Assembly (NCBI RefSeq): GCF_947494875.1
Contig: NZ_CANLWM010000007.1
Coordinates: forward strand, 305,405-369,404
Origin: an uncultured Williamsia sp.
Lineage (GTDB): Bacteria > Actinomycetota > Actinomycetes > Mycobacteriales > Mycobacteriaceae
Reading direction: 5' to 3'
DNA length: 64,000 bases
In this document: piece by piece, positions 1 through 64,000 of the stretch
Numbering within the stretch: the first letter of the stretch is position 1
How the letters are laid out: the number at the start of each line of letters is the position of its first letter
Notes under the pieces: model-generated
Told to the model about the DNA's origin: nothing
The model's database searches: none
The model's input: only the letters and a program-made list of their open reading frames with translations
Translations under genes and position numbers: made by a program

Positions 1-3000
1 CGGCGGCGAGCATCCCGCCGAGCGACCAGCCGAGCAGGTGCACGGGACCGTCGGGGACGAGGTCGCGGATGGTGTCCCGGTGACGTCGTGCGAGGTCACC
101 CAGCGACGCCGCCGCCGTCTCACCGGCCAGGACGGGGTTCTGCAGGCCGTACACAGCGCGATCACCCGAGACGTGCTGCAGCAGCGATGCATACGACCAC
201 GACAGACCTATGGCGGGATGCACGACCACCAGGGGTGCCGGGCGGTCGGCGCGGGGCGAGTCCGTCGCGGGCCGCAACACGATCGCCGGGCTCATGCCCG
301 TCGGCCCGGCGCCCACCTGCACACCGTCGATCCGCCACGCCAGTTCCTCCGGGGTCGACGCGGCGAACACCCAGGCGACCGCGACCTCCACGCCGGTGCG
401 CCGCCGGATCTCGGTCACCGCGGTGGTCGCGGTCAGCGACGTGCCACCGAGGTCGAAGAACCCGTCCGTGGCCGAGAGCGACGGCAGGCCCAGGACGTCG
501 GCGAACACCTCGGCGATCACCGCCTCGGTCCCCGGACGCGGCGCACGACCGGTGCCCGACCGCTCGGCGGGGACGGGCAGCGCCGCGCGATCGATCTTGC
601 CGCTCGGCCCGACGGGGATGGCGTCGACGACGACGACCGACGCCGGCACCATGTGCCGCGGCAGGCTGCGCGCCGCGTGTGCTCGGATGTCCTCCGGCAC
701 GTCCGATCTGCCCGACGCCGGGACCACGTAGCTCACCAGCGAGGCGGCGGCGCCCTCACCCCGCACGAGCGTCACCACCTGGTGGACGCCGGGGTGATCG
801 GCGACGACGGCGTCGATCTCGCCGGGCTCGACGCGGAACCCGCGGATCTTCACCTGGCTGTCGGCGCGGTCGACGTACTCGAGCGTCCCGTCGCGGGTCC
901 AGCGGACCAGGTCGCCGGTCCGGTACATCCGCGACCCGTCACCGCCGTGGGGTGACGCGACGAATCGGGTGGCGGTCAGGCCCGGACGGCCGTGGTACCC
1001 GCGGGCGATCCCGTCGCCGAGCACGTACAACTCTCCGACCACCCCGACGGGCACGGGATGCAGGCGGCGGTCGAGGACAAGGGCCGACTCGCCGCGGTTG
1101 GGCGCACCCATGTCGACGCGCGCGCCCGGTCGCAACGGTGCGCTGAGCGAGGCGAACACGGTGATCTCGGTGGGGCCGTAGGCGTTGAGCAGCGTGCGCT
1201 CGCGCGACCACCGGCGGACCAGGACATCACCGACCGCCTCGCCACCGACCACCACGGTGCGCAGCGTCGGGACCCGGGTGGGGTCGATGCTGCCGAGGGC
1301 GGCCGGTGTGAGGAAGGCGTGGGTCACCGCGCGCTCCTCGAGGGTCTGCGCGAGCGGCGGCCCGCCGTAGACGTCGGTGCCGACGACCGCGGCGGTGGCC
1401 GGTCCGGCGAGGGTCAGGAGCATCTCGAGGACCGACGCGTCGAAACTCGGCGACGAGAAGTGCGCAACGGTCGCGGTCGGTCCGACCCCGGTGGCAGAGC
1501 GGAGTTCGGCGCGCAGACCGGCGAGCCCGCGGTGCGGGACGACGACCCCCTTGGGCAGTCCGGTCGATCCCGAGGTGTAGATGACGTAGGCGGCGGCGTC
1601 CACGGGCATGGCGATGTCCGACAGCGCATCCGCGGACTGCGACGATACGTCGCGCATGGTGGTCGGGTCGTCGGGCACCACCCAGCGGACCGCACCCGGC
1701 AGGGCGTCGACGTGATCGCCCGTCGTCACACCGACCGTCACCCCGCTGTCGTCGAGCATGTGCGCGATGCGGTCCGCGGGATAGAGCGGGTCGACGGGCA
1801 GCCACGCGGCACCGGTCTTCGTGATCGCCCACACGGCAGCGATCGCGTACGCCGAGCGCGGCACCGCCACCGCGACGACGTCGCCGAGCCCGACGCCCAG
1901 TCCGCGGAGGTGGCGGGCCAGTCGCGTGGTGTGCCGGTCGAGGACGCGGTAGGTGATGGGCCCGTCGGCGTCGACCACGGCGATCCCGTCCGGCCGGGCG
2001 TCGACCGCTTCGGCCAGCATCTGCGGGACCGTCCGCGGCTCGACCGCCTCGGGACCGACGACGAGAGCGGACCCCTCCCCGTCGGGGTGGACGGCGATGT
2101 CGCCGACGGCCATCGAGGAGGAGGAACCGTCGGCGACGGTCCTCAGGACGTGCAGGAGGCGATCGGCGAAGGCGTCCACGTCGGCATGGTCGTGGAGATC
2201 CCGGGCATAGGTGATCTGCATGGAACCCGTCGGCGTCCGCGGCGAGAGTCCGCGCACGGTGATCTGCAGGTCGAACTTGGCCGCCCCGGTGTCGATCTCG
2301 CGAGCGGTGACACCGGGGATGCCGTCGACGTCGAGGGCGCCGTCGTCGGCGAGGTCGTGCACCGACAACGCGATCTGCACGAGCGGTACCCGGCCGTTTA
2401 CACGGGCGGGGTTCACCGCAGCGATCACGTCGTCGAACGGGATGTCCGCCATGTCGAGGTCGTCGAGGTCTGCGTCACGAACCCGCGACAAGAGCGCACC
2501 CACCTCGTCGTGCGGCGACACCGCGGTACGGAGAGCGACCGTGTTGACGAACATGCCGACCACGCGGGTGACGTCGGGGTGGTCCCGACCCGCCACGGGC
2601 GTCGCGATCACGAGGTCGTCGCCGACGCCGAGGCGGTGGAGCAGGACGACGAGGGCCGCGTGCACGACGACGAACGGCCCCGCCCGGACCGCCCGCGCCG
2701 CGGCGGCGATCGCGTCCCGCAGTTCGTCGTCGACGCGACGGTCGACGGTAGCGGTCGCCGACGCGCTGGGACGTCGCGGCGCGTCGGTGGGCAAGGTCGT
2801 CTCGGACGGGGCGTCGGCGAGACGCGTCCGCCAGTGGGAGAGCTGCTGCGCGGCGGTCGATCCCGGGTCGTCGACGGAGCCGAGGGCCGCGACCTGACGC
2901 CGCGCGTGGTCCAGGAACGTGACCGGCGCCGTCGGCAGGTCGGGTGTGCTGCCGGTGATCCGCGCGCTGTACGCGGTGAACAGGTCCTCGACGAGGATCG

Positions 3001-6000
3001 GCAGCGACCACCCGTCCGCGGCGATGTGATGCACGACGATCACGAGATCGGTGTGGCCGCTGCGCCGGATCACCGTCACCCGCAGGGGCCATCGCACGGC
3101 GAGATCGAACCCGGCGCGGGCCTGCCGGTGGGTGGTCGCCTCGACGGCGGCGGGATCGGTCACGTCGACGATCTCGAGGACGTCGTCGAGACCGCCTGTG
3201 CCGTCGACCCCGTCGACCGGTTCGACACGTTGCACGGGGTTGCCGTCGACGACGGGGAAGACGGTGCGCAGCGCGGCGTGCCGGGTGACGACATCCCGCC
3301 AGGCCGCCCGCAGGGCACCGAGATCGACGTCGGCGTCGATGCCCAGGACGATCGGGACGTTGTAGGCCGACGACGCCGTGTCGGCGGCCTGGACGATCCA
3401 CATCCGGCGTTGCGCCGGGGCGAGCGGTCCCTCGGTCGCGCCCCCGTCGTGGTCCGGGGTTCGGACGATCTCCCCGACCGCGGGCTGGGCGTCTCCGAGG
3501 GCGGCGGCGAGGGCACCGACCCTCGGGTGGTCGAAGAGATCCCGCACGCGCACCGTGGACCCGGTGGTGTCGGCGAGGGCCGCGACGACCTGCGTCGCGC
3601 CGAGCGAGGTGCCGCCGAGATCGAAGAAGTCGTCGTCGAGGCCGATCGAGCCGCTCTCGACACCGGGGATCGCCGCGGCGAAGGCCACCGCGACCGCCGC
3701 CCCGACCGCCGTGGTCGGTGCGCGAAACGCCGGGCCGGACTGCGCGACCGGCTCCGGCAGGGCCCTGCGGTCCAGCTTGCCGTTGGTCGTCCGCGGCACC
3801 TCGTCGATGACGGTGATGCTCGCGGGGACGAAGTGGCGTGGCAGCCGCGCGGCGACCTGCCGACGCAGCGCGTCCACGTCCAGGTCGACGGCGGGGTCGG
3901 CGGGGACCACCCAGCTGACGAGCGTCGCGTCGGCGCCGGCCCCGTGGACGGCGGTGACCGCCGAGCGCACCTCGTCGCACGCGGCGAGGACAGCGTCCAC
4001 CTCACCGGGTTCGATGCGGAATCCCCGCAGCTTGACCTGCGAGTCGGCGCGACCGAGATAGGTGAGGCGGCCGTGTCGGTCGTGGCGGACGACGTCGCCG
4101 GTGCGGTAGGCCACTCCCCCCGCGCCGTCGGGGTCGGCGACGAAGCGTGTCGCGGTGAGATCCGGCCGGGCCAGATATCCCTGCGCCACACCCCGTCCGG
4201 TGAGGTACAGCTCGCCTGGTGTCCCTGTGGGGACGGGGCGGAGGGTGCTGTCCAGGACGAGGGCGCGCGTGCCCGGCACCGGCGTGCCGAGCGTCACCGG
4301 TCCGCCCGGGTGAATCTCCCCCATCACCGCGACGACGGTCGTCTCGGTGGGGCCGTACGCGTTCAGCATGGTCCGCGTCGCCCCGAACCGTGCGACGAGA
4401 TCCCGCGTCGGCGCCTCGCCTCCGACGGCCACGGTCCGCAGCGACGGCAGCGACACGTCGGGGACGGTCGCCAGCGCGGCGGGGGTGATGAAGGCGTGGG
4501 ACACCTCGCCGGCGCGCAGGACATCCGCGAGTTCGGACCCGCCCACCACCGACGGCGCGACGATCACGAGGGTCGCCGCGGTCTCCAGCGCGAGCAGCAA
4601 CTCCAGCACCGAGGCGTCGAAGCTGGGTGACGCGAAATGCAGGACACGAGAACGACGATCGGTGCCGTAGCGCCGTCGCTGATCGGCGGCGAGTGCCGAG
4701 AGACCGCGGTGGGTCACCGCGACGCCCTTGGGCGTACCGGTCGACCCCGACGTGTAGATCACGTACGCCGGACCGTCCGGTCGGATCGGCCGGACGAGGT
4801 GGCGCGGGGCGATCGCGTCGTCGGACAGGGTCGCGACGAGCTGCGCGGCCGGGGTGTCGTCGTCGACGGCGACCCACGTCACGTCCGCCGGCAACGCCTC
4901 GACGTCGGCGGCACGTGTCAGCCCGATCCGCACCTGCGCGTCGGCCAGCATGTGCGCGACCCGGGGTGCCGGGTAGGCGGGGTCGACGGGGAGGAACGCC
5001 GCGCCGGTCTTGACCACCGCCCATGTCGCGACGAGGGACTCGATGCTGCGCGCGACGGCGATCGCGACCCGATCGCCCGCCCCGACCCCCTGGCCGATCA
5101 ACAGACGGGCCCACCGGTTGGAGGCCTCGTCGAGCTCGCGGTAGGTGATCGCGCGGTCGGCGGCGGGATCGACGGCGGCGAGGCCCCGCGGTGCGGCGGC
5201 AGCAGCGGCCGCGGTCATCTCGGCGAGGGTCCGCACGGGCGGCGCGGCGTCGGCGGCGTCGATCGCGGGGCCGCGATGCCGCTCCGCCTCGGTGAGGACG
5301 CCGAGGTCCCCCACCCGCACGGTCGGGTCGGCGAGGACCTGGTCGACGACGGCGAGGAACCTCTCACCGAGGTCGGCGACCGTCTGGGCGTCGAAGAGGT
5401 CCGCGGCATAGGTGAAGCGCAGCGCCGATCCGGTGACGCGCAGTTCCAGGTCGAACCGCGCTGCGCCGGTGTCGATCTCCCGCGCAACCACTTCCACGTC
5501 GCCGATGTCGACCGGTTCGGGCGCGGTGTCGGCGAAGGCCAGCGCGACGGCGAACAGGGGATGCGAGCCCGCGGAGCGATCCGGTGCGAGCGCCTGGACG
5601 AGATGCTCGAACGGCATGTCGGCGTGACTGAGGGCGCCGATGTCCGCGGCGCCGACACGGTCGACGAGATCGGTGAAGGGCTCGGACCGCGACACCGAGG
5701 TGCGCAGGACGAGGGTCGTCACGAACATCCCGACCAGGTCGGCGAGGGCGGTCGAGGGGCGCCCCGCCACCGGGGTCCCGACGACGACGTCCGCGGGGTC
5801 GCCGGCCAGAGCGACGTCGGGGTCGGTCGACATCCGCGCCAGCAGGGCGGCGAACGCGCTGTGCACCACCATGAACGGGCTGACACCCCGTGCGGCGGCG
5901 AGGCGCCGCACCCCGTCGAGGCGCGCGACACCGAGGTCGGCGTCGACGGTCCCGGCGCGAATGTCCGCGGCGGCGGTGCGGGTCCGGTCGGTCGGCAGGC

Positions 6001-9000
6001 TCGCCCGGGCGGGCAGGTCGGCCAGGGTCTGCGTCCACCACGACAGGAGCTCCGCGATGCGGCTGTCCTCGTCGTCGACGTCGCCGAGCGACTCGGCGAG
6101 CCAGGCCGAGTAGTCGCGATAGTCGACGGGCAGCGGCGTCCAGTCGGGCGCGGACCCGGCTGACCGGGCCGCGTAGGCGGTGGCGATGTCGCGGGCCAAC
6201 GGACCCATCGACCACCCGTCGGCGGCGATGTGGTGGATCGCCAACGCCAGTTCCCACCGCTGATCGCCGCCGTTCTCGGCCATGCGAACGAGGTGTGCAC
6301 GCATCGGCGGGTCGACACGGAGATCGAACGGGTGCCGCGCGAGATCGGTGTGACGCGCCTGCGCGTCGTCGGCGTCGACCGCGTCGAGGACTGGCAGCGA
6401 CCCGACGGCGTCGGCGACGTCGAGCACCCGGGGATGCGGTGTCCCGTCGTGGTCGGGGAACACCGTGCGCAGCGGCTCGTGTCGCGCGACCACGTCGACG
6501 ACGGCCTCACCGAGTGCCGTCGGGTCGACCGCACCACGGAGCTCGACGACGAAAGCGATGGTGTACGAACCGTTGTCGGGTTCGAGACGGTTGAGGAACC
6601 ACAGTCGGCGCTGCGCGGGCGAGCAGACACCCTCGTCGGGCGCCCTGTCGCGATGGACGATCGGCACCACGGAACCGGCGCCGAAGACGTCGTCGCCGGT
6701 CGGGGTGCGCAGCCGGTCACCGAACCGCGCGGCGACGCCGGCGACACTGGGCGTCTCGAACAGCACCCGCACACCGACCCGTTCACCGACCGCGGCCTCC
6801 AGTGCGGCGACCACCGTCGTCGCCATCAGCGACGTGCCGCCGAGGTCGAAGAAGCCGGCGTCGCGGTCGATCTGGTCTGTCCGCAGCCCCAGCGCCGCGG
6901 CGAAGATCTCGGCGACACGGTGTTCGGCGTCGTCGCGCGGTGGGGTCACGGTGACGGGGGTGAGCTCGGGCTCGGGCAGGGCGTGGTGGTCCACCTTGCC
7001 CGACGGCGTGATCGGGATGGCGTCGACCGGCGTGATGCTCTGCGGCACCATGTGTCCGGGCAGCGTCTGCGCGACCGACGTGCGCACCGACGCGCCGTCC
7101 GGGACGCCCTCGTCGGTCTCGCCCACCACCACGTACGACACGAGGCGGTCGTTGCCGTCGGGGCCGGGCGCGGTGGTGGTGACCGCCTCGGCCACGCCGG
7201 GCACCGCGCTGAGGGCGGCGTCCACCTCGCCGAGCTCGATCCGGAATCCCCGGATCTTGACCTGGTCGTCGGCGCGTCCGACGAACTCGAGTTCGGTGTC
7301 CGACGTCCATCGCACGAGGTCGCCGGTGCGGTACATCCGGTCGCCGCGTTCCCCGAACGGGTTGGCCACGAACGCACTCGACGTCCGCGGGTGTCGCTCG
7401 TGATACCCCCGGGCCAGCTGCGGACCGGTCAGGTACAGCTCACCGACCGCACCCGGCGGGACCGGCGAGAGACGTTCGTCGAGGACGAGCACCCCGATCC
7501 CGCGGATCGGTCCGCCGATGGTCAGCGGGTCACCGGGCCGGATCTCGTCGGAGATGGTGGCCACCACGGTCGCCTCGGTGGGGCCGTAGGCGTTGAACAC
7601 CCGGTGCTCGCGGGACCACTCGTGCAGGACCACCGGGTTCGGGGCCTCGCCACCCACCACCACCACCTCGAGGTCCGGCAGGCCGGGCGAGATCGTCGCC
7701 AGCACCGACGGCGTGAGGAACGCATGGGTGATGCGTTCCTTGCGGATCAGTTCCTCGAGGTCGCGCCCACCGACCGTCTCCGGTGGTGCGATCACCATCG
7801 TCGCGGCGGCGCCCGTGGCCATGAGCGTCTCGAGCACCGAGGCATCGAAGCTGGGGGACGCGAACTGCAGTGTGCGACTACCCGGTCCGGCGGTGAACCG
7901 CACCAGCTGCTCGGCGGCGAAGTTCGCGAGTCCGCGGTGGCTCACGACGACGCCCTTCGGCAGGCCGGTCGTGCCCGAGGTGTAGATGAGGTAGGCGGGG
8001 TTGTCGACCGAGATCGGCACGGGCCGTTCGGCGTCCGTCACGGGGTCGGCCGGGTCGGTGTCGACCGCGGCGGCCAGCTCGGCGCAGCGCTCCCCCTGGA
8101 GATCGAGTTCGGCGACGTCGACCGTGTGCGGCACCTCGACGTCCGCGGTGAGGCAGATCCGCGCGCCGGAGTCGGCGAGCATGTGGTCGATCCGATCCAC
8201 GGGATACCGCGGGTCGACGGGGACCCACGCCGCGCCGGCCTTGCTGACGGCCCACATCGCGCACACCCACTCCACCGACCGGGGCATCGCGACGGCGACG
8301 ACGTCCTCCGGGCCGATCCCCATGCCCAGCAGGACACGGGCCAGGGTGGTCGAGCGATGGTCGAGCTCGGCGTAGGTGACGTCCTCGTCGCGGAAACGGA
8401 CCGCGACGGCGTTCGGGTCGACCGAGACCGCGTCGGCCACCATGTCCGCGAACGTCACCGCCCGCCGCGGGGCACGCCCCGTCGCGGGGACGAGCGCGGC
8501 ACGTTCGTGGCGGTGGAGCACCGGGACGTCGCCGATGGCGCGCTCCGGGTCCGCGGACACCCCGCGGGCGATGCGGCGCAGGCGGTCGCCGAGGTCGACG
8601 ACCGTCGCCTCATCGAACAGGTCTGCGGCGTAGGCGATCTCGACGACCACGCCGTCGGGGCGACCCTCGGCGTCGAACCGCTCGATCGCGGTGATCTCGA
8701 GGTCGAACTTCGTGGTGCCCGTCTCGACCGGCTCGGCCTCCGCCTCCAGTCCGGGGAAGTCGAGCTCGACGCGGTGTGCGGCCTCGAGCGCGACGCTCAC
8801 CGCGAACAGCGGGTGTCGGCCCGGGACGCGGGGTGGGTCGACTATCTCCACGACGCGGTCGAACGGCAGGTCGGCGTGGTCGAGGGCGGCGAGATCGACC
8901 TCGCGGCACCGCTCGACCACCGAGGTGAACGAGGCGTGCTTGCTCACCGGCACCCGCAGCGTCGCCGTGTTGACGAACATCCCGACGAGCGCGTCGAGAG

Positions 9001-12000
9001 CGGGGTCGCCCCGGCCGCCGACCGGGGTCCCCACCACGATGTCGTCCTCGCGCGCCAACCGCCGCAGCAGCACCGCGACCAGTGCGTGGACGACCGTGAA
9101 CATCCCGACCTCGGCGTCGGCCGCGATCGCGACGAGCCGGGCGTGGACCGCGGTGTTCAGATCCACCCGCACGCGACCACCGCGGTGCGACCCCACCGCC
9201 GGCCGGCGGCGGTCGACGGGCAGTTCCGTCTCGGCCGGCAGGTGTGCGAGGTGTTCTCGCCAGAACGCGGCCTGGCGGGCCGCGGTCGACGCGGGGTCGT
9301 CGGCGTCGCCGAGACGACTCAGCTGCCAGATAGCGACGTCGGCGTACTGCACCGCCGGCGCGGCTCGGACGGGATCGCGGCCGTCGCGACGGGCGGCGTA
9401 GGCGGCGGCCAGATCGCCGGCGAGGGGGATCAACGACATACCGTCCGCCGCCACGTGGTGCACCACGACCACCAGGCGATGACGCTCGGGACGGGAGGAC
9501 TCCCGCACGAGCGCCGCCCGGATCGGGATCTCGTGCGCGAGATCGAACCCGCGCGCGGCGAACTGCCCGTCGTCGACGTCGCCGACCACGTGCACCACGT
9601 CGGCGGGTGGCTGCTGGATCTCCTGGCGGGGCCCGTCGGCGTCCACCCGGAACACCGTGCGCAGCGGTTCGTGCCGGGCGACGACGTCGTCGACGGCGAG
9701 ACGCAGGGCGTCGACGTCGAGCGGTCCGGTGAACCGCACCAGGAAGGGGATGTTGTACGAACCGTCCGTCTGGTCACCGTGCGCGAGCAACCAGATGCGG
9801 TGCTGCACCGGCGACAGCGGGATGCGGTCCGGCCGGGGAGCGGCGACGAGCCCGTCGGGTCGCGTGTCGTGATGCCACGTCTGCACACCGCGGGATCGCA
9901 GCGCGCGGGCGAGCCGCCGCGGGGTCGGGTCGTCGAAGAGGTCACGGATCCCGACGGGGTGGTCGAGGGCGGCCGAGAGGCGACTCGCCAGTCGGGTGGC
10001 GGTCAGCGAGTTGCCGCCGGCGTCGAAGAAGGAGGTCGTCGCGCCGACCGCGGCCACACCGAGCACGTCGGCGAAGGTCGTCGCGACGCCGCGCTCGAGA
10101 TCGTCGGCGGGAGCGGCGTGGTCGCCCGAGGCGACCGTCGTCCTGCCCGGCGCGGGCAGGGCGCGCCGGTCGAGTTTGCCGTTGGCGGTGGTCGGGAAAC
10201 GGTCGAGGACGACCACCGCGGCGGGGACCATGAACGCCGGCAGGTGCCGGGCCACGGTCGCGCGGACCGTGGCGGGGTCGGGCCGACGGCCGGAGGTCCC
10301 GGTCACGTAGGCGACCAGCATCTGGTCCTCGCCGGACGCGCCGCGGGCGACGACGACCGTGTCCGCGACGCCGTCGACGGCCGACACCGCGGCCTCCACC
10401 TCCCCCGGCTCGATGCGCTGCCCGCGGATCTTGACCTGGAAGTCGCTGCGGCCGAGATAGATCAGCGCCCCGTCGGCGGCGGAGCGGACCAGGTCGCCCG
10501 TGCGGTACATGCGGGTGCCGTCGCCGGACGGATCCGCGACGAACCGGTCGGCGGTGAGGTCGGGCCGCGCGAGATAGCCTCGCGCGAGCTGGATCCCGGT
10601 GAGGTAGAGCTCCCCGGCGATCCCCGGCGGCACCGGGCGGAGTCGGGTGTCGAGGACACGGACCCCGGTGTTCCACACCGGTCGGCCGATCGGCACCGGC
10701 GAGACGGCCGGGTCGATCGCGTCGGCGTGGGTGACGTCGATCGAGGCCTCGGTGGGCCCGTACAGGTTGTGGACGGGCGCGTCGGACAGCTCGGCGAATC
10801 GCGCGACGGTGGCCGTGGAGAGCGCCTCGCCGCTGGTGAACACCATGCGGACGCTCTCGAGTTCACCACCGGAGCCCGCGTCGCCGTCGTCGCCGATGAT
10901 CGTCGCGAAGGTGGTGAGCATCGACGGCACGAAGTGGAGCACGGTGACGCCGAGCGCGGCGATCGCCTGGTAGAGGTACCACGGGTCGCGGTGGCCGTCG
11001 GGCGTGGCGACGGCGAGGGTGGCGCCGGTGGCCGGGGGCCAGAGGAACTCCCACACGGACACGTCGAAGGTGGCGGGGGTCTTCTGCAGCACGACGTCGT
11101 CGGTGCGCAGCCGGTAGCGCCCCTGCATCCAGGCGAGCCGGTTGACGATGCCGGCGTGCGTGATCCCCACGCCTTTCGGCCGTCCCGTGGACCCCGAGGT
11201 GAACAGGACGTAGGCCAGGTCCAGCGGTCGGACGTCCCGGCGGCGACGCACCTGACGCAGCGAGCGAGGGGCGTCGCGTGCGTCGAGGCGGTCGGCGAGC
11301 CCGGGCAGGTCGACGACGACGGTCGGCCGTGCCCCGATCTCACCGATCCGCTGTGCCGCAGCCTGATCGAGGGTGAGCACGAGGACCGGGTCGGCGGTCG
11401 ACACCACGTGGCGCAGACGGTCCTCCGGCTCTGCCGGGTCGATCGGGAGGAACGCGGCCCCGGCCCCGAGCACGGCGAGGATCGCCACGACCTGATCGAT
11501 GCTGCGGGTCAGCATCACACCCACCACGTCACCGGGTCCGACGGCGGCGGCGACGAGGTCGTCGGCGAGCTCGGCGGCGAGACCGTGCAACCGTGCGTGG
11601 TCGAGGTCGCCCCGGTGCTCGCCGTCCGCGTCGGTGGCGACGGCCGCGGGCACACCCGCGGCGATCCCCGCCCGCCGTCCGCGCTCGAGCAGATCCAACA
11701 GCGTCCCGGCATCGACGGCGTGCGTCGTGTTGTCGGCCGCGGCGATCCGGCGGCGTTCGTCGACGGTCGTGGTGTCGAGTCGCGCGAGGGGCGTCGCCCC
11801 GTCGACGGTGACGAACGCCGCGAGACCCGCCAGGATGCGGTCGAGAGCCGCGGCGACCTCGGTCCGCCGATAGCGGCGGGGATTCGCCTCGAGGTCGACG
11901 CGCATCCCGCCGTCGAGTGTCTCGTAGACGTTGAGCGACAGGTCCTCGACCGGTCCGGTGGTCAGGACGTGGACCGTGCCCGCGGTGGCGCCGAAGTCGA

Positions 12001-13300
12001 TCTCGGTGAGGAACAGCATGACGTTGACCATCGGTCCGAAGAAGCCACGGACGACGTCCGTTCCGGTGGTGGCCATCTCCCGGGCGATGTCCTCGTGCCG
12101 ATACCGCTGGTGTAGCAGCGCATCCCGGATGGTCGCCTCGGTGTGCACGAGCAGGTCGTCGACGGTCGCCGCAGGATGCACGTCGAGGACGATCGGCAGC
12201 ACCGTCGAACACATCCCGGCGGACCGGCGGAGGTCGTCGGATGTCCGCGCCGCGACCGGCAGGCTCAGCATCAGCGCGTCCCGACCGGTCAGGGCGGCGA
12301 GATGCGCTGCGACGGCGGCGGTGACCACCGTCGCGGTGCGGACCGACGCCCGGCCGGCCCGCTCGCGCACCGCGTCGACCACGTCGCGACTCGGCGTGCG
12401 GGTCTCGGTGATCGACAGCTCGGCGTCGTCGGTGACCGCCCCGGGGTGCAGCGCGTCGGCCAGGGTCGCGATCTCGGGTGCGCGGGCGACGACCTCGCGC
12501 CAGTGCGCGGCGTCGGCCGTGTGGTCCGCCGACGATCGATGTGCCCGGTCCAGGTCGGAGATCTGGCGCATGGTGAGGGCGTCGACGGGCGGCGCGCGTC
12601 GCACCCCGGTGATCTCGCCGTACCACTGGCCGACGCGGATCAGCATGAGCGCGGCCGCGTACCCGTCGAGGACGATGTGATTGCCGCGGGCGTAGAGGAT
12701 GTCGTGGTCGGGTCCGAGGCGGAGCACCATCATCGACACCAGAGGGTCGGCGACGAGATCGACCGGGGCGGTGCGGTGCAGGTCCATCAGTGCCCGCGCG
12801 GTCCCCGAGGGGTCGGCGTCGTCCCGGAGGTCGACGAGGTCGACGGCCGGCGACAGGTCGTGGTCGACGACGAGCCGGACCGGGAGGTCGGCGTCGGGGT
12901 CGTCCTCGAGACCTTCCGGGGGCGGCGCCTGCGTCGCCGGGACGATGGCCAGAGCCGGCGACTGCATCTCCCGTGTCGTGCGGCGCACGGCGTCCTCGAC
13001 CGCCGAGATGTCCAGTGCAGCAGGGAAGTCGAGGAAGAACGCGATGGACATCGGCGCCTCGGGCGCGAGCTCGTGGGCCAGGTACACCCCTCGTTGCGCC
13101 GCCGTCATCGGCACCGTCTCGAGGCGACGCTCCGCGTCCACGCGACCTCCCACGCCGGATCCACCGGTGTCGTCGTCGCCGTGGGTCGGTGACGAAGGCG
13201 CGGACTCGGCCGGACACCACCGCGGGGGCCTCGGCTGTGAGCGCGCCAGAGCGTCCCGAAAAGCATTGTGAGCCACAGTAACCAGCTCAGTCGTGCCCAC
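1..13300 (-). CDS. Four-module non-ribosomal peptide synthetase (3' end outside window)
   Basis: One uninterrupted frame of about 4,430 residues, with the C-terminus cut off. Domain order, approximate positions: C1 13130-11900, A1 11780-10170, PCP1 10110-9950; C2 9860-8560, A2 8490-6990, PCP2 6920-6740; C3 6640-5330, A3 5190-3770, PCP3 3700-3530; C4 3430-2120, A4 1990-580, PCP4 540-370; a thioesterase begins at about 330 and shows GWSLGG at 8-25. Each A domain has YTSGSTG/FTSGSTG-type A3 and a K in A10 (GKLD, GKVD, GKID); the PCPs read GGNSL or GGTSL. C2-C4 have HHxxADG; C1 reads NHIVLDG and resembles EntF/DhbF-type first condensation domains. Pocket codes read by eye are DVWHFSLIDK for A1 (serine, as in EntF) and DALFVGAVVK, DALFAGAVVK, DALFVGAVFK for A2-A4 (unassigned). 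No epimerase or methyltransferase domain is seen. The start is GTG at 13298-13300 (an in-frame stop lies just upstream); GTG 13274-13276 is an alternative. The product is unknown. Confidence 0.93.
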
Positions 13301-13361
13301 GCGGCGTCGAACGTGTCCTCAGTCCGGGTTCACGTTAACAAACAGTTGTGACTGTCCACAT

Positions 13362-13390
13362 GTTTTACCGCCGCATATTTGACATTGCAA
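13362..13390 (-). promoter_or_regulatory. Candidate promoter of the peptide synthetase gene
   Basis: On the minus strand TTGCAA (13385-13390) and TAAAAC (13362-13367) are separated by 17 bases, inside an AT-rich patch that stands out from its surroundings. The patch also carries two related words, GCAATGTAAATGCG and GCAATGTCAAATATGCG, about 40 bases apart, and a short inverted repeat ACAGT-TGTG-ACTGT at 13342-13355. No DtxR/IdeR-type iron box was seen. The gene therefore probably has its own promoter rather than relying on the mce operon upstream. Confidence 0.4.
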
Positions 13391-13443
13391 ATCCACCCAG
13401 AAGAACGCATTTACATTGCATGCGTGCTGTTTTCGGGCGGGAG

Positions 13444-14154
13444 TCAGTTCGGCGGTGTCGCCTGCGCCAGCGGGGCCACCCCGCCGCTGATGTCGGTGAT
13501 GGTCCAGTTCTTGTTCTTGTCGACCGTGATCGGGTAGAGCGCGGTGGTCTTCACCCCGCCCGGGGACTGGACGTTGGTCACCTGGACGTCGACGAACACC
13601 TGCACGACGTAGACGCCGTTGTTCTGGCTCTTGATGTCGCTGCCGACGAGGTCGCCCTTCGACACCCACTGCAACTGGCCGAGCAGCTGCCGCAACACGG
13701 ACTCACTCGTCGTGAACTGCTGCCGCATCTTGTCGTCGACGTTCGTCCGCAGCGCCGCGAACCACGGGTCGAAGTCGCGGTAGTTGATCAGCGCCGCCTT
13801 CACCGCGTAGTCGCTCGCGACGTCCTGCGCCCGCTGCGCGCCGGAGTTCGCGTCCCGCAGCGTCGTGTAGTCGTCGCGGTAGGACGACGCGAAGTACACG
13901 GCGACACCGGCGACGACAGCCAGGACCACCACCAGCGCGGCGAGTGCGCCCACGAGCAGCCGAGGACGACGTGAGGGCTGCGCGGCATCGGCCGGGCGGT
14001 CGTCGGCCTTCTTCTCCGGCGTCGTCGGGGTCGTGTCCGACGACGGCTTCCCCGTCGACTCCGTCGTCGCCTCCGCCGTCGTCTCGTCGGCGGACGCCTC
14101 GGTCGACGTCGCCGTGGTGTCGTCCACGGCGTCCTTCTCGTCGTCAGTCGCCAT
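13444..14154 (-). CDS. Mce-associated membrane protein
   Basis: A protein of 236 residues. An acidic, Thr/Ser/Glu-rich cytoplasmic head of about 65 residues precedes one membrane segment (around LLVGALAALVVVLAVVAG), followed by an external domain of about 150 residues. This layout and the motif FDPWFAALRTNVDDKM match the Mce-associated (Mas) proteins that end most mce operons and are thought to stabilise or assist the transporter. ATG at 14154 is chosen because GGAGG lies 8-9 bases upstream; the ATG at 14163 would have no spacing. It follows mceF by 69 bases in the same direction, so it is probably the last gene of the operon. The exact role is unknown. Confidence 0.85.
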   Translation of the reverse strand: MATDDEKDAVDDTTATSTEASADETTAEATTESTGKPSSDTTPTTPEKKADDRPADAAQPSRRPRLLVGALAALVVVLAVVAGVAVYFASSYRDDYTTLRDANSGAQRAQDVASDYAVKAALINYRDFDPWFAALRTNVDDKMRQQFTTSESVLRQLLGQLQWVSKGDLVGSDIKSQNNGVYVVQVFVDVQVTNVQSPGGVKTTALYPITVDKNKNWTITDISGGVAPLAQATPPN

Positions 14155-14223
14155 CGCCTGCATCCTCCGTCGTCGTCGTCCGCCCCGCCGCCTGCGCGCG
14201 GGACCCTCTCACCGTCGTGTGCA

Positions 14224-15171
14224 CTATCGGGTGGTCACGCGGAAGCGCACCACACCGTTCTCGTCGACGATCCGCAGCCCCCGTCGGACCACCGACCCGA
14301 TGTCGATGTCGGTCGCAGGGGCGACCGTCGACAGCAGCGGGAGCAGCACACCGATCGGCGGGGTGATCTTCGGCAGCAGGCGGACCAGGTAGTCGTCGAG
14401 GGTCTGCAGGAACGGGGAGATCACCTGCGTCCAGGCCACGGCACCGTTGGTCGCGCGGGCCAGGCCGGGGAACAGACCCCATAGTTCGGTGAACGTCGGC
14501 TGGTTGAGCAGCAGTTGCCGCGATCCCTCGGACAGTGTCGGACCGATGCCGTCGATGGTGCGCACGAAGGCCTGGGCGGTGTCGAAGAGGTCCGAGAACT
14601 CGGTGCGTTGCGTGGTGATGGTCCGCGACAGGTAGCGGGAGAACTCACCGATGCGGGTGATGTCGTCGTCGCGGCCGATCCACCCGGCGTTGACGGTGTT
14701 GGCGATGCTCTCGATCCGCCCGGGGTCGATCTGCCCGACGAGCCGCTGCAGGTTGGTCAGCGTCTCCCCGACCGTCGACCGCGCGTCGATGTTCTTCTCC
14801 AGCACGGCGCCGTTCGCGATGAAGGGGCCGTCGGCCGTCGTCGACGAGAAGTTGAGGTACTGCTCGCCCACCAGCGACAGGTTCTCGACCGTGACCGAGG
14901 CCGACGCCGGGATCTTGTAGTCGGTGTCGAGGGACAGCGTCGCCCGCAGTCCGTCGGGGCGGATGTCGATGGCGCGGACGGTTCCGACCTCGATCCCGTT
15001 CCACAGCACGCGCGATCGGGGCAACAACCCTCCCGACGAGGCCATGTCGACGGTCACCGTCGACGTCGAGGCGACGGGCCGCACCTTCAGGATCCCGACG
15101 GCCAGGTACCCGGCCAGGCCGACCGACACCACGACGAGCAACGCCAACGAGGTCTTCACGCCGAGCTTCAT
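14224..15171 (-). CDS. mceF: MceF-type MCE-domain protein
   Basis: A protein of 315 residues with an N-terminal membrane anchor (MKLGVKTSLALLVVVSVGLA) and an MCE/MlaD domain (for example RSRVLWNGIEVGTVRAIDI, then a QYLNF motif), followed by a long helical region. MCE proteins form the periplasm-spanning tube of Mce importers, which carry fatty acids, sterols or other lipids inward. As sixth in the series it is named MceF by position. ATG at 15171 is preferred over an upstream GTG at 15210 because it begins directly with the membrane anchor. It is shorter than many mycobacterial MceF proteins, without the long Pro/Ala tail. Confidence 0.88.
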   Translation of the reverse strand: MKLGVKTSLALLVVVSVGLAGYLAVGILKVRPVASTSTVTVDMASSGGLLPRSRVLWNGIEVGTVRAIDIRPDGLRATLSLDTDYKIPASASVTVENLSLVGEQYLNFSSTTADGPFIANGAVLEKNIDARSTVGETLTNLQRLVGQIDPGRIESIANTVNAGWIGRDDDITRIGEFSRYLSRTITTQRTEFSDLFDTAQAFVRTIDGIGPTLSEGSRQLLLNQPTFTELWGLFPGLARATNGAVAWTQVISPFLQTLDDYLVRLLPKITPPIGVLLPLLSTVAPATDIDIGSVVRRGLRIVDENGVVRFRVTTR

Positions 15172-15216
15172 GACCCGCCCCGCTCTCGCCCACCCGGTTT
15201 CATGACCCACCTCGCG

Positions 15217-16272
15217 TCACTTCATCGCCCCGATCATCCGGAGGGTCGCGGCGATCGTCCGCAGTTCGTCGCCTGAGGCCGTCGGCGTGGACACCCCACG
15301 GGGTGAGTTCATGTCGACGATGTTCACGCTGGGTGCGGCGAGGAACGGCAGGATCCGGTCGTTCACGAGATCGCCGAGCTTCTGCAGGTCGGTCGGCAGC
15401 GTCGAATCGAGCTCGACGGCGAGATCAACCAGGGGGTCGACGGTACGGATGAGCGTCGAGAGCGGTTGGGCTCGTGTGGTGAACAGCTGGTCGACGGGCA
15501 CGAGCTCGAACCCCAACGTCCCCAACACCTTGGTGAACGAGGCGAAGGAGACCAGCGCGCCACCGATGCGCTCCGGGCCGACGTCGAGGGAGAACGCGAG
15601 GTCGGGCCCACGCACCTGCACCGAGCGGGCCAGCACCGCAAGGGATTCGAGCAACTCCCCCACCGGTCCCTGGTTCTGTGCCAGCCGCGCGACGAGTTCC
15701 CGCGACACCTCGATCGCCTTGTCGCGCTGCGCGGTGTCCTGCGGGAACGCCGTGTTCGCACGGTCGACGGTGCGCTGCAGCTTCTCCAGGGTCCCGCCGT
15801 TCGCGAGCGAGGCGATGCCGCCGAGCAACTCCTCGACAGCCGGCGTGACCGTGGTCCGCGACTCCGGGATGGTGGCCCCGTTCGCCAGCGGCGGCTCGTC
15901 GCCGTCCTGGGACGGCGGGGTCAACGCGATGTAGATGTCACCGAGGAGGGTCGACTGCTCGAGCGACGCGCGCGTCCCCTGCGGGATCCGTACGGCCGCC
16001 TCCACGTCGACGGTCGCGACGGCGACGGGGGCACCGGGGGTACCCCCGATGCCGACCTCGCGGAGCACGCCGACCTTGGTGCCGTTCATGAGCACCTTGC
16101 TGCGCGCGGGCAGGTTGAGGACGTTGGAGAACTCGAGCCGTAGTTCTCTGCTCTGCCCGGAGACGCGGGTCCCCGGCAGCGGGAGGTCGACGACCTGCAC
16201 GCCGCATCCGGCCAGCAGGGTCGCGACGACGACGACGAGAACCGCGGCGGCGGCGCGGCGGGTGCGGGTCAT
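15217..16272 (-). CDS. mceE: MceE-type lipoprotein
   Basis: A protein of 351 residues. The N-terminus has a lipoprotein signal with lipobox LLAG-C (Cys23), typical of MceE/LprK, the only lipid-anchored subunit of the Mce tube. An MCE domain follows (RSKVLMNGTKVGVLREVGI). The ATG overlaps the stop codon of mceD as ATGA, showing translational coupling and fixing the start. The operon setting between MceD and MceF agrees with the assignment. The C-terminal part is helical with no recognised motif. Confidence 0.92.
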   Translation of the reverse strand: MTRTRRAAAAVLVVVVATLLAGCGVQVVDLPLPGTRVSGQSRELRLEFSNVLNLPARSKVLMNGTKVGVLREVGIGGTPGAPVAVATVDVEAAVRIPQGTRASLEQSTLLGDIYIALTPPSQDGDEPPLANGATIPESRTTVTPAVEELLGGIASLANGGTLEKLQRTVDRANTAFPQDTAQRDKAIEVSRELVARLAQNQGPVGELLESLAVLARSVQVRGPDLAFSLDVGPERIGGALVSFASFTKVLGTLGFELVPVDQLFTTRAQPLSTLIRTVDPLVDLAVELDSTLPTDLQKLGDLVNDRILPFLAAPSVNIVDMNSPRGVSTPTASGDELRTIAATLRMIGAMK

Positions 16273-17411
16273 CGCCGGCCTGCCGATCCGAGCACGAGTT
16301 GCAGCAGCTTCGTGTCGACGCGGTCGGGCGCGCCGGCCACCGGTCGACAGGAGCCGGCGACGAGTCGGTTCACGACAGCACACGAGGCGGCTGACGCCGA
16401 GAGCGGTGCGCTCACGCGGACGGTCGGCGCCGCGACGGAGACCGCCAGGCCCGGCTGGGTGTCCTGGGCCTGCGCGCGGATCGCCGACATCACCGGCGGC
16501 AGCAGCTCGAGCAGCGCCACGATCTGGTCGGTGGGGAGCAGCTGCACGAGCGGGGTGATCAGCTCGAGGACCTTGAGCAGGATCGGACCGTAGCGGCCGA
16601 CGTTGTCGGCGAGCTGCGGCACCACTGTCGTGATGCGCCGCAGGGCGGGGTTCAGTTCGCGGGTGAGTTCTCCCAACGCGATGGAGAACTTGCCGACGTT
16701 GTCGATGGCGGACTGCACGTCGGGCCAGCGGTCGACGAAGAACTGCGCGAGTTGTTGCCCGTTGACGATCAGGGACCGCAGCTGCGAGTCCCGCAGGGCC
16801 GGATCACCCAGCGCCCGCGACAACCCCTGCACGGCGCGGTTGAAGTCCTCGGCCGACCCCTTGAGCGCGTTGTCCACGTCGGCCAGGGCGTTCCCGACCG
16901 CCTGCTGCTGCTCGGGGGTGCGGCCCGCGACGTCGGTCAGCTGGGCCGAGAGCTTGTTGAACGCGTCGAACGCCTGGCTCAGGCTCTTCGGCGTGCGGGT
17001 GCGGTCGAGCGGGATGCACCGGGCGGTGTCCCAGGTGGGGCCACCGACGTACGGGGTGGGGATCTCCAACCGCCGATCGGTGACGATGGAGTCCGACGTC
17101 GTCACCGCGGAGACGTTCACCGGGAACCGCACGCCGCCGTCGACGTCGAAATCGACGCGGACGGCGCCGTTGTCGGGGGCGACCTTCGTGACGTGTCCGA
17201 TGGTGACCCCGAGCAAGGTGAGGTTGCTGCCCGGGTAGAGACCGATCGAGTCGGACATGATGGCGCAGCCCGACCCGCTCGGCGACGAGTCGGTGGTCCG
17301 CACGGCGGCGACGATCATCGAGATGACGGCCACGATCGCGGCCACCACCACGACCCGCGCGGCGACGGTCCGCCAGCGGGACGGGGCGGGTTGTGCTGTG
17401 GCGTCGGTCAT
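16269..17411 (-). CDS. mceD: MceD-type MCE-domain protein
   Basis: A protein of 380 residues with one N-terminal membrane segment (VVVVAAIVAVISMIVAAV) and an MCE domain (GSNLTLLGVTIGHVTKVAP), then a long predicted helical stretch (EQQQAVGNALADVDNAL and following). The start ATG at 17411 lies one base after the mceC stop, so upstream in-frame extension into mceC is ignored. The stop overlaps the mceE start. It is the fourth MCE subunit of the operon and is expected to assemble as one ring subunit of the hetero-hexameric tube. Confidence 0.9.
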   Translation of the reverse strand: MTDATAQPAPSRWRTVAARVVVVAAIVAVISMIVAAVRTTDSSPSGSGCAIMSDSIGLYPGSNLTLLGVTIGHVTKVAPDNGAVRVDFDVDGGVRFPVNVSAVTTSDSIVTDRRLEIPTPYVGGPTWDTARCIPLDRTRTPKSLSQAFDAFNKLSAQLTDVAGRTPEQQQAVGNALADVDNALKGSAEDFNRAVQGLSRALGDPALRDSQLRSLIVNGQQLAQFFVDRWPDVQSAIDNVGKFSIALGELTRELNPALRRITTVVPQLADNVGRYGPILLKVLELITPLVQLLPTDQIVALLELLPPVMSAIRAQAQDTQPGLAVSVAAPTVRVSAPLSASAASCAVVNRLVAGSCRPVAGAPDRVDTKLLQLVLGSAGRR

Positions 17412-17412
17412 C

Positions 17413-18387
17413 TCAGCACCCCTTGTCCGGGGTCGGGATGCACAGTGAGGGCGCGTCGACGCGGGTCTTCGAGAGATCGACGTCGACGGCGGACCCGTCG
17501 GTGCTGAGGATGCCACCGATCTCGTTCGCCAGCTGTGTGAGTCGGTCCACGATCGGGTTGGCGCGACCGAGCTTGTCGCGCACGGCCAGTACGATCTCCT
17601 TCACCTTGTCGACCTCTGGGTTGATCGTTCCCGACAGCGCCCCCACCGGCGGCTCGAGGAAGGCGAAGAGTGCGTCGACGCCGCGGATCGTCTCCAGCGC
17701 GTCGAACCGGAACTGGTAGAAGCGGTATCCGATGAGCCCGACGAGACGGAGCAGGTTCACCAGTTGGGCGCGACCGTTGTTCAGGGCGCCGACATACTCC
17801 TCGGTGATCGCGATCGCCCGGTCGAGATCGTCGTCGCGGTCGCCGAGGGTGGTGGTGACCGTCTCGATCTGGCTGATGATCTCGCGCGCGGCGTCCGAGC
17901 GCCCGGCGAGGGCCTGACTCACCTGCGCGAAGGTCTGCCGCGTGGTGACGGCGTCGACCTTGTCCACGACCGAGCCGGAGTCCCGGATGACGTCGGTGAG
18001 CTCGTAGGGCGTGGAGGTCTGCGTGCGGGGGATGTGGCCGCGCAGCGGTTCCGATCCCTGCGGCGTCACCGCCAGATAGTGGCCGCCGATCGCGGTGGTG
18101 AGGCGGATGTCGGCGCCTGTGCGGTCGCCGAGGCGCACCGAGCCGTCGAGGCCGAACCGGATCTCGACGTGGTCGCCGACGACCGAGACGTCCCGCACCT
18201 CGCCGACCCGGATCCCGGCGACACGCACCTCGTCGCCCGACCGGAGCTGACCGCTCGAGGTGAACTCGGCGGTGTATTCGTCCTCGCCCATCGGCATGAC
18301 GTAGAGCAGCCCGCACACCAGGGCGATCACCGCGATGACGGCGACCCCGGCCAGGCCGTACAGCACCTCTTTCCGACGACGGGTCAT
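17413..18387 (-). CDS. mceC: MceC-type MCE-domain protein
   Basis: A protein of 324 residues starting MTRRRKEVLYGLAG, with a membrane anchor at about residues 8-32 and an MCE domain containing GDEVRVAGIRVGEVRDV and GHYLAVTP. A helical C-terminal region ends in two cysteines (SLCIPTPDKGC). The ATG overlaps the mceB stop by four bases (ATGA). Position third after the YrbE pair identifies it as MceC. Confidence 0.91.
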   Translation of the reverse strand: MTRRRKEVLYGLAGVAVIAVIALVCGLLYVMPMGEDEYTAEFTSSGQLRSGDEVRVAGIRVGEVRDVSVVGDHVEIRFGLDGSVRLGDRTGADIRLTTAIGGHYLAVTPQGSEPLRGHIPRTQTSTPYELTDVIRDSGSVVDKVDAVTTRQTFAQVSQALAGRSDAAREIISQIETVTTTLGDRDDDLDRAIAITEEYVGALNNGRAQLVNLLRLVGLIGYRFYQFRFDALETIRGVDALFAFLEPPVGALSGTINPEVDKVKEIVLAVRDKLGRANPIVDRLTQLANEIGGILSTDGSAVDVDLSKTRVDAPSLCIPTPDKGC

Positions 18388-19388
18388 CGACAGATCACCA
18401 CCGGGGCACCGGCGAGCAGCACGGTGGTGAGCGGGCCCGGGACCGACTGTCCCGCACGGCAGGTGAGGGACGCGGCCCGGGCGCTCTGCGTGGACGCGAC
18501 GAGGGAGTCGAGGACGCCGGGGATCCCGGCCAGGATCTGCGAGGCGGTGTTCGTCAGTGGGATGTACTTGCGCAGCAGCCGGTCGACGTCGGCGTAGTTG
18601 CCGAAGTAGACCCCGTTCAGGCTCTGCAGCACCAGCCGTAGCGGCTTCAGCGCCCGCGCCGACTCCTTCAGTGACGCCTGCGTCTGGTCGATGTTGCCGG
18701 CCAGGGCACCGAGCGCGTCACCGGTGCGCGCGATGAGCTCGTTGAGACGCGGTGACTTGTACTGGATCTGGCGCGCCAACGACCCGAGTCCGGTGACGAA
18801 CGCGGCGATGGTCTCCGACCGGTCGGCCGCGAACCGCGTGATGTCGTTGAGGCGGTCGAGGATCGAGCCGAGTTCGGGTCCGCGGCCCTGCACGACGGCG
18901 AGCACGTTGCCGACGAACTCGTTGATCTGCGCGGGGTCGAGCACGCGGAACACCGGGCGAAGTCCGTTGAACAGCACCGTGATGTCGAAGGAGGGGACGG
19001 TCCGCGACTGCGGGATGACCTGCGAGCCGGACACCCGCACCCCGGCCGGGCCGTCGGTGTACACGTCGAGGTACCGCTCGCCGACGAGGTTGAGGTACCG
19101 GACCGCGATGGTGGTGTTGTCGAACAGCGGGACCGAGCGCTCGAGGCTGAAGGTGACGCGGGCGACGCCGTCGTGCAGAGCGACCTTCTCGACCTTGCCG
19201 ACGCGGACGCCGATCTCGCGCACGTCGTTGCCGGCCGCGAGACCGGACACGTCGGAGAAGTCGGCGGTCACCGTGCGCTGCGGACCCTCGACCGGCGGCG
19301 AGAGGGCACCCACGACCACCCAGCCGGCGGCGATCATCGCGACGACGAACAGCGCGAGCCCGATCATCGACCCCGCCCGCAGCCTCAT
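18384..19388 (-). CDS. mceB: MceB-type MCE-domain protein
   Basis: A protein of 334 residues with a membrane anchor at about residues 7-29 (MIGLALFVVAMIAAGWVVVG), an MCE domain (GNDVREIGVRVGKVEKVAL, then LVGERYLDVY) and a long helical region with FLF-type hydrophobic positions. It is coupled to mceA and mceC by four-base overlaps at both ends. Two C-terminal cysteines (SLTCRAGQ and VVICR) are typical of actinobacterial Mce proteins. Confidence 0.91.
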   Translation of the reverse strand: MRLRAGSMIGLALFVVAMIAAGWVVVGALSPPVEGPQRTVTADFSDVSGLAAGNDVREIGVRVGKVEKVALHDGVARVTFSLERSVPLFDNTTIAVRYLNLVGERYLDVYTDGPAGVRVSGSQVIPQSRTVPSFDITVLFNGLRPVFRVLDPAQINEFVGNVLAVVQGRGPELGSILDRLNDITRFAADRSETIAAFVTGLGSLARQIQYKSPRLNELIARTGDALGALAGNIDQTQASLKESARALKPLRLVLQSLNGVYFGNYADVDRLLRKYIPLTNTASQILAGIPGVLDSLVASTQSARAASLTCRAGQSVPGPLTTVLLAGAPVVICR

Positions 19389-20437
19389 CGCCCACCGCCG
19401 CCTGCGGTCGGGGGCGCGAGCAGCACCGAGGTCAGCTGCGGCATGTTCGCGAGGGTCGCGCCCACCTGCAGGGTGACCTTGCCGTCCTGCGTCGGCAGCG
19501 CCTTCGTCAACCGCCGCACCAGTTCCCGCGAGTCGTCGTAGGCGGGCGGGATGGACCGCAGGGTGCGTCCGAGCGGTGAGCCCACGGTGATGACGAAGTC
19601 GAGCAGGGTACTCAGCGAGGTGAGGTTGTCGCCGACGACGCCGCCGATGGTGCCGACGGTCTGCACGAGTCCCGACAGCGTGTCGCGGACACCGCTGACC
19701 ACCTTCGGGTCGGTGTACTCGGCGGTGGTCTTCGTCAGGTTGATCAGGACGGTGTCGAACGGGCCCTCGAGGTCGGCGACACCCCGGGACGCGGGCCCGA
19801 GGATCTGCAGGAACCGCGCGAGCGGCATCTGCTGACGCGCCGCGGCGAGGTTCAGCAGGTCCGCCCCCGACCGCAGCAGCGGCTGGACGGCGTCGACCAC
19901 ACGGGAGAGCACGTCGATGCTCTGCGAGACCGTTGTGCCGGTGACCGTGGTCGAGATCTGACCGACCTGTCGGAGCAGCTCGGCGACCGACACGTTCGTC
20001 GAGTCCGACCCGATCCGCAGTCGTTCACCGTCGCGCAGCCGGCCCGCGCCCTGTCCGGCGGTGGCGTCGGAGCGCAGCTCGATGCCGGTGACGCCGAGGA
20101 TGTTCGACGGCGCGTACGCGGCGCTCACCCGGTCGGGGATGTTCGCGGCCTGCTTCTCGTCGATGGAGAGCGTGACCTGCTGCTGCGTCCCGTCGGTGAC
20201 CCGCACCGAGTCGACGCGTCCCACGATGAGGCCGCGGAACTTGACGTCGCCGCCCGCGGCGAGCCCGTCACCGACGGCGTCGGTCACGGCGACGACCGTC
20301 ACCCGGTCGTCGAATCCGCCGCGCGCGTAGATCGTCAGCGGGATGGCCGCGACGACGAGCACGGCGAGGGTGGCCGCGCCGATGATCAGCAGCGTGCGTC
20401 GGGACGGACCGCGTCCGGAGGCGTCCTCGTACATCAT
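19385..20437 (-). CDS. mceA: MceA-type MCE-domain protein
   Basis: A protein of 350 residues. The start is the first of two adjacent ATGs at 20437, overlapping the yrbEB stop (ATGA). A membrane segment at about residues 16-35 (LLIIGAATLAVLVVAAIPLT) is followed by an MCE domain with GGDVKFRGLIVGRVDSVRV and GVTGIELR, then a helical region. In the Mce model it forms one ring subunit of the lipid conduit above the YrbE permease. The same frame stays open upstream through yrbEB, but that part is an out-of-frame reading of yrbEB and is not coding. Confidence 0.91.
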   Translation of the reverse strand: MMYEDASGRGPSRRTLLIIGAATLAVLVVAAIPLTIYARGGFDDRVTVVAVTDAVGDGLAAGGDVKFRGLIVGRVDSVRVTDGTQQQVTLSIDEKQAANIPDRVSAAYAPSNILGVTGIELRSDATAGQGAGRLRDGERLRIGSDSTNVSVAELLRQVGQISTTVTGTTVSQSIDVLSRVVDAVQPLLRSGADLLNLAAARQQMPLARFLQILGPASRGVADLEGPFDTVLINLTKTTAEYTDPKVVSGVRDTLSGLVQTVGTIGGVVGDNLTSLSTLLDFVITVGSPLGRTLRSIPPAYDDSRELVRRLTKALPTQDGKVTLQVGATLANMPQLTSVLLAPPTAGGGGR

Positions 20438-21300
20438 CCGGAGAACCGGAACCCGACGTCGGACCCCCAGAACACCAGGGTCAGGATCATGTCGAGCACG
20501 ACGATCATCACGAAGCTGCTCTTGATGGCCCGGCCGGACGCGATGCCCACGCCCTCGGGTCCGCCCGCCGCGTAGAACCCCTGGTAGCAGTGGATCAGGA
20601 TCACCGCGACGACGAAGATCACGGCCTTGACCATCGCGAACAGCATGTCGACCGGGGACAGGAACGCCGTGAAGTAGTGGTAGTACGTGCCCGACGACTG
20701 CCCGTTGACCGTGTTCACGACGAACGCGCAGGACAGGTAGCTCAGGATCAGCGTGATGAGGAACAGCGGGATGATCGTGACCACGCCCGCGATGACGCGG
20801 GTGGACACCACGAAGGGCACCGGACGGATCGCCTGCGCCTCCAACGCGTCGATCTCCTCGGCGATGCGCATCGACCCGATCTCCGCGGTCATCCGACAGC
20901 CCGCCTGCGCGGCGAACCCGATGGCCACGACGATCGGCCCCAGTTCCCGGGTGTTGACGTAGGCGGAGAGGAACCCGCTCAGCGGCCCGATCCCGAACAG
21001 TCGCAGCGTCGCGAACGACTCGATGCCGATGGACCCGCCGACCGACAGCCCGAGCACCACCAGCACCGCGACCGACCCACCGCCGACGACGATGCCGGTG
21101 GAGCCCCACATCAGGTCGGACAGCACGGCGCCGGTCTGCGACCGGTACACACGCAGGGCGTGCGGCGTCGACCGCAGCACGTCGTAGGCGAAGTGGACCT
21201 GATGTCCGACGCGCTCGAGGGCGTTCACCGGCACGGCGGCGGCCCGGCTGGTGGCGGTGGTCCACCGCCGGGAGCGGGAGTACGTCGCGAAACCCGTCAC
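20434..21300 (-). CDS. yrbEB: YrbEB-type Mce permease
   Basis: A protein of 288 residues of the MlaE/YrbE permease family. It has five or so membrane segments and the family's conserved loop (AQAGCRMTAEIGSMRIAEEI) that contacts the ATPase, followed by EIDALEAQAI. A GTG start at 21300 lies four bases after yrbEA. With YrbEA it makes the inner-membrane permease of the Mce importer. The ATPase (Mkl/MceG) is usually encoded elsewhere, and none is seen in this window. Confidence 0.93.
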   Translation of the reverse strand: MTGFATYSRSRRWTTATSRAAAVPVNALERVGHQVHFAYDVLRSTPHALRVYRSQTGAVLSDLMWGSTGIVVGGGSVAVLVVLGLSVGGSIGIESFATLRLFGIGPLSGFLSAYVNTRELGPIVVAIGFAAQAGCRMTAEIGSMRIAEEIDALEAQAIRPVPFVVSTRVIAGVVTIIPLFLITLILSYLSCAFVVNTVNGQSSGTYYHYFTAFLSPVDMLFAMVKAVIFVVAVILIHCYQGFYAAGGPEGVGIASGRAIKSSFVMIVVLDMILTLVFWGSDVGFRFSG

Positions 21301-21304
21301 CGCG

Positions 21305-22138
21305 TCACCCGACCTTCTGCTGGACGAACATCGACAGGATCTGGGTGACGGCGAGGTTCAGCAGGAACGACGCGACGACGCCGAGCACGACGGCCGCGTT
21401 CACCGCGTCGGCGACGCCGCGGGGCCCGCCGCGGGCCTCGAGTCCGCGCTGGCAGGCGATGGCCACGACGACGACCCCGAACAGGACCGACTTGGCCAGC
21501 GCGATCACGAGGTCGGTGACGCCGGCGAACTGGCCGAAGCCGCCGAGATAGCTGCCGGGGGCGCCGCCCTGGAACGACACGTTGATGACGTACCCGGCGG
21601 CGACGCCGACCGCGATGATCTCCATGCAGATGAGCGGGGCGACGACGATCACCGCGAGGATGCGGGGCGCGACCACCCGTCGTGCCGGGTCGATGCCCAT
21701 CGTGCGCATCGCGTCGATCTCCTCCCGCACCGTGCGGGCACCGAGGTCGGCGGCGATCGCCGACCCCACGGCGCCGCCGATGAGCAGCGCCGCGCCGATG
21801 GGCGCGCCCTGTTGGAGGATGGCCAGCGCACCGGTGGCGCCGGACAGCGACGACGCGCCGAGCTGCTGCGTGAGGCCGCCGACCTGTACGGACAGGATGA
21901 CGCCGAACGGGATCGAGACGAGGACGGCCGGCACCCCGGCGACGCCGGCGAAGAAGCTCGCCTGACTCAGCACCTCCCGCCCGGGCAGTCGGCCCCGCAC
22001 GATGTCCCGGCCGAGGTGCCCGAACGCGGTGAGGGTCAACTCGACGAGGCGACCGAGGGTCGCGATCGCGGACACGACGGCATCACCGAACCGTGTCACC
22101 GCGAGCACACCGCTGCGGCGCGTGCCGACGTTCGCCAT
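21305..22138 (-). CDS. yrbEA: YrbEA-type Mce permease
   Basis: A protein of 277 residues from ATG 22138, which has a GGGGGAGAG purine run immediately upstream; an in-frame GTG at 22195 is a weaker choice. It shows the MlaE/YrbE fold with the ATPase-contact loop (IAADLGARTVREEIDAMRT) and several membrane segments. It is the first gene of the eight-gene yrbE-mce operon, all genes being spaced by less than 60 bases or overlapping. The substrate cannot be read from sequence; no sterol-degradation genes lie nearby, which argues weakly against a sterol-type Mce4 system. Confidence 0.92.
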   Translation of the reverse strand: MANVGTRRSGVLAVTRFGDAVVSAIATLGRLVELTLTAFGHLGRDIVRGRLPGREVLSQASFFAGVAGVPAVLVSIPFGVILSVQVGGLTQQLGASSLSGATGALAILQQGAPIGAALLIGGAVGSAIAADLGARTVREEIDAMRTMGIDPARRVVAPRILAVIVVAPLICMEIIAVGVAAGYVINVSFQGGAPGSYLGGFGQFAGVTDLVIALAKSVLFGVVVVAIACQRGLEARGGPRGVADAVNAAVVLGVVASFLLNLAVTQILSMFVQQKVG

Positions 22139-22185
22139 CTCTCCCCCGGGTCGTCGTGAAGCTGCTGTCGACGGCGCACGGGGAA

Positions 22186-22222
22186 GTGACGTCACCCGGG
22201 CTCCGTGACCGCGGTCACTGTA
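22186..22222. promoter_or_regulatory. Divergent mce / CoA-transferase control region with two palindromes
   Basis: The 244-base gap between yrbEA and the CoA-transferase gene holds two perfect palindromes, GTGACGTCAC (22186-22195) and GTGACCGCGGTCAC (22205-22218). The second fits the GTGA-N6-TCAC core of CRP/GlxR sites and touches a minus-strand TACAGT (22217-22222) that could be the mce -10 element, so binding there would affect mce transcription. The TetR regulator encoded at 23591 is another possible binder. Confidence 0.4.
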
Positions 22223-22382
22223 ACGGGGTGCTCTGATCTTTTGTCCGGGTTGCGAAACGACATTGGGACGGTGGACAAACGGTCCAGGACGACGTTGGGC
22301 ACGCGCGCACGACGAGTGACGGACACCGGGCTGTCGGCGGGTCGGTTGGCGCCGTGTACGGGCGATTCGTCACCCTGGACCC

Positions 22383-23594
22383 ATGCAGAAGCACCCCGCC
22401 GTGTCCGGCGCCCTCGACGGGATCCGCGTCGTCGAGCTGGGTTCGCTCATCGCCGGGCCGTTCGGGGCGCGCCTCCTCGGCGACATGGGCGCCGACGTCG
22501 TCAAGGTGGAGTCGCCGACCTCGCCGGACCCGCTGCGGGGATGGGGTCAGGCCGAGGTCGACGGGCACCGGTTCCTGTGGACGGTCTATGCACGCAACAA
22601 GCGCGCGGTGACCATCGACCTGAGCTCCGGCGACGGGCGGGCCCTGTTCCTGGACCTCGTCGCGACCGCCGACGTGGTCGTCGAGAACTTTCGTCCCGGC
22701 ACCCTCGAGCGGCTCGGCATCGGCTGGGACGTCCTGCACGAGCGCAATCCCGGCCTCGTCCTGGTGCGGGTGTCGGGCTACGGGCAGACCGGCCCTGCCG
22801 CGTCGCGTCCCGGCTACGCGTCGGTCGCCGAGGCCGTGAGCGGACTGCGGCACCTCAACGGGTACCCGGATCAGCCGCCGCCCCGGCTCGCACTGTCCCT
22901 GGGCGACACCCTCGCCGGGATGTTCGCCGCGCAGGGCGCACTCGCCGCCCTCTACCGCCGCACGGTCACCGGCGAGGGACAGGTCGTCGACGTCGCGCTC
23001 ACCGAGGCCTGCCTGGCCATCCAGGAGTCCGTCATCCCCGACTACGCGATGGGCGGCGTCGTGCGCGGGCCGTCGGGCACCCGTCTCGACGGGATCGCGC
23101 CGTCGAACGTCTACCCCACCGCCGACGGGTCGCTGGTGGTCATCGGGGCCAACCAGGACACCGTGTTCCGACGGTTGTGTGGCGCGATGGGCCGGCCCGA
23201 ACTCGCCGACGACCCCCGCTTCGCCACCCACGGCGCCCGTGGGACCAATCAGGACGAGATCGACGCGATCATCGCCGCATGGACCGCGACGATCGAGCGT
23301 GACGTCCTCCTGGCCCGCCTCGACGACGCGGGGGTGGTCGCCGGACCGATCAACACCGTGGCCGACATCGTCGACGACGAGCAGCTGCGCGCCCGCGGGA
23401 TGCTCGTCGAGCACCCCGACGAGCGGGTGGGACGCACCGTGCTCGGACCCGGTGTCGTGCCCATGCTCCACGGCACCCCGGGATCGGTTCGCACCGCCGC
23501 ACCGCCCCGCCCCGGGCACCACAACGACGAGGTGCTCGGTGCACTGCGCGACCCGGAGGCGCTCGCCCGTCTCCGCGAGGCGGGTGTCGTGTGA
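22383..23594 (+). CDS. CaiB/BaiF family (class III) CoA-transferase
   Basis: A protein of 403 residues with the family hallmarks: an N-terminal GIRVVELGSLIAGPFGAR, the ADVVKVESP strand, NKRAVTIDL, ENFRPGTLERLGIG and GYGQTGP. Asp175 in LALSLGDTLAGM matches the catalytic aspartate that carries the acyl-CoA intermediate. Class III enzymes move CoA between carboxylic acids. The acid used here is unknown, but the divergent lipid importer suggests a fatty or cyclic acid. Its stop overlaps the start of the TetR gene (GTGA), so the two are co-expressed. Confidence 0.92.
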   Translation: MQKHPAVSGALDGIRVVELGSLIAGPFGARLLGDMGADVVKVESPTSPDPLRGWGQAEVDGHRFLWTVYARNKRAVTIDLSSGDGRALFLDLVATADVVVENFRPGTLERLGIGWDVLHERNPGLVLVRVSGYGQTGPAASRPGYASVAEAVSGLRHLNGYPDQPPPRLALSLGDTLAGMFAAQGALAALYRRTVTGEGQVVDVALTEACLAIQESVIPDYAMGGVVRGPSGTRLDGIAPSNVYPTADGSLVVIGANQDTVFRRLCGAMGRPELADDPRFATHGARGTNQDEIDAIIAAWTATIERDVLLARLDDAGVVAGPINTVADIVDDEQLRARGMLVEHPDERVGRTVLGPGVVPMLHGTPGSVRTAAPPRPGHHNDEVLGALRDPEALARLREAGVV

Positions 23595-24226
23595 ACGACA
23601 CGCCGATCGCGACCGAGAAGGGTCGCCGCACCGAGCAGGCGTTCGTGCAGGCGGCGCGGAAGGTGTTCGCCGAGAAGGGGTACCTCGCGGCGAAGATCTC
23701 CGACATCGCGGCCGCGGCCGGCCGCTCGCCGGGGTCGTTCTACAACTATCACGAGAGCAAACGTCAACTGCTGGAACACCTCCTGGAGGAGTTCCAGGAC
23801 CGGATCCTCGCCGACACCCGCAGCCGCCTCACCGCCGATCCCGGCCACAACATCGACGCGGCGGTGCGGGTGTACTGGGCGTCGTATCGGGACTACCTGC
23901 CGGAGATGATCGGTGCCTTCCAGTTGTCGATGACCGACCCCGCGTTCGGGCAGTGGTGGCGGACGCGGCGGGCGCAGGGCATCGACGCGGTGCTGGACGT
24001 GTTCCGGTCCGTGGAGCACCGCGGCACCGACATCGGGCTCGACAAACATCTCTTCGCCTCGGCGATCGTCTCGATGCTCGACTCGTTCTGTTGGAACTGG
24101 TTCGTCAGCGGCGGCGACGACATCACCCGGGGACGGACCGAGGAGGAGGCCATCGCGACACTCGTCGAGATCTGGCGACGCGGGCTCGTCGTGCCCACCG
24201 ATCGGCGTGCGTCCACCGACTCGTGA
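23591..24226 (+). CDS. TetR/AcrR family regulator
   Basis: A protein of 211 residues starting with GTG overlapping the preceding stop. The N-terminal helix-turn-helix spans about residues 12-58 (AARKVFAEKGYLAAKISDIA, then AGRSPGSFYNYHESK). The C-terminal ligand domain is helical and unassigned. Coupling to the CoA-transferase suggests that it controls that gene and perhaps the divergent mce operon, with an acyl-CoA as a plausible ligand; this is inference. Confidence 0.9.
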   Translation: MNDTPIATEKGRRTEQAFVQAARKVFAEKGYLAAKISDIAAAAGRSPGSFYNYHESKRQLLEHLLEEFQDRILADTRSRLTADPGHNIDAAVRVYWASYRDYLPEMIGAFQLSMTDPAFGQWWRTRRAQGIDAVLDVFRSVEHRGTDIGLDKHLFASAIVSMLDSFCWNWFVSGGDDITRGRTEEEAIATLVEIWRRGLVVPTDRRASTDS

Positions 24227-24240
24227 GCTGATCTCACGAG
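24220..24240 (+). terminator. Hairpin at the end of the TetR gene
   Basis: Perfect 8-bp arms CTCGTGAG and CTCACGAG with a five-base loop overlap the TetR stop codon. There is no T run, as is common in actinobacteria. It probably ends the CoA-transferase/TetR transcript. Confidence 0.4.
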
Positions 24241-24397
24241 GTCAGGACGGGTGCGGTGGCGGCGCACGCGGTGGACAAAGGCCACGGGACTCCCGCACAA
24301 TCGCTGACGGGGAAGGCAGCGCACGTGGGGACGTGCGCCGCGCAACGAGAGTGAGACACCCGCCGTCCACGGTCGGCGGGGTGGCCAGGGGGGCCTC

Positions 24398-27300
24398 GTG
24401 TACGCAGATCTGCGTGCCCGTCCGCGTGTCGACGCGGCCGGGCACTCCACGCATCCGACGTCGACCGACGCCGCATCGGTGGCGGACGATCCGTCGCCAC
24501 GGCCCGACGACGCGAGCCCGTACCGACCGCTCACCGCCTACACCGAGGTCGACGCCGCGGTGTTCGCCGGACGTACCGACCTGCGACGCCGCCTTCATCT
24601 GCGGGTGACGGCCGGCGAGGGCGCCGTCGTTCTGCTCGGTCCGTCCGGCTCCGGGAAGACCTCGCTGCTGCGAGCCGGTCTGATCCCCGAGGTCCGCGCA
24701 TCGGGTTTGCGCACCCGCACCGACCGGGTCGACGCGTCGACGGTGATCCTCAGGCCCGGCTCCGACGCCGTCGCGTCGCTCGCCGCGGCCGTCGGCCTCG
24801 ACCGGTCCGCGGTCGACGACGCCTCCGCCGCGCCCGATCTCGTGGCGGCGTCCGACGTCGTCTCCGTGACGGCCACCGGTCGGCACCGCGCCTGCCTGCT
24901 CGTCGTCGACCAGGTCGAGGAGCTGTTCCGCTGGTGCGGCTCGGCCGACCGCGCCCTGTTCCTCCGTCTGATCGACACACTGGCCGGTGACAGCCGGTTC
25001 GCCGTCGTCCTCGGGCTGGGTGCCGAGTACGCCGCGCAGGCGCTCACCGAACCCGTCCTCGCCACCGCCCTCGACACTCGGTCGGTGGTGCTCACGCCGA
25101 TGAGCACCCCGGAGGTCGTCGAGGCCGTCGACCTGCCCGCGCGGGTCGCGGGCGTGCGGACCGAGTCCGGGCTCGGCGAGGCGATCGCGGCCGATCTCAC
25201 CCGGGTGGACGCCGACACCCCGCCCCTCGTCGCGCTCGGCGTGATGCTCGATCACCTGTGGCACACGCGGATCGCCGACACCGACGTCGCGATGACCATG
25301 AAGGCGTACCGCGCGTCGGACCCGATCACCGAGATCACGGCGATCGCCGCCGACCGTGCCTGGTCGCGGTTCACCCCGGTCGACCGGGACACGGCCCGCA
25401 TCCTCCTGCTCGCCGCGGCCGACGGATCACCGTCCGCTCGTGACACCACCCACCTGCTGCGTCGTGTCGCCCGCCCCCATCTCGACCGCGTCCTCAGCCG
25501 TCTCACCGAGGCGCACCTCGTCCGGGTCGTCGAGGGCCGGGTGGAACTCACCCACCCGGCGTTGATCACGGCCTGGCCGCGGCTGTCCGCGTGGATCGCC
25601 GACCGTCGAGTGCAGGCACCGCTGCGGGACCGCGTCACCACCGACGCGGCCCGCTGGGCGCAGGGCGGCCGGCCCGCCGACGAGCTGTACGACACCGACC
25701 GGCTCCGGCGCGCCGAGTCCGCGCTCGAACCGTTCGACGAGCTCGGATCCGATGCCGCCTCGTTCCTCGAGCGATCACGAGATCGCCTGCGGCTGCATCG
25801 TTCCCGACGTCGGGTCCTGGCCACTGTCGGGGTCCTCGTGGCGATCGTGTCGCTGGTGCTCGCGGTGGTGTTCGGGGTCGGTACCCAGCGATCGGACGCC
25901 CAGCGCGACGCCGCACGGATCACATCCCTCATCGAGCGGTCCTCGGCTCTCGCACAGACGAATCCGTCCGCGTCGGCGGCCGCCGCCCGTGCTGCGTTCG
26001 CGGCGGACCCGGCTGACGCAGGAGCCGAGGCGGCCGTCCTGGCCACCCAGACACGGCCACTCGCCCGCCCACTCGGCGTCGGCGCCACACGCGCCGTCGC
26101 CACCCCCGCGGCGGACCCGGCGGCCCCGTCGGTGGTCGTGGGACCCGCCGGTGGGCTCACCGTGGTCGGCGCGACCGGCCCGGGCGGATCGATCGTCGAC
26201 GCCGGCGTCGCCGACGGTCCGCAGTCGGTGGCGATCTCCGGGACGACGGCGATGGGTGTCGTCTCCGACGGCGCGATCCGCCTGTGGCGCATCGGATCCG
26301 GGCTCGCCCCGAGCCCGGTCGGGACGGTGCCGACCTCCCGTCCCGCGGTCGCGGTGGTCGCGATCCCGGAGCCGAACCGGTTCGCCGTCGTCGACGCGGC
26401 GGGCACCCTGCGCATCGTCGCCGTCGACGATCCCGCCCGCCCGACGGTCGCCGCGACCGCCGCGCTCGGTGGGACACCCACCGCCCTCGCGGCCGGACCC
26501 GACGGCGTCGTCGTCGGTGCCACCGACGGCGGGGCGACCGTCGTCGACCCCCGAACCGGGGCCCTCGTGGGGTCGCTGCCGTCGGTCGACGGCGCCGTGA
26601 CCGCCGTCGCCACCACCACCGGCTACACCGCCCTCGCGGACGGTGCCGGTCAGGTGTCCGTCGTCCGGGTCGGCGCGGACGGGCTCGCGACCGGGCCCGC
26701 GACCGATCTCGCCGGCGACCACAGCCGCGTCGGGTCGCTGTCGTTCTCACCGTCCGGCCCCGGCCGCCCGGCACCCGTTCTGGCGGTGACCGCCGACGGC
26801 ATCACCGACATCGTCGACCCCGCCCGCCCCGCCGCGTCCACGCCGCAGATCTCACCGCTGCGCAGCCCGGGCGGGATCACGGCCGCCCGGTTCGCTCCCG
26901 ACGGCGTACTGGTCAGCACCGGCGCCGATGGCGCGCGCTCGTGGTCGCTGCCGACGGGGACGATCCCCGGCACGATCGGGACCGCGGCGACGCCGTCGTG
27001 TTCGATCGCCCGATCCATCTGCGCCGTACCGCATCTCGACGGACCGGTCCAGGTGGTCGACATCAGCGATCCCCGGGCACCGGTGGTCGGCGGGGTCGTC
27101 GACGCACCCGACCACTTCGACGGCGCGGCGGTCGCGCCGAGTGGCCTGTGGATGATGACTGTCGATGCCGGACACCGCGCTCAGCTGTGGGACACCCGGA
27201 CGTTCGCGGCGCCGGTCGCGGTGGGCGCCCCGGTGCAGCTCGGTCCCGGCCCAATCGGCGTGATCGCGTTCTCACCCACGTCGTCGTTGATCGCCATGTC

Positions 27301-27937
27301 GCGCAACGGTGGCGCGTCGACGGGGATCTGGTCGGTCACGCCGCGAGGACTGGTCGCGATCGGCGACCTCGACATCGGTACCCGAGCCACCGCGGCCGCC
27401 TGGTCCTCCGACGGCGGCCAGATCGCCGTGGGCGGGCCCACGGGCGTCCTGCGGTGGACTGTGTCGTCGACGGGGGTCGGTGCCATCTCCGGCCGGATCG
27501 CGCCGTCGACACCCGTCACCGCGCTCGCCTACGGACTCGCGCTCGGCGAGGGCGAACCCGGCTCGGACTCCCGGGCCGCGCTGCGCCCGGTGGTGGTGGT
27601 CGGGGACGCGACGGGTGGCGTGAGCCGCTTCGACGTGGGCACCGGCGGTGCGCTGGGTCCGCGGGTGTCCCTCGGGTCGACCGCTGTCACCTCCGTCGCC
27701 GCGGTCGGCGCGACGACGGCGACCGGCTCCGCGGACGGCTCCATCCACCGCGTCGCGGCCAACGGCAGCGCTGTCCGGGTGGCCGACCTCTACCCCGCGC
27801 AGGGATCGGGCGTCGTCCACGTCGGGCCGTCGGGCGGTGACGACATCATCGCGGTCGGGGACGAGACGGCCAGCCGCGTGATGACACTGCGGACCCAGAC
27901 CGTCGACCAGCGCATCTGCGCCGCCACGGGCTGCTGA
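24398..27937 (+). CDS. Membrane-anchored STAND NTPase with repeat-rich C-terminal half
   Basis: A protein of 1,179 residues. The entry motif YRPLTAYTEVDAAVFAGR (about 42-59) and Walker A GPSGSGKTS (81-89) with Walker B CLLVVDQVEELF (166-177) identify a novel-STAND (nSTAND1-like) NTPase of the kind fused to WD40 propellers. A winged-helix-like region follows (to about 400), then one membrane segment at about 472-495 and an A/S-rich helix. The last 600 residues form degenerate beta-propeller-like repeats (for example HRAQLWDTR, then SSDGGQIAVGG). STAND proteins act as switchable scaffolds or sensors in signalling, death or defence. GTG 24398 is chosen for the AGGGGGG run upstream. The 171-base gap before it carries only the TetR-gene hairpin. 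The target is unknown. Confidence 0.85.
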   Translation: MYADLRARPRVDAAGHSTHPTSTDAASVADDPSPRPDDASPYRPLTAYTEVDAAVFAGRTDLRRRLHLRVTAGEGAVVLLGPSGSGKTSLLRAGLIPEVRASGLRTRTDRVDASTVILRPGSDAVASLAAAVGLDRSAVDDASAAPDLVAASDVVSVTATGRHRACLLVVDQVEELFRWCGSADRALFLRLIDTLAGDSRFAVVLGLGAEYAAQALTEPVLATALDTRSVVLTPMSTPEVVEAVDLPARVAGVRTESGLGEAIAADLTRVDADTPPLVALGVMLDHLWHTRIADTDVAMTMKAYRASDPITEITAIAADRAWSRFTPVDRDTARILLLAAADGSPSARDTTHLLRRVARPHLDRVLSRLTEAHLVRVVEGRVELTHPALITAWPRLSAWIADRRVQAPLRDRVTTDAARWAQGGRPADELYDTDRLRRAESALEPFDELGSDAASFLERSRDRLRLHRSRRRVLATVGVLVAIVSLVLAVVFGVGTQRSDAQRDAARITSLIERSSALAQTNPSASAAAARAAFAADPADAGAEAAVLATQTRPLARPLGVGATRAVATPAADPAAPSVVVGPAGGLTVVGATGPGGSIVDAGVADGPQSVAISGTTAMGVVSDGAIRLWRIGSGLAPSPVGTVPTSRPAVAVVAIPEPNRFAVVDAAGTLRIVAVDDPARPTVAATAALGGTPTALAAGPDGVVVGATDGGATVVDPRTGALVGSLPSVDGAVTAVATTTGYTALADGAGQVSVVRVGADGLATGPATDLAGDHSRVGSLSFSPSGPGRPAPVLAVTADGITDIVDPARPAASTPQISPLRSPGGITAARFAPDGVLVSTGADGARSWSLPTGTIPGTIGTAATPSCSIARSICAVPHLDGPVQVVDISDPRAPVVGGVVDAPDHFDGAAVAPSGLWMMTVDAGHRAQLWDTRTFAAPVAVGAPVQLGPGPIGVIAFSPTSSLIAMSRNGGASTGIWSVTPRGLVAIGDLDIGTRATAAAWSSDGGQIAVGGPTGVLRWTVSSTGVGAISGRIAPSTPVTALAYGLALGEGEPGSDSRAALRPVVVVGDATGGVSRFDVGTGGALGPRVSLGSTAVTSVAAVGATTATGSADGSIHRVAANGSAVRVADLYPAQGSGVVHVGPSGGDDIIAVGDETASRVMTLRTQTVDQRICAATGC

Positions 27938-27941
27938 CCCG

Positions 27942-29186
27942 TCAGCGGGGGGAGACTCCCAGCAAGGCCGAGAGCTGCGTGGCGATCGGGTTCAGGTCGA
28001 GCTTGTCGGGGTCCTTCTTGGGGATGTCGTCCCATGGCTGCCGGATGTCCGGGTCGGCCCAGACCGCGCTCTGCGCGCCGCGCACGCTGGTCGGGCTGCC
28101 CTGCGGCAGAGCGCACCTCGCGTCGGTGTTGAACGGGAAGTCGTCGTAGTTGATGTCGAAATCCGGGTTCTTCCGCTTCTCCTCGGCGATGATCTGCTGG
28201 GTCTTCTCGTAGCCGAAGGTGCACGCGGGCGGGTTGTTCGTCTCCAGGGTCGCCCCGAAATGGACCGTGCCGTCGCCCGGCGACGGCGTGTAGCTCCCGC
28301 TGGACACCGCGGAGATCACGGCGAGAGCGGGCGAGACGGCCGGGAACGTGCCCTTGATGTTCCGGATGTCGAGCGCGAGATCGCGCAGGGCCCTGGTGAC
28401 GTCGCCCCCACTGCGTTCCAGCAGCGCCGACAGCTGCGTGGCCGACGTCTGACCCGTGGTGAGGAGGCGACGCAGGTCGGGGTCGCTGGTCGCGAGCTGC
28501 GCGGTGATGAGCCCGAGGCTGCGCGACCAGTTCAGGATCTCGTCCGACTGCGCGGCCTGCGTGGTGAGCACCGTGTCGGAGTTGCGGATCAGCGAGATCG
28601 TCTGCGGCAGGTTGTCGTTGCCCGACTTCGACAGGTTCGCCAGCGAGTCGACCAGCGTGCGCAGGTTCTCGCCGTTGTTGTCGAACGCCTTGCCCAGCTC
28701 CGTCACGACCGTCTTCAGATCGTCGACGGGCACCGACCCGGCGAGGTCGACCGCGGAGGACACGACGTCCTGGATCGGTACCGGGATCGCGGTGTCGCTG
28801 ATCACCGAGCCGTCGGTCAGTTGTGGTCCACCCGTCGACGGCGGACGCAGGTCCACGTACTGCTCACCGATCGCCGACCGGCTCGCCACCACCGCCTGGG
28901 CCGACGCCGGGATCCGCGGGCCGTCGGAGTTCAGGTCGAGGTCGACGCGGACACCGTCGGGCCGCAGGTGGAGCGATCCGACGCGGCCCACCGGCGAACC
29001 GAGATAGGTCACCTCGGCGTTGGTGAAGATGCCGCCGGAGTCGGGGAAGTCGGCGTGGACGGTGTACGTCCCGATGCCGAAGAGCTTGTCCAGGCGGGCG
29101 TAGGTGGCGCCGACGTACGCCGTGGCGATCACCCCGACCACGGCCAGCACCGTCAGCTGCCAGCGCACACGTCTCGACCGCACCAC
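27942..29186 (-). CDS. Orphan MCE-domain (MceF-like) protein
   Basis: A protein of 414 residues starting at the first of two adjacent GTG codons. A membrane anchor (WQLTVLAVVGVIATAYVGAT) precedes an MCE domain (TNAEVTYLGSPVGRVGSLHL, then IGEQYVDLRP) and a helical region with a C-terminal extension containing two cysteines (about residues 323 and 363). It most resembles the MceF type. It is alone: no yrbE or other mce gene adjoins it, and it is convergent with the STAND gene with only four bases between the stops. It could supply an alternative tip subunit to the mce operon 6 kb away; this is inference. Confidence 0.88.
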   Translation of the reverse strand: MVRSRRVRWQLTVLAVVGVIATAYVGATYARLDKLFGIGTYTVHADFPDSGGIFTNAEVTYLGSPVGRVGSLHLRPDGVRVDLDLNSDGPRIPASAQAVVASRSAIGEQYVDLRPPSTGGPQLTDGSVISDTAIPVPIQDVVSSAVDLAGSVPVDDLKTVVTELGKAFDNNGENLRTLVDSLANLSKSGNDNLPQTISLIRNSDTVLTTQAAQSDEILNWSRSLGLITAQLATSDPDLRRLLTTGQTSATQLSALLERSGGDVTRALRDLALDIRNIKGTFPAVSPALAVISAVSSGSYTPSPGDGTVHFGATLETNNPPACTFGYEKTQQIIAEEKRKNPDFDINYDDFPFNTDARCALPQGSPTSVRGAQSAVWADPDIRQPWDDIPKKDPDKLDLNPIATQLSALLGVSPR

Positions 29187-29275
29187 CTGCCCGGGTCACC
29201 CTTCCCGCGTCGTTCGTCTGTCCGCGACGCGCTGTGAGCACAGTAGGACGACCGCGCGTTGATAACAGTGAATTG

Positions 29276-29299
29276 GACATGTTCGACGTCAAACGTGTC
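29276..29299. promoter_or_regulatory. Imperfect 24-bp palindrome between divergent genes
   Basis: Centred on GACGTC, ten of the twelve base pairs of this dyad match (outer arms GACAYGTTY and its complement). It lies in the 252-base gap between the orphan MCE gene and the glycosyltransferase gene, in a locally AT-richer stretch. A smaller dyad CTGTG-AG-CACAG is at 29232-29243, and GTGAC-CC-GTCAC is at 29393-29404, 35 bases before the glycosyltransferase start. A repressor site is likely; the binder is unknown. Confidence 0.35.
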
Positions 29300-29438
29300 G
29301 GCTCGGCGGACCTCGGGTCGACGTCCCGACCTGCCCGAGCGGGCTTTGTCGGGAACGTCCGGGACGCCGGGCATCCTGACAGCGAGTTCACAGTGACCCG
29401 TCACCCGACCGTCAGCGGCAGTCGCGAGAGTCGTCACC

Positions 29439-31499
29439 GTGACCATCGACGCCCCTGTGCATCCGTCCCCCGCCGCGGCCGACGCTCCGTCGCCCACCGG
29501 CGGCCTGCCGCCCGCACGTCCCGTCGATCGCATCGCGCTCGCGGTGCTGCTCGTCGGCACCGCGGTGCTCTACCTCTGGAACATCACGATCAACGGGTCG
29601 GCGAACACCTTCTACGCCGGCGCCGCGTGGGCGGGGTCGAAGAGTTGGGAGGCCCTCTTCTTCGGCTCCATCGACCCGTCGAACTTCATCACCGTCGACA
29701 AGCCGCCGGTGTCGCAGTGGGTGATGGGGCTGTCCGGCCGCATCTTCGGCTACTCCAGCGCCTCGCTGCTGATCCCCGAGGCCCTCATGGGCGTCGCGAC
29801 CGTCGCACTGGTCTACGCCGCGGTCACGCGTCTGGCCGGTCGGGGCGCAGGCCTGGTGGCCGGCACGGCGATGGCGCTGACGCCCGTGGCCGTCATGATG
29901 TTCCGCTTCGACAACCCCGACGCCGCGATGGTGCTGCTCATGACCGTCGCCGCGTACTGCACCGTCCGGGCGACGGCGTCCGCGTCGGGACGGTGGCTCG
30001 CGCTCGCCGGCGTCGCGGTCGGGTTCGCGTTCCTCGCCAAGATGCTCGAGGGCCTCATGGTGCTGCCCGCCCTCGGCCTGGTCTACCTCATCGCGGCCCC
30101 GACGACCCTGCGCCGCAGGATCGTCCACCTGCTCGTCGCGACGGTGGCGATGATCGCGGCGGCCGGGTGGTACGTCCTCGTCACCATCGCGTGGCCCGCG
30201 TCGTCGCGGCCCTACATCGCCGGGTCGACGGACAACTCCTTCATGAACCTCGTGCTGGGCTACAACGGGCTGCAGCGCATCGAGGGCAAGGAGCACGCAG
30301 GCAACGCCGCCCAGCGCTCGGTGATGAACTCACCGCTGACGCACGAGCTGATGCAGCGGTTCTCCCACGCCGGCGGCGGGCACCGCGGCGGGATGTTCTC
30401 CGAGAACCCCGGCATCACGCGACTGTTCCAGGGCGAGTTCGGTGTCGAGATCTCGTGGTTGCTGCCGGCGGCGCTCGTCGCACTGGTGGTGGGCCTGGTG
30501 CTCCGTGGTCGCGCGCCCCGCACCGACCCGACTCGGGTCGGGTTCATCCTGTTCGGGACGTGGCTGCTGGTCGACGGCATCGTGCTCTCGTACATGAAGA
30601 GCAATCCGCACCCCTACTACTCGCTGGCCATCGCGCCGCCCATCGCCGCGCTCGTCGGACTCGGTGTGGCGCAGTGCGTCCGCGACAGGCATCGCATCAC
30701 CGCTGTGATCGGTGGCGCGGCCATCGTGGCCGCGGCGGGCGGCTGGTCGTTCGTGCTCATGCGCCGCGACCCGACCTGGCAGTCGTGGCTGTCGTGGACG
30801 GTCGCGGTCCTGACCGTGGTCGCCGTGCTGACGATCGTGGTCATCGGCCTGGCGGGTGAGTCGTCGTCGCGCGTCGGTCGACGCACCGGGCTCGCCGTCG
30901 CCGCGATCGCCGCGCTCATCGGGTTGGCCGGGATCGCCGCGCCCGCGGCGTATTCCGCCGAGGTGGTCGCCACCCCACACACCGGCGGCAGCCCGTCGGC
31001 GGACCCGACCACCGAGGACCGGGCCCACTCGCAACACGACACCGGAGGATTCGCGTCGTTCTTCGGCGGCACCACCAGCGCGCCGTCGGAGCTCACCCGC
31101 GCACTGCAGGCGACGCACACCCGGTGGGCCGCGGCCGTGAGCCGGTCGTCGACCGCGGCGGGTCTCGAGTTGTCGACGCGCACACCGATCATGGCGATCG
31201 GCGGCTTCACCGGCAGCGATCCCGCACCGACGCTCGCGCAATTCCAGCGCTACGTCGCCGATGGCGACATCGGGTACTACATCAGCACCGGCAGCACCGG
31301 CGACCGGTCACGCGGCGGATCGAGCGCGACGAGCGCGCTGGGCCTCGACCCGAGCCAGGCCGACCAGGCGGCACAGCTGCTGCGACGCTTCGAGTCCGGC
31401 GGTGTGACGGGTCAGATCCAGGAGTGGGTCCAGAGCCACTACACCGGCCACACGATCGGCAGCTACACGGTGTACGACCTGCGCGCCCCGTCCCACTGA
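29439..31499 (+). CDS. GT-C membrane glycosyltransferase (family 39-like)
   Basis: A protein of 686 residues with about ten or more membrane segments and the GT39/ArnT-like pattern: the first outer loop carries an acidic region (SIDPSNFITVDKPPVSQWVM) and a second loop has FRFDNPDAAM. The C-terminal 170 residues are soluble and probably external, as in actinobacterial members of the YkcB type. Such enzymes transfer a sugar from a polyprenyl-phosphate carrier to proteins or envelope glycans. The start is GTG 29439. The gene stands alone, convergent with purH; the acceptor is unknown. Confidence 0.85.
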   Translation: MTIDAPVHPSPAAADAPSPTGGLPPARPVDRIALAVLLVGTAVLYLWNITINGSANTFYAGAAWAGSKSWEALFFGSIDPSNFITVDKPPVSQWVMGLSGRIFGYSSASLLIPEALMGVATVALVYAAVTRLAGRGAGLVAGTAMALTPVAVMMFRFDNPDAAMVLLMTVAAYCTVRATASASGRWLALAGVAVGFAFLAKMLEGLMVLPALGLVYLIAAPTTLRRRIVHLLVATVAMIAAAGWYVLVTIAWPASSRPYIAGSTDNSFMNLVLGYNGLQRIEGKEHAGNAAQRSVMNSPLTHELMQRFSHAGGGHRGGMFSENPGITRLFQGEFGVEISWLLPAALVALVVGLVLRGRAPRTDPTRVGFILFGTWLLVDGIVLSYMKSNPHPYYSLAIAPPIAALVGLGVAQCVRDRHRITAVIGGAAIVAAAGGWSFVLMRRDPTWQSWLSWTVAVLTVVAVLTIVVIGLAGESSSRVGRRTGLAVAAIAALIGLAGIAAPAAYSAEVVATPHTGGSPSADPTTEDRAHSQHDTGGFASFFGGTTSAPSELTRALQATHTRWAAAVSRSSTAAGLELSTRTPIMAIGGFTGSDPAPTLAQFQRYVADGDIGYYISTGSTGDRSRGGSSATSALGLDPSQADQAAQLLRRFESGGVTGQIQEWVQSHYTGHTIGSYTVYDLRAPSH

Positions 31500-31520
31500 G
31501 CGGTCCCGACAGTCTCACCC

Positions 31521-31593
31521 GTCGAGTGGGCGGATGGAGGCGTCGAGTGGGCGGTCGGCCGCCCACTCGACGCCTCCAACCGCCCAGTCGACG
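31521..31593. repeat. 21-bp phased inverted repeat, likely bidirectional terminator
   Basis: GTCGAGTGGGCGG occurs at 31521 and 31542 (21 bases apart). The reverse-strand form CCGCCCACTCGACG is at 31559, with a one-mismatch copy at 31580 (also 21 apart). The inner copies form a 20-bp perfect stem (31535-31554 with 31559-31578) closed by TCGG. It lies between the convergent glycosyltransferase and purH stops, so it can end both transcripts. The same 21-base phasing recurs at 48.0-48.9 kb and 53.6 kb. Confidence 0.75.
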
Positions 31594-31599
31594 CCGGGC

Positions 31600-33152
<1,553 letters not shown>

Positions 33153-33156
<4 letters not shown>

Positions 33157-33776
33157 GAGAAACGGGCCTTTCGTCCGTGGGTGGTGACCCCTCGGGTCAC
33201 GTACGCCGCCACCGCCTGCACCAGCAGGACGTGTTCGACGCTCTTGATACGGGTGTGCAGGGAGGTCTCGTCGTCGTCGGTGTCGATCATCACCGGGGCC
33301 TGCATGAGGATCGGTCCGGTGTCGACGCCGTCGTCGACGAGGTGGATGGTCGCCCCGGTCACCGTCACGCCGTGTTCCAGGGCGTCGGCGACGGCATGCG
33401 CCCCCGGGAACGACGGCAGGAGCGCGGGATGCGAGTTGAGGATCGCCCCGCCGAACCGGGTCAGGAATGTCGGACCGAGGATCTTCATGAAGCCGGCCGT
33501 CACGACGAGGGCGGGCTCGTGACGTGCCACCGCGTCGGTGATCGCGGCGTCCCACGCCGGGCGGTCGGGGAAGTCGGACACCGCGCAGCGGACGACGGGA
33601 ACATCGAATCCGGCTGCGACATCCTCGGCGCGGCAGGGGCGGTCGACCACGACCGCGACGACACGCGCGGGATAGGACTCGTCGGCGGCGGCGGTGAGGA
33701 GTGCGGTCAGCAACGTCCCGGTCCCGGAGGCCAGCACCACGACGGGTGCCCGCTCGGCGGGAGGCGTGGCGTTCAG
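33153..33776 (-). CDS. purN: Phosphoribosylglycinamide formyltransferase, probable CTG start
   Basis: A protein of 207 residues, similar in length to mycobacterial PurN. Motifs: [12 protein letters not shown] at the N-terminus, the active-site [15 protein letters not shown] (Asn and His) and [13 protein letters not shown] (catalytic Asp region). It formylates GAR in purine synthesis. No ATG, GTG or TTG in frame fits the family N-terminus; CTG at 33774-33776 has a GAGGAG ribosome site six bases upstream and yields the expected length, so it is chosen. The longer in-frame extension from 33989 would run through the neighbouring DUF6350 gene. The gene is coupled to purH. Confidence 0.93.
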
Positions 33777-33861
33777 GACGATCTCCTCGCGGCGGGCGAC
33801 TGGCGGACACGAGGAGCCTAAACCGGGTGGCCCGACGCCCGGCGCGCCGGGTGAGGTGTCC

Positions 33862-35316
33862 TCAGCGGCGGTCGTCGTCCCAGCGGTCGTCGTCCCAGCC
33901 GTCGTCGACGTCGTGGTCGGCGAAGACGAGGGCCGCGGGAGCGCGCTGCGGGGCGTCCTCGGGGTCGATGTCGACGGTGGGGCTGTCATCGGCGGGGATC
34001 TGCGGGCTGTCCTGGGGCAGATCGTCGGCGTCCTCCGACGGCTCGTCGGCCCATCCGTCGATCTGGTCGTCGTGGTCCTCGACGGCGAGGTCGTCGTGCC
34101 AGGCGCGCTCGCGCAGGTCGCGGCGGGTCGACGGGAGCGCGACCCGGACCAGCGCGACGACGACGCCGACCACGAACCACCAGCCGACGGTGAACAGTCC
34201 GGCCGCGGGGATCGTCGCCCCCGCGGAGCCCATCTCGCCGAGGGCGCCGCCGGCCAGCCAGGTGAGGACCACCATCGCGATCGCCATGAGACCGCCGATC
34301 GCGGCTGCGAGGCGCACCGCGTGGATCAGTCCGCGGAACGGGGTGCGCGTCGCGGTGACGACGGCCGCGACAGCAGTGAGGACGAGCAGGACCGGAGCCA
34401 GGGTCGGCGCGGCGGTGGGGACGACGGCCACGATCGGCAGCGGCGGCAGGTTCCCCGGGCTCGCCGCGAACAGGTCGCCGCCGGCGGGACCGACGTGTAC
34501 GGCGGCGCCGACCAGGACTGCGGCGGCGGAGATGACAGCGTTCGGCAGATAGAGGATCGACAGCACCGTCAGCCCGATGCCGCCGACGACACCGTGGCCG
34601 GTGGCGACCAGATCACCGACGGCGTCCCAGCGCCACAGCAGTCGCCCGGCTACCACCAGTCCTCCGGCGGACAGCAGGCCAAGCAGGCCGATGGCCGCGC
34701 CGCGCAGCGCTGTCGGGGCCCACGGGGCGGCACCGACGACGTCGCGCAGGCGCGGTGCGGCCGGGTCCGAGCGGTGCGCCCAGAGCAGTCCGATGCCCGC
34801 GCCGGTCCCGTGGACGGCGACGGTGGCACCGAGGGCGACGGCGATGTTCGGGATCCCGACCGTCACGACGGTGGACCCGTCCATCACCAGGGCGAGTGCG
34901 ATGACCGTGATCACCAATGGGCCGGCGACGGCGGCCAGGACGACGGCGGTCACGTCGGACCGTGAGCGTCGGGACGCAGCGCGTGCGGTCACCCGGGCGA
35001 CGGCGGCGACGATGCCGATCGTCGGCAGCAGCGGCAAGACACCGACGGTGACCTCGCTGACCGTCACCGGGACCTGGTGCGCGGCGAGCCAGACCGCACC
35101 GACGGCCGCGGTGAGGCCGGTCATCCCCCCGTCGGAGGAGAGCAGTGTGATCGCGACGAGGACCGCGATGCCGATGAGGACGCAGGAGCCCACGGCGAAC
35201 GCGACCACGACGAGTTCGCGGGTCGAACCCGCAGACCGCGCAGCGGAGAGTCGTTGCGCGCGTCGGAGTTCCCGCAGTCGTGTGGACAGACCGGCGCCGG
35301 TGGAGGTGACCATCAC
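33862..35316 (-). CDS. DUF6350 family polytopic membrane protein
   Basis: A protein of 484 residues with about ten hydrophobic segments and a very acidic C-terminal tail rich in Asp (ending near DDGWDDDRWDDDRR). Position next to purN and the DUF5336 protein matches the mycobacterial Rv0955 neighbourhood, where the homologue has been linked to cell-envelope integrity. Its function is not established. Two adjacent ATGs begin it. The 85 bases between this gene and purN include the 14-base palindrome CCCGGCGCGCCGGG and a minus-strand TAGGCT that may be an internal promoter. Confidence 0.85.
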   Translation of the reverse strand: MMVTSTGAGLSTRLRELRRAQRLSAARSAGSTRELVVVAFAVGSCVLIGIAVLVAITLLSSDGGMTGLTAAVGAVWLAAHQVPVTVSEVTVGVLPLLPTIGIVAAVARVTARAASRRSRSDVTAVVLAAVAGPLVITVIALALVMDGSTVVTVGIPNIAVALGATVAVHGTGAGIGLLWAHRSDPAAPRLRDVVGAAPWAPTALRGAAIGLLGLLSAGGLVVAGRLLWRWDAVGDLVATGHGVVGGIGLTVLSILYLPNAVISAAAVLVGAAVHVGPAGGDLFAASPGNLPPLPIVAVVPTAAPTLAPVLLVLTAVAAVVTATRTPFRGLIHAVRLAAAIGGLMAIAMVVLTWLAGGALGEMGSAGATIPAAGLFTVGWWFVVGVVVALVRVALPSTRRDLRERAWHDDLAVEDHDDQIDGWADEPSEDADDLPQDSPQIPADDSPTVDIDPEDAPQRAPAALVFADHDVDDGWDDDRWDDDRR

Positions 35317-35397
35317 CCCTCAGGGTCGCACCACCCCACCGGCGCCGGTGTCAGGCGCGCCGAGTGACCTCGGACGCGCCGTCGTGCTCTGCCGTGG

Positions 35398-36819
35398 TCA
35401 GGACCCGGAGGTCTGCTCCGGGAACGACTGCGTGCGTTCGCCGTACGGCGAGGCGGGCGGCGTGGTGCCCGTCGGGCCCGCGGTCGGGGCGCCCGGGACA
35501 CCGGTCGAGGGCGACGCCGAGGACGTCTCCCCCGCCGGCTTGCCGAGGCCGACGGTCGGCTGGGCGGTGGGCGAGCTCGTCGACGTACCGGTGTCGGTGG
35601 TCGAGCCGGTGCTCGACGACGAGCCCGGCGTGCCGGTGGTACCCGAGGCAGTGCCGGATCCGGTCGCTGTGCCGGTGGCGCCGCCGTAGCTGTAGGCCTG
35701 GGTCGGTGCCGACGACGGCGTCTGGGTGGTGGTGGTCGTCGTGGGCGTTCCCGTGCCCGACTGTCCGGCGTCGTTCGACCCGGCGGTCGCGGGCGCCGTC
35801 TTCAGCACGCCGCCGTCGACCAGGAGCCAGACGATGGCCGCGATGGCCTCGATGATGCCGAACACCAGCAGCAGGATGAGGCCGATCGACGCGCTGACGA
35901 CCTCGGGCAGTGTGACCAGCTGGAACAGCGTCACCAACGCGCCGATGAGGGCGAGGGAGGCGACGACGGGGCTGACGGTGCCGGTCAGCTTGGGCAGCAG
36001 GGTCGTCAGGGCGAGCACACCGGCTGCGGCGAGCGCGATCAGCGGGAACCCGACGACAGACTGGAACAGGGTGCTGGACGCGTCGCTGCCGTCGGCGAAC
36101 TGCACCGCGGTGGTGAACCCGAGGAACAGGTTCACGATGCCGAGGACACCGATGACGTAGACGAGGTACTTGCCGATGTCGGCGGGGAGCCCGGGCTCAC
36201 GCTTGGGCTTCGGTGGCTGCTGGCCGTAGCCCTGCTGGCCGTAGCCGCCCTGCTGACCGTAGTTCTGCTGGCCATAGCCCTGTTGGCCGTAGCCGGCCTG
36301 CTGGCCGTAGCCCTGTCCGTATCCACCCTGCTGTCCGTAGGGCGATCCCGTCGCGCCGTATCCGGGCTGCTGGCCGTAGCCCTGCTGACCGCTGTAGCCG
36401 GGCTGGCCGCCCTGGCCGTAGCCGGACGGGGCGCCGTACCCGGTGGGCTGTCCGCTCGCTGCCTGCCCGCCGTAGCCGTACCCGCCGGCGCCGGACTGCT
36501 GGCCGTAGGGCGACGACCCGTAGGACTGGCCGCCGTACGACTGCCCGCCGTACGACTGGCCGCCGTAGGTCTGACCCGACGGGGTCTGGCCGGTGCCGTA
36601 GGACTGTCCGTATGGCGAGCCGCCGTACTGCTGGCCGCCGTAGTTCTGGCCGCCGGTCGCCTGACCGCCCTGACCCGGAGTCGCCTGACCGCCCTGACCC
36701 GGGGTCTGCCCCCAGCCCGACTGTCCGGCCTGGTCCGCGGGCCGCGACTGGCCCTGGCCCGGCTGCGACGGTGTCGCGCCGGAGTTCTCGTCGGTGCCCC
36801 CACCGGATGGATACGTCAC
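35398..36819 (-). CDS. DUF5336 membrane protein with long Gly/Gln/Tyr-rich head
   Basis: A protein of 473 residues. The start GTG 36819 has GAGGAG six bases upstream. The first 205 residues are low complexity, with many GYGQQ, GGQSYGG and GGQQ words; then comes a block of four membrane segments (about 212-340) typical of DUF5336 (Rv0954-like, 34-kDa antigen family), then a Ser/Thr/Gly/Pro-rich tail of about 130 residues. In mycobacteria the family sits in this same gene order and is linked to envelope and division roles. The unusual feature here is the size and prion-like composition of the head. It is downstream of no obvious operon partner except DUF6350. Confidence 0.85.
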
Positions 36820-36951
36820 TGCACTCTCCTCACCGAGATCGGATGGTCGGGCGCAGGTTCGCACCGGCGCCCGGACGTACTGCCACGCTAACGTACCGGG
36901 CGCGCCTGACGAGGCCTGTCGACATCCTGTACAGGCGTTTGTCATCGCAGG

Positions 36952-38976
36952 TCACCAGCGGTGTGCGGCACCGGCCTCCCGGTAGAAGTCGAGCAGGTCG
37001 GGATCGTCGACCGACCGTGGGTCGAGCGCGACGTCGTCGCGTCCGGCCAGGATCCCGGTGACCGGCACCTCGAGCTTCTTGCCGGTGCGGGTGTGCGGGA
37101 TGCCGGGGGCCTCGACGATCTCGTCGGGCACGTGCCGGGGCGACAGCCGGGTGCGGATGGTGTCGCGGATCCGGTCACGCAGGCCGTCGTCGAGCCCGTC
37201 GGCGTCGGGAACGAGCGTGACGAACAGCGGCATCCAGTAGGCGCCCTCGGGGCCGTCGACCCCGAGCACGAATGCCTCGGCGACCTCGGGCACGGCCTCG
37301 ACCACCTCGTAGATGTCGGCGGACCCCATCCGGATGCCGTGCCGGTTGAGGGTGGCGTCACTGCGACCGTGGATGACGAGCGAGCCGCGCGCGGTGACGG
37401 TCACCCAGTCGCCGTGCCGCCACACCGGCTCCGACGACTGCTCGCCCTCCCACTCGTGCTCGAAGTAGGCAGCGCGATACCGGGACCCGTCCTCGTCGTC
37501 CCAGAAGCCGACCGGCATCGACGGCATGGGCGCGGTGATCACCATCTCCCCGACCTCGTCGACGAGCTCGCGACGGTCCGCGGACCAGCTGTGCACCGCC
37601 GCGCCGAGGTAGCGGACGGACAGCTCACCGGGGACGACGGGGATGCCGACCGATCCGCCCGCGAACGCGGTGACGACGTCGGTGCCGCCGCTCACCGACG
37701 ACACGGAGACGTGAGCACCGACGGCGTCCGGGATCCACTCGAAGAGGTCGGCGGCCAACGTCGACCCGGTGCTCCCGACGGTCCGCAGCAGCGACAGTTC
37801 GTGTGTCTCGCCGGGTCGCAGTCCGGCCTTGCGCGACGCCTGGATCTGTCCCGGGCTGGTGCCGAGATAGGCGACGCGCTCGGACTCGACGATCTGCCAG
37901 AGGCGGTCGGCGTCGGGGTACAGCGGCGAGCCCGAGTAGCAGACCACGCTCACCCCGGCCAGCAGCGCGCCGACGCGGTAGTTCCACATCATCCAGCTCA
38001 ACGCGGTGTGCCAGAAGAAGACGTCGCCCGGCTCCAGTCCTGCGTGCAGGAGAAGCACCTTGAGGTGCTCGAGCACCACCCCGCCGTGCCCGTGGACGAT
38101 GCCCTTGGGGCGGCCTGTGGTGCCGGAACTGAACAGCACCCACAGCGGGTGGTCGAACGGCACCGCCTCGACGACGGGATCGGTGGGGTGCGCCATCACC
38201 TCACGCAGGTCGACGGTGGTGGCCCCACCGAGGGTCCACGGCTGCGCGTCGTCGGCCGTGGTGACGGTGCCGACGGTGGTGACGGTGTCCATGGCGTCGA
38301 CGAGGGCCTGGGCGTCGGCGCGCTTGTCGCGCCATCTCCCGCCGAAGAGATAGCCGTCGGCGACGACGAGAACGGTCGGTTTCAGCTGTCCGAGACGGGC
38401 CGCGGCGCCCTCGGGCGCGTAGTCGGCGCCGCACCCCGACCACACTGCTCCGATGGACGCGGTCGCGAGGAACGCCACCATCGCCTCGGCGATGTCAGGC
38501 AGGTAGGCGGCGACGACATCACCCCGTCGGACCCCGGACTCGCGCAGCCACTGCGCGACCGCACCGATCTGCCCGGGCAGGTCCGCCCAGGTGTGCACGG
38601 TGCGGGTCCCGTCCTCGGCGACACCGACGATCGCAGCGGCCTCACCGTCGGCGGTCGCGCACGCGGCGAGGACGGGGTCGACGTAGTTGAGCTCCACCCC
38701 CGGGAACCACACCGCGCCGGGCATCACGTCGGATGCGAGCACCCGGTCGAGCGGGGTGGCGTCGGTGATCTGCTCGCCGGACCGGCTGCGCATCCCGGTG
38801 AACACCCACAGGGCTCGCCAGAACTCGCCGGGGTTCGCGACGCTCCACTCCCACACGCGGGCGTAGTCCCGCACCGGGTCGTCGGCGACGAGGGTCCCGT
38901 CGTCGGGTCGGGCCTGCGGCGGCAACTGGGCGACGAAACGGTCGACGGCGGACATCTCGCCGGGGTGCTCGGTCAC
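36952..38976 (-). CDS. Acetoacetyl-CoA synthetase
   Basis: A protein of 674 residues, matching the roughly 650-residue AacS type of the acyl-adenylate family. The AMP-binding signature is VLFSSGTTGRPKGIVHGHGG. Other family features are MWNYRVGALLAG, SGGTDVVTAFAGG and the C-terminal HTRTGKKLEVPV lysine. It activates acetoacetate to acetoacetyl-CoA. The start is GTG 38976. It is divergent from the oxidoreductase gene, with a shared regulatory gap that holds a GTGA-N6-TCAC site. Confidence 0.9.
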   Translation of the reverse strand: MTEHPGEMSAVDRFVAQLPPQARPDDGTLVADDPVRDYARVWEWSVANPGEFWRALWVFTGMRSRSGEQITDATPLDRVLASDVMPGAVWFPGVELNYVDPVLAACATADGEAAAIVGVAEDGTRTVHTWADLPGQIGAVAQWLRESGVRRGDVVAAYLPDIAEAMVAFLATASIGAVWSGCGADYAPEGAAARLGQLKPTVLVVADGYLFGGRWRDKRADAQALVDAMDTVTTVGTVTTADDAQPWTLGGATTVDLREVMAHPTDPVVEAVPFDHPLWVLFSSGTTGRPKGIVHGHGGVVLEHLKVLLLHAGLEPGDVFFWHTALSWMMWNYRVGALLAGVSVVCYSGSPLYPDADRLWQIVESERVAYLGTSPGQIQASRKAGLRPGETHELSLLRTVGSTGSTLAADLFEWIPDAVGAHVSVSSVSGGTDVVTAFAGGSVGIPVVPGELSVRYLGAAVHSWSADRRELVDEVGEMVITAPMPSMPVGFWDDEDGSRYRAAYFEHEWEGEQSSEPVWRHGDWVTVTARGSLVIHGRSDATLNRHGIRMGSADIYEVVEAVPEVAEAFVLGVDGPEGAYWMPLFVTLVPDADGLDDGLRDRIRDTIRTRLSPRHVPDEIVEAPGIPHTRTGKKLEVPVTGILAGRDDVALDPRSVDDPDLLDFYREAGAAHRW

Positions 38977-39002
38977 CGCGACATCATCCCCCGCCCCGTC
39001 GA

Positions 39003-39016
39003 GTGACAGTGGTCAC
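39003..39016. promoter_or_regulatory. GTGA-N6-TCAC (CRP/GlxR-like) site
   Basis: GTGACAGTGGTCAC lies between the divergent acetoacetyl-CoA synthetase and indolepyruvate oxidoreductase genes. A plus-strand TACGGT at 39026-39031 could be the -10 element of the oxidoreductase gene, in which case the site covers its -35 position and binding would repress. The core matches the CRP/GlxR half-site pair but lacks the outer T and A. Confidence 0.35.
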
Positions 39017-39115
39017 CTCACGACATACGGTGTGGGCACCGACACACAACACTCCGTCGCTGCGCCCACCACCCCCGGGCGTGGACGGACACATATGAGC
39101 AGGCCAGGAGACCCC

Positions 39116-42100
39116 ATGACCCTCACGACCGAACCGACGCCGCGCGGCGGCGGCACCGCAGCGCCGCAGTCCCGGTACTCCCTCGACGACCGCTACACGC
39201 GCTCGTCGGGAACCGTCTACCTGACGGGCATCCAGGCGCTGGTGCGCATGATCGGCGACCGCGCCCGCATCGACCGTCGCAGCGGTCTGCACACCGCCTC
39301 CTTCGTCTCCGGCTACGAGGGGTCGCCGCTCGCCGGCTTCGACCTCGAACTCGCCCGTCGCCGTGCGCTCCTCGCACCGCTCGACGTCACCCACCGGCCC
39401 GCCCTCAACGAAGAACTCGGCGCCACGTCGGTGATGGGGTCGCAGGTCGCCGCACGCGTCGCCACCCTCGCCCCCACCGCCGACGGCACGGCGCGCGACG
39501 GCGTCGTCGGCTACTGGTACGGCAAGGCCCCCGGCCTCGACCGCGCCTCCGACGCCCTGCGGCACGCGAACCTCATCGGCACCCACCACCGCGGCGGCGC
39601 GGTCGCGCTCGTCGGCGACGACCCGGGAGCGAAGAGCTCGACGGTCCCCTGCGCGTCGGAGATGGCCCTGGCCGACCTCTACATGCCGGTGCTCTACCCG
39701 GCCGACTCGCAGGACATCCTCGACTTCGGCGTGCACGCCGCACTGATGTCCCGGGTCTCCGGTCTGTGGACGTCGCTGAAGATCTCCGCGCACGTCGCCG
39801 ACGGCGCCTCGACCGCCGAGGTCTCCCCCGACAGGATCGTCCCCGACCTCGGAGCACTCGGCGACAGCCCGCACATCCCCAGCGGTCGGCTGCTCGGTGC
39901 GGAGTTGATGGAGCTCGAGCAGAACCAGCTCACCATCCGTAAGCCGCGCGCCGAGGAGTACGCCCGTCTCAACCGTCTGAACCGGATCGTGACGCGCACC
40001 GCCGACGATCGCATCGGCATCGTCGCCGCCGGCAAGACCTACCTCGACGTGCGGGAGGCGTTGCGGCTCATCGGGATCGGCGACGACGAGCTCGGACGCC
40101 TCGGCATCCGCATCCTCAAGCTCGGGATGGTCTACCCGTTCGAACGGTCGATCCTCGACGAGTTCGTGTCCGGCCTCGACGAGATCATCGTGGTCGAGGA
40201 GAAGCGTGACTTCATCGAGACGATGATGCGCGACATCCTGTTCGACCGCGCGCGAGCCGGTGGCCTGGCCTCCATCGTGGGCAAGACCGACGAGCGGGGC
40301 GCCACCCTGTTCTCACGCTTCGGCGAGCTCGACGTCGACGCCGTGACGCGGGGGCTGGCGAACCGCCTCGCCCGGGCTCATCACGTCCCGGCCGCGGTCG
40401 ACTGGCTGGAGCGACAGAGCCGCCGCCGCACCCGTATCGAGCTCCCGCTCGCGGTGCGCACCCCCTATTTCTGTTCGGGCTGCCCGCACAACAGCTCGAC
40501 GAAAGTCACCCCCGACACCCTCGTCGGCGCCGGGATCGGTTGTCACGCCATGGTTCTGCTGATGGATCCCGCCCAGGTCGGTGACATCACCGGCGTCACC
40601 CAGATGGGTGGCGAGGGTGCGCAGTGGCTGGGCATCGCACCGTTCGTCGGCGAGCAGCACTTCGTGCAGAACGTCGGCGACGGCACCTTCATGCACTCCG
40701 GATCGCTCGCGCTGCGTGCCGCGGTCGCCTCAGGGGAACGCATCACCTACAAGCTCCTCTACAACGGGACCGTCGCGATGACCGGTGGACAGGACGCCGT
40801 CGGCGCGCAGGGACTGGGGCCGCTGACCCGACTCCTGCAGGCGGAGGGCGTGTCCCGTGTCGTCGTCACCTCCGACGACCCCGACCGCACCCGCGCGCTC
40901 GACCTGGCGCCCGGTGTGTCCGTCCGGCACCGCGACGACATGCTCGCGGTACAGACCGAACTCGCCGCCGTCGACGGTGTGACGGTGTTGGTGCACGACC
41001 AGCACTGCGCGGCCGAGAAGCGTCGCGGCCGCAAGCGCGGGACCACGCCGACACCGACCACCCGGGTGATGATCAACGAACGCATCTGCGAGGGCTGCGG
41101 CGACTGCGGGCAGAAGAGCAACTGCCTGTCGGTACATCCGGTGCAGACGGAGTTCGGCCGCAAGACGCGGATCGACCAGAGCTCCTGCAACCTCGACATG
41201 TCCTGCCTCGACGGCGACTGCCCGTCGTTCGTGACCGTCACCCCCGGGAGCGGGGTGACCCGTCGGCGCGTCGCCGACATCGGCGCCGACGTCGTCCAGC
41301 CGCCTGTCACGCCGTCGAGGTTGTCGGAGCACGGGTTCCGGATGCGCACCACCGGCATCGGCGGCACCGGTGTCGTGACCGTCTGCCAGGTGCTGGCCAC
41401 CGCGGCGTCGCTCGACGGCCTGCACGCCCGCACCGTCGACATGACGGGTCTCGCGCAGAAGGGTGGTGCGGTGGTCGGCGACCTCAAGCTGGCCACGCGC
41501 CCGCACGTCGACCAGGCCGCGAAGGTCGCGACCGGCGACTGCGACCTGTACCTCGCGTGCGATCCGCTCGTCGGTGTCGACCCGGTGAACATCCGCGTCG
41601 CCGACCCCGACCTCACCGTCGCGGTGGTGTCGACCAGCGAGATCCCCACGGGTGCCATGGTGATCGACACCGCCGTCGGGTTCCCCGCGCGGTCGAGCAT
41701 CGTCGATCGGGTCACCGAGCACGTCGCTCGGGCCGTCTTCGTCGACCCGGCCGCGACCGCCACCGCTCTGTTCGGCGACGAGCAGTTCGCCAACATGCTC
41801 ATGGTCGGTGTCGCGTATCAGACCGGCGCGCTGCCGATCTCGGACACCGCGATCGAACAGGCCATCGGCGTCAACGGCGTCGCCGTGGACGCGAACGTCC
41901 AGGCGTTCCGGCGCGGACGACAACTCGTCGCGGATCCGTCTGCGGTCACCGCGGCGATCGAGGCCGTACACCCGGCGGCGCCGGTCGTCGAGCCGTCGGC
42001 GTTCGCCCGCGACCTCGTCGCGGGGTTCGGTGACGTCGACGACGACCTGCGTGCGGCTCTGCTGCTGCGCATCGACGACCTCGTCGGCTATCAGAGTGAG

Positions 42101-42673
42101 CGGTACGCCCGGCAGTTCGCCGCCGACGTCCGCGCGGTGATGGCCGCAGAACGGCCGTTCGCCTCCACCGCGGTCACCGCCGCGGCCGTGCGGGGCCTGT
42201 ACAAGTTGATGGCCTACAAGGACGAGTACGAGGTGGCCCGTCTGTCCGCCGACGACGCGTTCGCCCGCGAGGTCGCCGACACCTTCGGCGCAGACGCCCG
42301 CGTGGACGTCCGTCTGCACCCACCGGCCCTGCGGGCGATGGGGATGCGTCGCAAGATCGCTCTCGGCCCGACGACGCAGAAGGCGCTGCACGGCCTGGCG
42401 CGGTTCAAGCGTCTCCGCGGGACCGCGCTGGACCCGTTCGGGCGCAGCGAGATCCGGCGGACCGAGCGCGCTCTGGTCGAGGAGTACCGCGACCTCCTGC
42501 GGACACTCACCCGGGCCCTGGGCGCCGACGGCCTGTCGCGCGACGACCTGCCGGCGGTCGCCGCCCTGCTCGACCTGCCCGACATGGTTCGCGGTTACGA
42601 GGACATCAAGATGGCCACCGTCGCCCGCTACCGCGAACAGTTCGCCGCCCAGCGGGAGCGCCTCGGCGTCTGA
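39116..42673 (+). CDS. Fused indolepyruvate:ferredoxin oxidoreductase
   Basis: A protein of 1,185 residues, the length of the single-chain alpha-gamma IOR type. The N-terminal pyrimidine-binding part includes SFVSGYEGSPLAGFD, and the TPP part carries YFCSGCPHNSST. A cysteine cluster CEGCGDCGQKSNC and later CNLDMSCLDGDC binds iron-sulphur centres. The gamma-like domain has RTTGIGGTGVVTV and DMTGLAQKGGAVVG. It decarboxylates aryl or branched 2-oxoacids to acyl-CoA with ferredoxin as acceptor. ATG 39116 has AGGAG five bases upstream and is preferred to ATG 39095. The TetR gene downstream may regulate it. Confidence 0.92.
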   Translation: MTLTTEPTPRGGGTAAPQSRYSLDDRYTRSSGTVYLTGIQALVRMIGDRARIDRRSGLHTASFVSGYEGSPLAGFDLELARRRALLAPLDVTHRPALNEELGATSVMGSQVAARVATLAPTADGTARDGVVGYWYGKAPGLDRASDALRHANLIGTHHRGGAVALVGDDPGAKSSTVPCASEMALADLYMPVLYPADSQDILDFGVHAALMSRVSGLWTSLKISAHVADGASTAEVSPDRIVPDLGALGDSPHIPSGRLLGAELMELEQNQLTIRKPRAEEYARLNRLNRIVTRTADDRIGIVAAGKTYLDVREALRLIGIGDDELGRLGIRILKLGMVYPFERSILDEFVSGLDEIIVVEEKRDFIETMMRDILFDRARAGGLASIVGKTDERGATLFSRFGELDVDAVTRGLANRLARAHHVPAAVDWLERQSRRRTRIELPLAVRTPYFCSGCPHNSSTKVTPDTLVGAGIGCHAMVLLMDPAQVGDITGVTQMGGEGAQWLGIAPFVGEQHFVQNVGDGTFMHSGSLALRAAVASGERITYKLLYNGTVAMTGGQDAVGAQGLGPLTRLLQAEGVSRVVVTSDDPDRTRALDLAPGVSVRHRDDMLAVQTELAAVDGVTVLVHDQHCAAEKRRGRKRGTTPTPTTRVMINERICEGCGDCGQKSNCLSVHPVQTEFGRKTRIDQSSCNLDMSCLDGDCPSFVTVTPGSGVTRRRVADIGADVVQPPVTPSRLSEHGFRMRTTGIGGTGVVTVCQVLATAASLDGLHARTVDMTGLAQKGGAVVGDLKLATRPHVDQAAKVATGDCDLYLACDPLVGVDPVNIRVADPDLTVAVVSTSEIPTGAMVIDTAVGFPARSSIVDRVTEHVARAVFVDPAATATALFGDEQFANMLMVGVAYQTGALPISDTAIEQAIGVNGVAVDANVQAFRRGRQLVADPSAVTAAIEAVHPAAPVVEPSAFARDLVAGFGDVDDDLRAALLLRIDDLVGYQSERYARQFAADVRAVMAAERPFASTAVTAAAVRGLYKLMAYKDEYEVARLSADDAFAREVADTFGADARVDVRLHPPALRAMGMRRKIALGPTTQKALHGLARFKRLRGTALDPFGRSEIRRTERALVEEYRDLLRTLTRALGADGLSRDDLPAVAALLDLPDMVRGYEDIKMATVARYREQFAAQRERLGV

Positions 42674-42681
42674 CCCCTGAT

Positions 42682-42721
42682 TTCTGACACCCCTGGCAAA
42701 TTCTTGTCAGGGGTGTCAGAA
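42682..42721. promoter_or_regulatory. Perfect 14-bp inverted repeat at the TetR start
   Basis: The arms TTCTGACACCCCTG (42682-42695) and CAGGGGTGTCAGAA (42708-42721) are perfect and separated by 12 bases. The right arm reaches the ATG of the TetR gene. The position suits autoregulation; alternatively it is a terminator of the oxidoreductase gene, though no T run follows. A related word TGACCCCTGA is at 42671-42680. Confidence 0.6.
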
Positions 42722-43320
42722 TGGGTCGGGTGAGCACCTCGGTCATCGCTCAGGCGCGGCGTCGACAACTCGTCGAGGCCGCGATCGAGGTGATCGACGA
42801 GGTCGGCGTCGGTGCTGCATCGCTGGTGCAGATCTCCCGACGTGCGGGGGTGAGCCGAGGGGTCATCAATTATCACGTCGCCGGTCGGGCACCGCTGTTC
42901 GAGGCGGTGGTCGAGCATGTCTATGCGCTCGGACGCGAGGTCGTCGCACCCGACACGGAGTCCGCGGCGACAGCGACCGCGGCGATCGCCGCGATGATCC
43001 ACGGCAGCATCGCGTTCTACACCCGGTACCCCCGCGAGATGCGTGTCCTGTCAGCGCTGTTCGTGTCCGACGACCCGGACTCGCCCAACCGATCGGGACA
43101 CCGTGAGCACGCCGACGAGATCGAGCGAGTCGCCGCGATCGTCGAGCGTGGCCACGCCGGCGGCGAGTTCCGAGCCGTCGACGGCCGGCTCGCCGCCGCG
43201 ATGCTGCGCGCCGCGCTCGACGAAGCCCTCGCCCGCATAACCGCCGACGTCGACACCACAGGCCTCGGGGCAGAGATCGAGGCCGCCATGCGCGCGCTCC
43301 TCGGCGCAGACCACCTCTGA
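42721..43320 (+). CDS. TetR family regulator
   Basis: A protein of 199 residues from ATG 42721, with an in-frame GTG at 42730 as an alternative clear of the palindrome. The helix-turn-helix lies at about residues 16-62 (AAIEVIDEVGVGAASLVQIS, then AGVSRGVINYHVAGR). The rest is helical with no recognised ligand motif. It lies 47 bases after the oxidoreductase gene and 33 before the esterase gene in the same direction, so either is a plausible target. Confidence 0.88.
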   Translation: MGRVSTSVIAQARRRQLVEAAIEVIDEVGVGAASLVQISRRAGVSRGVINYHVAGRAPLFEAVVEHVYALGREVVAPDTESAATATAAIAAMIHGSIAFYTRYPREMRVLSALFVSDDPDSPNRSGHREHADEIERVAAIVERGHAGGEFRAVDGRLAAAMLRAALDEALARITADVDTTGLGAEIEAAMRALLGADHL

Positions 43321-43353
43321 CCGAACAGCGCACGAACCGACCAGGGAGGCATC

Positions 43354-44967
43354 ATGTCCCACCCGTCGCGAGCCGTGATGGCCGTCGCCGTCGCAGCAAC
43401 ACTGCTCACCGCCGCGTGCGGTTCGGACGACCCGTCGACGCCCTCGTCGTCACCGACGCCCGCCCCCACCGTGGTCACCACCAGCAGCGGGACGCTCACC
43501 GGGGCCGATGTCGGGAACACGCGACAGTTCCTCGGTGTGCGCTACGCACAGCCGCCCACCGGCGAGCGGCGATGGACGCTCCCGCAGGCCGTCGACTCCC
43601 GCGACACACCGGTCGACGCCACCCGACCCGGCGCACCGTGCGAACAGTCGGCACCGCTGCCGGGGTTGCCCGCACCGAGCGAGGACTGTCTGTTCCTGAA
43701 CGTCACGACACCACGGTCGACCGCCCCGGGCAGCCGCCTCCCGGTGATGGTGTGGTGGCACGGCGGCGGCTACACGTCCGGTTCGGGTGCCGCGTACGAC
43801 GCCCAGCGGCTCGCCGACACCGGTGACGTCATGGTGGTCACGGTGAACTACCGACTGGGCATCTTCGGGTACCTCGGTCTGCCGGATCTGCAGGGCGGCG
43901 GCGACTTCGGGCTCGCCGACCAACTCGAGTCCCTGCGGTGGGTGCAGCGCAACGCGGCCGCGTTCGGCGGCGACCCCGACAACGTGACCGTCTTCGGCGA
44001 GTCCGCCGGCGGGATGTCGACCTGTGCCGCGCTGACCTCGCCGTCGGCCCGGGGCCTCATCGACAAGGCCATCGTCTCGTCGGGGTCGTGTGCGCTCGTG
44101 TTCCCGACCGGTGCGCTGTATCCCGGTGTGCCCCAGCAACGGCCGTACGCGTCGGCGCCGGAGGCGGTGGCGACCGGCGTCGACACGGCACGAACGCTCG
44201 GCTGCCAGGGCACCACCGCCGTCGCGTGCCTGCGTGCGCTGCCGGCGACCACGCTGTTGACGCAGAACGAGAATTTCAGCAACACCCTGGCCTACGGGAC
44301 CCCGCTGCTCCCCCGTGATCCTCGCCAGGCCGTCGCCGACGGTGACACCTTGCGCATCCCGATCATCTCCGGCGGCAACCGCGACGAGAACGACGCCTTC
44401 GTCGCCGGCGCTCTCGCGGTGAACCCGTCGGCATTCACGACGGCGTCCTTCCCGGGTGACCTCCGCGCCGCCTACGGCGCACGGTCCGGCGAGGTTGCCG
44501 CGCGATACCCACTGTCCCGCTTCGCCTCGGCGCCGGCGGCCGTGGCACGGACCTTCACCGACGCCGGTTGGGCCTGCCCGACGGTGCGCTCGAACCGGCA
44601 GTACGCGCAGCACGCGCCCGTCTACACCTACGAGTTCTCCGACGAGACCGGCCCGAACGTGAGCGGCGGGTCGTCACCCCAGATCCCGAAGGCCGCGTTC
44701 CACGCGAACGACCTGCCCTACGTCTTCGACCTCGACGGGCGGGACCTCGTCCCCCGGGATCCGCAGGCGGCGTTGTCGCGCACGATGATCGAGTACTGGT
44801 CGTCGTTCGCGCACACCGGCACGCCGACCGCGTCGGGGGCTCCCGCGTGGCCGCGCACCACCCCGGATTCGGCTCCCGTCCTCGGGTTCACCTCGTCCGG
44901 AGTGCGCGTGGTCGACCACGCCACCGACCATCAGTGCTCTTTCTGGTCGGGCGTCAGCCCCAGGTGA
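43354..44967 (+). CDS. Type B carboxylesterase, lipoprotein
   Basis: A protein of 537 residues of the carboxylesterase B fold. A lipobox LTAA-C (Cys22) predicts anchoring outside the membrane. The catalytic triad is visible as Ser217 in GESAGG, Glu345 in GNRDENDAF and His450 in AFHANDLPYVF. The oxyanion loop is WWHGGGY and the family signature EDCLFLNV is present. It hydrolyses carboxylic esters; the substrate is unknown. ATG 43354 has GGGAGG upstream. Confidence 0.93.
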   Translation: MSHPSRAVMAVAVAATLLTAACGSDDPSTPSSSPTPAPTVVTTSSGTLTGADVGNTRQFLGVRYAQPPTGERRWTLPQAVDSRDTPVDATRPGAPCEQSAPLPGLPAPSEDCLFLNVTTPRSTAPGSRLPVMVWWHGGGYTSGSGAAYDAQRLADTGDVMVVTVNYRLGIFGYLGLPDLQGGGDFGLADQLESLRWVQRNAAAFGGDPDNVTVFGESAGGMSTCAALTSPSARGLIDKAIVSSGSCALVFPTGALYPGVPQQRPYASAPEAVATGVDTARTLGCQGTTAVACLRALPATTLLTQNENFSNTLAYGTPLLPRDPRQAVADGDTLRIPIISGGNRDENDAFVAGALAVNPSAFTTASFPGDLRAAYGARSGEVAARYPLSRFASAPAAVARTFTDAGWACPTVRSNRQYAQHAPVYTYEFSDETGPNVSGGSSPQIPKAAFHANDLPYVFDLDGRDLVPRDPQAALSRTMIEYWSSFAHTGTPTASGAPAWPRTTPDSAPVLGFTSSGVRVVDHATDHQCSFWSGVSPR

Positions 44968-44987
44968 CGCGCCGACCGCGCGGGCGT

Positions 44988-45075
44988 GCCGGCTGTCCAC
45001 AACCAACACCGGTCAGCAGCGGAGCGTGCATCGTGCGCGCGGCGATCCTGATCGGTGTCGGTTGTGGACGCCGGC
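44988..45075. repeat. Long imperfect hairpin upstream of the heliorhodopsin gene
   Basis: The arms 44988-45016 and 45048-45075 pair over about 28 positions with two mismatches and one bulged base: outer GCCGGC, then GTCCACAACC opposite GGTTGTGGAC, then ACACCG/CGGTGT. The loop is about 31 bases. It begins 21 bases after the esterase stop, so it may terminate that transcript, but the length and near-perfect pairing are also those of a small degenerate mobile repeat. Only the arms were compared by eye. Confidence 0.6.
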
Positions 45076-45088
45076 GGTCGTGACCGTG

Positions 45089-45106
45089 TCGAGACCCAGG
45101 TCTCGA
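45089..45106. promoter_or_regulatory. Palindrome TCGAGACC-CA-GGTCTCGA
   Basis: Perfect 8-bp arms with a two-base centre lie 62 bases before the heliorhodopsin start, directly after the long hairpin. The size and symmetry suit a repressor operator. A plus-strand TAGCGT at 45155-45160 ends seven bases before the ATG, which would give a leaderless or near-leaderless transcript. Confidence 0.45.
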
Positions 45107-45167
45107 TCTCCCGGCGACGTGGGAAGAGACCTGTACCGACGACCGGGCCGGGCATAGCGTCCACCTC

Positions 45168-45935
45168 ATGACCATCGCGAGCGGCATCACCGACGAGCGC
45201 CTGGCTGGACTGTGGCGGTGGAACATCGGGCTCACCGTCCTGCACGCCGCACAGGCCATCGCCGTGCTGGTCCTCGCGAACGGCTTCTCGATCACCGTCA
45301 CGTCGACGTTCCCGGTCGGTCCCCCGGGAACCGCGCCTCCGGCGCCAGAGAAGCTGTTCGACGTCTCGATCGGCGTCGCGATCGCGGTGTTCCTCGCGCT
45401 CGCCGCCGTCGACCACCTCGTCACCGCGACGGTCGGGCGACGGCTCTACGAGAACGACCTGCGGCGCGGAATCAACCGCTTCCGGTGGATCGAGTACTCG
45501 GTCAGTGCGTCGATCATGATCGTGCTCATCGCCTTCTATTTCGGCGTCACCAACATCGACGCGGTGGTCGCGGTGTTCGGCGCGAACGTGGCGATGATCC
45601 TGTTCGGTTGGTTGCAGGAGAAGGCCAACCCGCCGGGCCGCGACCACACGACGATGCTGCCGTTCTGGTTCGGCTGCGTCGCGGGCGTCGTGCCGTGGAT
45701 CGTCATCGTCGTCAACTTCGTCGGCGCGGGGAGCGGCGTCCCCGGGTTCGTCGTCGGGGTGTTCGTCTCCCTGCTGATCTTCTTCTCGACGTTCGCGGTC
45801 AACCAGTGGCTGCAGTATCGCGAGATCGGCCCCTGGCGCAGCTACGCGTTCGGCGAGAAGACATACCTGGTGCTCAGCCTGGTCGCGAAGTCACTGCTCG
45901 CATGGCAGATCTTCGGCGGATCGCTGGCCGGGTGA
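45168..45935 (+). CDS. Heliorhodopsin
   Basis: A protein of 255 residues with seven membrane segments. Lys241 in LSLVAKSLLAWQ is the retinal Schiff-base lysine, at the same number as in the type protein 48C12. Glu109 in RWIEYSVSASI matches the counterion, and His26 and His83 match the conserved inner histidines. The N-terminus is expected to face the cytoplasm, inverted relative to type 1 rhodopsins. The family is light-sensing or enzyme-modulating rather than ion-pumping in most reports. No retinal-forming gene (lycopene cyclase, carotenoid oxygenase) is in the window. Neighbours are an esterase upstream and a Pip-like membrane protein 107 bases downstream in the same direction. Confidence 0.95.
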   Translation: MTIASGITDERLAGLWRWNIGLTVLHAAQAIAVLVLANGFSITVTSTFPVGPPGTAPPAPEKLFDVSIGVAIAVFLALAAVDHLVTATVGRRLYENDLRRGINRFRWIEYSVSASIMIVLIAFYFGVTNIDAVVAVFGANVAMILFGWLQEKANPPGRDHTTMLPFWFGCVAGVVPWIVIVVNFVGAGSGVPGFVVGVFVSLLIFFSTFAVNQWLQYREIGPWRSYAFGEKTYLVLSLVAKSLLAWQIFGGSLAG

Positions 45936-45983
45936 CGTGACATCGCCGGCAGATTTTCGTTGTCGGCGGGAATTAGTTGGGCA

Positions 45984-46012
45984 TTGCACGTAGTTGTAGT
46001 ACGCATTCATAC
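45984..46012 (+). promoter_or_regulatory. Candidate promoter of the Pip-like gene
   Basis: TTGCAC (45984-45989) and TCATAC (46007-46012) are 17 bases apart in an AT-rich gap between the heliorhodopsin gene and the next gene, with the start codon 31 bases downstream. The match is only moderate. Confidence 0.35.
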
Positions 46013-46042
46013 CTCCCCTGATCGAGACGAAGGGATCCTGCG

Positions 46043-47485
46043 ATGCTCTCCTCGCTGACCACACGCTGGCGTGCGCACTACAGCAAGCTGCCCCCGGCGC
46101 TGCAGCTGATCGGCCTCCAGCTGTGGCTGCCGGTCTTCTTCCTCATCATGTTCAGCTTCTGCTACCTCGCGGCGTTCCACTCGCCGAAGATCCACGACGC
46201 CCCGGTCGCCGTCGTGAACTCGCCGGCCGCGTCGCAGTTCACCGACCGTTTCAGCCAGGCGTCCCCGGGCATGTTCGACTTCCGGTTCGTCCAGGACCAG
46301 GCGGACGCCACCGAGGCCGTCCGGGATGGCAGCGCCGCCGCGGCGGTGACCTTCCCGACGACGCGCTCGGGCGCGCCGGAGGTGACCATCGCCAGCGCCC
46401 ACCAGTTCCAGGCGGCGCAGCTGATGAAGTCGACCTTCACCACGGCCTTCAGCCAGGCGGGCACCGCACCGAAGATCACCGACATCGCCCCCCTGCCGTC
46501 GGGTGACTCCTACGGCCTCGGTGCGATGTACCTGATGCTCTCGTGGTGCATCGGCGGGTACATGGTCGCGATGTTCATCGGCATGATGGGCAACCCGCTG
46601 AGCCACCTCACCCGCGTCGGGATCCTCGCCGGTGGAGCACTCGTGGCGTCGGTCATCACGAACGTGCTCGCGTCACTCGTGATCGGCGTCTACGACAGCG
46701 CGCACATCTGGCAGATGATGGGGATCTCGTTCCTGTGGATCCTCGCGATCGGCCTGGCGGTGAACGGTCTCGCATACTTCTTCGGGCGCTTCATCACGGC
46801 GATCGCGCTGACGATGTTCGTCTTCCTCTCCATCCCGTCGTCGGGCGCGGCCTACCCGGTGTGGATGGTCCCGCGGATCTTCGGCGACCTGAACCCTCTG
46901 GTCGTCGGGCACGGCATCACCGAGATGATCAAGCGCGTCCTCTACGGCGTCGGCGAGCCCTATTGGCAGCCGTTCCTGCTGATGGCCGGATACGCGGTAC
47001 TCGGCGTCGTCACGATGATCGTCGGCAAGCGGTGGCGCGAGAGCAAGGAGTTCGACCGCATCCTCGCCGGCAAGACGACGATGATGGCGGCCGCCCAGGG
47101 CGCGATGGCCGAGAAGGCCATGGCCGATCGTGAGCGCATCCTCGCCCAGCACGGCCTCGACTCCGAGTCGGACGACGACACCCAGGGTGATGACGATGCG
47201 ACGGGCAGCCGCGACGACGGCGGTGTCGCCGCATCGAGCGACCGCGGACCGTCGCGCGACCGTGTCGCGGCCGGCAGCAGGCAATCGCACTACTCCATCG
47301 TCGACCTCGAGTCCGACTTCGGCGGTGACCCGATGCTCGGCGGAAACGGTCTGGGCCGCAGCGGGACCGGTGGATCGCTCGCGACCGACGAACTGGAACA
47401 CCAGGTGCGCGAGATGATCAACCGCCGCCGGGTCGTCGACGCGTCGACGAACGGGCACTCGTCGAACGGCACGGCGCACCACTGA
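46043..47485 (+). CDS. YhgE/Pip-like (ABC-2 superfamily) membrane protein
   Basis: A protein of 480 residues. One N-terminal membrane segment (LWLPVFFLIMFSFCYLA) is followed by an outer domain beginning APVAVVNSPAA, then five segments (about 160-335), the layout of the YhgE/Pip and DUF3533 group of ABC-2-type permeases. The C-terminal 130 residues are cytoplasmic, charged and low in hydrophobicity, with an Asp-rich run (DSESDDDTQGDDD). An ATPase partner is not present. The role is unknown; the group includes ESX-like exporters' partners and phage receptors. The ribosome site is AAGGGA. Confidence 0.75.
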   Translation: MLSSLTTRWRAHYSKLPPALQLIGLQLWLPVFFLIMFSFCYLAAFHSPKIHDAPVAVVNSPAASQFTDRFSQASPGMFDFRFVQDQADATEAVRDGSAAAAVTFPTTRSGAPEVTIASAHQFQAAQLMKSTFTTAFSQAGTAPKITDIAPLPSGDSYGLGAMYLMLSWCIGGYMVAMFIGMMGNPLSHLTRVGILAGGALVASVITNVLASLVIGVYDSAHIWQMMGISFLWILAIGLAVNGLAYFFGRFITAIALTMFVFLSIPSSGAAYPVWMVPRIFGDLNPLVVGHGITEMIKRVLYGVGEPYWQPFLLMAGYAVLGVVTMIVGKRWRESKEFDRILAGKTTMMAAAQGAMAEKAMADRERILAQHGLDSESDDDTQGDDDATGSRDDGGVAASSDRGPSRDRVAAGSRQSHYSIVDLESDFGGDPMLGGNGLGRSGTGGSLATDELEHQVREMINRRRVVDASTNGHSSNGTAHH

Positions 47486-47526
47486 ATCGGCTCGCTTCGC
47501 GCGGCCAGGTCGGCTCTACTGGAGCC

Positions 47527-48015
47527 ATGGACGACCTGGCCGCGCGTTCCGGCGATCCCGGACACCCCGTACGGCGTCGGATCGACGACCTCATCGACGA
47601 GCACCGTGACCACCTCGCAGAGAGCCTCGACGGGCTGACCGACGAGGAGGCACGGCGTTCGCTGGTGCCGTCGCGAACCACGCTTCTGGGACTGCTGAAG
47701 CACGTCACCTTCGCCCAACGCATCTGGTACGACCAGGACATCACCGGTCGCTCGCGCGCGGACATGGGTCTGCCCGAGGCCGCCGAGGACTCCTGGATCC
47801 TCGACGACACCGACACCATCGAGTCGGTGTTGTCGGGATTCCTCACCGTCTGCGCGGAATCCCGACTGGCTATCGCGTCCATGGGTCTCGACACGATCGT
47901 CACCGGACGCCGACCGCATCCCCTGTGGGACTCGCACCTTCACGTCCTGCGCGAGTTGGCCCACCACTGCGGCCACGCCGACATCCTCCGCGAACAGATC
48001 CTCGCCGCCCGCTGA
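47527..48015 (+). CDS. DinB-like (DUF664) protein
   Basis: A protein of 162 residues of the DinB/DUF664 four-helix family. Metal-ligand histidines are visible: His59 in GLLKHVTFAQ and the pair in ELAHHCGHADILREQ near the C-terminus. Actinobacterial members include mycothiol-dependent S-transferases and enzymes of unknown substrate. It is a single gene 41 bases after the Pip-like gene, followed directly by the 21-bp repeat array. Confidence 0.85.
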   Translation: MDDLAARSGDPGHPVRRRIDDLIDEHRDHLAESLDGLTDEEARRSLVPSRTTLLGLLKHVTFAQRIWYDQDITGRSRADMGLPEAAEDSWILDDTDTIESVLSGFLTVCAESRLAIASMGLDTIVTGRRPHPLWDSHLHVLRELAHHCGHADILREQILAAR

Positions 48016-48018
48016 CCA

Positions 48019-48162
48019 CGCCGAGCGGGCGGAAACCCCTCGCCGAGCGGGCACCAGATCCCGTCGAGCGTGCACCAGATCGCGTCGAGCGTGCACCAGA
48101 TCCCGTCGAGCGTGCACCAGATCCCGTCGAGCGTGCACCAGATCGCGTCGAGCGTGCAGTCG
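48019..48162 (+). repeat. 21-bp tandem repeat array, left of methyltransferase
   Basis: Five full units of the form GTCGAGCGTGCACCAGATC plus two variable bases lie at 48061-48081, 48082-48102, 48103-48123, 48124-48144 and, partly, 48145-48162. A looser copy (CGCCGAGCGGGCACCAGATC) is at 48041-48060 and a decayed one at 48019-48040. The period is 21 bases, keeping one reading frame. The array runs into the first codons of the methyltransferase gene. Confidence 0.9.
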
Positions 48163-48164
48163 TA

Positions 48165-48746
48165 CTGCCTCGCGTCATCGACATCGCGCTGGGTCGCCAC
48201 GTGGTCGATCTACGCGCACAGGTGTGCCGCGGGCTCCAGGGCGTGGTCCTCGAGGTCGGGTTCGGCACCGGACCGAACATCCCCTTCTACCCACCGACGC
48301 TCACCCGGGTGCTCGCCGTCGAACCGTCGTCCGGCGCACGCGGACTGGCCGCCGACAGGATCGCCACGTCGCCGGTGCCCGTCGAGTTCGTCGGCCTCGA
48401 CGGTGCGCGGATCGACCTTTCAGACGCGTCCGTCGACTGCGTCCTCAGCACCTGGACGCTGTGCACGATCCCTGACGTCGACGCCGCGGTCGCCGAGATG
48501 CACAGGGTGCTGCGCCCTGGCGGCGCAGTCCACTTCGTCGAACACGGCGTGTCCCCGCGCCCGTCCACCGCCCGGTGGCAGAGACGGATCGAGCCCGTGT
48601 GGGGTGCGGTCGCCGGCGGATGCCATCTCACGCGGGACGCGCCGGACCTCCTGCGGGCGCATGGATTCGAGCCCCACGAGGTCGCCGTCGTCCACAAGGG
48701 GCCGGACCTCGTCGCGCGGATGTCCGTCGGGACCGCGCGCCGCTGA
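48165..48746 (+). CDS. Class I SAM-dependent methyltransferase, start uncertain
   Basis: About 193 residues from CTG 48165, or 181 from GTG 48201. Motif I is VVLEVGFGTGPN, followed by the acidic AVEP strand, the VDCVLSTWTLCTIPDV loop and a LRPGGAVHFVEHG motif, as in small Methyltransf_11 enzymes. Family members normally begin with a short Met-led peptide before LPRVIDIALG; here that peptide is replaced by the in-frame 21-bp repeats and no ATG or GTG precedes LPRV within 140 bases. The gene may start at CTG, use GTG 48201 with a shorter head, or be expressed poorly. The substrate is unknown. Confidence 0.75.
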   Translation: MPRVIDIALGRHVVDLRAQVCRGLQGVVLEVGFGTGPNIPFYPPTLTRVLAVEPSSGARGLAADRIATSPVPVEFVGLDGARIDLSDASVDCVLSTWTLCTIPDVDAAVAEMHRVLRPGGAVHFVEHGVSPRPSTARWQRRIEPVWGAVAGGCHLTRDAPDLLRAHGFEPHEVAVVHKGPDLVARMSVGTARR

Positions 48747-48756
48747 CCGTCGGCAC

Positions 48757-48850
48757 GCTCGGAGAGATCTGGTGCCCGCTCGGCGAGATCTGGTGCCCGC
48801 TCGGCGAGATCTACCGCACGGTCGGCGGGATCTGATGCACGCTCGGGGAG
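48757..48850 (-). repeat. 21-bp tandem repeat array, right of methyltransferase, inverted
   Basis: Units at 48757-48777, 48778-48798, 48799-48819, 48820-48840 and a half unit to 48850. The commonest word is GCTCGGCGAGATCTGGTGCCC. Read on the minus strand it matches the left array at about 18 of 21 positions. The array ends exactly at the stop codon of the alcohol dehydrogenase gene. Confidence 0.9.
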
Positions 48851-49867
48851 TCAGCCTGCGGTGATGACGACCTTGCCGATCGTGCTCGACGACTCGAGGA
48901 GCTGGTGCGCCTCGCGCAGGGTGTCGACGCCGAGCGGCGAGAGGGTCCGGGTCAGCGTCGTCACGACCTTCCCCTCGTCGACGAGGTCGGCGACGCGGTC
49001 GAGGATGCGTTTCTGCGCATCGCTCTCGGGCTCGTGCAACGGTCGCGCGAACATGAACTCCCACCGCCAGCTCTGGGCTTTGTCCTTGAGCGGCATGGTG
49101 TCCAACCCCTCGGGGTCGTCGATCGCCACGACAGCCCCGCGCACCCGCAGCAGGTCGGCGTAAGCCTCGACGTTGCCCTCGGAGAAGGCGGAGAAGACGT
49201 GGTCGACGCCGTCCGGGGCCACCGCGTGCACCGCGGCGACGAGATCGTGGCGGTCGACGACGTGCTTGGCGCCCATCCGTGCCGCCCAGTCGCGGGACTC
49301 GTCGCGCGACGCGGTCGCGACCACGGTCAGATCGGTGAGGGACCGCGCGAGTTGAGTGACCATCGAACCCGTCCCGCCGGCACCGCCGGTGACGAGGATC
49401 GTCCCGCCCGCACCCTCCGAGATCTCGAGGACGTCGAACAACGCCTCCCACGCCGTGATCGTGGTGAGCGGCAGTGCCGCGGCCTCCGCGAAATCCAGCG
49501 AGGACGGCTTACGCCCGACGATGCGTTCGTCGACGAGGTGGTGGCTGGTGTTGGTGCCCGGTCGCGCGATGGAGCCGGCGTAGTAGACCTCGTCCCCGAC
49601 CGCCCGCGTGGTCACCTCGGGACCGACGGCCACGACGACCCCGGCGGCGTCGAACCCGAGGACCTTCGGCGCCGCGTCGGCGTCGAAACTGCTGCGCACC
49701 TTCACGTCGACCGGATTGACCGACACCGCCCGCACCTCGACGAGCAGGTCGTGTCCGGTCGGGCTCGGGGTGTCGGCTTCGACGACGACGAAGGACGTGT
49801 CGGCGTCGACGGGTCCGGGGGCGGTCGCGGCGATGGAGGTGATGGTCTGCGGGATGGACGCGGTCAT
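48851..49867 (-). CDS. Zinc-less alcohol dehydrogenase / quinone oxidoreductase
   Basis: A protein of 338 residues of the medium-chain dehydrogenase family. The GroES-like N-terminal part includes VSVNPVDVKVRSSF and VLGFDAAGVVVAVG; the nucleotide loop is GGAGGTGSMVTQLARSL. The zinc-ligand cysteines of classical alcohol dehydrogenases are lacking, so it belongs to the NADPH:quinone reductase-like group. The partner substrate is unknown. It lies just downstream of the sucD terminator and is convergent with the methyltransferase. Confidence 0.9.
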   Translation of the reverse strand: MTASIPQTITSIAATAPGPVDADTSFVVVEADTPSPTGHDLLVEVRAVSVNPVDVKVRSSFDADAAPKVLGFDAAGVVVAVGPEVTTRAVGDEVYYAGSIARPGTNTSHHLVDERIVGRKPSSLDFAEAAALPLTTITAWEALFDVLEISEGAGGTILVTGGAGGTGSMVTQLARSLTDLTVVATASRDESRDWAARMGAKHVVDRHDLVAAVHAVAPDGVDHVFSAFSEGNVEAYADLLRVRGAVVAIDDPEGLDTMPLKDKAQSWRWEFMFARPLHEPESDAQKRILDRVADLVDEGKVVTTLTRTLSPLGVDTLREAHQLLESSSTIGKVVITAG

Positions 49868-49901
49868 ACCCCGACGGTAGGCGCGGCACCCCGCAGACGA
49901 C

Positions 49902-49933
49902 GACAGCCCCGCCCGGGACCGGGCGGGGCTGTC
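49902..49933 (-). terminator. Strong hairpin terminator of sucCD
   Basis: The perfect 15-bp arms GACAGCCCCGCCCGG and its complement are separated by only GA. It begins 14 bases beyond the sucD stop. No T tract follows, as usual in this group. Confidence 0.85.
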
Positions 49934-49946
49934 GCGAGACCTGCTG

Positions 49947-50849
49947 TCAGAGAGCCTTGTACAGCTCGCGGGCGAGCTCGGCGGTCTCGGTCGGGGTCTT
50001 GCCGACCTTGACGCCGGCCGCCTCCAGCGCGTCCTTCTTGGCCTGCGCGGTGCCCGAGCTGCCGGACACGATGGCGCCGGCGTGGCCCATCGTCTTGCCC
50101 TCGGGAGCGGTGAACCCGGCGACGTACCCGACGACGGGCTTGCTCACGTTGGCCTTGATGTAGTCGGCGGCGCGCTCCTCGGCGTCGCCACCGATCTCGC
50201 CGATCATCACGATGACCTTGGTGTCGGGGTCGGCCTCGAACGCCTCGATGGCGTCGATGTGCGTGGTGCCGATCACGGGGTCACCACCGATGCCGATGGC
50301 CGTCGAGAAACCGATGTCCCGCAGCTCGTACATCATCTGGTAGGTCAGGGTGCCCGACTTCGACACGAGGCCGATGCCACCCTTGCCCGCGATGTTCGCC
50401 GGCGTGATCCCGACGAGCGACTCCTCGGGAGTGATGATGCCGGGGCAGTTGGGTCCGATGATGCGGGTCTTCTCGCCCTTGCTCTTGTTGTAGGCCCACG
50501 CGTAGGCGGAGTCCTGCACGGGGATGCCCTCGGTGATGACGACGAGCAGCGGGATCTCCGCGTCGATCGCCTCGATGATGGCGTCCTTGGCGAACTTCGG
50601 CGGGACGAACGCGATGGAGACGTCGGCGCCCGTCTTCTCCATCGCCTCCGAGACCGACCCGAACACGGGCAGCTCAACGTCGGAGCCGTCCTTGGCCTGG
50701 TGGTTGACGGTGGTGCCGGCCTTGCGGGCGTTGACGCCGCCGACGACCTGGGTGCCGGCCTTGAGCATCAACTTGGTGTGCTTGGTGCCCTCGCCGCCGG
50801 TGATGCCCTGGACGATGACCTTGGAGTCCTTGGTGAGGAAAATCGACAT
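49947..50849 (-). CDS. sucD: Succinyl-CoA synthetase alpha subunit
   Basis: A protein of 300 residues. The CoA-binding [11 protein letters not shown] region is near the N-terminus; NCPGIITP and the phosphohistidine motif GHAGAIVSG (His256) are present. With SucC it makes succinate and ATP or GTP from succinyl-CoA in the citric acid cycle. It follows sucC by 13 bases in the same operon. Confidence 0.98.
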
Positions 50850-50862
50850 GTCTTCTCGTCCT

Positions 50863-52026
50863 TTACTTGCTCGCCAGTTCGGCGGCCTTGTCGGCGCCGA
50901 AATCCATGGTGTCGGCCAGGGTGACGAGCGGATGGTTCGCCTCGTCGAGGATCCGTCGGCCCTCCTCGACGTTGTTGCCGTCGAGACGGACCACGAGGGG
51001 CTTGTTCGCGTCGTCGCCGAGGATCTTCAGCGCGGAGACGATGCCGTTGGCGACCGCGTCGCACGCGGTGATGCCACCGAAGACGTTGACGAAGACGCTC
51101 TTGACCTGCGAGTCGCCGAGGATGACGTCGAGTCCGGCGGCCATGACCTCGGCCGAGGCGCCGCCGCCGATGTCAAGGAAGTTGGCGGGCTTCACGCCGC
51201 CGTGCTTCTCACCGGCGTAGGCGACGACGTCGAGGGTCGACATGACCAGACCCGCGCCGTTGCCGATGATGCCGACCTGGCCGTCGAGCTTGACGTAGTT
51301 GAGGTCGTTCTCCTTGGCCTTCAGCTCGAGGGGATCGGTGGCGTCCTTGTCCTCGAACTCCGCGTGGTCGGGCTGACGGAAGTCGGCGTTCGCGTCCAGG
51401 GTGACCTTGCCGTCGAGGGCGAGGATCTGGTCGTCGGGGGTGCGCACCAGCGGGTTGACCTCGACGAGGGTGGCGTCCTCGCCGATGAACACCTCCCAGA
51501 GCTTCTGGATGGTGTGTGCTGCGGCGTCGAGCACCTCGGCGGGGAGCTTGCCCTTCTCGGCGATCTCACGAGCGAAGGCGACGTCGACACCCTTCACGGC
51601 GTCGACCGGGACGCGGGCGAGCGCGTCGGGGTTCTCCTCGGCGGTCACCTCGATCTCGACGCCACCCTCGACGGAGCACATCGCGAGGTAGGTGCGGTTC
51701 GTGCGGTCGAGCAGGAAGGAGATGTAGTACTCCTCCGCGATGTCGCTGGCCTCGGCCACGAGGAGCTTCTTGACGACATGGCCCTTGATGTCGAGGCCGA
51801 GGATCGCCTCGGCGTTCGCCTGCGCCTCATCGGCGTCGGCGGAGTACTTGACGCCGCCCGCCTTGCCACGGCCGCCGACCTTCACCTGGGCCTTGACCAT
51901 GACCGGCTTGCCGATTTCCTCGGCGATCTGCCGAGCTCCCTCGACGGTGTCGGTCACGCGGCCGGCGGATGTCGGAACCTCGTGCTTGGCGAAGAGTTCC
52001 TTCGCCTGGTATTCGAAGAGATCCAT
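50863..52026 (-). CDS. sucC: Succinyl-CoA synthetase beta subunit
   Basis: A protein of 387 residues starting [15 protein letters not shown], with the ATP-grasp region [18 protein letters not shown] and the C-terminal [10 protein letters not shown] loop. It carries nucleotide binding and the ligase site. It is the first gene of sucCD, divergent from the M23 peptidase gene; the intervening 441 bases carry a CRP/GlxR-type site that could act on both. Confidence 0.98.
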
Positions 52027-52250
52027 TCAGCTCACCATCTCCAGATTCGCCCGGGCTTCGTCTGTGGCCGCGAGCACCGTGAGAGAGGTTATCGCCGTGG
52101 TGTGCGGCCACCGGACGCGCATCCGATCGACGTGGCCCAGGTCACTCTGACGGGCGCGCGCACCTCCGTCCGAGCGCTCGTTCGGGCCGATTTGCGGCTG
52201 TTTCGGGCCGTGAGACGGAAAATTCCGGCTGTTCGCGGGGGCTGAGGAAA

Positions 52251-52266
52251 TGTGAGGCAGCTCACA
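52251..52266. promoter_or_regulatory. CRP/GlxR-type site TGTGA-N6-TCACA
   Basis: TGTGAGGCAGCTCACA is a full match to the CRP/GlxR consensus. It lies between divergent sucC and the M23 gene. Its centre is about 70 bases upstream of the start point predicted from the promoter at 52292-52321, the distance typical of class I activation. The rest of the gap 52027-52250 shows no gene. Confidence 0.75.
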
Positions 52267-52291
52267 TCGCTGAAGAACCGTTCGCCCGCGG

Positions 52292-52321
52292 TTGCACACG
52301 CTGCAATCATTTCGTTACCGT
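52292..52321 (+). promoter_or_regulatory. Candidate promoter of the M23 gene
   Basis: TTGCAC (52292-52297) and TACCGT (52316-52321) with an 18-base spacer lie downstream of the CRP-type site. The predicted start point near 52328 would give a leader of about 140 bases. Confidence 0.5.
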
Positions 52322-52327
52322 CGCCAG

Positions 52328-52460
52328 GGCGCCGCGACGAGACCGCGATCATTCGGGTCGGCGAGCACAGCGTTCGTTCATGGGGGACAAGCCGGAAGGC
52401 ACAGCACTCGCGATGCTCCGTGCATCACGCGCGGAGTCGCTGTGTGCCGAACTCGGAAGG
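52328..52460 (+). ncRNA. Structured 5' leader of the M23 gene, riboswitch candidate
   Basis: The leader can fold: GGCACAGC (52398-52405) can pair with GCTGTGTGCC (two bases bulged), enclosing a second stem CGCGATGC / GCAT-CA-CGCG with a TCCGT loop, and the ribosome site GGAAGG follows the outer stem. In actinobacteria c-di-AMP (ydaO-type) riboswitches often precede wall-hydrolase genes; the class here was not confirmed and the resemblance to the ydaO consensus is weak by eye. Confidence 0.3.
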
Positions 52461-52467
52461 TGCAGTC

Positions 52468-53502
52468 TTGGCAGTACGAGGGAACACGGGCGTCGACGTC
52501 GACAGAACGAAGCTGGCGGACGACGCCCGCCCCGAGGAGATCACCTCGATCATCCCGATCGACTGGGACTCCACCGACGTGTCCGATTGGGACGCACCCC
52601 GCACACGCACCCCGTATCGCCCCCTCCCTGCTGACGTCACGCAGGACATCCTCATCGCCGAGGTCGAGTTCGAGGCGACCGCCGACGCCCACCGCTTCAC
52701 CCTCGACGAGACCGGCTACCGGGCTCCCGCACCCCGCCCGGCCACCCAGGCCCGTCCGACGCGATCGGGTGGACGTCATCGCCTGGCTGCGCCACCGTCG
52801 GCGCTCAAGGGTCGCGCCGCCCTGCTGGCCGTTGCCGCGGGTGCGGCTGTCGTGGCCGCGACGGGTCACATCGACACCGCCCAGCCGACTGACACCGACA
52901 ACGCCGACGCGCCGAACCCCGCCGTGAACCCCGCCGCCGCCGTCGCGCCCGTCGACCCGACACTGCAGGGCGACTCCGGCATCACACCGGGCACCGCGCC
53001 GTCGGACATGAAGAACTTCACCGACCAGCTCGCGCAGGGCGACAAGTACGCCAAGGACGCCGCAGCGGCCGACGCCGCCGCCCGTCGCCCCCTGTTCGCG
53101 TCGCCGGTCGCGTTCGGCGCCTACCAGTTCACGTCCGGCTTCGCGTACCGCTGGGGAGCGTTCCACGGTGGCGTCGACTTCGCCGCACCGTTGGGCACCC
53201 CCATCCACGCCGCGACCGACGGCATCGTCCGTGAGGCGGGACCGGCCGAGGGCTTCGGCAACTGGATCCAGATCGAGGCGCCCGACGGCACCATCACCAT
53301 GTACGGCCACATGTACGACTCCGGTGTCGGCGTCCGCAAGGGCCAGCACGTGGAAGCCGGTGACGTCATCGGCGCGGTCGGCAGCAACGGGTTCTCCACC
53401 GGCCCCCACTGCCACTTCGAGGTGTGGCAGCACGGCATGAAGATCGACCCCACGCCCTGGCTCGCCGCACACGGCATCCGCCAGCCCGCATACACCGGCT
53501 GA
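52468..53502 (+). CDS. M23 family metallopeptidase, membrane anchored
   Basis: About 344 residues from TTG 52468, which has GGAAGG seven bases upstream; the frame is open further up but crosses the promoter and leader. A cytoplasmic head of about 110 residues, one membrane segment (about 114-132), a linker and a C-terminal M23 (LytM) domain are seen. Zinc ligands are His233 and Asp237 in HGGVDF and His316 in HCHFEVW. Such enzymes cleave peptidoglycan cross-links; the homologue next to pcrA and sucC in mycobacteria (Rv0950c position) is conserved. Confidence 0.9.
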   Translation: MAVRGNTGVDVDRTKLADDARPEEITSIIPIDWDSTDVSDWDAPRTRTPYRPLPADVTQDILIAEVEFEATADAHRFTLDETGYRAPAPRPATQARPTRSGGRHRLAAPPSALKGRAALLAVAAGAAVVAATGHIDTAQPTDTDNADAPNPAVNPAAAVAPVDPTLQGDSGITPGTAPSDMKNFTDQLAQGDKYAKDAAAADAAARRPLFASPVAFGAYQFTSGFAYRWGAFHGGVDFAAPLGTPIHAATDGIVREAGPAEGFGNWIQIEAPDGTITMYGHMYDSGVGVRKGQHVEAGDVIGAVGSNGFSTGPHCHFEVWQHGMKIDPTPWLAAHGIRQPAYTG

Positions 53503-53544
53503 GCAACCGCACCACACCTCACCCTCGACCGGCACCCCGCGACC

Positions 53545-53740
53545 CACGCCGTCTGTTGGGCGCTGGGAACCACCCGTTGGGCACGCGGAACTCCCGAGTG
53601 GGCAGCCACCGCGATCTGACCGGTCTCACGACGTCCCGACCGCTCAACGAATGGTTCCTACTGCCCAACAGACGGTCCCTGATGCCCAACAGACGGCGTG
53701 TCAGCCCGTCGAGTGGGCGGTTGCGGACGTCGAGTGGGCG
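53545..53740. repeat. 21-bp phased repeat cluster between convergent genes
   Basis: In forward orientation GTTGGGC occurs at 53555 and 53576 and AGTGGGC at 53597. In reverse orientation GCTCAAC is at 53642 and GCCCAACAGACGG at 53663 and 53684. Then forward again, GTCGAGTGGGCG occurs at 53708 and 53729. Every step within a group is 21 bases. The outer 17 bases 53545-53561 and 53684-53700 are perfect inverted copies. The cluster lies between the M23 and pcrA stops and could end both transcripts. Confidence 0.85.
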
Positions 53741-53741
53741 T

Positions 53742-56225
53742 CTAGAGCTTCTCGACGGGGAGTCCGCCGAGCGACATCAGGGTGATGCGTCCGCCGCTGC
53801 CGAAGTCGAAGGTGACGCGCTCGGTCGCGCCTGATCCCTCCTTGGCGACGACCTTGCCCATCCCGTACTTGGCGTGCGTCACGCGGTCACCCACCGACAC
53901 CGACACCTGCGCGTTGCGACCACGCGTCGGGTCCGACGAGTACGACGACCGGCCACGCATCCCCGACGAGCCCGACTCCCCCGACCCCGATCGGTACGAG
54001 CCGGCACCGAAGAAGCCACCGGAGCTGCCGAACGACCGCTCGCGGCGCCTCGGCTCGGTGCGCTGCCAGTCGATCAGGTGCTGTGGGATCTCCTGCAGGA
54101 AGCGGGATTCCGGGTTCGAGACCGGCTGTCCCCACGCCGACCGCACCATCGCCCGCGTCACGTAGAGCCGCTGGCGCGCACGGGTGATCCCGACGTAGGC
54201 GAGGCGTCGCTCCTCGCTGAGCTCCGCGGGGTCGCCGAGGGCGCGCATGTGCGGGAACTGTCCGTCCTCCCAGCCGGTGACGAACACGACCGGGAACTCG
54301 AGGCCCTTCGCGGTGTGCAGGGTCATCAGGGTGACCAGACCCGACTCGCTGTCGGGCACCTGGTCGGCGTCGGCGACGAGCGACACCCGCTCGAGGAACG
54401 CCGCCAACGACCCCGGCTCCGGTTCACCGTCGGCAGGGTCCGGCCGGTCCTCCGGCGCCAGGGACGCGGCGTCGATGCTGAACTCCCGTGCGACGGAGAC
54501 GAGTTCCTCGAGGTTGTCCAGACGCGCGCCGTCCTGCGGGTCCGACGAGCCCTCGAGCTCGTCGCGGTAGCCCGACCGCGCCACGATCGCCTCGACGAGG
54601 TCACCGATGTCGGCGTTCTCCCGACCGGCGTCGACGGACACTGTGTCCGCGTCCTCGGCGTCACCGGACGCGAAGATGGCGAGGAAGTCGTTGCGCAGTC
54701 CTTCGATGAGGTCGACGAAGCCCGAGATCTGCTTCACCGCACGCGAGTTGAGCATGGGGACGTTGCCGGCGGCGGCGTCGATGAGCGCCTGGTAGTAGCT
54801 GATCCCGGCATTCTCCGAATGTACGGCGACGCACGCTTGCGCGCGGTCACCGATGGCCCGCTTGGGTACGTTGACGATCCGTCGAAGGCTGACGGTGTCC
54901 TCGGGGTTGGCCACGACACGCAGGTAGGCGACGATGTCGCGGACCTCGCGCCGCTCGTAGAAGCGCACACCGCCGACCACCTTGTAGGCGATGCCGAGAC
55001 GGATGAACACCTCCTCCAGCGCACGCGAACCGCTGTTCGTGCGGTAGAACACCGCGACGTCGGAGTAGGCGAACTCGCCTGTGTCGGTGAGGCGGTCGAT
55101 CTCACCGGCGATGAACGACGCCTCGTCGCGCTCCGTGTCGGCGACGTACCCGACGATCAACTCACCGTCGCCGGAGTCGGTCCACAACTTCTTCTCGCGG
55201 CGGTTCGGGTTGCGCGCGATGACGGCGTTGGCCGCCGACAGGATGGTCTGCGTCGACCGGTAGTTCTGCTCCAGCAGGATGGTCTCGGTGTCGGGGAAGT
55301 CGCGCTCGAACTCCTCGATGTTGCGGATCGTCGCACCACGGAACGCGTAGATCGACTGGTCGGCGTCACCGACGACGCACAGTTCCGACGGCGTCACCGC
55401 TCCTTCGCCGGTCCCGACGAGCTCGCGGACAAGGACGTACTGCGCGTGGTTGGTGTCCTGGTACTCGTCGACGAGGACATGGCGGAACCGGCGGCGGTAG
55501 TACTCGGCGACCTCCGGGTGGGTCTGCAGCAGTGTGACCGTCTCGCCGATGAGGTCGTCGAAGTCGAAGGCGTTCGCCGCGGCCAGGCGGCGCTGGTACT
55601 GCGTGTAGATGTCGGCGAGGGTGATCAGCGTGTCGTCGTCGGACTCCGACGCCTGCGCGCTCGCTGTCGCGGGGTCGATCAGCTCGTTCTTGAGGTTCGA
55701 GATGTGGATGCCCGCACCGCGCGGCGAGAACTTCTTCGGGTCCAGGTCGAGGTCGCGGACGATCATCGCGATCAGGCGCTTGGAGTCGTCGGCGTCGTAG
55801 ATGGAGAAGTTCGAGTTCCGGCTGGCGATCAGCGCGGCCTGCGCGCGCAGGATCCGCACACACGTCGAATGGAAGGTCGAGACCCACATCCGGTTGGCCC
55901 GGGGACCGACGAGCGACGCCACCCGTTCCCGCATCTCCGCGGCGGCCTTGTTGGTGAACGTGATGGCCAGGACCTCGCCCGGCGACACGTCCCGCTGGGC
56001 CAGGAGATAGGCGATACGACGCGTCAGCACCGCGGTCTTGCCCGACCCGGCGCCGGCCACGATCAGCAGTGGCGACCCGGAATGGCGCACCGCGGCCTGC
56101 TGCTGCGGGTTGAGCCCGTCGAGGAGTTCGCGGGCGCGGTCGGTGAGGGTCTCGTCGGACACCCCCGAGACCGATGGATCGCCCCTGGTGAGTCCGGGAA
56201 GCGACGGCTGCGGTGCGGATTTCAT
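53742..56225 (-). CDS. pcrA: ATP-dependent DNA helicase UvrD1/PcrA
   Basis: A protein of 827 residues of superfamily 1A. Motif I is AGAGSGKT (57-64), motif II VDEYQDTN, motif III GDADQSIYAFRGA, motif IV EQNYRST, motif V MTLHTAKGLEFP and motif VI EERRLAYVGITRARQRLYVT. The C-terminal Tudor-like end (VSVGDRVTHAKYGMG) binds RNA polymerase in homologues. It acts in nucleotide excision repair and in removing stalled complexes. The position beside M23 and near chorismate mutase is the conserved mycobacterial one. Confidence 0.97.
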   Translation of the reverse strand: MKSAPQPSLPGLTRGDPSVSGVSDETLTDRARELLDGLNPQQQAAVRHSGSPLLIVAGAGSGKTAVLTRRIAYLLAQRDVSPGEVLAITFTNKAAAEMRERVASLVGPRANRMWVSTFHSTCVRILRAQAALIASRNSNFSIYDADDSKRLIAMIVRDLDLDPKKFSPRGAGIHISNLKNELIDPATASAQASESDDDTLITLADIYTQYQRRLAAANAFDFDDLIGETVTLLQTHPEVAEYYRRRFRHVLVDEYQDTNHAQYVLVRELVGTGEGAVTPSELCVVGDADQSIYAFRGATIRNIEEFERDFPDTETILLEQNYRSTQTILSAANAVIARNPNRREKKLWTDSGDGELIVGYVADTERDEASFIAGEIDRLTDTGEFAYSDVAVFYRTNSGSRALEEVFIRLGIAYKVVGGVRFYERREVRDIVAYLRVVANPEDTVSLRRIVNVPKRAIGDRAQACVAVHSENAGISYYQALIDAAAGNVPMLNSRAVKQISGFVDLIEGLRNDFLAIFASGDAEDADTVSVDAGRENADIGDLVEAIVARSGYRDELEGSSDPQDGARLDNLEELVSVAREFSIDAASLAPEDRPDPADGEPEPGSLAAFLERVSLVADADQVPDSESGLVTLMTLHTAKGLEFPVVFVTGWEDGQFPHMRALGDPAELSEERRLAYVGITRARQRLYVTRAMVRSAWGQPVSNPESRFLQEIPQHLIDWQRTEPRRRERSFGSSGGFFGAGSYRSGSGESGSSGMRGRSSYSSDPTRGRNAQVSVSVGDRVTHAKYGMGKVVAKEGSGATERVTFDFGSGGRITLMSLGGLPVEKL

Positions 56226-56284
56226 CAGGGATCGAGACTACCCGCGTGGTCAGACAGACGGCGCGCGCCATGCGCACAGGTGTT

Positions 56285-56899
56285 CTATCGCGATGGCGAC
56301 ACTCCCGCACTGATCGCGGCGATCGTCACCGCGACCAACCGGTCGATGTACCCGTCGTCGATCTCGCCGCGGGTGACGACCAATCGCCAGTAGAGCGGCG
56401 CGAGGACGAGGTCGGCGGCGAGTTCGCGGTCGCAGTCGACGGGGAGTTCACCGCGGTCGACGGCGCGGTCGATCATCGCGATCCCGCGGTCGCGTCGCAC
56501 CGACCCGACGCGCTCGTGCAGGGCCCGCGCGAAGTCCTCGTCACGGACGACGCGGGCGAGCAGGTCCGACACGATCCGCGCGACGGTCGGTTCGGCGAGG
56601 TGTTCGGCGCACCGGCCGAAGAAGGCCCTCAGGTCCTCGCCGAGGGAACCGGTGTCCGCCCACAGCTCGGTCGCCGTGGCGTACCCGCCCAGCACGTCGA
56701 GGATCATCGACTCCTTGTCGGGCCATCGTCTGTAGATGGCCGCCTTTCCCACCCCCGCCCTGCTCGCCACGGCGTCGATCGAGGTCCGGTCGACGCCGCG
56801 AGCAGCGAGTTCGACGACGAGGGCGTCCCGGATCGCGTCACTGGTCTCACTGCTGCGCGCTGGGCCGGATCGACGCGAACTGGGTACGGGGAATGCCAC
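56285..56899 (-). CDS. TetR family regulator
   Basis: About 204 residues from GTG 56899. The helix-turn-helix lies at about residues 22-66 (LAARGVDRTSIDAVASRAGV, then GKAAIYRRWPDKES). The C-terminal domain resembles the TetR_C_11/33-type helices but is unassigned. It is divergent from the NmrA/SnoaL pair, and the operator in the gap makes that pair the likely target. Confidence 0.9.
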   Translation of the reverse strand: MAFPVPSSRRSGPARSSETSDAIRDALVVELAARGVDRTSIDAVASRAGVGKAAIYRRWPDKESMILDVLGGYATATELWADTGSLGEDLRAFFGRCAEHLAEPTVARIVSDLLARVVRDEDFARALHERVGSVRRDRGIAMIDRAVDRGELPVDCDRELAADLVLAPLYWRLVVTRGEIDDGYIDRLVAVTIAAISAGVSPSR

Positions 56900-56910
56900 G
56901 AGGTCAGCAT

Positions 56911-56930
56911 ACGAGACGATACGGTCTCGT
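56911..56930. promoter_or_regulatory. TetR operator ACGAGAC-N6-GTCTCGT
   Basis: Perfect 7-bp arms with a six-base centre (GATACG) lie in the 50-base gap between the divergent TetR and NmrA genes, upstream of the TAGGCT -10 element at 56937-56942. A second half site GTCTCGT overlaps at 56924-56936. Binding would block both promoters. Confidence 0.65.
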
Positions 56931-56936
56931 CTCGTG

Positions 56937-56942
56937 TAGGCT
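56937..56942 (+). promoter_or_regulatory. -10 element of the NmrA gene, leaderless transcript
   Basis: TAGGCT ends seven bases before the ATG at 56950, so the transcript should start at or next to the start codon. No ribosome site precedes the ATG, which agrees. Confidence 0.5.
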
Positions 56943-56949
56943 CCGCGAC

Positions 56950-57792
56950 ATGCCCACGCCACAGCTCCCGGTCGCCGTCATCGGTGCCACAGGCACCGTC
57001 GGCTCCCGCCTGACGCGTCAGCTCCATGGGCGCGGCGTCCCCGTCCGCGCCGCGAGCAGGTCGGGCACCCACCACTTCGACTGGACCGACGACGCGACGT
57101 TCCGCCCCCTGGTCGAGGGCGCGTCCGCCGTCTACCTGCTGCCCCCGGTCGGGTCCGCCGCACCCGCGGACCCCATGGGCCGACTGGTGCGTGTCGCGCT
57201 GGAGTCGGGTGTGCGCCGCTTCGTCCTGCAGAGCGCGTCGGTCATCGACCGCGGTGATCCCGGCCTGGGCGAGGTGCACGACCTCATCGCGAGCGAGACC
57301 CCCGAGTGGGCGGTGATCCGCCCGTCGTGGTTCATGCAGAACCTCGAACCCGGCCACTACCTGGGCGACCACCTCGCCGCCCACGACAGCCTCCCCACCT
57401 CGGTCGACGACGGCCGCGTGGCGTTCGTCGACGCCGAGGACATCGCGGCGGTGGCCGCCCACGCTCTCGTCGACACCACCGCGCATCAGGCAGAGCACCT
57501 CGTCACCGGCCCCGAGGCACTCACCTACGACGACGTCGCGGCCGCGCTCTCCGATGTCACCGGGCGGACCATCGTGCACGAGCGGGTCACCGTCGATCGC
57601 GTCGAACAGCTGATGCTCGCCGCGGGGATGCCGTCCGACTTCGTCCCGTTCCTCGCGGGGCTCGAGAACCATCTGCGCGTCGGCGGCGAGGGCACCGTGT
57701 CCGACGCGGTGGCCACCGTCACGGGCCGCCCGGCTCGGTCTCTGCGCGAGTACCTCACCGCGAACGCCGCGATCTGGCGGAGAGCGGCATGA
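56950..57792 (+). CDS. NmrA-like NAD(P)-binding protein
   Basis: A protein of 280 residues with a nucleotide-binding N-terminus (VAVIGATGTVGSRLTRQL) and SVIDRGDPG, then IRPSWFMQN, typical of the NmrA/ergot-type atypical short-chain family. The active-site YxxxK is not evident, so it could be a redox sensor or an enzyme. It is coupled to the SnoaL-like gene by an ATGA overlap and controlled by the divergent TetR. Confidence 0.88.
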   Translation: MPTPQLPVAVIGATGTVGSRLTRQLHGRGVPVRAASRSGTHHFDWTDDATFRPLVEGASAVYLLPPVGSAAPADPMGRLVRVALESGVRRFVLQSASVIDRGDPGLGEVHDLIASETPEWAVIRPSWFMQNLEPGHYLGDHLAAHDSLPTSVDDGRVAFVDAEDIAAVAAHALVDTTAHQAEHLVTGPEALTYDDVAAALSDVTGRTIVHERVTVDRVEQLMLAAGMPSDFVPFLAGLENHLRVGGEGTVSDAVATVTGRPARSLREYLTANAAIWRRAA

Positions 57793-58178
57793 GCGTTCTG
57801 CCACCTGTCCACCGACGCCACCTGCAGGCGGCCACCGGCGACGTCTCCGCACTGGTGGACATCTGGGAGCCCGACGGGACGCTCGAGTTCCCCTACGCCG
57901 GCTCCCTCGGGACGCCCACCCGCCTCGTCGGGATCGACGCGATCGTCGGCTATTTCGCCGCACTGACCGGCTGGAGCGACTGGGAGTTCAGCGACGAGGT
58001 GGTCCGCCGCGTGGCGAGCCCCGACGACGGCGAGGAGTGGGTCGTCGAGATGCACGGGTCGGCGGCCACGGGCGACGGCGGTCGCTACGAGCAGGACTAC
58101 ATCGTCCGGTTCGCCGTCGGCTCAGACGGGCGCATCCGCTGGATGCGCGAGTACTGGGACCCCACCCGGCTCCCGTGA
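57789..58178 (+). CDS. SnoaL-like (NTF2 fold) protein
   Basis: A protein of 129 residues with the NTF2-like pattern: an N-terminal helix (LQAATGDVSALVDIWEPDG), LEFPYAGSLGTPTRLVG and a C-terminal strand pair ending WMREYWDP. The start overlaps the NmrA stop. Members are isomerases, cyclases or of unknown function. It probably acts in the same small pathway as the NmrA protein. Confidence 0.85.
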   Translation: MSVLPPVHRRHLQAATGDVSALVDIWEPDGTLEFPYAGSLGTPTRLVGIDAIVGYFAALTGWSDWEFSDEVVRRVASPDDGEEWVVEMHGSAATGDGGRYEQDYIVRFAVGSDGRIRWMREYWDPTRLP

Positions 58179-58182
58179 GCGG

Positions 58183-60015
58183 TCAGCCCAGCAGCGCCGG
58201 GTCGTACACCTCGCCGACCTGGCCCGCCGAGAAGTGCACGCCGAGGCCGGGGGTCAGCGGTCGCACGGAGACGGTGTCCCCGGACCCGCGTGCCTGCACG
58301 TAGAGCGGGTGCAGACCCGACCGCACCGGCACGGTCACCGGCGCACTGTCGCCGATGCGCACCTCGATCCGCCCGTCACCGGTCGCGCAGTACCCGACCG
58401 CCACGGTCCACCGCCACCGGATCAGCGGACCGTCGAGCGGGATCGCCGTCAGCCCCGTCACCTCCGGTCTGGCGCATGTCCCCGATCCCGCGGCGAACGC
58501 GCGGGCCCGGGTCACCGCACCGTCGGTGCGACGGCCCCGCGGGTCGAGCACGAGGAGTCGGTCGGTCCAGTCACCGAAGGTCGGCCGGTCGTGGAGTCCG
58601 GCGAACACCCGCGAGATCTGGTTGTCGGGGTAAGCGACGGGCAGCAGCACCTCCAGCGGCAGCGCCTGGTCGAACATGCGGGCGTCACGCATGCCGGCGA
58701 GCGACGACGTGGCGGTCCGCAGGTAGGCGCCGGTCGGGTTGTCCGCCCAGCTGTGGGTGAACGCGACGGTCGACGCGACCGACGACATCAGCACAGCGAA
58801 CGTCGCGGCGACACCCACGGTGCCGGCACGCCGCGGGGAAACCGCCCGTCGTGACGGTGACGACAGGACGAGTGCCGCGGCCACCGCGATCACCAGTGCG
58901 CTGTCGGGCAGGTAGCGCAGTGTCTGCGCCAGCTCCAGCGCGGTGCCCGTGCTGCTGCGGTTCCACGAGACCAGGGCCTGCGCGACGACGACGTATCCGG
59001 CCGTTGCGAGGACGACGAGTCCTGCCCCGCGTCGCAGCACGATCGCGGCGATCACGACGCCGACGACCACCACGGCCGACGCGACGACGAGACCGGTCGA
59101 CACGACACCGAACGGTGGGCTCGGGTTCCACCTGGCCCACGACCACGGCCCGCCGAGCAACGCGGGCAGAACCCCCCGCGTGAGGCCGCGCCACACCAGT
59201 GCCCACGTCTGCGACAGCGAGTGGTCGCCGGCCGCCGGGTGGGCGAGCACGACGAACCCGACCGCCCACACCGCGGTCACCCCGGCGAGCGCACCCCACA
59301 GCGCCCGCGATCGCGCGAGTGCTGTCCGGACGGTCTGCGTCCCGCCTACCAACCGGTCCCGACGGACGCAGAGGACCGCCACCATCAGCGCGATCGGACC
59401 GATCAGCGCGGCCTTCTCGAAGAACGCCACGCCGACGGCGGCGACGATCGCCGACCGGATCGCCAGGGTCCGCAGCGCCACCGGCGGCGCCGCCCGGCAG
59501 GCGAGTACGGCGTCACCGGCCACCCACGCCGCGGCCGCGAGGAACGGCAGGCTGTTCAGCCCCGCCGCCCACCACACCGACGCGGGCACGGTCATCGGAC
59601 TGGCGAGGAACAGGACGAACACGGCGAGCGTCGTCGGCCGCACTCCCCCGACGATGACGAGAAGACGCCCGACCACCAGCGACACGACCGCCTGCCCGAC
59701 GACCAGCGACACCGCCGCGACCGGCCAGCTCAGCGGGGCCACCGCGGTGAGGACACGGGCGACGGCGAACGCCGCGGGCATCACGTGCCCGTCGTGGTTC
59801 TCGAACAGGTAGCCGAGTCCGTCCGACGAGCCCGCCCGCGCGATCAGGATCAGGTCGTCCCAGTAGAAGTCGCCGCGGACCAGCGTCCAGATCCGCAAGC
59901 CGAGCTGGGCTACCAGCGCGACGGCGGCGAGGAAGACCAAGGCGCGCGCAGGAGGCCGCCGCAGAGCTGCGGGCGCACGGGCGGCGGGGACCGCCGTCGG
60001 CGTCGAGAGGGCCAC
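58183..60015 (-). CDS. Large polytopic membrane protein, GT-C-like, unidentified
   Basis: A protein of 610 residues with about eleven hydrophobic segments and a C-terminal soluble domain of about 180 residues. The first outer loop carries GDFYWDDLILIARAG, resembling the acidic loop of GT-C glycosyltransferases, and GHVMPAAF follows. I do not recognise the family. It is convergent with the SnoaL gene (4-base gap) and divergent from chorismate mutase, inside an otherwise conserved gene order. Confidence 0.7.
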   Translation of the reverse strand: MALSTPTAVPAARAPAALRRPPARALVFLAAVALVAQLGLRIWTLVRGDFYWDDLILIARAGSSDGLGYLFENHDGHVMPAAFAVARVLTAVAPLSWPVAAVSLVVGQAVVSLVVGRLLVIVGGVRPTTLAVFVLFLASPMTVPASVWWAAGLNSLPFLAAAAWVAGDAVLACRAAPPVALRTLAIRSAIVAAVGVAFFEKAALIGPIALMVAVLCVRRDRLVGGTQTVRTALARSRALWGALAGVTAVWAVGFVVLAHPAAGDHSLSQTWALVWRGLTRGVLPALLGGPWSWARWNPSPPFGVVSTGLVVASAVVVVGVVIAAIVLRRGAGLVVLATAGYVVVAQALVSWNRSSTGTALELAQTLRYLPDSALVIAVAAALVLSSPSRRAVSPRRAGTVGVAATFAVLMSSVASTVAFTHSWADNPTGAYLRTATSSLAGMRDARMFDQALPLEVLLPVAYPDNQISRVFAGLHDRPTFGDWTDRLLVLDPRGRRTDGAVTRARAFAAGSGTCARPEVTGLTAIPLDGPLIRWRWTVAVGYCATGDGRIEVRIGDSAPVTVPVRSGLHPLYVQARGSGDTVSVRPLTPGLGVHFSAGQVGEVYDPALLG

Positions 60016-60050
60016 GGACCGTGTGTACCAGCCGTGGCAAGATCAGCAGG

Positions 60051-60374
60051 ATGGAGACCCCCGACACGTCTGACGGTGACACCGGGATCGACCTGTCCGC
60101 CTACGACCTCGGTCCCGACGTCGAGCACATCGGCGACGACATCGACAAGCTGCGCGCGGAGATCGACCGCCTCGACGCGATCATCCTGGCCGCGGTCACC
60201 CGTCGCAGCAACGTCTCCAAGCAGGTCGGACGCACCCGGATGGCAGCGGGTGGCCCGCGGCTGGTGTACAGCCGGGAGGTGAAGGTGCTCGAACGGTTCT
60301 CCTCGCTCGGCAGCGAGGGCCACACGCTCGCGATGCTGCTGCTCCGCCTCGGTCGGGGACCGCTCGGACGATGA
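60051..60374 (+). CDS. aroQ: Chorismate mutase, AroQ-delta type
   Basis: A protein of 107 residues. The core LRAEIDRLDAIILAAVTRR, SKQVGRTRMAAGG, RLVYSREVKVLERF and the C-terminal RLGRGPLGR match the intracellular mycobacterial enzyme (Rv0948c), whose tail docks on DAHP synthase for activation. It converts chorismate to prephenate for Phe and Tyr synthesis. ATG 60051 is chosen; GTG 60021 is possible but adds a non-family head. The stop overlaps the sulfatase start (ATGA). Confidence 0.93.
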   Translation: METPDTSDGDTGIDLSAYDLGPDVEHIGDDIDKLRAEIDRLDAIILAAVTRRSNVSKQVGRTRMAAGGPRLVYSREVKVLERFSSLGSEGHTLAMLLLRLGRGPLGR

Positions 60375-61756
60375 CCTCCGACCGCGAGAACGTCCTGTTC
60401 GTCCACTGGCACGATCTCGGTCGGCATCTCGCGTGTTACGGCGCGGCCGGCGTCGTCAGCCCACACCTCGACGCACTCGCCGCCGACGGTGTCCTCCTCG
60501 CCGACGCGCATGCCGCGGCCCCGCTGTGCTCCCCGGCGCGCGGAGCGGTGTTCACCGGTCGCTACCCGCACTCGACTGGCCTCATCGGCCTCGCGCACCA
60601 CGGTTTCGAGTATCACGACGACGTGCAGACCCTCCCGGCGATCCTGTCGCGGGCGGGCTGGACCACGCAGCTGTTCGGCATGCAGCACGAGAGTTCCGAT
60701 CCCGCCCGGATCGGGTTCGACGACTGGGACGTCTCGGACTCCCGCTGCGACCAGGTCGTCGCGCGCAGCCAGGAGTGGTTGCGCGCCCACGCATCCGACG
60801 GTCCGTTCCTGCTCACCGCCGGGTTCTTCGAGACCCATCGGCCCTACCCCGCCGACGAGTACCCGCCGGAGGACCCCGCCGGGGTCACCGTGCCCGATTT
60901 CCTCCCCGACGCGCGTCCCGTCCGCGAGGACATCGCAGGGCTGCAGGCGTCGATCACGAAGGCCGACGCTGCTGTCGGCCGACTGCTGGCGACCGTCACC
61001 GAACTCGGCCTCGACGAGACCACCTGGATCGTGTTCATCACCGACCACGGCGTCGCCTTCCCCCGGGCGAAATCGACGCTGTACGAGGCGGGTACCGGGG
61101 TCGCCTGCATCATCCGCCCACCGACGTCCCGTCAGGTGCACGCGCATCGCTACGACGACCTGTTCAGCGGTGTCGACCTGTCCCCCACCATCCTCGACGC
61201 ACTCGGGCTCGATGTGCCCGACGACATGGAAGGGTTCTCCCACGCGAGCGAGATGTTCGGTGAGCCCGCCGGATCCGTCGTGCGGTCAGAGGTGTTCACC
61301 GAGAAGACATTTCACGACAGCTTCGACCCGATCCGTGCGGTGCGCACCGCGACGCACCGCTACATCGAGAACTACGCGCGCCGGCCCGCCCTCAGCCTCC
61401 CGTTGGACATCCTCGACAGCCCGTCCGCGTTGGCGCTCGACGGCTCCCAGGACCTCCCGCGACCGGAGCGCGAGCTGTACGACCTGCGCGTCGACCCGCT
61501 CGAGCGGGTGAACCTCGCCGAGGATCCCGCGCACGCCGACATCCGCGACGACCTCGCGTCCCGCCTGCACACCTGGCGGACCGAAACGGGCGATCAGCTC
61601 CTCGACGAGACGACGGGCACCGCGATCGCCGCGGAGTTCATGCGCCGCCACCACGCCCAGCTCGACACCGACGCCGCACGCGAGAAGACCCGCAGCCTCC
61701 CCTCGCGTCGACCGCTCGGCGACCAGCGTCAGCTGAAGCGCACCCAGCGGGACTGA
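60371..61756 (+). CDS. Sulfatase (formylglycine type)
   Basis: A protein of 461 residues of the type I sulfatase family. The Cys53-Ser-Pro-Ala-Arg motif, matured to formylglycine, lies in APLCSPARGAVFTGRYPHS; the metal site shows FVHWHDLGRH at the N-terminus (with an HD pair) and FITDHGVAFPR. The C-terminal RELYDLRVDPLERVNLAED is a family signature. The substrate is unknown (choline sulfate, aryl sulfate or sulfated lipid). Coupling to chorismate mutase is unusual. No formylglycine-generating enzyme is seen here. Confidence 0.9.
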   Translation: MTSDRENVLFVHWHDLGRHLACYGAAGVVSPHLDALAADGVLLADAHAAAPLCSPARGAVFTGRYPHSTGLIGLAHHGFEYHDDVQTLPAILSRAGWTTQLFGMQHESSDPARIGFDDWDVSDSRCDQVVARSQEWLRAHASDGPFLLTAGFFETHRPYPADEYPPEDPAGVTVPDFLPDARPVREDIAGLQASITKADAAVGRLLATVTELGLDETTWIVFITDHGVAFPRAKSTLYEAGTGVACIIRPPTSRQVHAHRYDDLFSGVDLSPTILDALGLDVPDDMEGFSHASEMFGEPAGSVVRSEVFTEKTFHDSFDPIRAVRTATHRYIENYARRPALSLPLDILDSPSALALDGSQDLPRPERELYDLRVDPLERVNLAEDPAHADIRDDLASRLHTWRTETGDQLLDETTGTAIAAEFMRRHHAQLDTDAAREKTRSLPSRRPLGDQRQLKRTQRD

Positions 61757-61766
61757 CCGCGACGCC

Positions 61767-62657
61767 TCACGCGCGCACACCCGACGCCCGCCACGACGCG
61801 AGCAGGGGCAGAGCGCGGGCGGTGTCCGAGTCGGGTTCGACGGTGTAGATCACCAGGCGCTGGTCGAGATCGTGCGGGTCGACCACCGTCTCGATGGCGA
61901 AACTCAACGGCCCTGCGACGCTGTGGCGGAGGTGTTTGGTCAGCGAGGTGCGGTCGCTGACGGAGTTGTCGTCCCACCACCGCGCCACATCGGGGTCGGC
62001 GGCTCGCAGCTCGGCGATCAGCTGCACGAGCTGCGTGTCGTGTGGTCGCCGCCCCGACTCGAGCCGCAACGACCCGACCGCCGCCTCGGCGAACGCGTCC
62101 CAGTTGACGATCACGTCGCGGGCGCGGGGATCGGTGAGCAGCCAGTGTGGGAACGATGCACCCGGCGGCATGGCCGTCTCGATGACCGCCTCCAGCATCG
62201 CGGTGCGTGCCAGGACGTCACCGCGATGGCCGAGCAGGATCGCAGGGAGTCCGTCGAGCGCCGTCATCACCCGGAGCAACCCCGGCGCGGGACGCTGGTG
62301 CTCGGCCGGGCGGGACCGCGACCGACCCGGTGCCCCGGATGCGGCGGCCAGAGCGTCGAGATGCGCGATCTCGGTCGCGTCGAGGCGCAGCGCGCGGGCG
62401 AGAGCTGCGCGGACCTGCGGGCCCACGTGGCGTTGCCGGCCCTGCTCGATCCGGCTGTAGTGGTCGACGGACATGCCGGCGAGATACGCAAGTTCCTCCT
62501 TGCGCAGTCCGGGCACACGCCGCGGACCTGGGAACGCGGTGATGCCGGCCTCCGCCGGGGTCAGCCGGTCACGCCGAGCGCGGAGGAACCTCCCCAGAGA
62601 ACCGTCACCGTCCACGTGGTCGACAGTAGGCACCGCGCGCCGGATGAGGGTGGTCAT
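61767..62657 (-). CDS. XRE family regulator with MmyB-like ligand domain
   Basis: A protein of 296 residues. The helix-turn-helix is at about residues 20-80 (RRVPGLRKEELAYLAGMSVD, then HYSRIEQGR), followed by the MmyB-like domain (around residues 125-275, WRxxDP-type pattern weakly seen in NWDAFAEAAVGSLRLE). It begins at ATG 62657. This regulator type commonly sits divergent from the short-chain dehydrogenase it controls, as here. Confidence 0.9.
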   Translation of the reverse strand: MTTLIRRAVPTVDHVDGDGSLGRFLRARRDRLTPAEAGITAFPGPRRVPGLRKEELAYLAGMSVDHYSRIEQGRQRHVGPQVRAALARALRLDATEIAHLDALAAASGAPGRSRSRPAEHQRPAPGLLRVMTALDGLPAILLGHRGDVLARTAMLEAVIETAMPPGASFPHWLLTDPRARDVIVNWDAFAEAAVGSLRLESGRRPHDTQLVQLIAELRAADPDVARWWDDNSVSDRTSLTKHLRHSVAGPLSFAIETVVDPHDLDQRLVIYTVEPDSDTARALPLLASWRASGVRA

Positions 62658-62717
62658 ACGGTGCCCCGGCAGAGCACGTCGTGGCGGACGTCGCCGGCGG
62701 GATGTTGTGTGGTCGGC

Positions 62718-63482
62718 ATGAGCACACCGACAACAGCACGGCGCACCGCACTCGTCACCGGCTCGACGAGCGGCATCGGGGCTGCGACCGCCCGGGCCCT
62801 CGCCGCCGACGGCATGCATGTCGTCATCACCGGCCGGGACCGCGCTCGAGCACAGGCGGTCATCGACGAGATCACCGACGACCGAGGATCCGCGGTCTTC
62901 GTGCCGAGCGACCTGACAGCGGACCCGGACGAGTTGCGCGCGTTCGCACATGCGGCCGTCGTGGCCGCAGGGGGCCACCTCGACCTGCTGGTGCACAACG
63001 CTGCGGTGTGCATCGTCAAGGACACCCCGGGGCTCGACGACGACGAACTCCAGACGACCTTGGCGGTCAACGTCCGTGCGCCGCATGTCCTCACCGCCGC
63101 CCTCGCCCCCGGGATGGTCGAGCGCGGGTCCGGCTCGATCATCGTCATCGGATCGTGGATGGCCGAGGTCGGCCACCCGTTCGTGGGTCTCTACGCCGCC
63201 AGCAAGGCCGCGGAACAGGAGCTCGCGCGGTGCTGGGCGGCGGAGTTCGGACCCCGGGGGGTACGGGTCAACTGTGTCGCGCCCGGGGCCACCCGCACCC
63301 CGATCAACGACGAGACCTCCGACGCGATCGACGCGCTGACCGCGGTGATCCCCGCTCGTCGATCCGGGACCCCCGACGACGTCGCGGCGGCCGTCGCCTG
63401 GTTGGCCTCGGACGCGTCGTCCTACGTGCACGGCACCGTGCTCGAGGTGGACGGCGGGATCACCGCCACGCATTCGTCCTGA
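62718..63482 (+). CDS. Short-chain dehydrogenase/reductase
   Basis: A protein of 254 residues of the classical SDR type: nucleotide loop TGSTSGIG, the VHNAA motif, serine in IVIGSWM, and the catalytic YAASK. The C-terminal VDGGITATHSS is family-like. ATG 62718 is 61 bases from the divergent XRE regulator start, and that gap should hold both promoters. The substrate is unknown. Confidence 0.93.
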   Translation: MSTPTTARRTALVTGSTSGIGAATARALAADGMHVVITGRDRARAQAVIDEITDDRGSAVFVPSDLTADPDELRAFAHAAVVAAGGHLDLLVHNAAVCIVKDTPGLDDDELQTTLAVNVRAPHVLTAALAPGMVERGSGSIIVIGSWMAEVGHPFVGLYAASKAAEQELARCWAAEFGPRGVRVNCVAPGATRTPINDETSDAIDALTAVIPARRSGTPDDVAAAVAWLASDASSYVHGTVLEVDGGITATHSS

Positions 63483-63490
63483 CGACGCCC

Positions 63491-64000
63491 CTACATCGAC
63501 TCGATCTTCGGCAAGATGTCGTTCTTGAGGCGCTTCATGTCGTCCATCGACTTCTCGGTCGGCACGTCGGCGAACGGCGGCCACATGAGGAGCTTGGTGA
63601 GGCCGGCCTCCCGATAGCGCTTGAGCATGTCGGTCACCTGTCGCTCGGATCCGACGAGCAGGTTGGTCGCCTTGCCGGCCGGGGTGTCGTCCATGTCGAC
63701 GTCGGTGATGACGGTCCAGATCATGCTGGCGATGTCGAGGTCGTCGACCGTCCGTGAGGTGTCGAGCGCGTCGAGTTCGGTGGCGATACCCGAACGCCAG
63801 GAGGCGATCTCCTCGGGCGAGTCCTGGATCCCGATCCACCCGTCGAGGCCGTACTTCGCCACCCGCTTCGCCGCGCGCTTCGCGTCCTTCAGACCGCTGA
63901 AGTACATCGGCGGACGCGGGGACTGCAGCGGCTTCATACCGAAGCCGCTCGGCCCGAAGTCGGCGAACTCGCCGTGGTACTCGAACACCTCGTTGGCCCA
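63491..64000 (-). CDS. LLM class flavin-dependent oxidoreductase, C-terminal part
   Basis: The open frame crosses the right edge, so 169 residues of the C-terminus are present. WANEVFEYHGEF and PRPPMYFSGLKDAKRAAKR match the luciferase-like F420/FMN oxidoreductase family (the loop before the C-terminal helices, and a GSERQVTDMLKRYREAG helix near the end). Substrate and cofactor cannot be judged from this part. It is convergent with the SDR, eight bases apart. Confidence 0.85.
   Translation of the reverse strand, partial: WANEVFEYHGEFADFGPSGFGMKPLQSPRPPMYFSGLKDAKRAAKRVAKYGLDGWIGIQDSPEEIASWRSGIATELDALDTSRTVDDLDIASMIWTVITDVDMDDTPAGKATNLLVGSERQVTDMLKRYREAGLTKLLMWPPFADVPTEKSMDDMKRLKNDILPKIESM

Follow-up and report, generated by a model that had tools for sequence, protein, structure and literature searches.

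Judged by its sequence, the product of positions 45168-45935 of the window (the whole 64-kb stretch of DNA analyzed here, C7:305405-369404 of the genome) is a genuine, canonical actinobacterial heliorhodopsin (HeR). It is likely that this protein is supplied with retinal in trans, is made from its own transcript and has a sensory or regulatory role exerted on a client encoded elsewhere, and that the ABC-2-type ("Pip-like") membrane protein encoded next to it is not that client. The locus includes the following features:

42721-43320, + strand: TetR-family regulator, 5' of the esterase; the two are at the locus in five of eight Williamsia genomes
43354-44967, + strand: carboxylesterase-family lipoprotein (COesterase, 351.5 bits), upstream neighbor of HeR
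45090-45105, + strand: palindrome CGAGACCCAGGTCTCG upstream of HeR, with perfect 7-bp arms (CGAGACC and GGTCTCG) around CA
45155-45160, + strand: TAGCGT, a hexamer resembling a −10 box, separated from the HeR ATG by exactly 7 nt
45168-45935, + strand: HeR gene, 255 amino acids, ATG start, with profile and PDB matches
45968-46006, + strand: box upstream of the Pip-like gene (GGGAAT...TAGTTGT...), aligned before all eight Williamsia counterparts
46043-47485, + strand: ABC-2-type ("Pip-like") membrane protein, 480 amino acids, downstream neighbor, judged not to be a dedicated HeR partner

The heliorhodopsin protein

The HeR reading frame begins at 45168 under the rule that a frame starts at the first ATG, GTG, or TTG after a stop. 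Its product matches Pfam PF18761 (Heliorhodopsin) at 342.4 bits (cut-off 26.7; 1.6e-102), with residues 15-253 covering the full length of the profile (1-242 of 242), and NCBIfam NF038020 at 290.2 bits (cut-off 100); it has no match to PF01036 (type-1 Bac_rhodopsin) at E 0.01 and is not placed among the type-1 rhodopsins. A phmmer search of the PDB (E 0.001) returned six distinct sequences, 9ljj, 6su3 (48C12), 6uh3, 6is6, 7clj, and 9vfc, all six of them heliorhodopsins. The original prediction that this is a heliorhodopsin is borne out by these profile and structure-database matches. It had also named Lys241, Glu109, His26, and His83 as residues shared with the type heliorhodopsin; all four are present and lie opposite K, E, H, and H in the PDB alignments. 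From established knowledge of the family, we take K241 to be the Schiff-base lysine in the last helix, E109 the counterion, and H26 and H83 residues near the pocket. HeR thus likely binds retinal, as had been expected, on the strength of its family membership and pocket residues. A crude hydropathy analysis gives six hydrophobic stretches, one of which is 56 residues long and so is probably two helices; by homology with the family, seven helices and an inverted topology with a cytoplasmic N-terminus would be expected. The likeness to 48C12 (PDB 6su3, 6uh3, 9ljj) extends over HeR residues 12-253 (E about 1e-69) and includes the same Schiff-base lysine, counterion glutamate, and two histidines, but the genomic setting differs.

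The gene is the single heliorhodopsin match in the 4.77-Mb genome, whose host genus is Williamsia; the nearest named relatives, at 96% identity, are W. serinedens and W. deligens. Three of the species share 95-96% identity, and values across the genus are 79-87%. A tree was built from 55 heliorhodopsins after L014, L074, L064, and L047 (duplicate or partial) and L072 and L067 (too short) had been left out. It places the six Williamsia sequences together with support 100/99; the tree program warned of long branches for L073 and L068, both outside this group. One genome in the tree, G200, carries two heliorhodopsins (L017 and L023) from different parts of it.

The patchy distribution of HeR, which is found in 12 of 301 family genomes and is missing from two of eight Williamsia, might suggest a decaying or silent gene that is a chance survivor of horizontal transfer. 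This is highly improbable: the reading frame and pocket residues are intact, and the identities given above, the single well-supported Williamsia clade, and the conserved promoter-like element described below argue for selection on the gene.

The neighboring ABC-2-type membrane protein

HeR lies, as originally described, between a lipoprotein esterase and a close, co-directional ABC-2 membrane protein; all three genes are on the + strand, with gaps of 200 bp from esterase to HeR and 107 bp from HeR to the Pip-like gene. The downstream protein matches PF12698 (ABC2_membrane_3) at 53.5 bits, above the cut-off of 31.6, so that the ABC-2 part of its earlier description holds, whereas the label "Pip-like" finds little backing, since TIGR03061 (pip_yhgE_Nterm) scores 20.8 bits where the cut-off is 96.15 and the protein is not placed in the YhgE/Pip family. 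The large charged cytoplasmic tail noted earlier can be refined to residues 339-480, which include 15 K/R and 24 D/E in 142. A sequence search of the PDB gave no match up to E 1. In a Foldseek search with an AlphaFold model (mean pLDDT 64.8, pTM 0.56), the three matches below E 0.001 are to a single ABCH transporter (TM-scores 0.21-0.30), and ABCG and Wzm chains match more weakly; this modest model is consistent with an ABC-2-type membrane domain and is used solely as support.

The original prediction held that the two neighbors could form a light-responsive membrane unit, and there is a precedent in OcHeR and OmrDE for a heliorhodopsin acting on an ABC transporter (accessible text of PMC11109279). 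The close, co-directional arrangement agrees with such a unit, and HeR is directly adjacent to and co-directional with the Pip-like gene in five of the six HeR-positive Williamsia genomes. In the genome of the window (G000) and in G002, HeR lies between the esterase and the Pip-like gene (with ∼0.84 kb between esterase and HeR in G002), and in G001, G005, and G007, where the TetR-esterase pair is absent from the locus, the order is IOR-HeR-Pip. In the sixth, G004, the order is IOR-HeR-TetR-esterase-Pip and HeR is two genes away. The Pip-like counterpart is at the same locus in all eight Williamsia genomes (55-89% identical in the seven others), and HeR is in only six; in the HeR-less G003 and G006 the gene order at the locus is IOR-TetR-esterase-Pip, followed by SucD-SucC, and there is no HeR match. 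Either IOR-TetR-esterase-Pip or IOR-HeR-Pip could be the ancestral arrangement in Williamsia, and gain and loss of HeR both fit.

Homologs of the Pip-like protein that are 57-63% identical occur in G013, G242, and G070, genomes without an HeR match. When 54 rows of HeR loci were searched (frames of at least 100 amino acids, E up to 10) with a profile of 11 Pip-like sequences, matches came from Williamsia loci only (7 of 54 rows, from 6 genomes), with no homolog at the 47 HeR loci of other genera, some of which are cut by contig ends. Conservation of the neighbor pair, by which its significance was to be judged, therefore extends to adjacency within most of the HeR-positive Williamsia and is not seen in G004 or at the 47 loci of other genera. 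The two proteins also differ sharply in divergence between G007 and G000, HeR being 87% identical and the Pip-like protein 55%, a discordance that is suggestive only, as read without a rooted species tree. Finally, each of the two genes has its own conserved upstream element (below), and the eight neighborhood proteins scanned include no ATPase domain, unlike the OmrDE case. A light-regulated HeR/Pip-like unit is thus quite unlikely, and HeR and the Pip-like gene as a conserved pair are rejected on the basis of the HeR-less loci, the loci of other genera, and the separate upstream elements. Because sister species keep the Pip-like gene without HeR, its product is probably not a dedicated HeR partner, and the gene is probably an HeR-independent resident of the locus rather than a client. 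The upstream esterase is no better a partner, since it is 200 bp away and is missing at three of eight Williamsia loci.

Two other features of the window were seen. A 21-bp tandem repeat forms two related arrays in opposite orientation (48044-48158 and 48753-48850), one inside and one just after a methyltransferase ORF (47925-48746), and an open frame of ∼4,430 amino acids lies at the left edge (2-13300, − strand).

Upstream elements and transcription

Each of the six Williamsia HeR loci contains TAGCGT-N7-ATG exactly once, always at the HeR start (both strands searched, over 64 kb for the window and 19 kb for the five other loci), although the rest of the DNA upstream of HeR looks unlike between G000/G001/G005, G002, G004, and G007. 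In the window, TANNNT at a spacing of 6-8 precedes 2 of the 40 called genes, HeR and the gene at 48851. By eye, no ribosome-binding site can be made out before HeR. In keeping with a pattern of actinobacterial biology, TAGCGT-N7-ATG presumably represents a leaderless SigA-type promoter, and HeR is probably transcribed on its own as a leaderless mRNA from this element. Against this, a scan of 44900-46150 for the sigma-70 consensus found no promoter, and a terminator scan of the same segment found one terminator-like site, on the other strand and near chance, and none between HeR and the Pip-like gene; RNA folding of the gap between them gave nothing (z −1.18). Given the co-directional adjacency in five of six genomes and the lack of a visible terminator between the genes, some read-through and a facultative interaction are possible.

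Outside Williamsia, TANNNT at a spacing of 5-9 precedes HeR in 6 of 51 rows and TAGCGT-N7 in none of the 51, so a leaderless promoter was rejected as a trait of all heliorhodopsins; three partially matching loci were skipped in this comparison, and L017 and L047 are apparently the same gene. No report linking a heliorhodopsin with leaderless transcription was found in the literature searched.

The box before the Pip-like gene surrounds an invariant TAGTT, 45-52 nt from the start codon, irrespective of the gene that lies upstream, and is weakest in G007; it is present in the two HeR-less genomes and in the one where HeR is not adjacent. The palindrome upstream of HeR is found in G000, G001, and G005 and was not found in the G002, G004, and G007 loci; it is a possible regulator site.

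Neighbors of other actinobacterial heliorhodopsins

Genes within four of HeR in the 54 rows were clustered. Among the 45 largest clusters, those present in at least three rows were mostly Williamsia-wide or family-local. Three of them crossed families: one, seen in 11 rows, has an acyl-CoA-synthetase-like member (as read from the sequence) and varies in place and strand; a second is a zinc-type alcohol dehydrogenase, encoded on the opposite strand in two Williamsia rows and one Streptomyces row; and a third, in 3 rows, looks spurious. Inspection by eye of the nearest HeR neighbors in 50 rows (L014, L064, L072, and L074 left out as duplicate or partial) revealed no common gene, and 17 co-directional neighbors in this listing lie within 80 bp of HeR. 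A partner shared across actinobacterial HeR loci was accordingly discarded, a soft negative, since gene calling here is crude at high GC content and yields some spurious genes.

Retinal supply and co-occurrence

The original prediction noted, rightly, that no retinal-producing gene lies near HeR and that the chromophore would come from elsewhere in the genome or from outside; the suggested genome-wide search for a carotenoid oxygenase and a lycopene cyclase makes supply from elsewhere in the genome possible, with candidate enzymes on C1, C6, C3, and C9. A beta-carotene dioxygenase (BCD; 117 bits in the genome, 116 bits for the called gene) lies on C1, ∼330 bp from a type-1 rhodopsin match (100 bits) on the same strand, which is the genome's one PF01036 match. 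An RPE65-family oxygenase is on C6 (359 bits), and a phytoene synthase (230 bits) is on C9, close to genes for a polyprenyl synthase and for a desaturase-like protein with an amine-oxidase fold. The lycopene cyclase on C3 (177 bits, positions 2-359 of 380) was found with a profile that is unspecific by itself, since it also matches in 10 of 14 control genomes. We infer that BCD, the RPE65-family oxygenase, phytoene synthase, and lycopene cyclase may jointly feed HeR.

The type-1 rhodopsin/BCD pair lies at L010 7947-9937 (− strand; about 251-253 kb of contig C1). Helix C of this rhodopsin, D..T..E, looks proton-pump-like by eye, and its best PDB match is the cryorhodopsin CryoR2 (1.6e-36); by our reading of that alignment, a serine stands opposite the arginine characteristic of the cryorhodopsin group (accessible text of PMC12227055). 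A MarR-SpoIIE fusion gene divergent from the pair (L010 10161-11810, + strand) could regulate it. G004, G005, and G007 have a different, higher-scoring type-1 rhodopsin that is divergent from BCD rather than on the same strand.

Among the 301 family genomes, HeR is found in 12, BCD in 6, and a type-1 rhodopsin over the cut-off in 7, with type-1 matches under it in two more. All six BCD genomes and six of the seven type-1 genomes are HeR-positive, on the assumption, indicated by their shared labels, that the same 301 genomes underlie the three counts. With kinship ignored, Fisher's test for BCD-HeR co-occurrence gives p about 1e-9 (0.0004 without Williamsia), and by genus, kinship again ignored, the three BCD genera are all among the 5 HeR genera of 31 (p 0.002). 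This overlap could mean that HeR assists a module of type-1 rhodopsin and BCD to which it is not linked on the chromosome, perhaps by keeping retinal use in balance or by serving the pump as a light sensor. Such a role is unlikely: 6 of the 12 HeR genomes have neither BCD nor a type-1 rhodopsin, and in G248 a type-1 rhodopsin occurs in the absence of both HeR and BCD. A common need for retinal accounts for the association without direct interaction, and the genomes are related, so the counts are not independent.

HeR genes without an evident retinal source also occur within the genus. RPE65 matches among the eight Williamsia genomes searched are confined to G000 and G004, and W. deligens (G001, L012) and W. 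herbipolensis (G002, L014) have an intact HeR that retains TAGCGT-N7-ATG and no BCD or RPE65 match. These two suggest a further reading, in which HeR of this lineage could run on retinal from outside the cell and might capture or sense retinal. BCD would then have been gained only where HeR was already present, as it is in all six BCD genomes; we regard this reading as decidedly doubtful.

Proposed role and comparison with known systems

We favor retinal supply in trans and a distant client for HeR. Retinal would be bound to K241 as a protonated Schiff base with E109 as its counterion, and by analogy with the family the protein would absorb green light and undergo a slow photocycle without pumping ions. 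HeR would be transcribed alone, probably as the leaderless mRNA discussed above. Beta-carotene would be made and cleaved by enzymes encoded elsewhere (the lycopene cyclase, the BCD beside the type-1 rhodopsin, and the RPE65-family oxygenase) and the retinal delivered to HeR in trans. Light would then alter the cytoplasmic face of HeR, which would modulate a client protein encoded elsewhere in the genome, a sensory or regulatory role. Thirteen other heliorhodopsins absorb at 530-556 nm (accessible text of PMC7807009), and there are regulatory precedents, as far as the available texts go, in glutamine synthetase (PMC9529153) and the OmrDE ABC transporter (PMC11109279).

Both precedents resemble the locus in part. 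As in the window, the OcHeR gene lies near a gene for an ABC-transporter-type membrane domain, but there the genes for the OmrDE half ABC transporters precede helR in what is predicted to be a shared operon (accessible text of PMC11109279), and here the ABC-2-type protein is downstream, has its own upstream box, and has no adjoining ATPase gene, so HeR falls outside the class with an ATPase-bearing ABC transporter in the HeR operon. AbHeR is also actinobacterial, and its model of regulation acts through cytoplasmic loops on glutamine synthetase (accessible text of PMC9529153), whereas no member of the glutamine synthetase family is among the eight neighborhood proteins scanned. According to the portion available, PMC11109279 predicts 38.6% of helR genes to be in an operon with neighbors and lists ten HeR partner groups, including alpha/beta hydrolase and ABC transporter; its main text, as available, mentions neither "ABC-2" nor "Williamsia", and that of PMC8612252, which also surveys HeR neighbors, is free of the terms "YhgE", "ABC", and "Williamsia". 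In the literature searched, a Williamsia rhodopsin appears in PMC9529153 only, where a supplementary figure legend in the part available names the W. herbipolensis protein 208HeR (L027/G002) as a predicted heliorhodopsin and the available text gives it no function. That protein, from the same genus, is 79% identical to HeR of the window, and its genome, unlike that of the window, has no BCD or RPE65 match. HeR described here is a further member of a known family.

Adjacency has been a main source of proposed heliorhodopsin functions, and here comparison within a genus separates HeR from its neighbor and thus removes a tempting false partner. The useful additions to knowledge are this negative evidence on the Pip-like neighbor and the retinal-pathway genes located away from HeR. 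Williamsia is a genus whose isolates naturally have or lack HeR, BCD, RPE65, and type-1 rhodopsin, and this natural presence and absence makes both the role of HeR and the source of its retinal testable.
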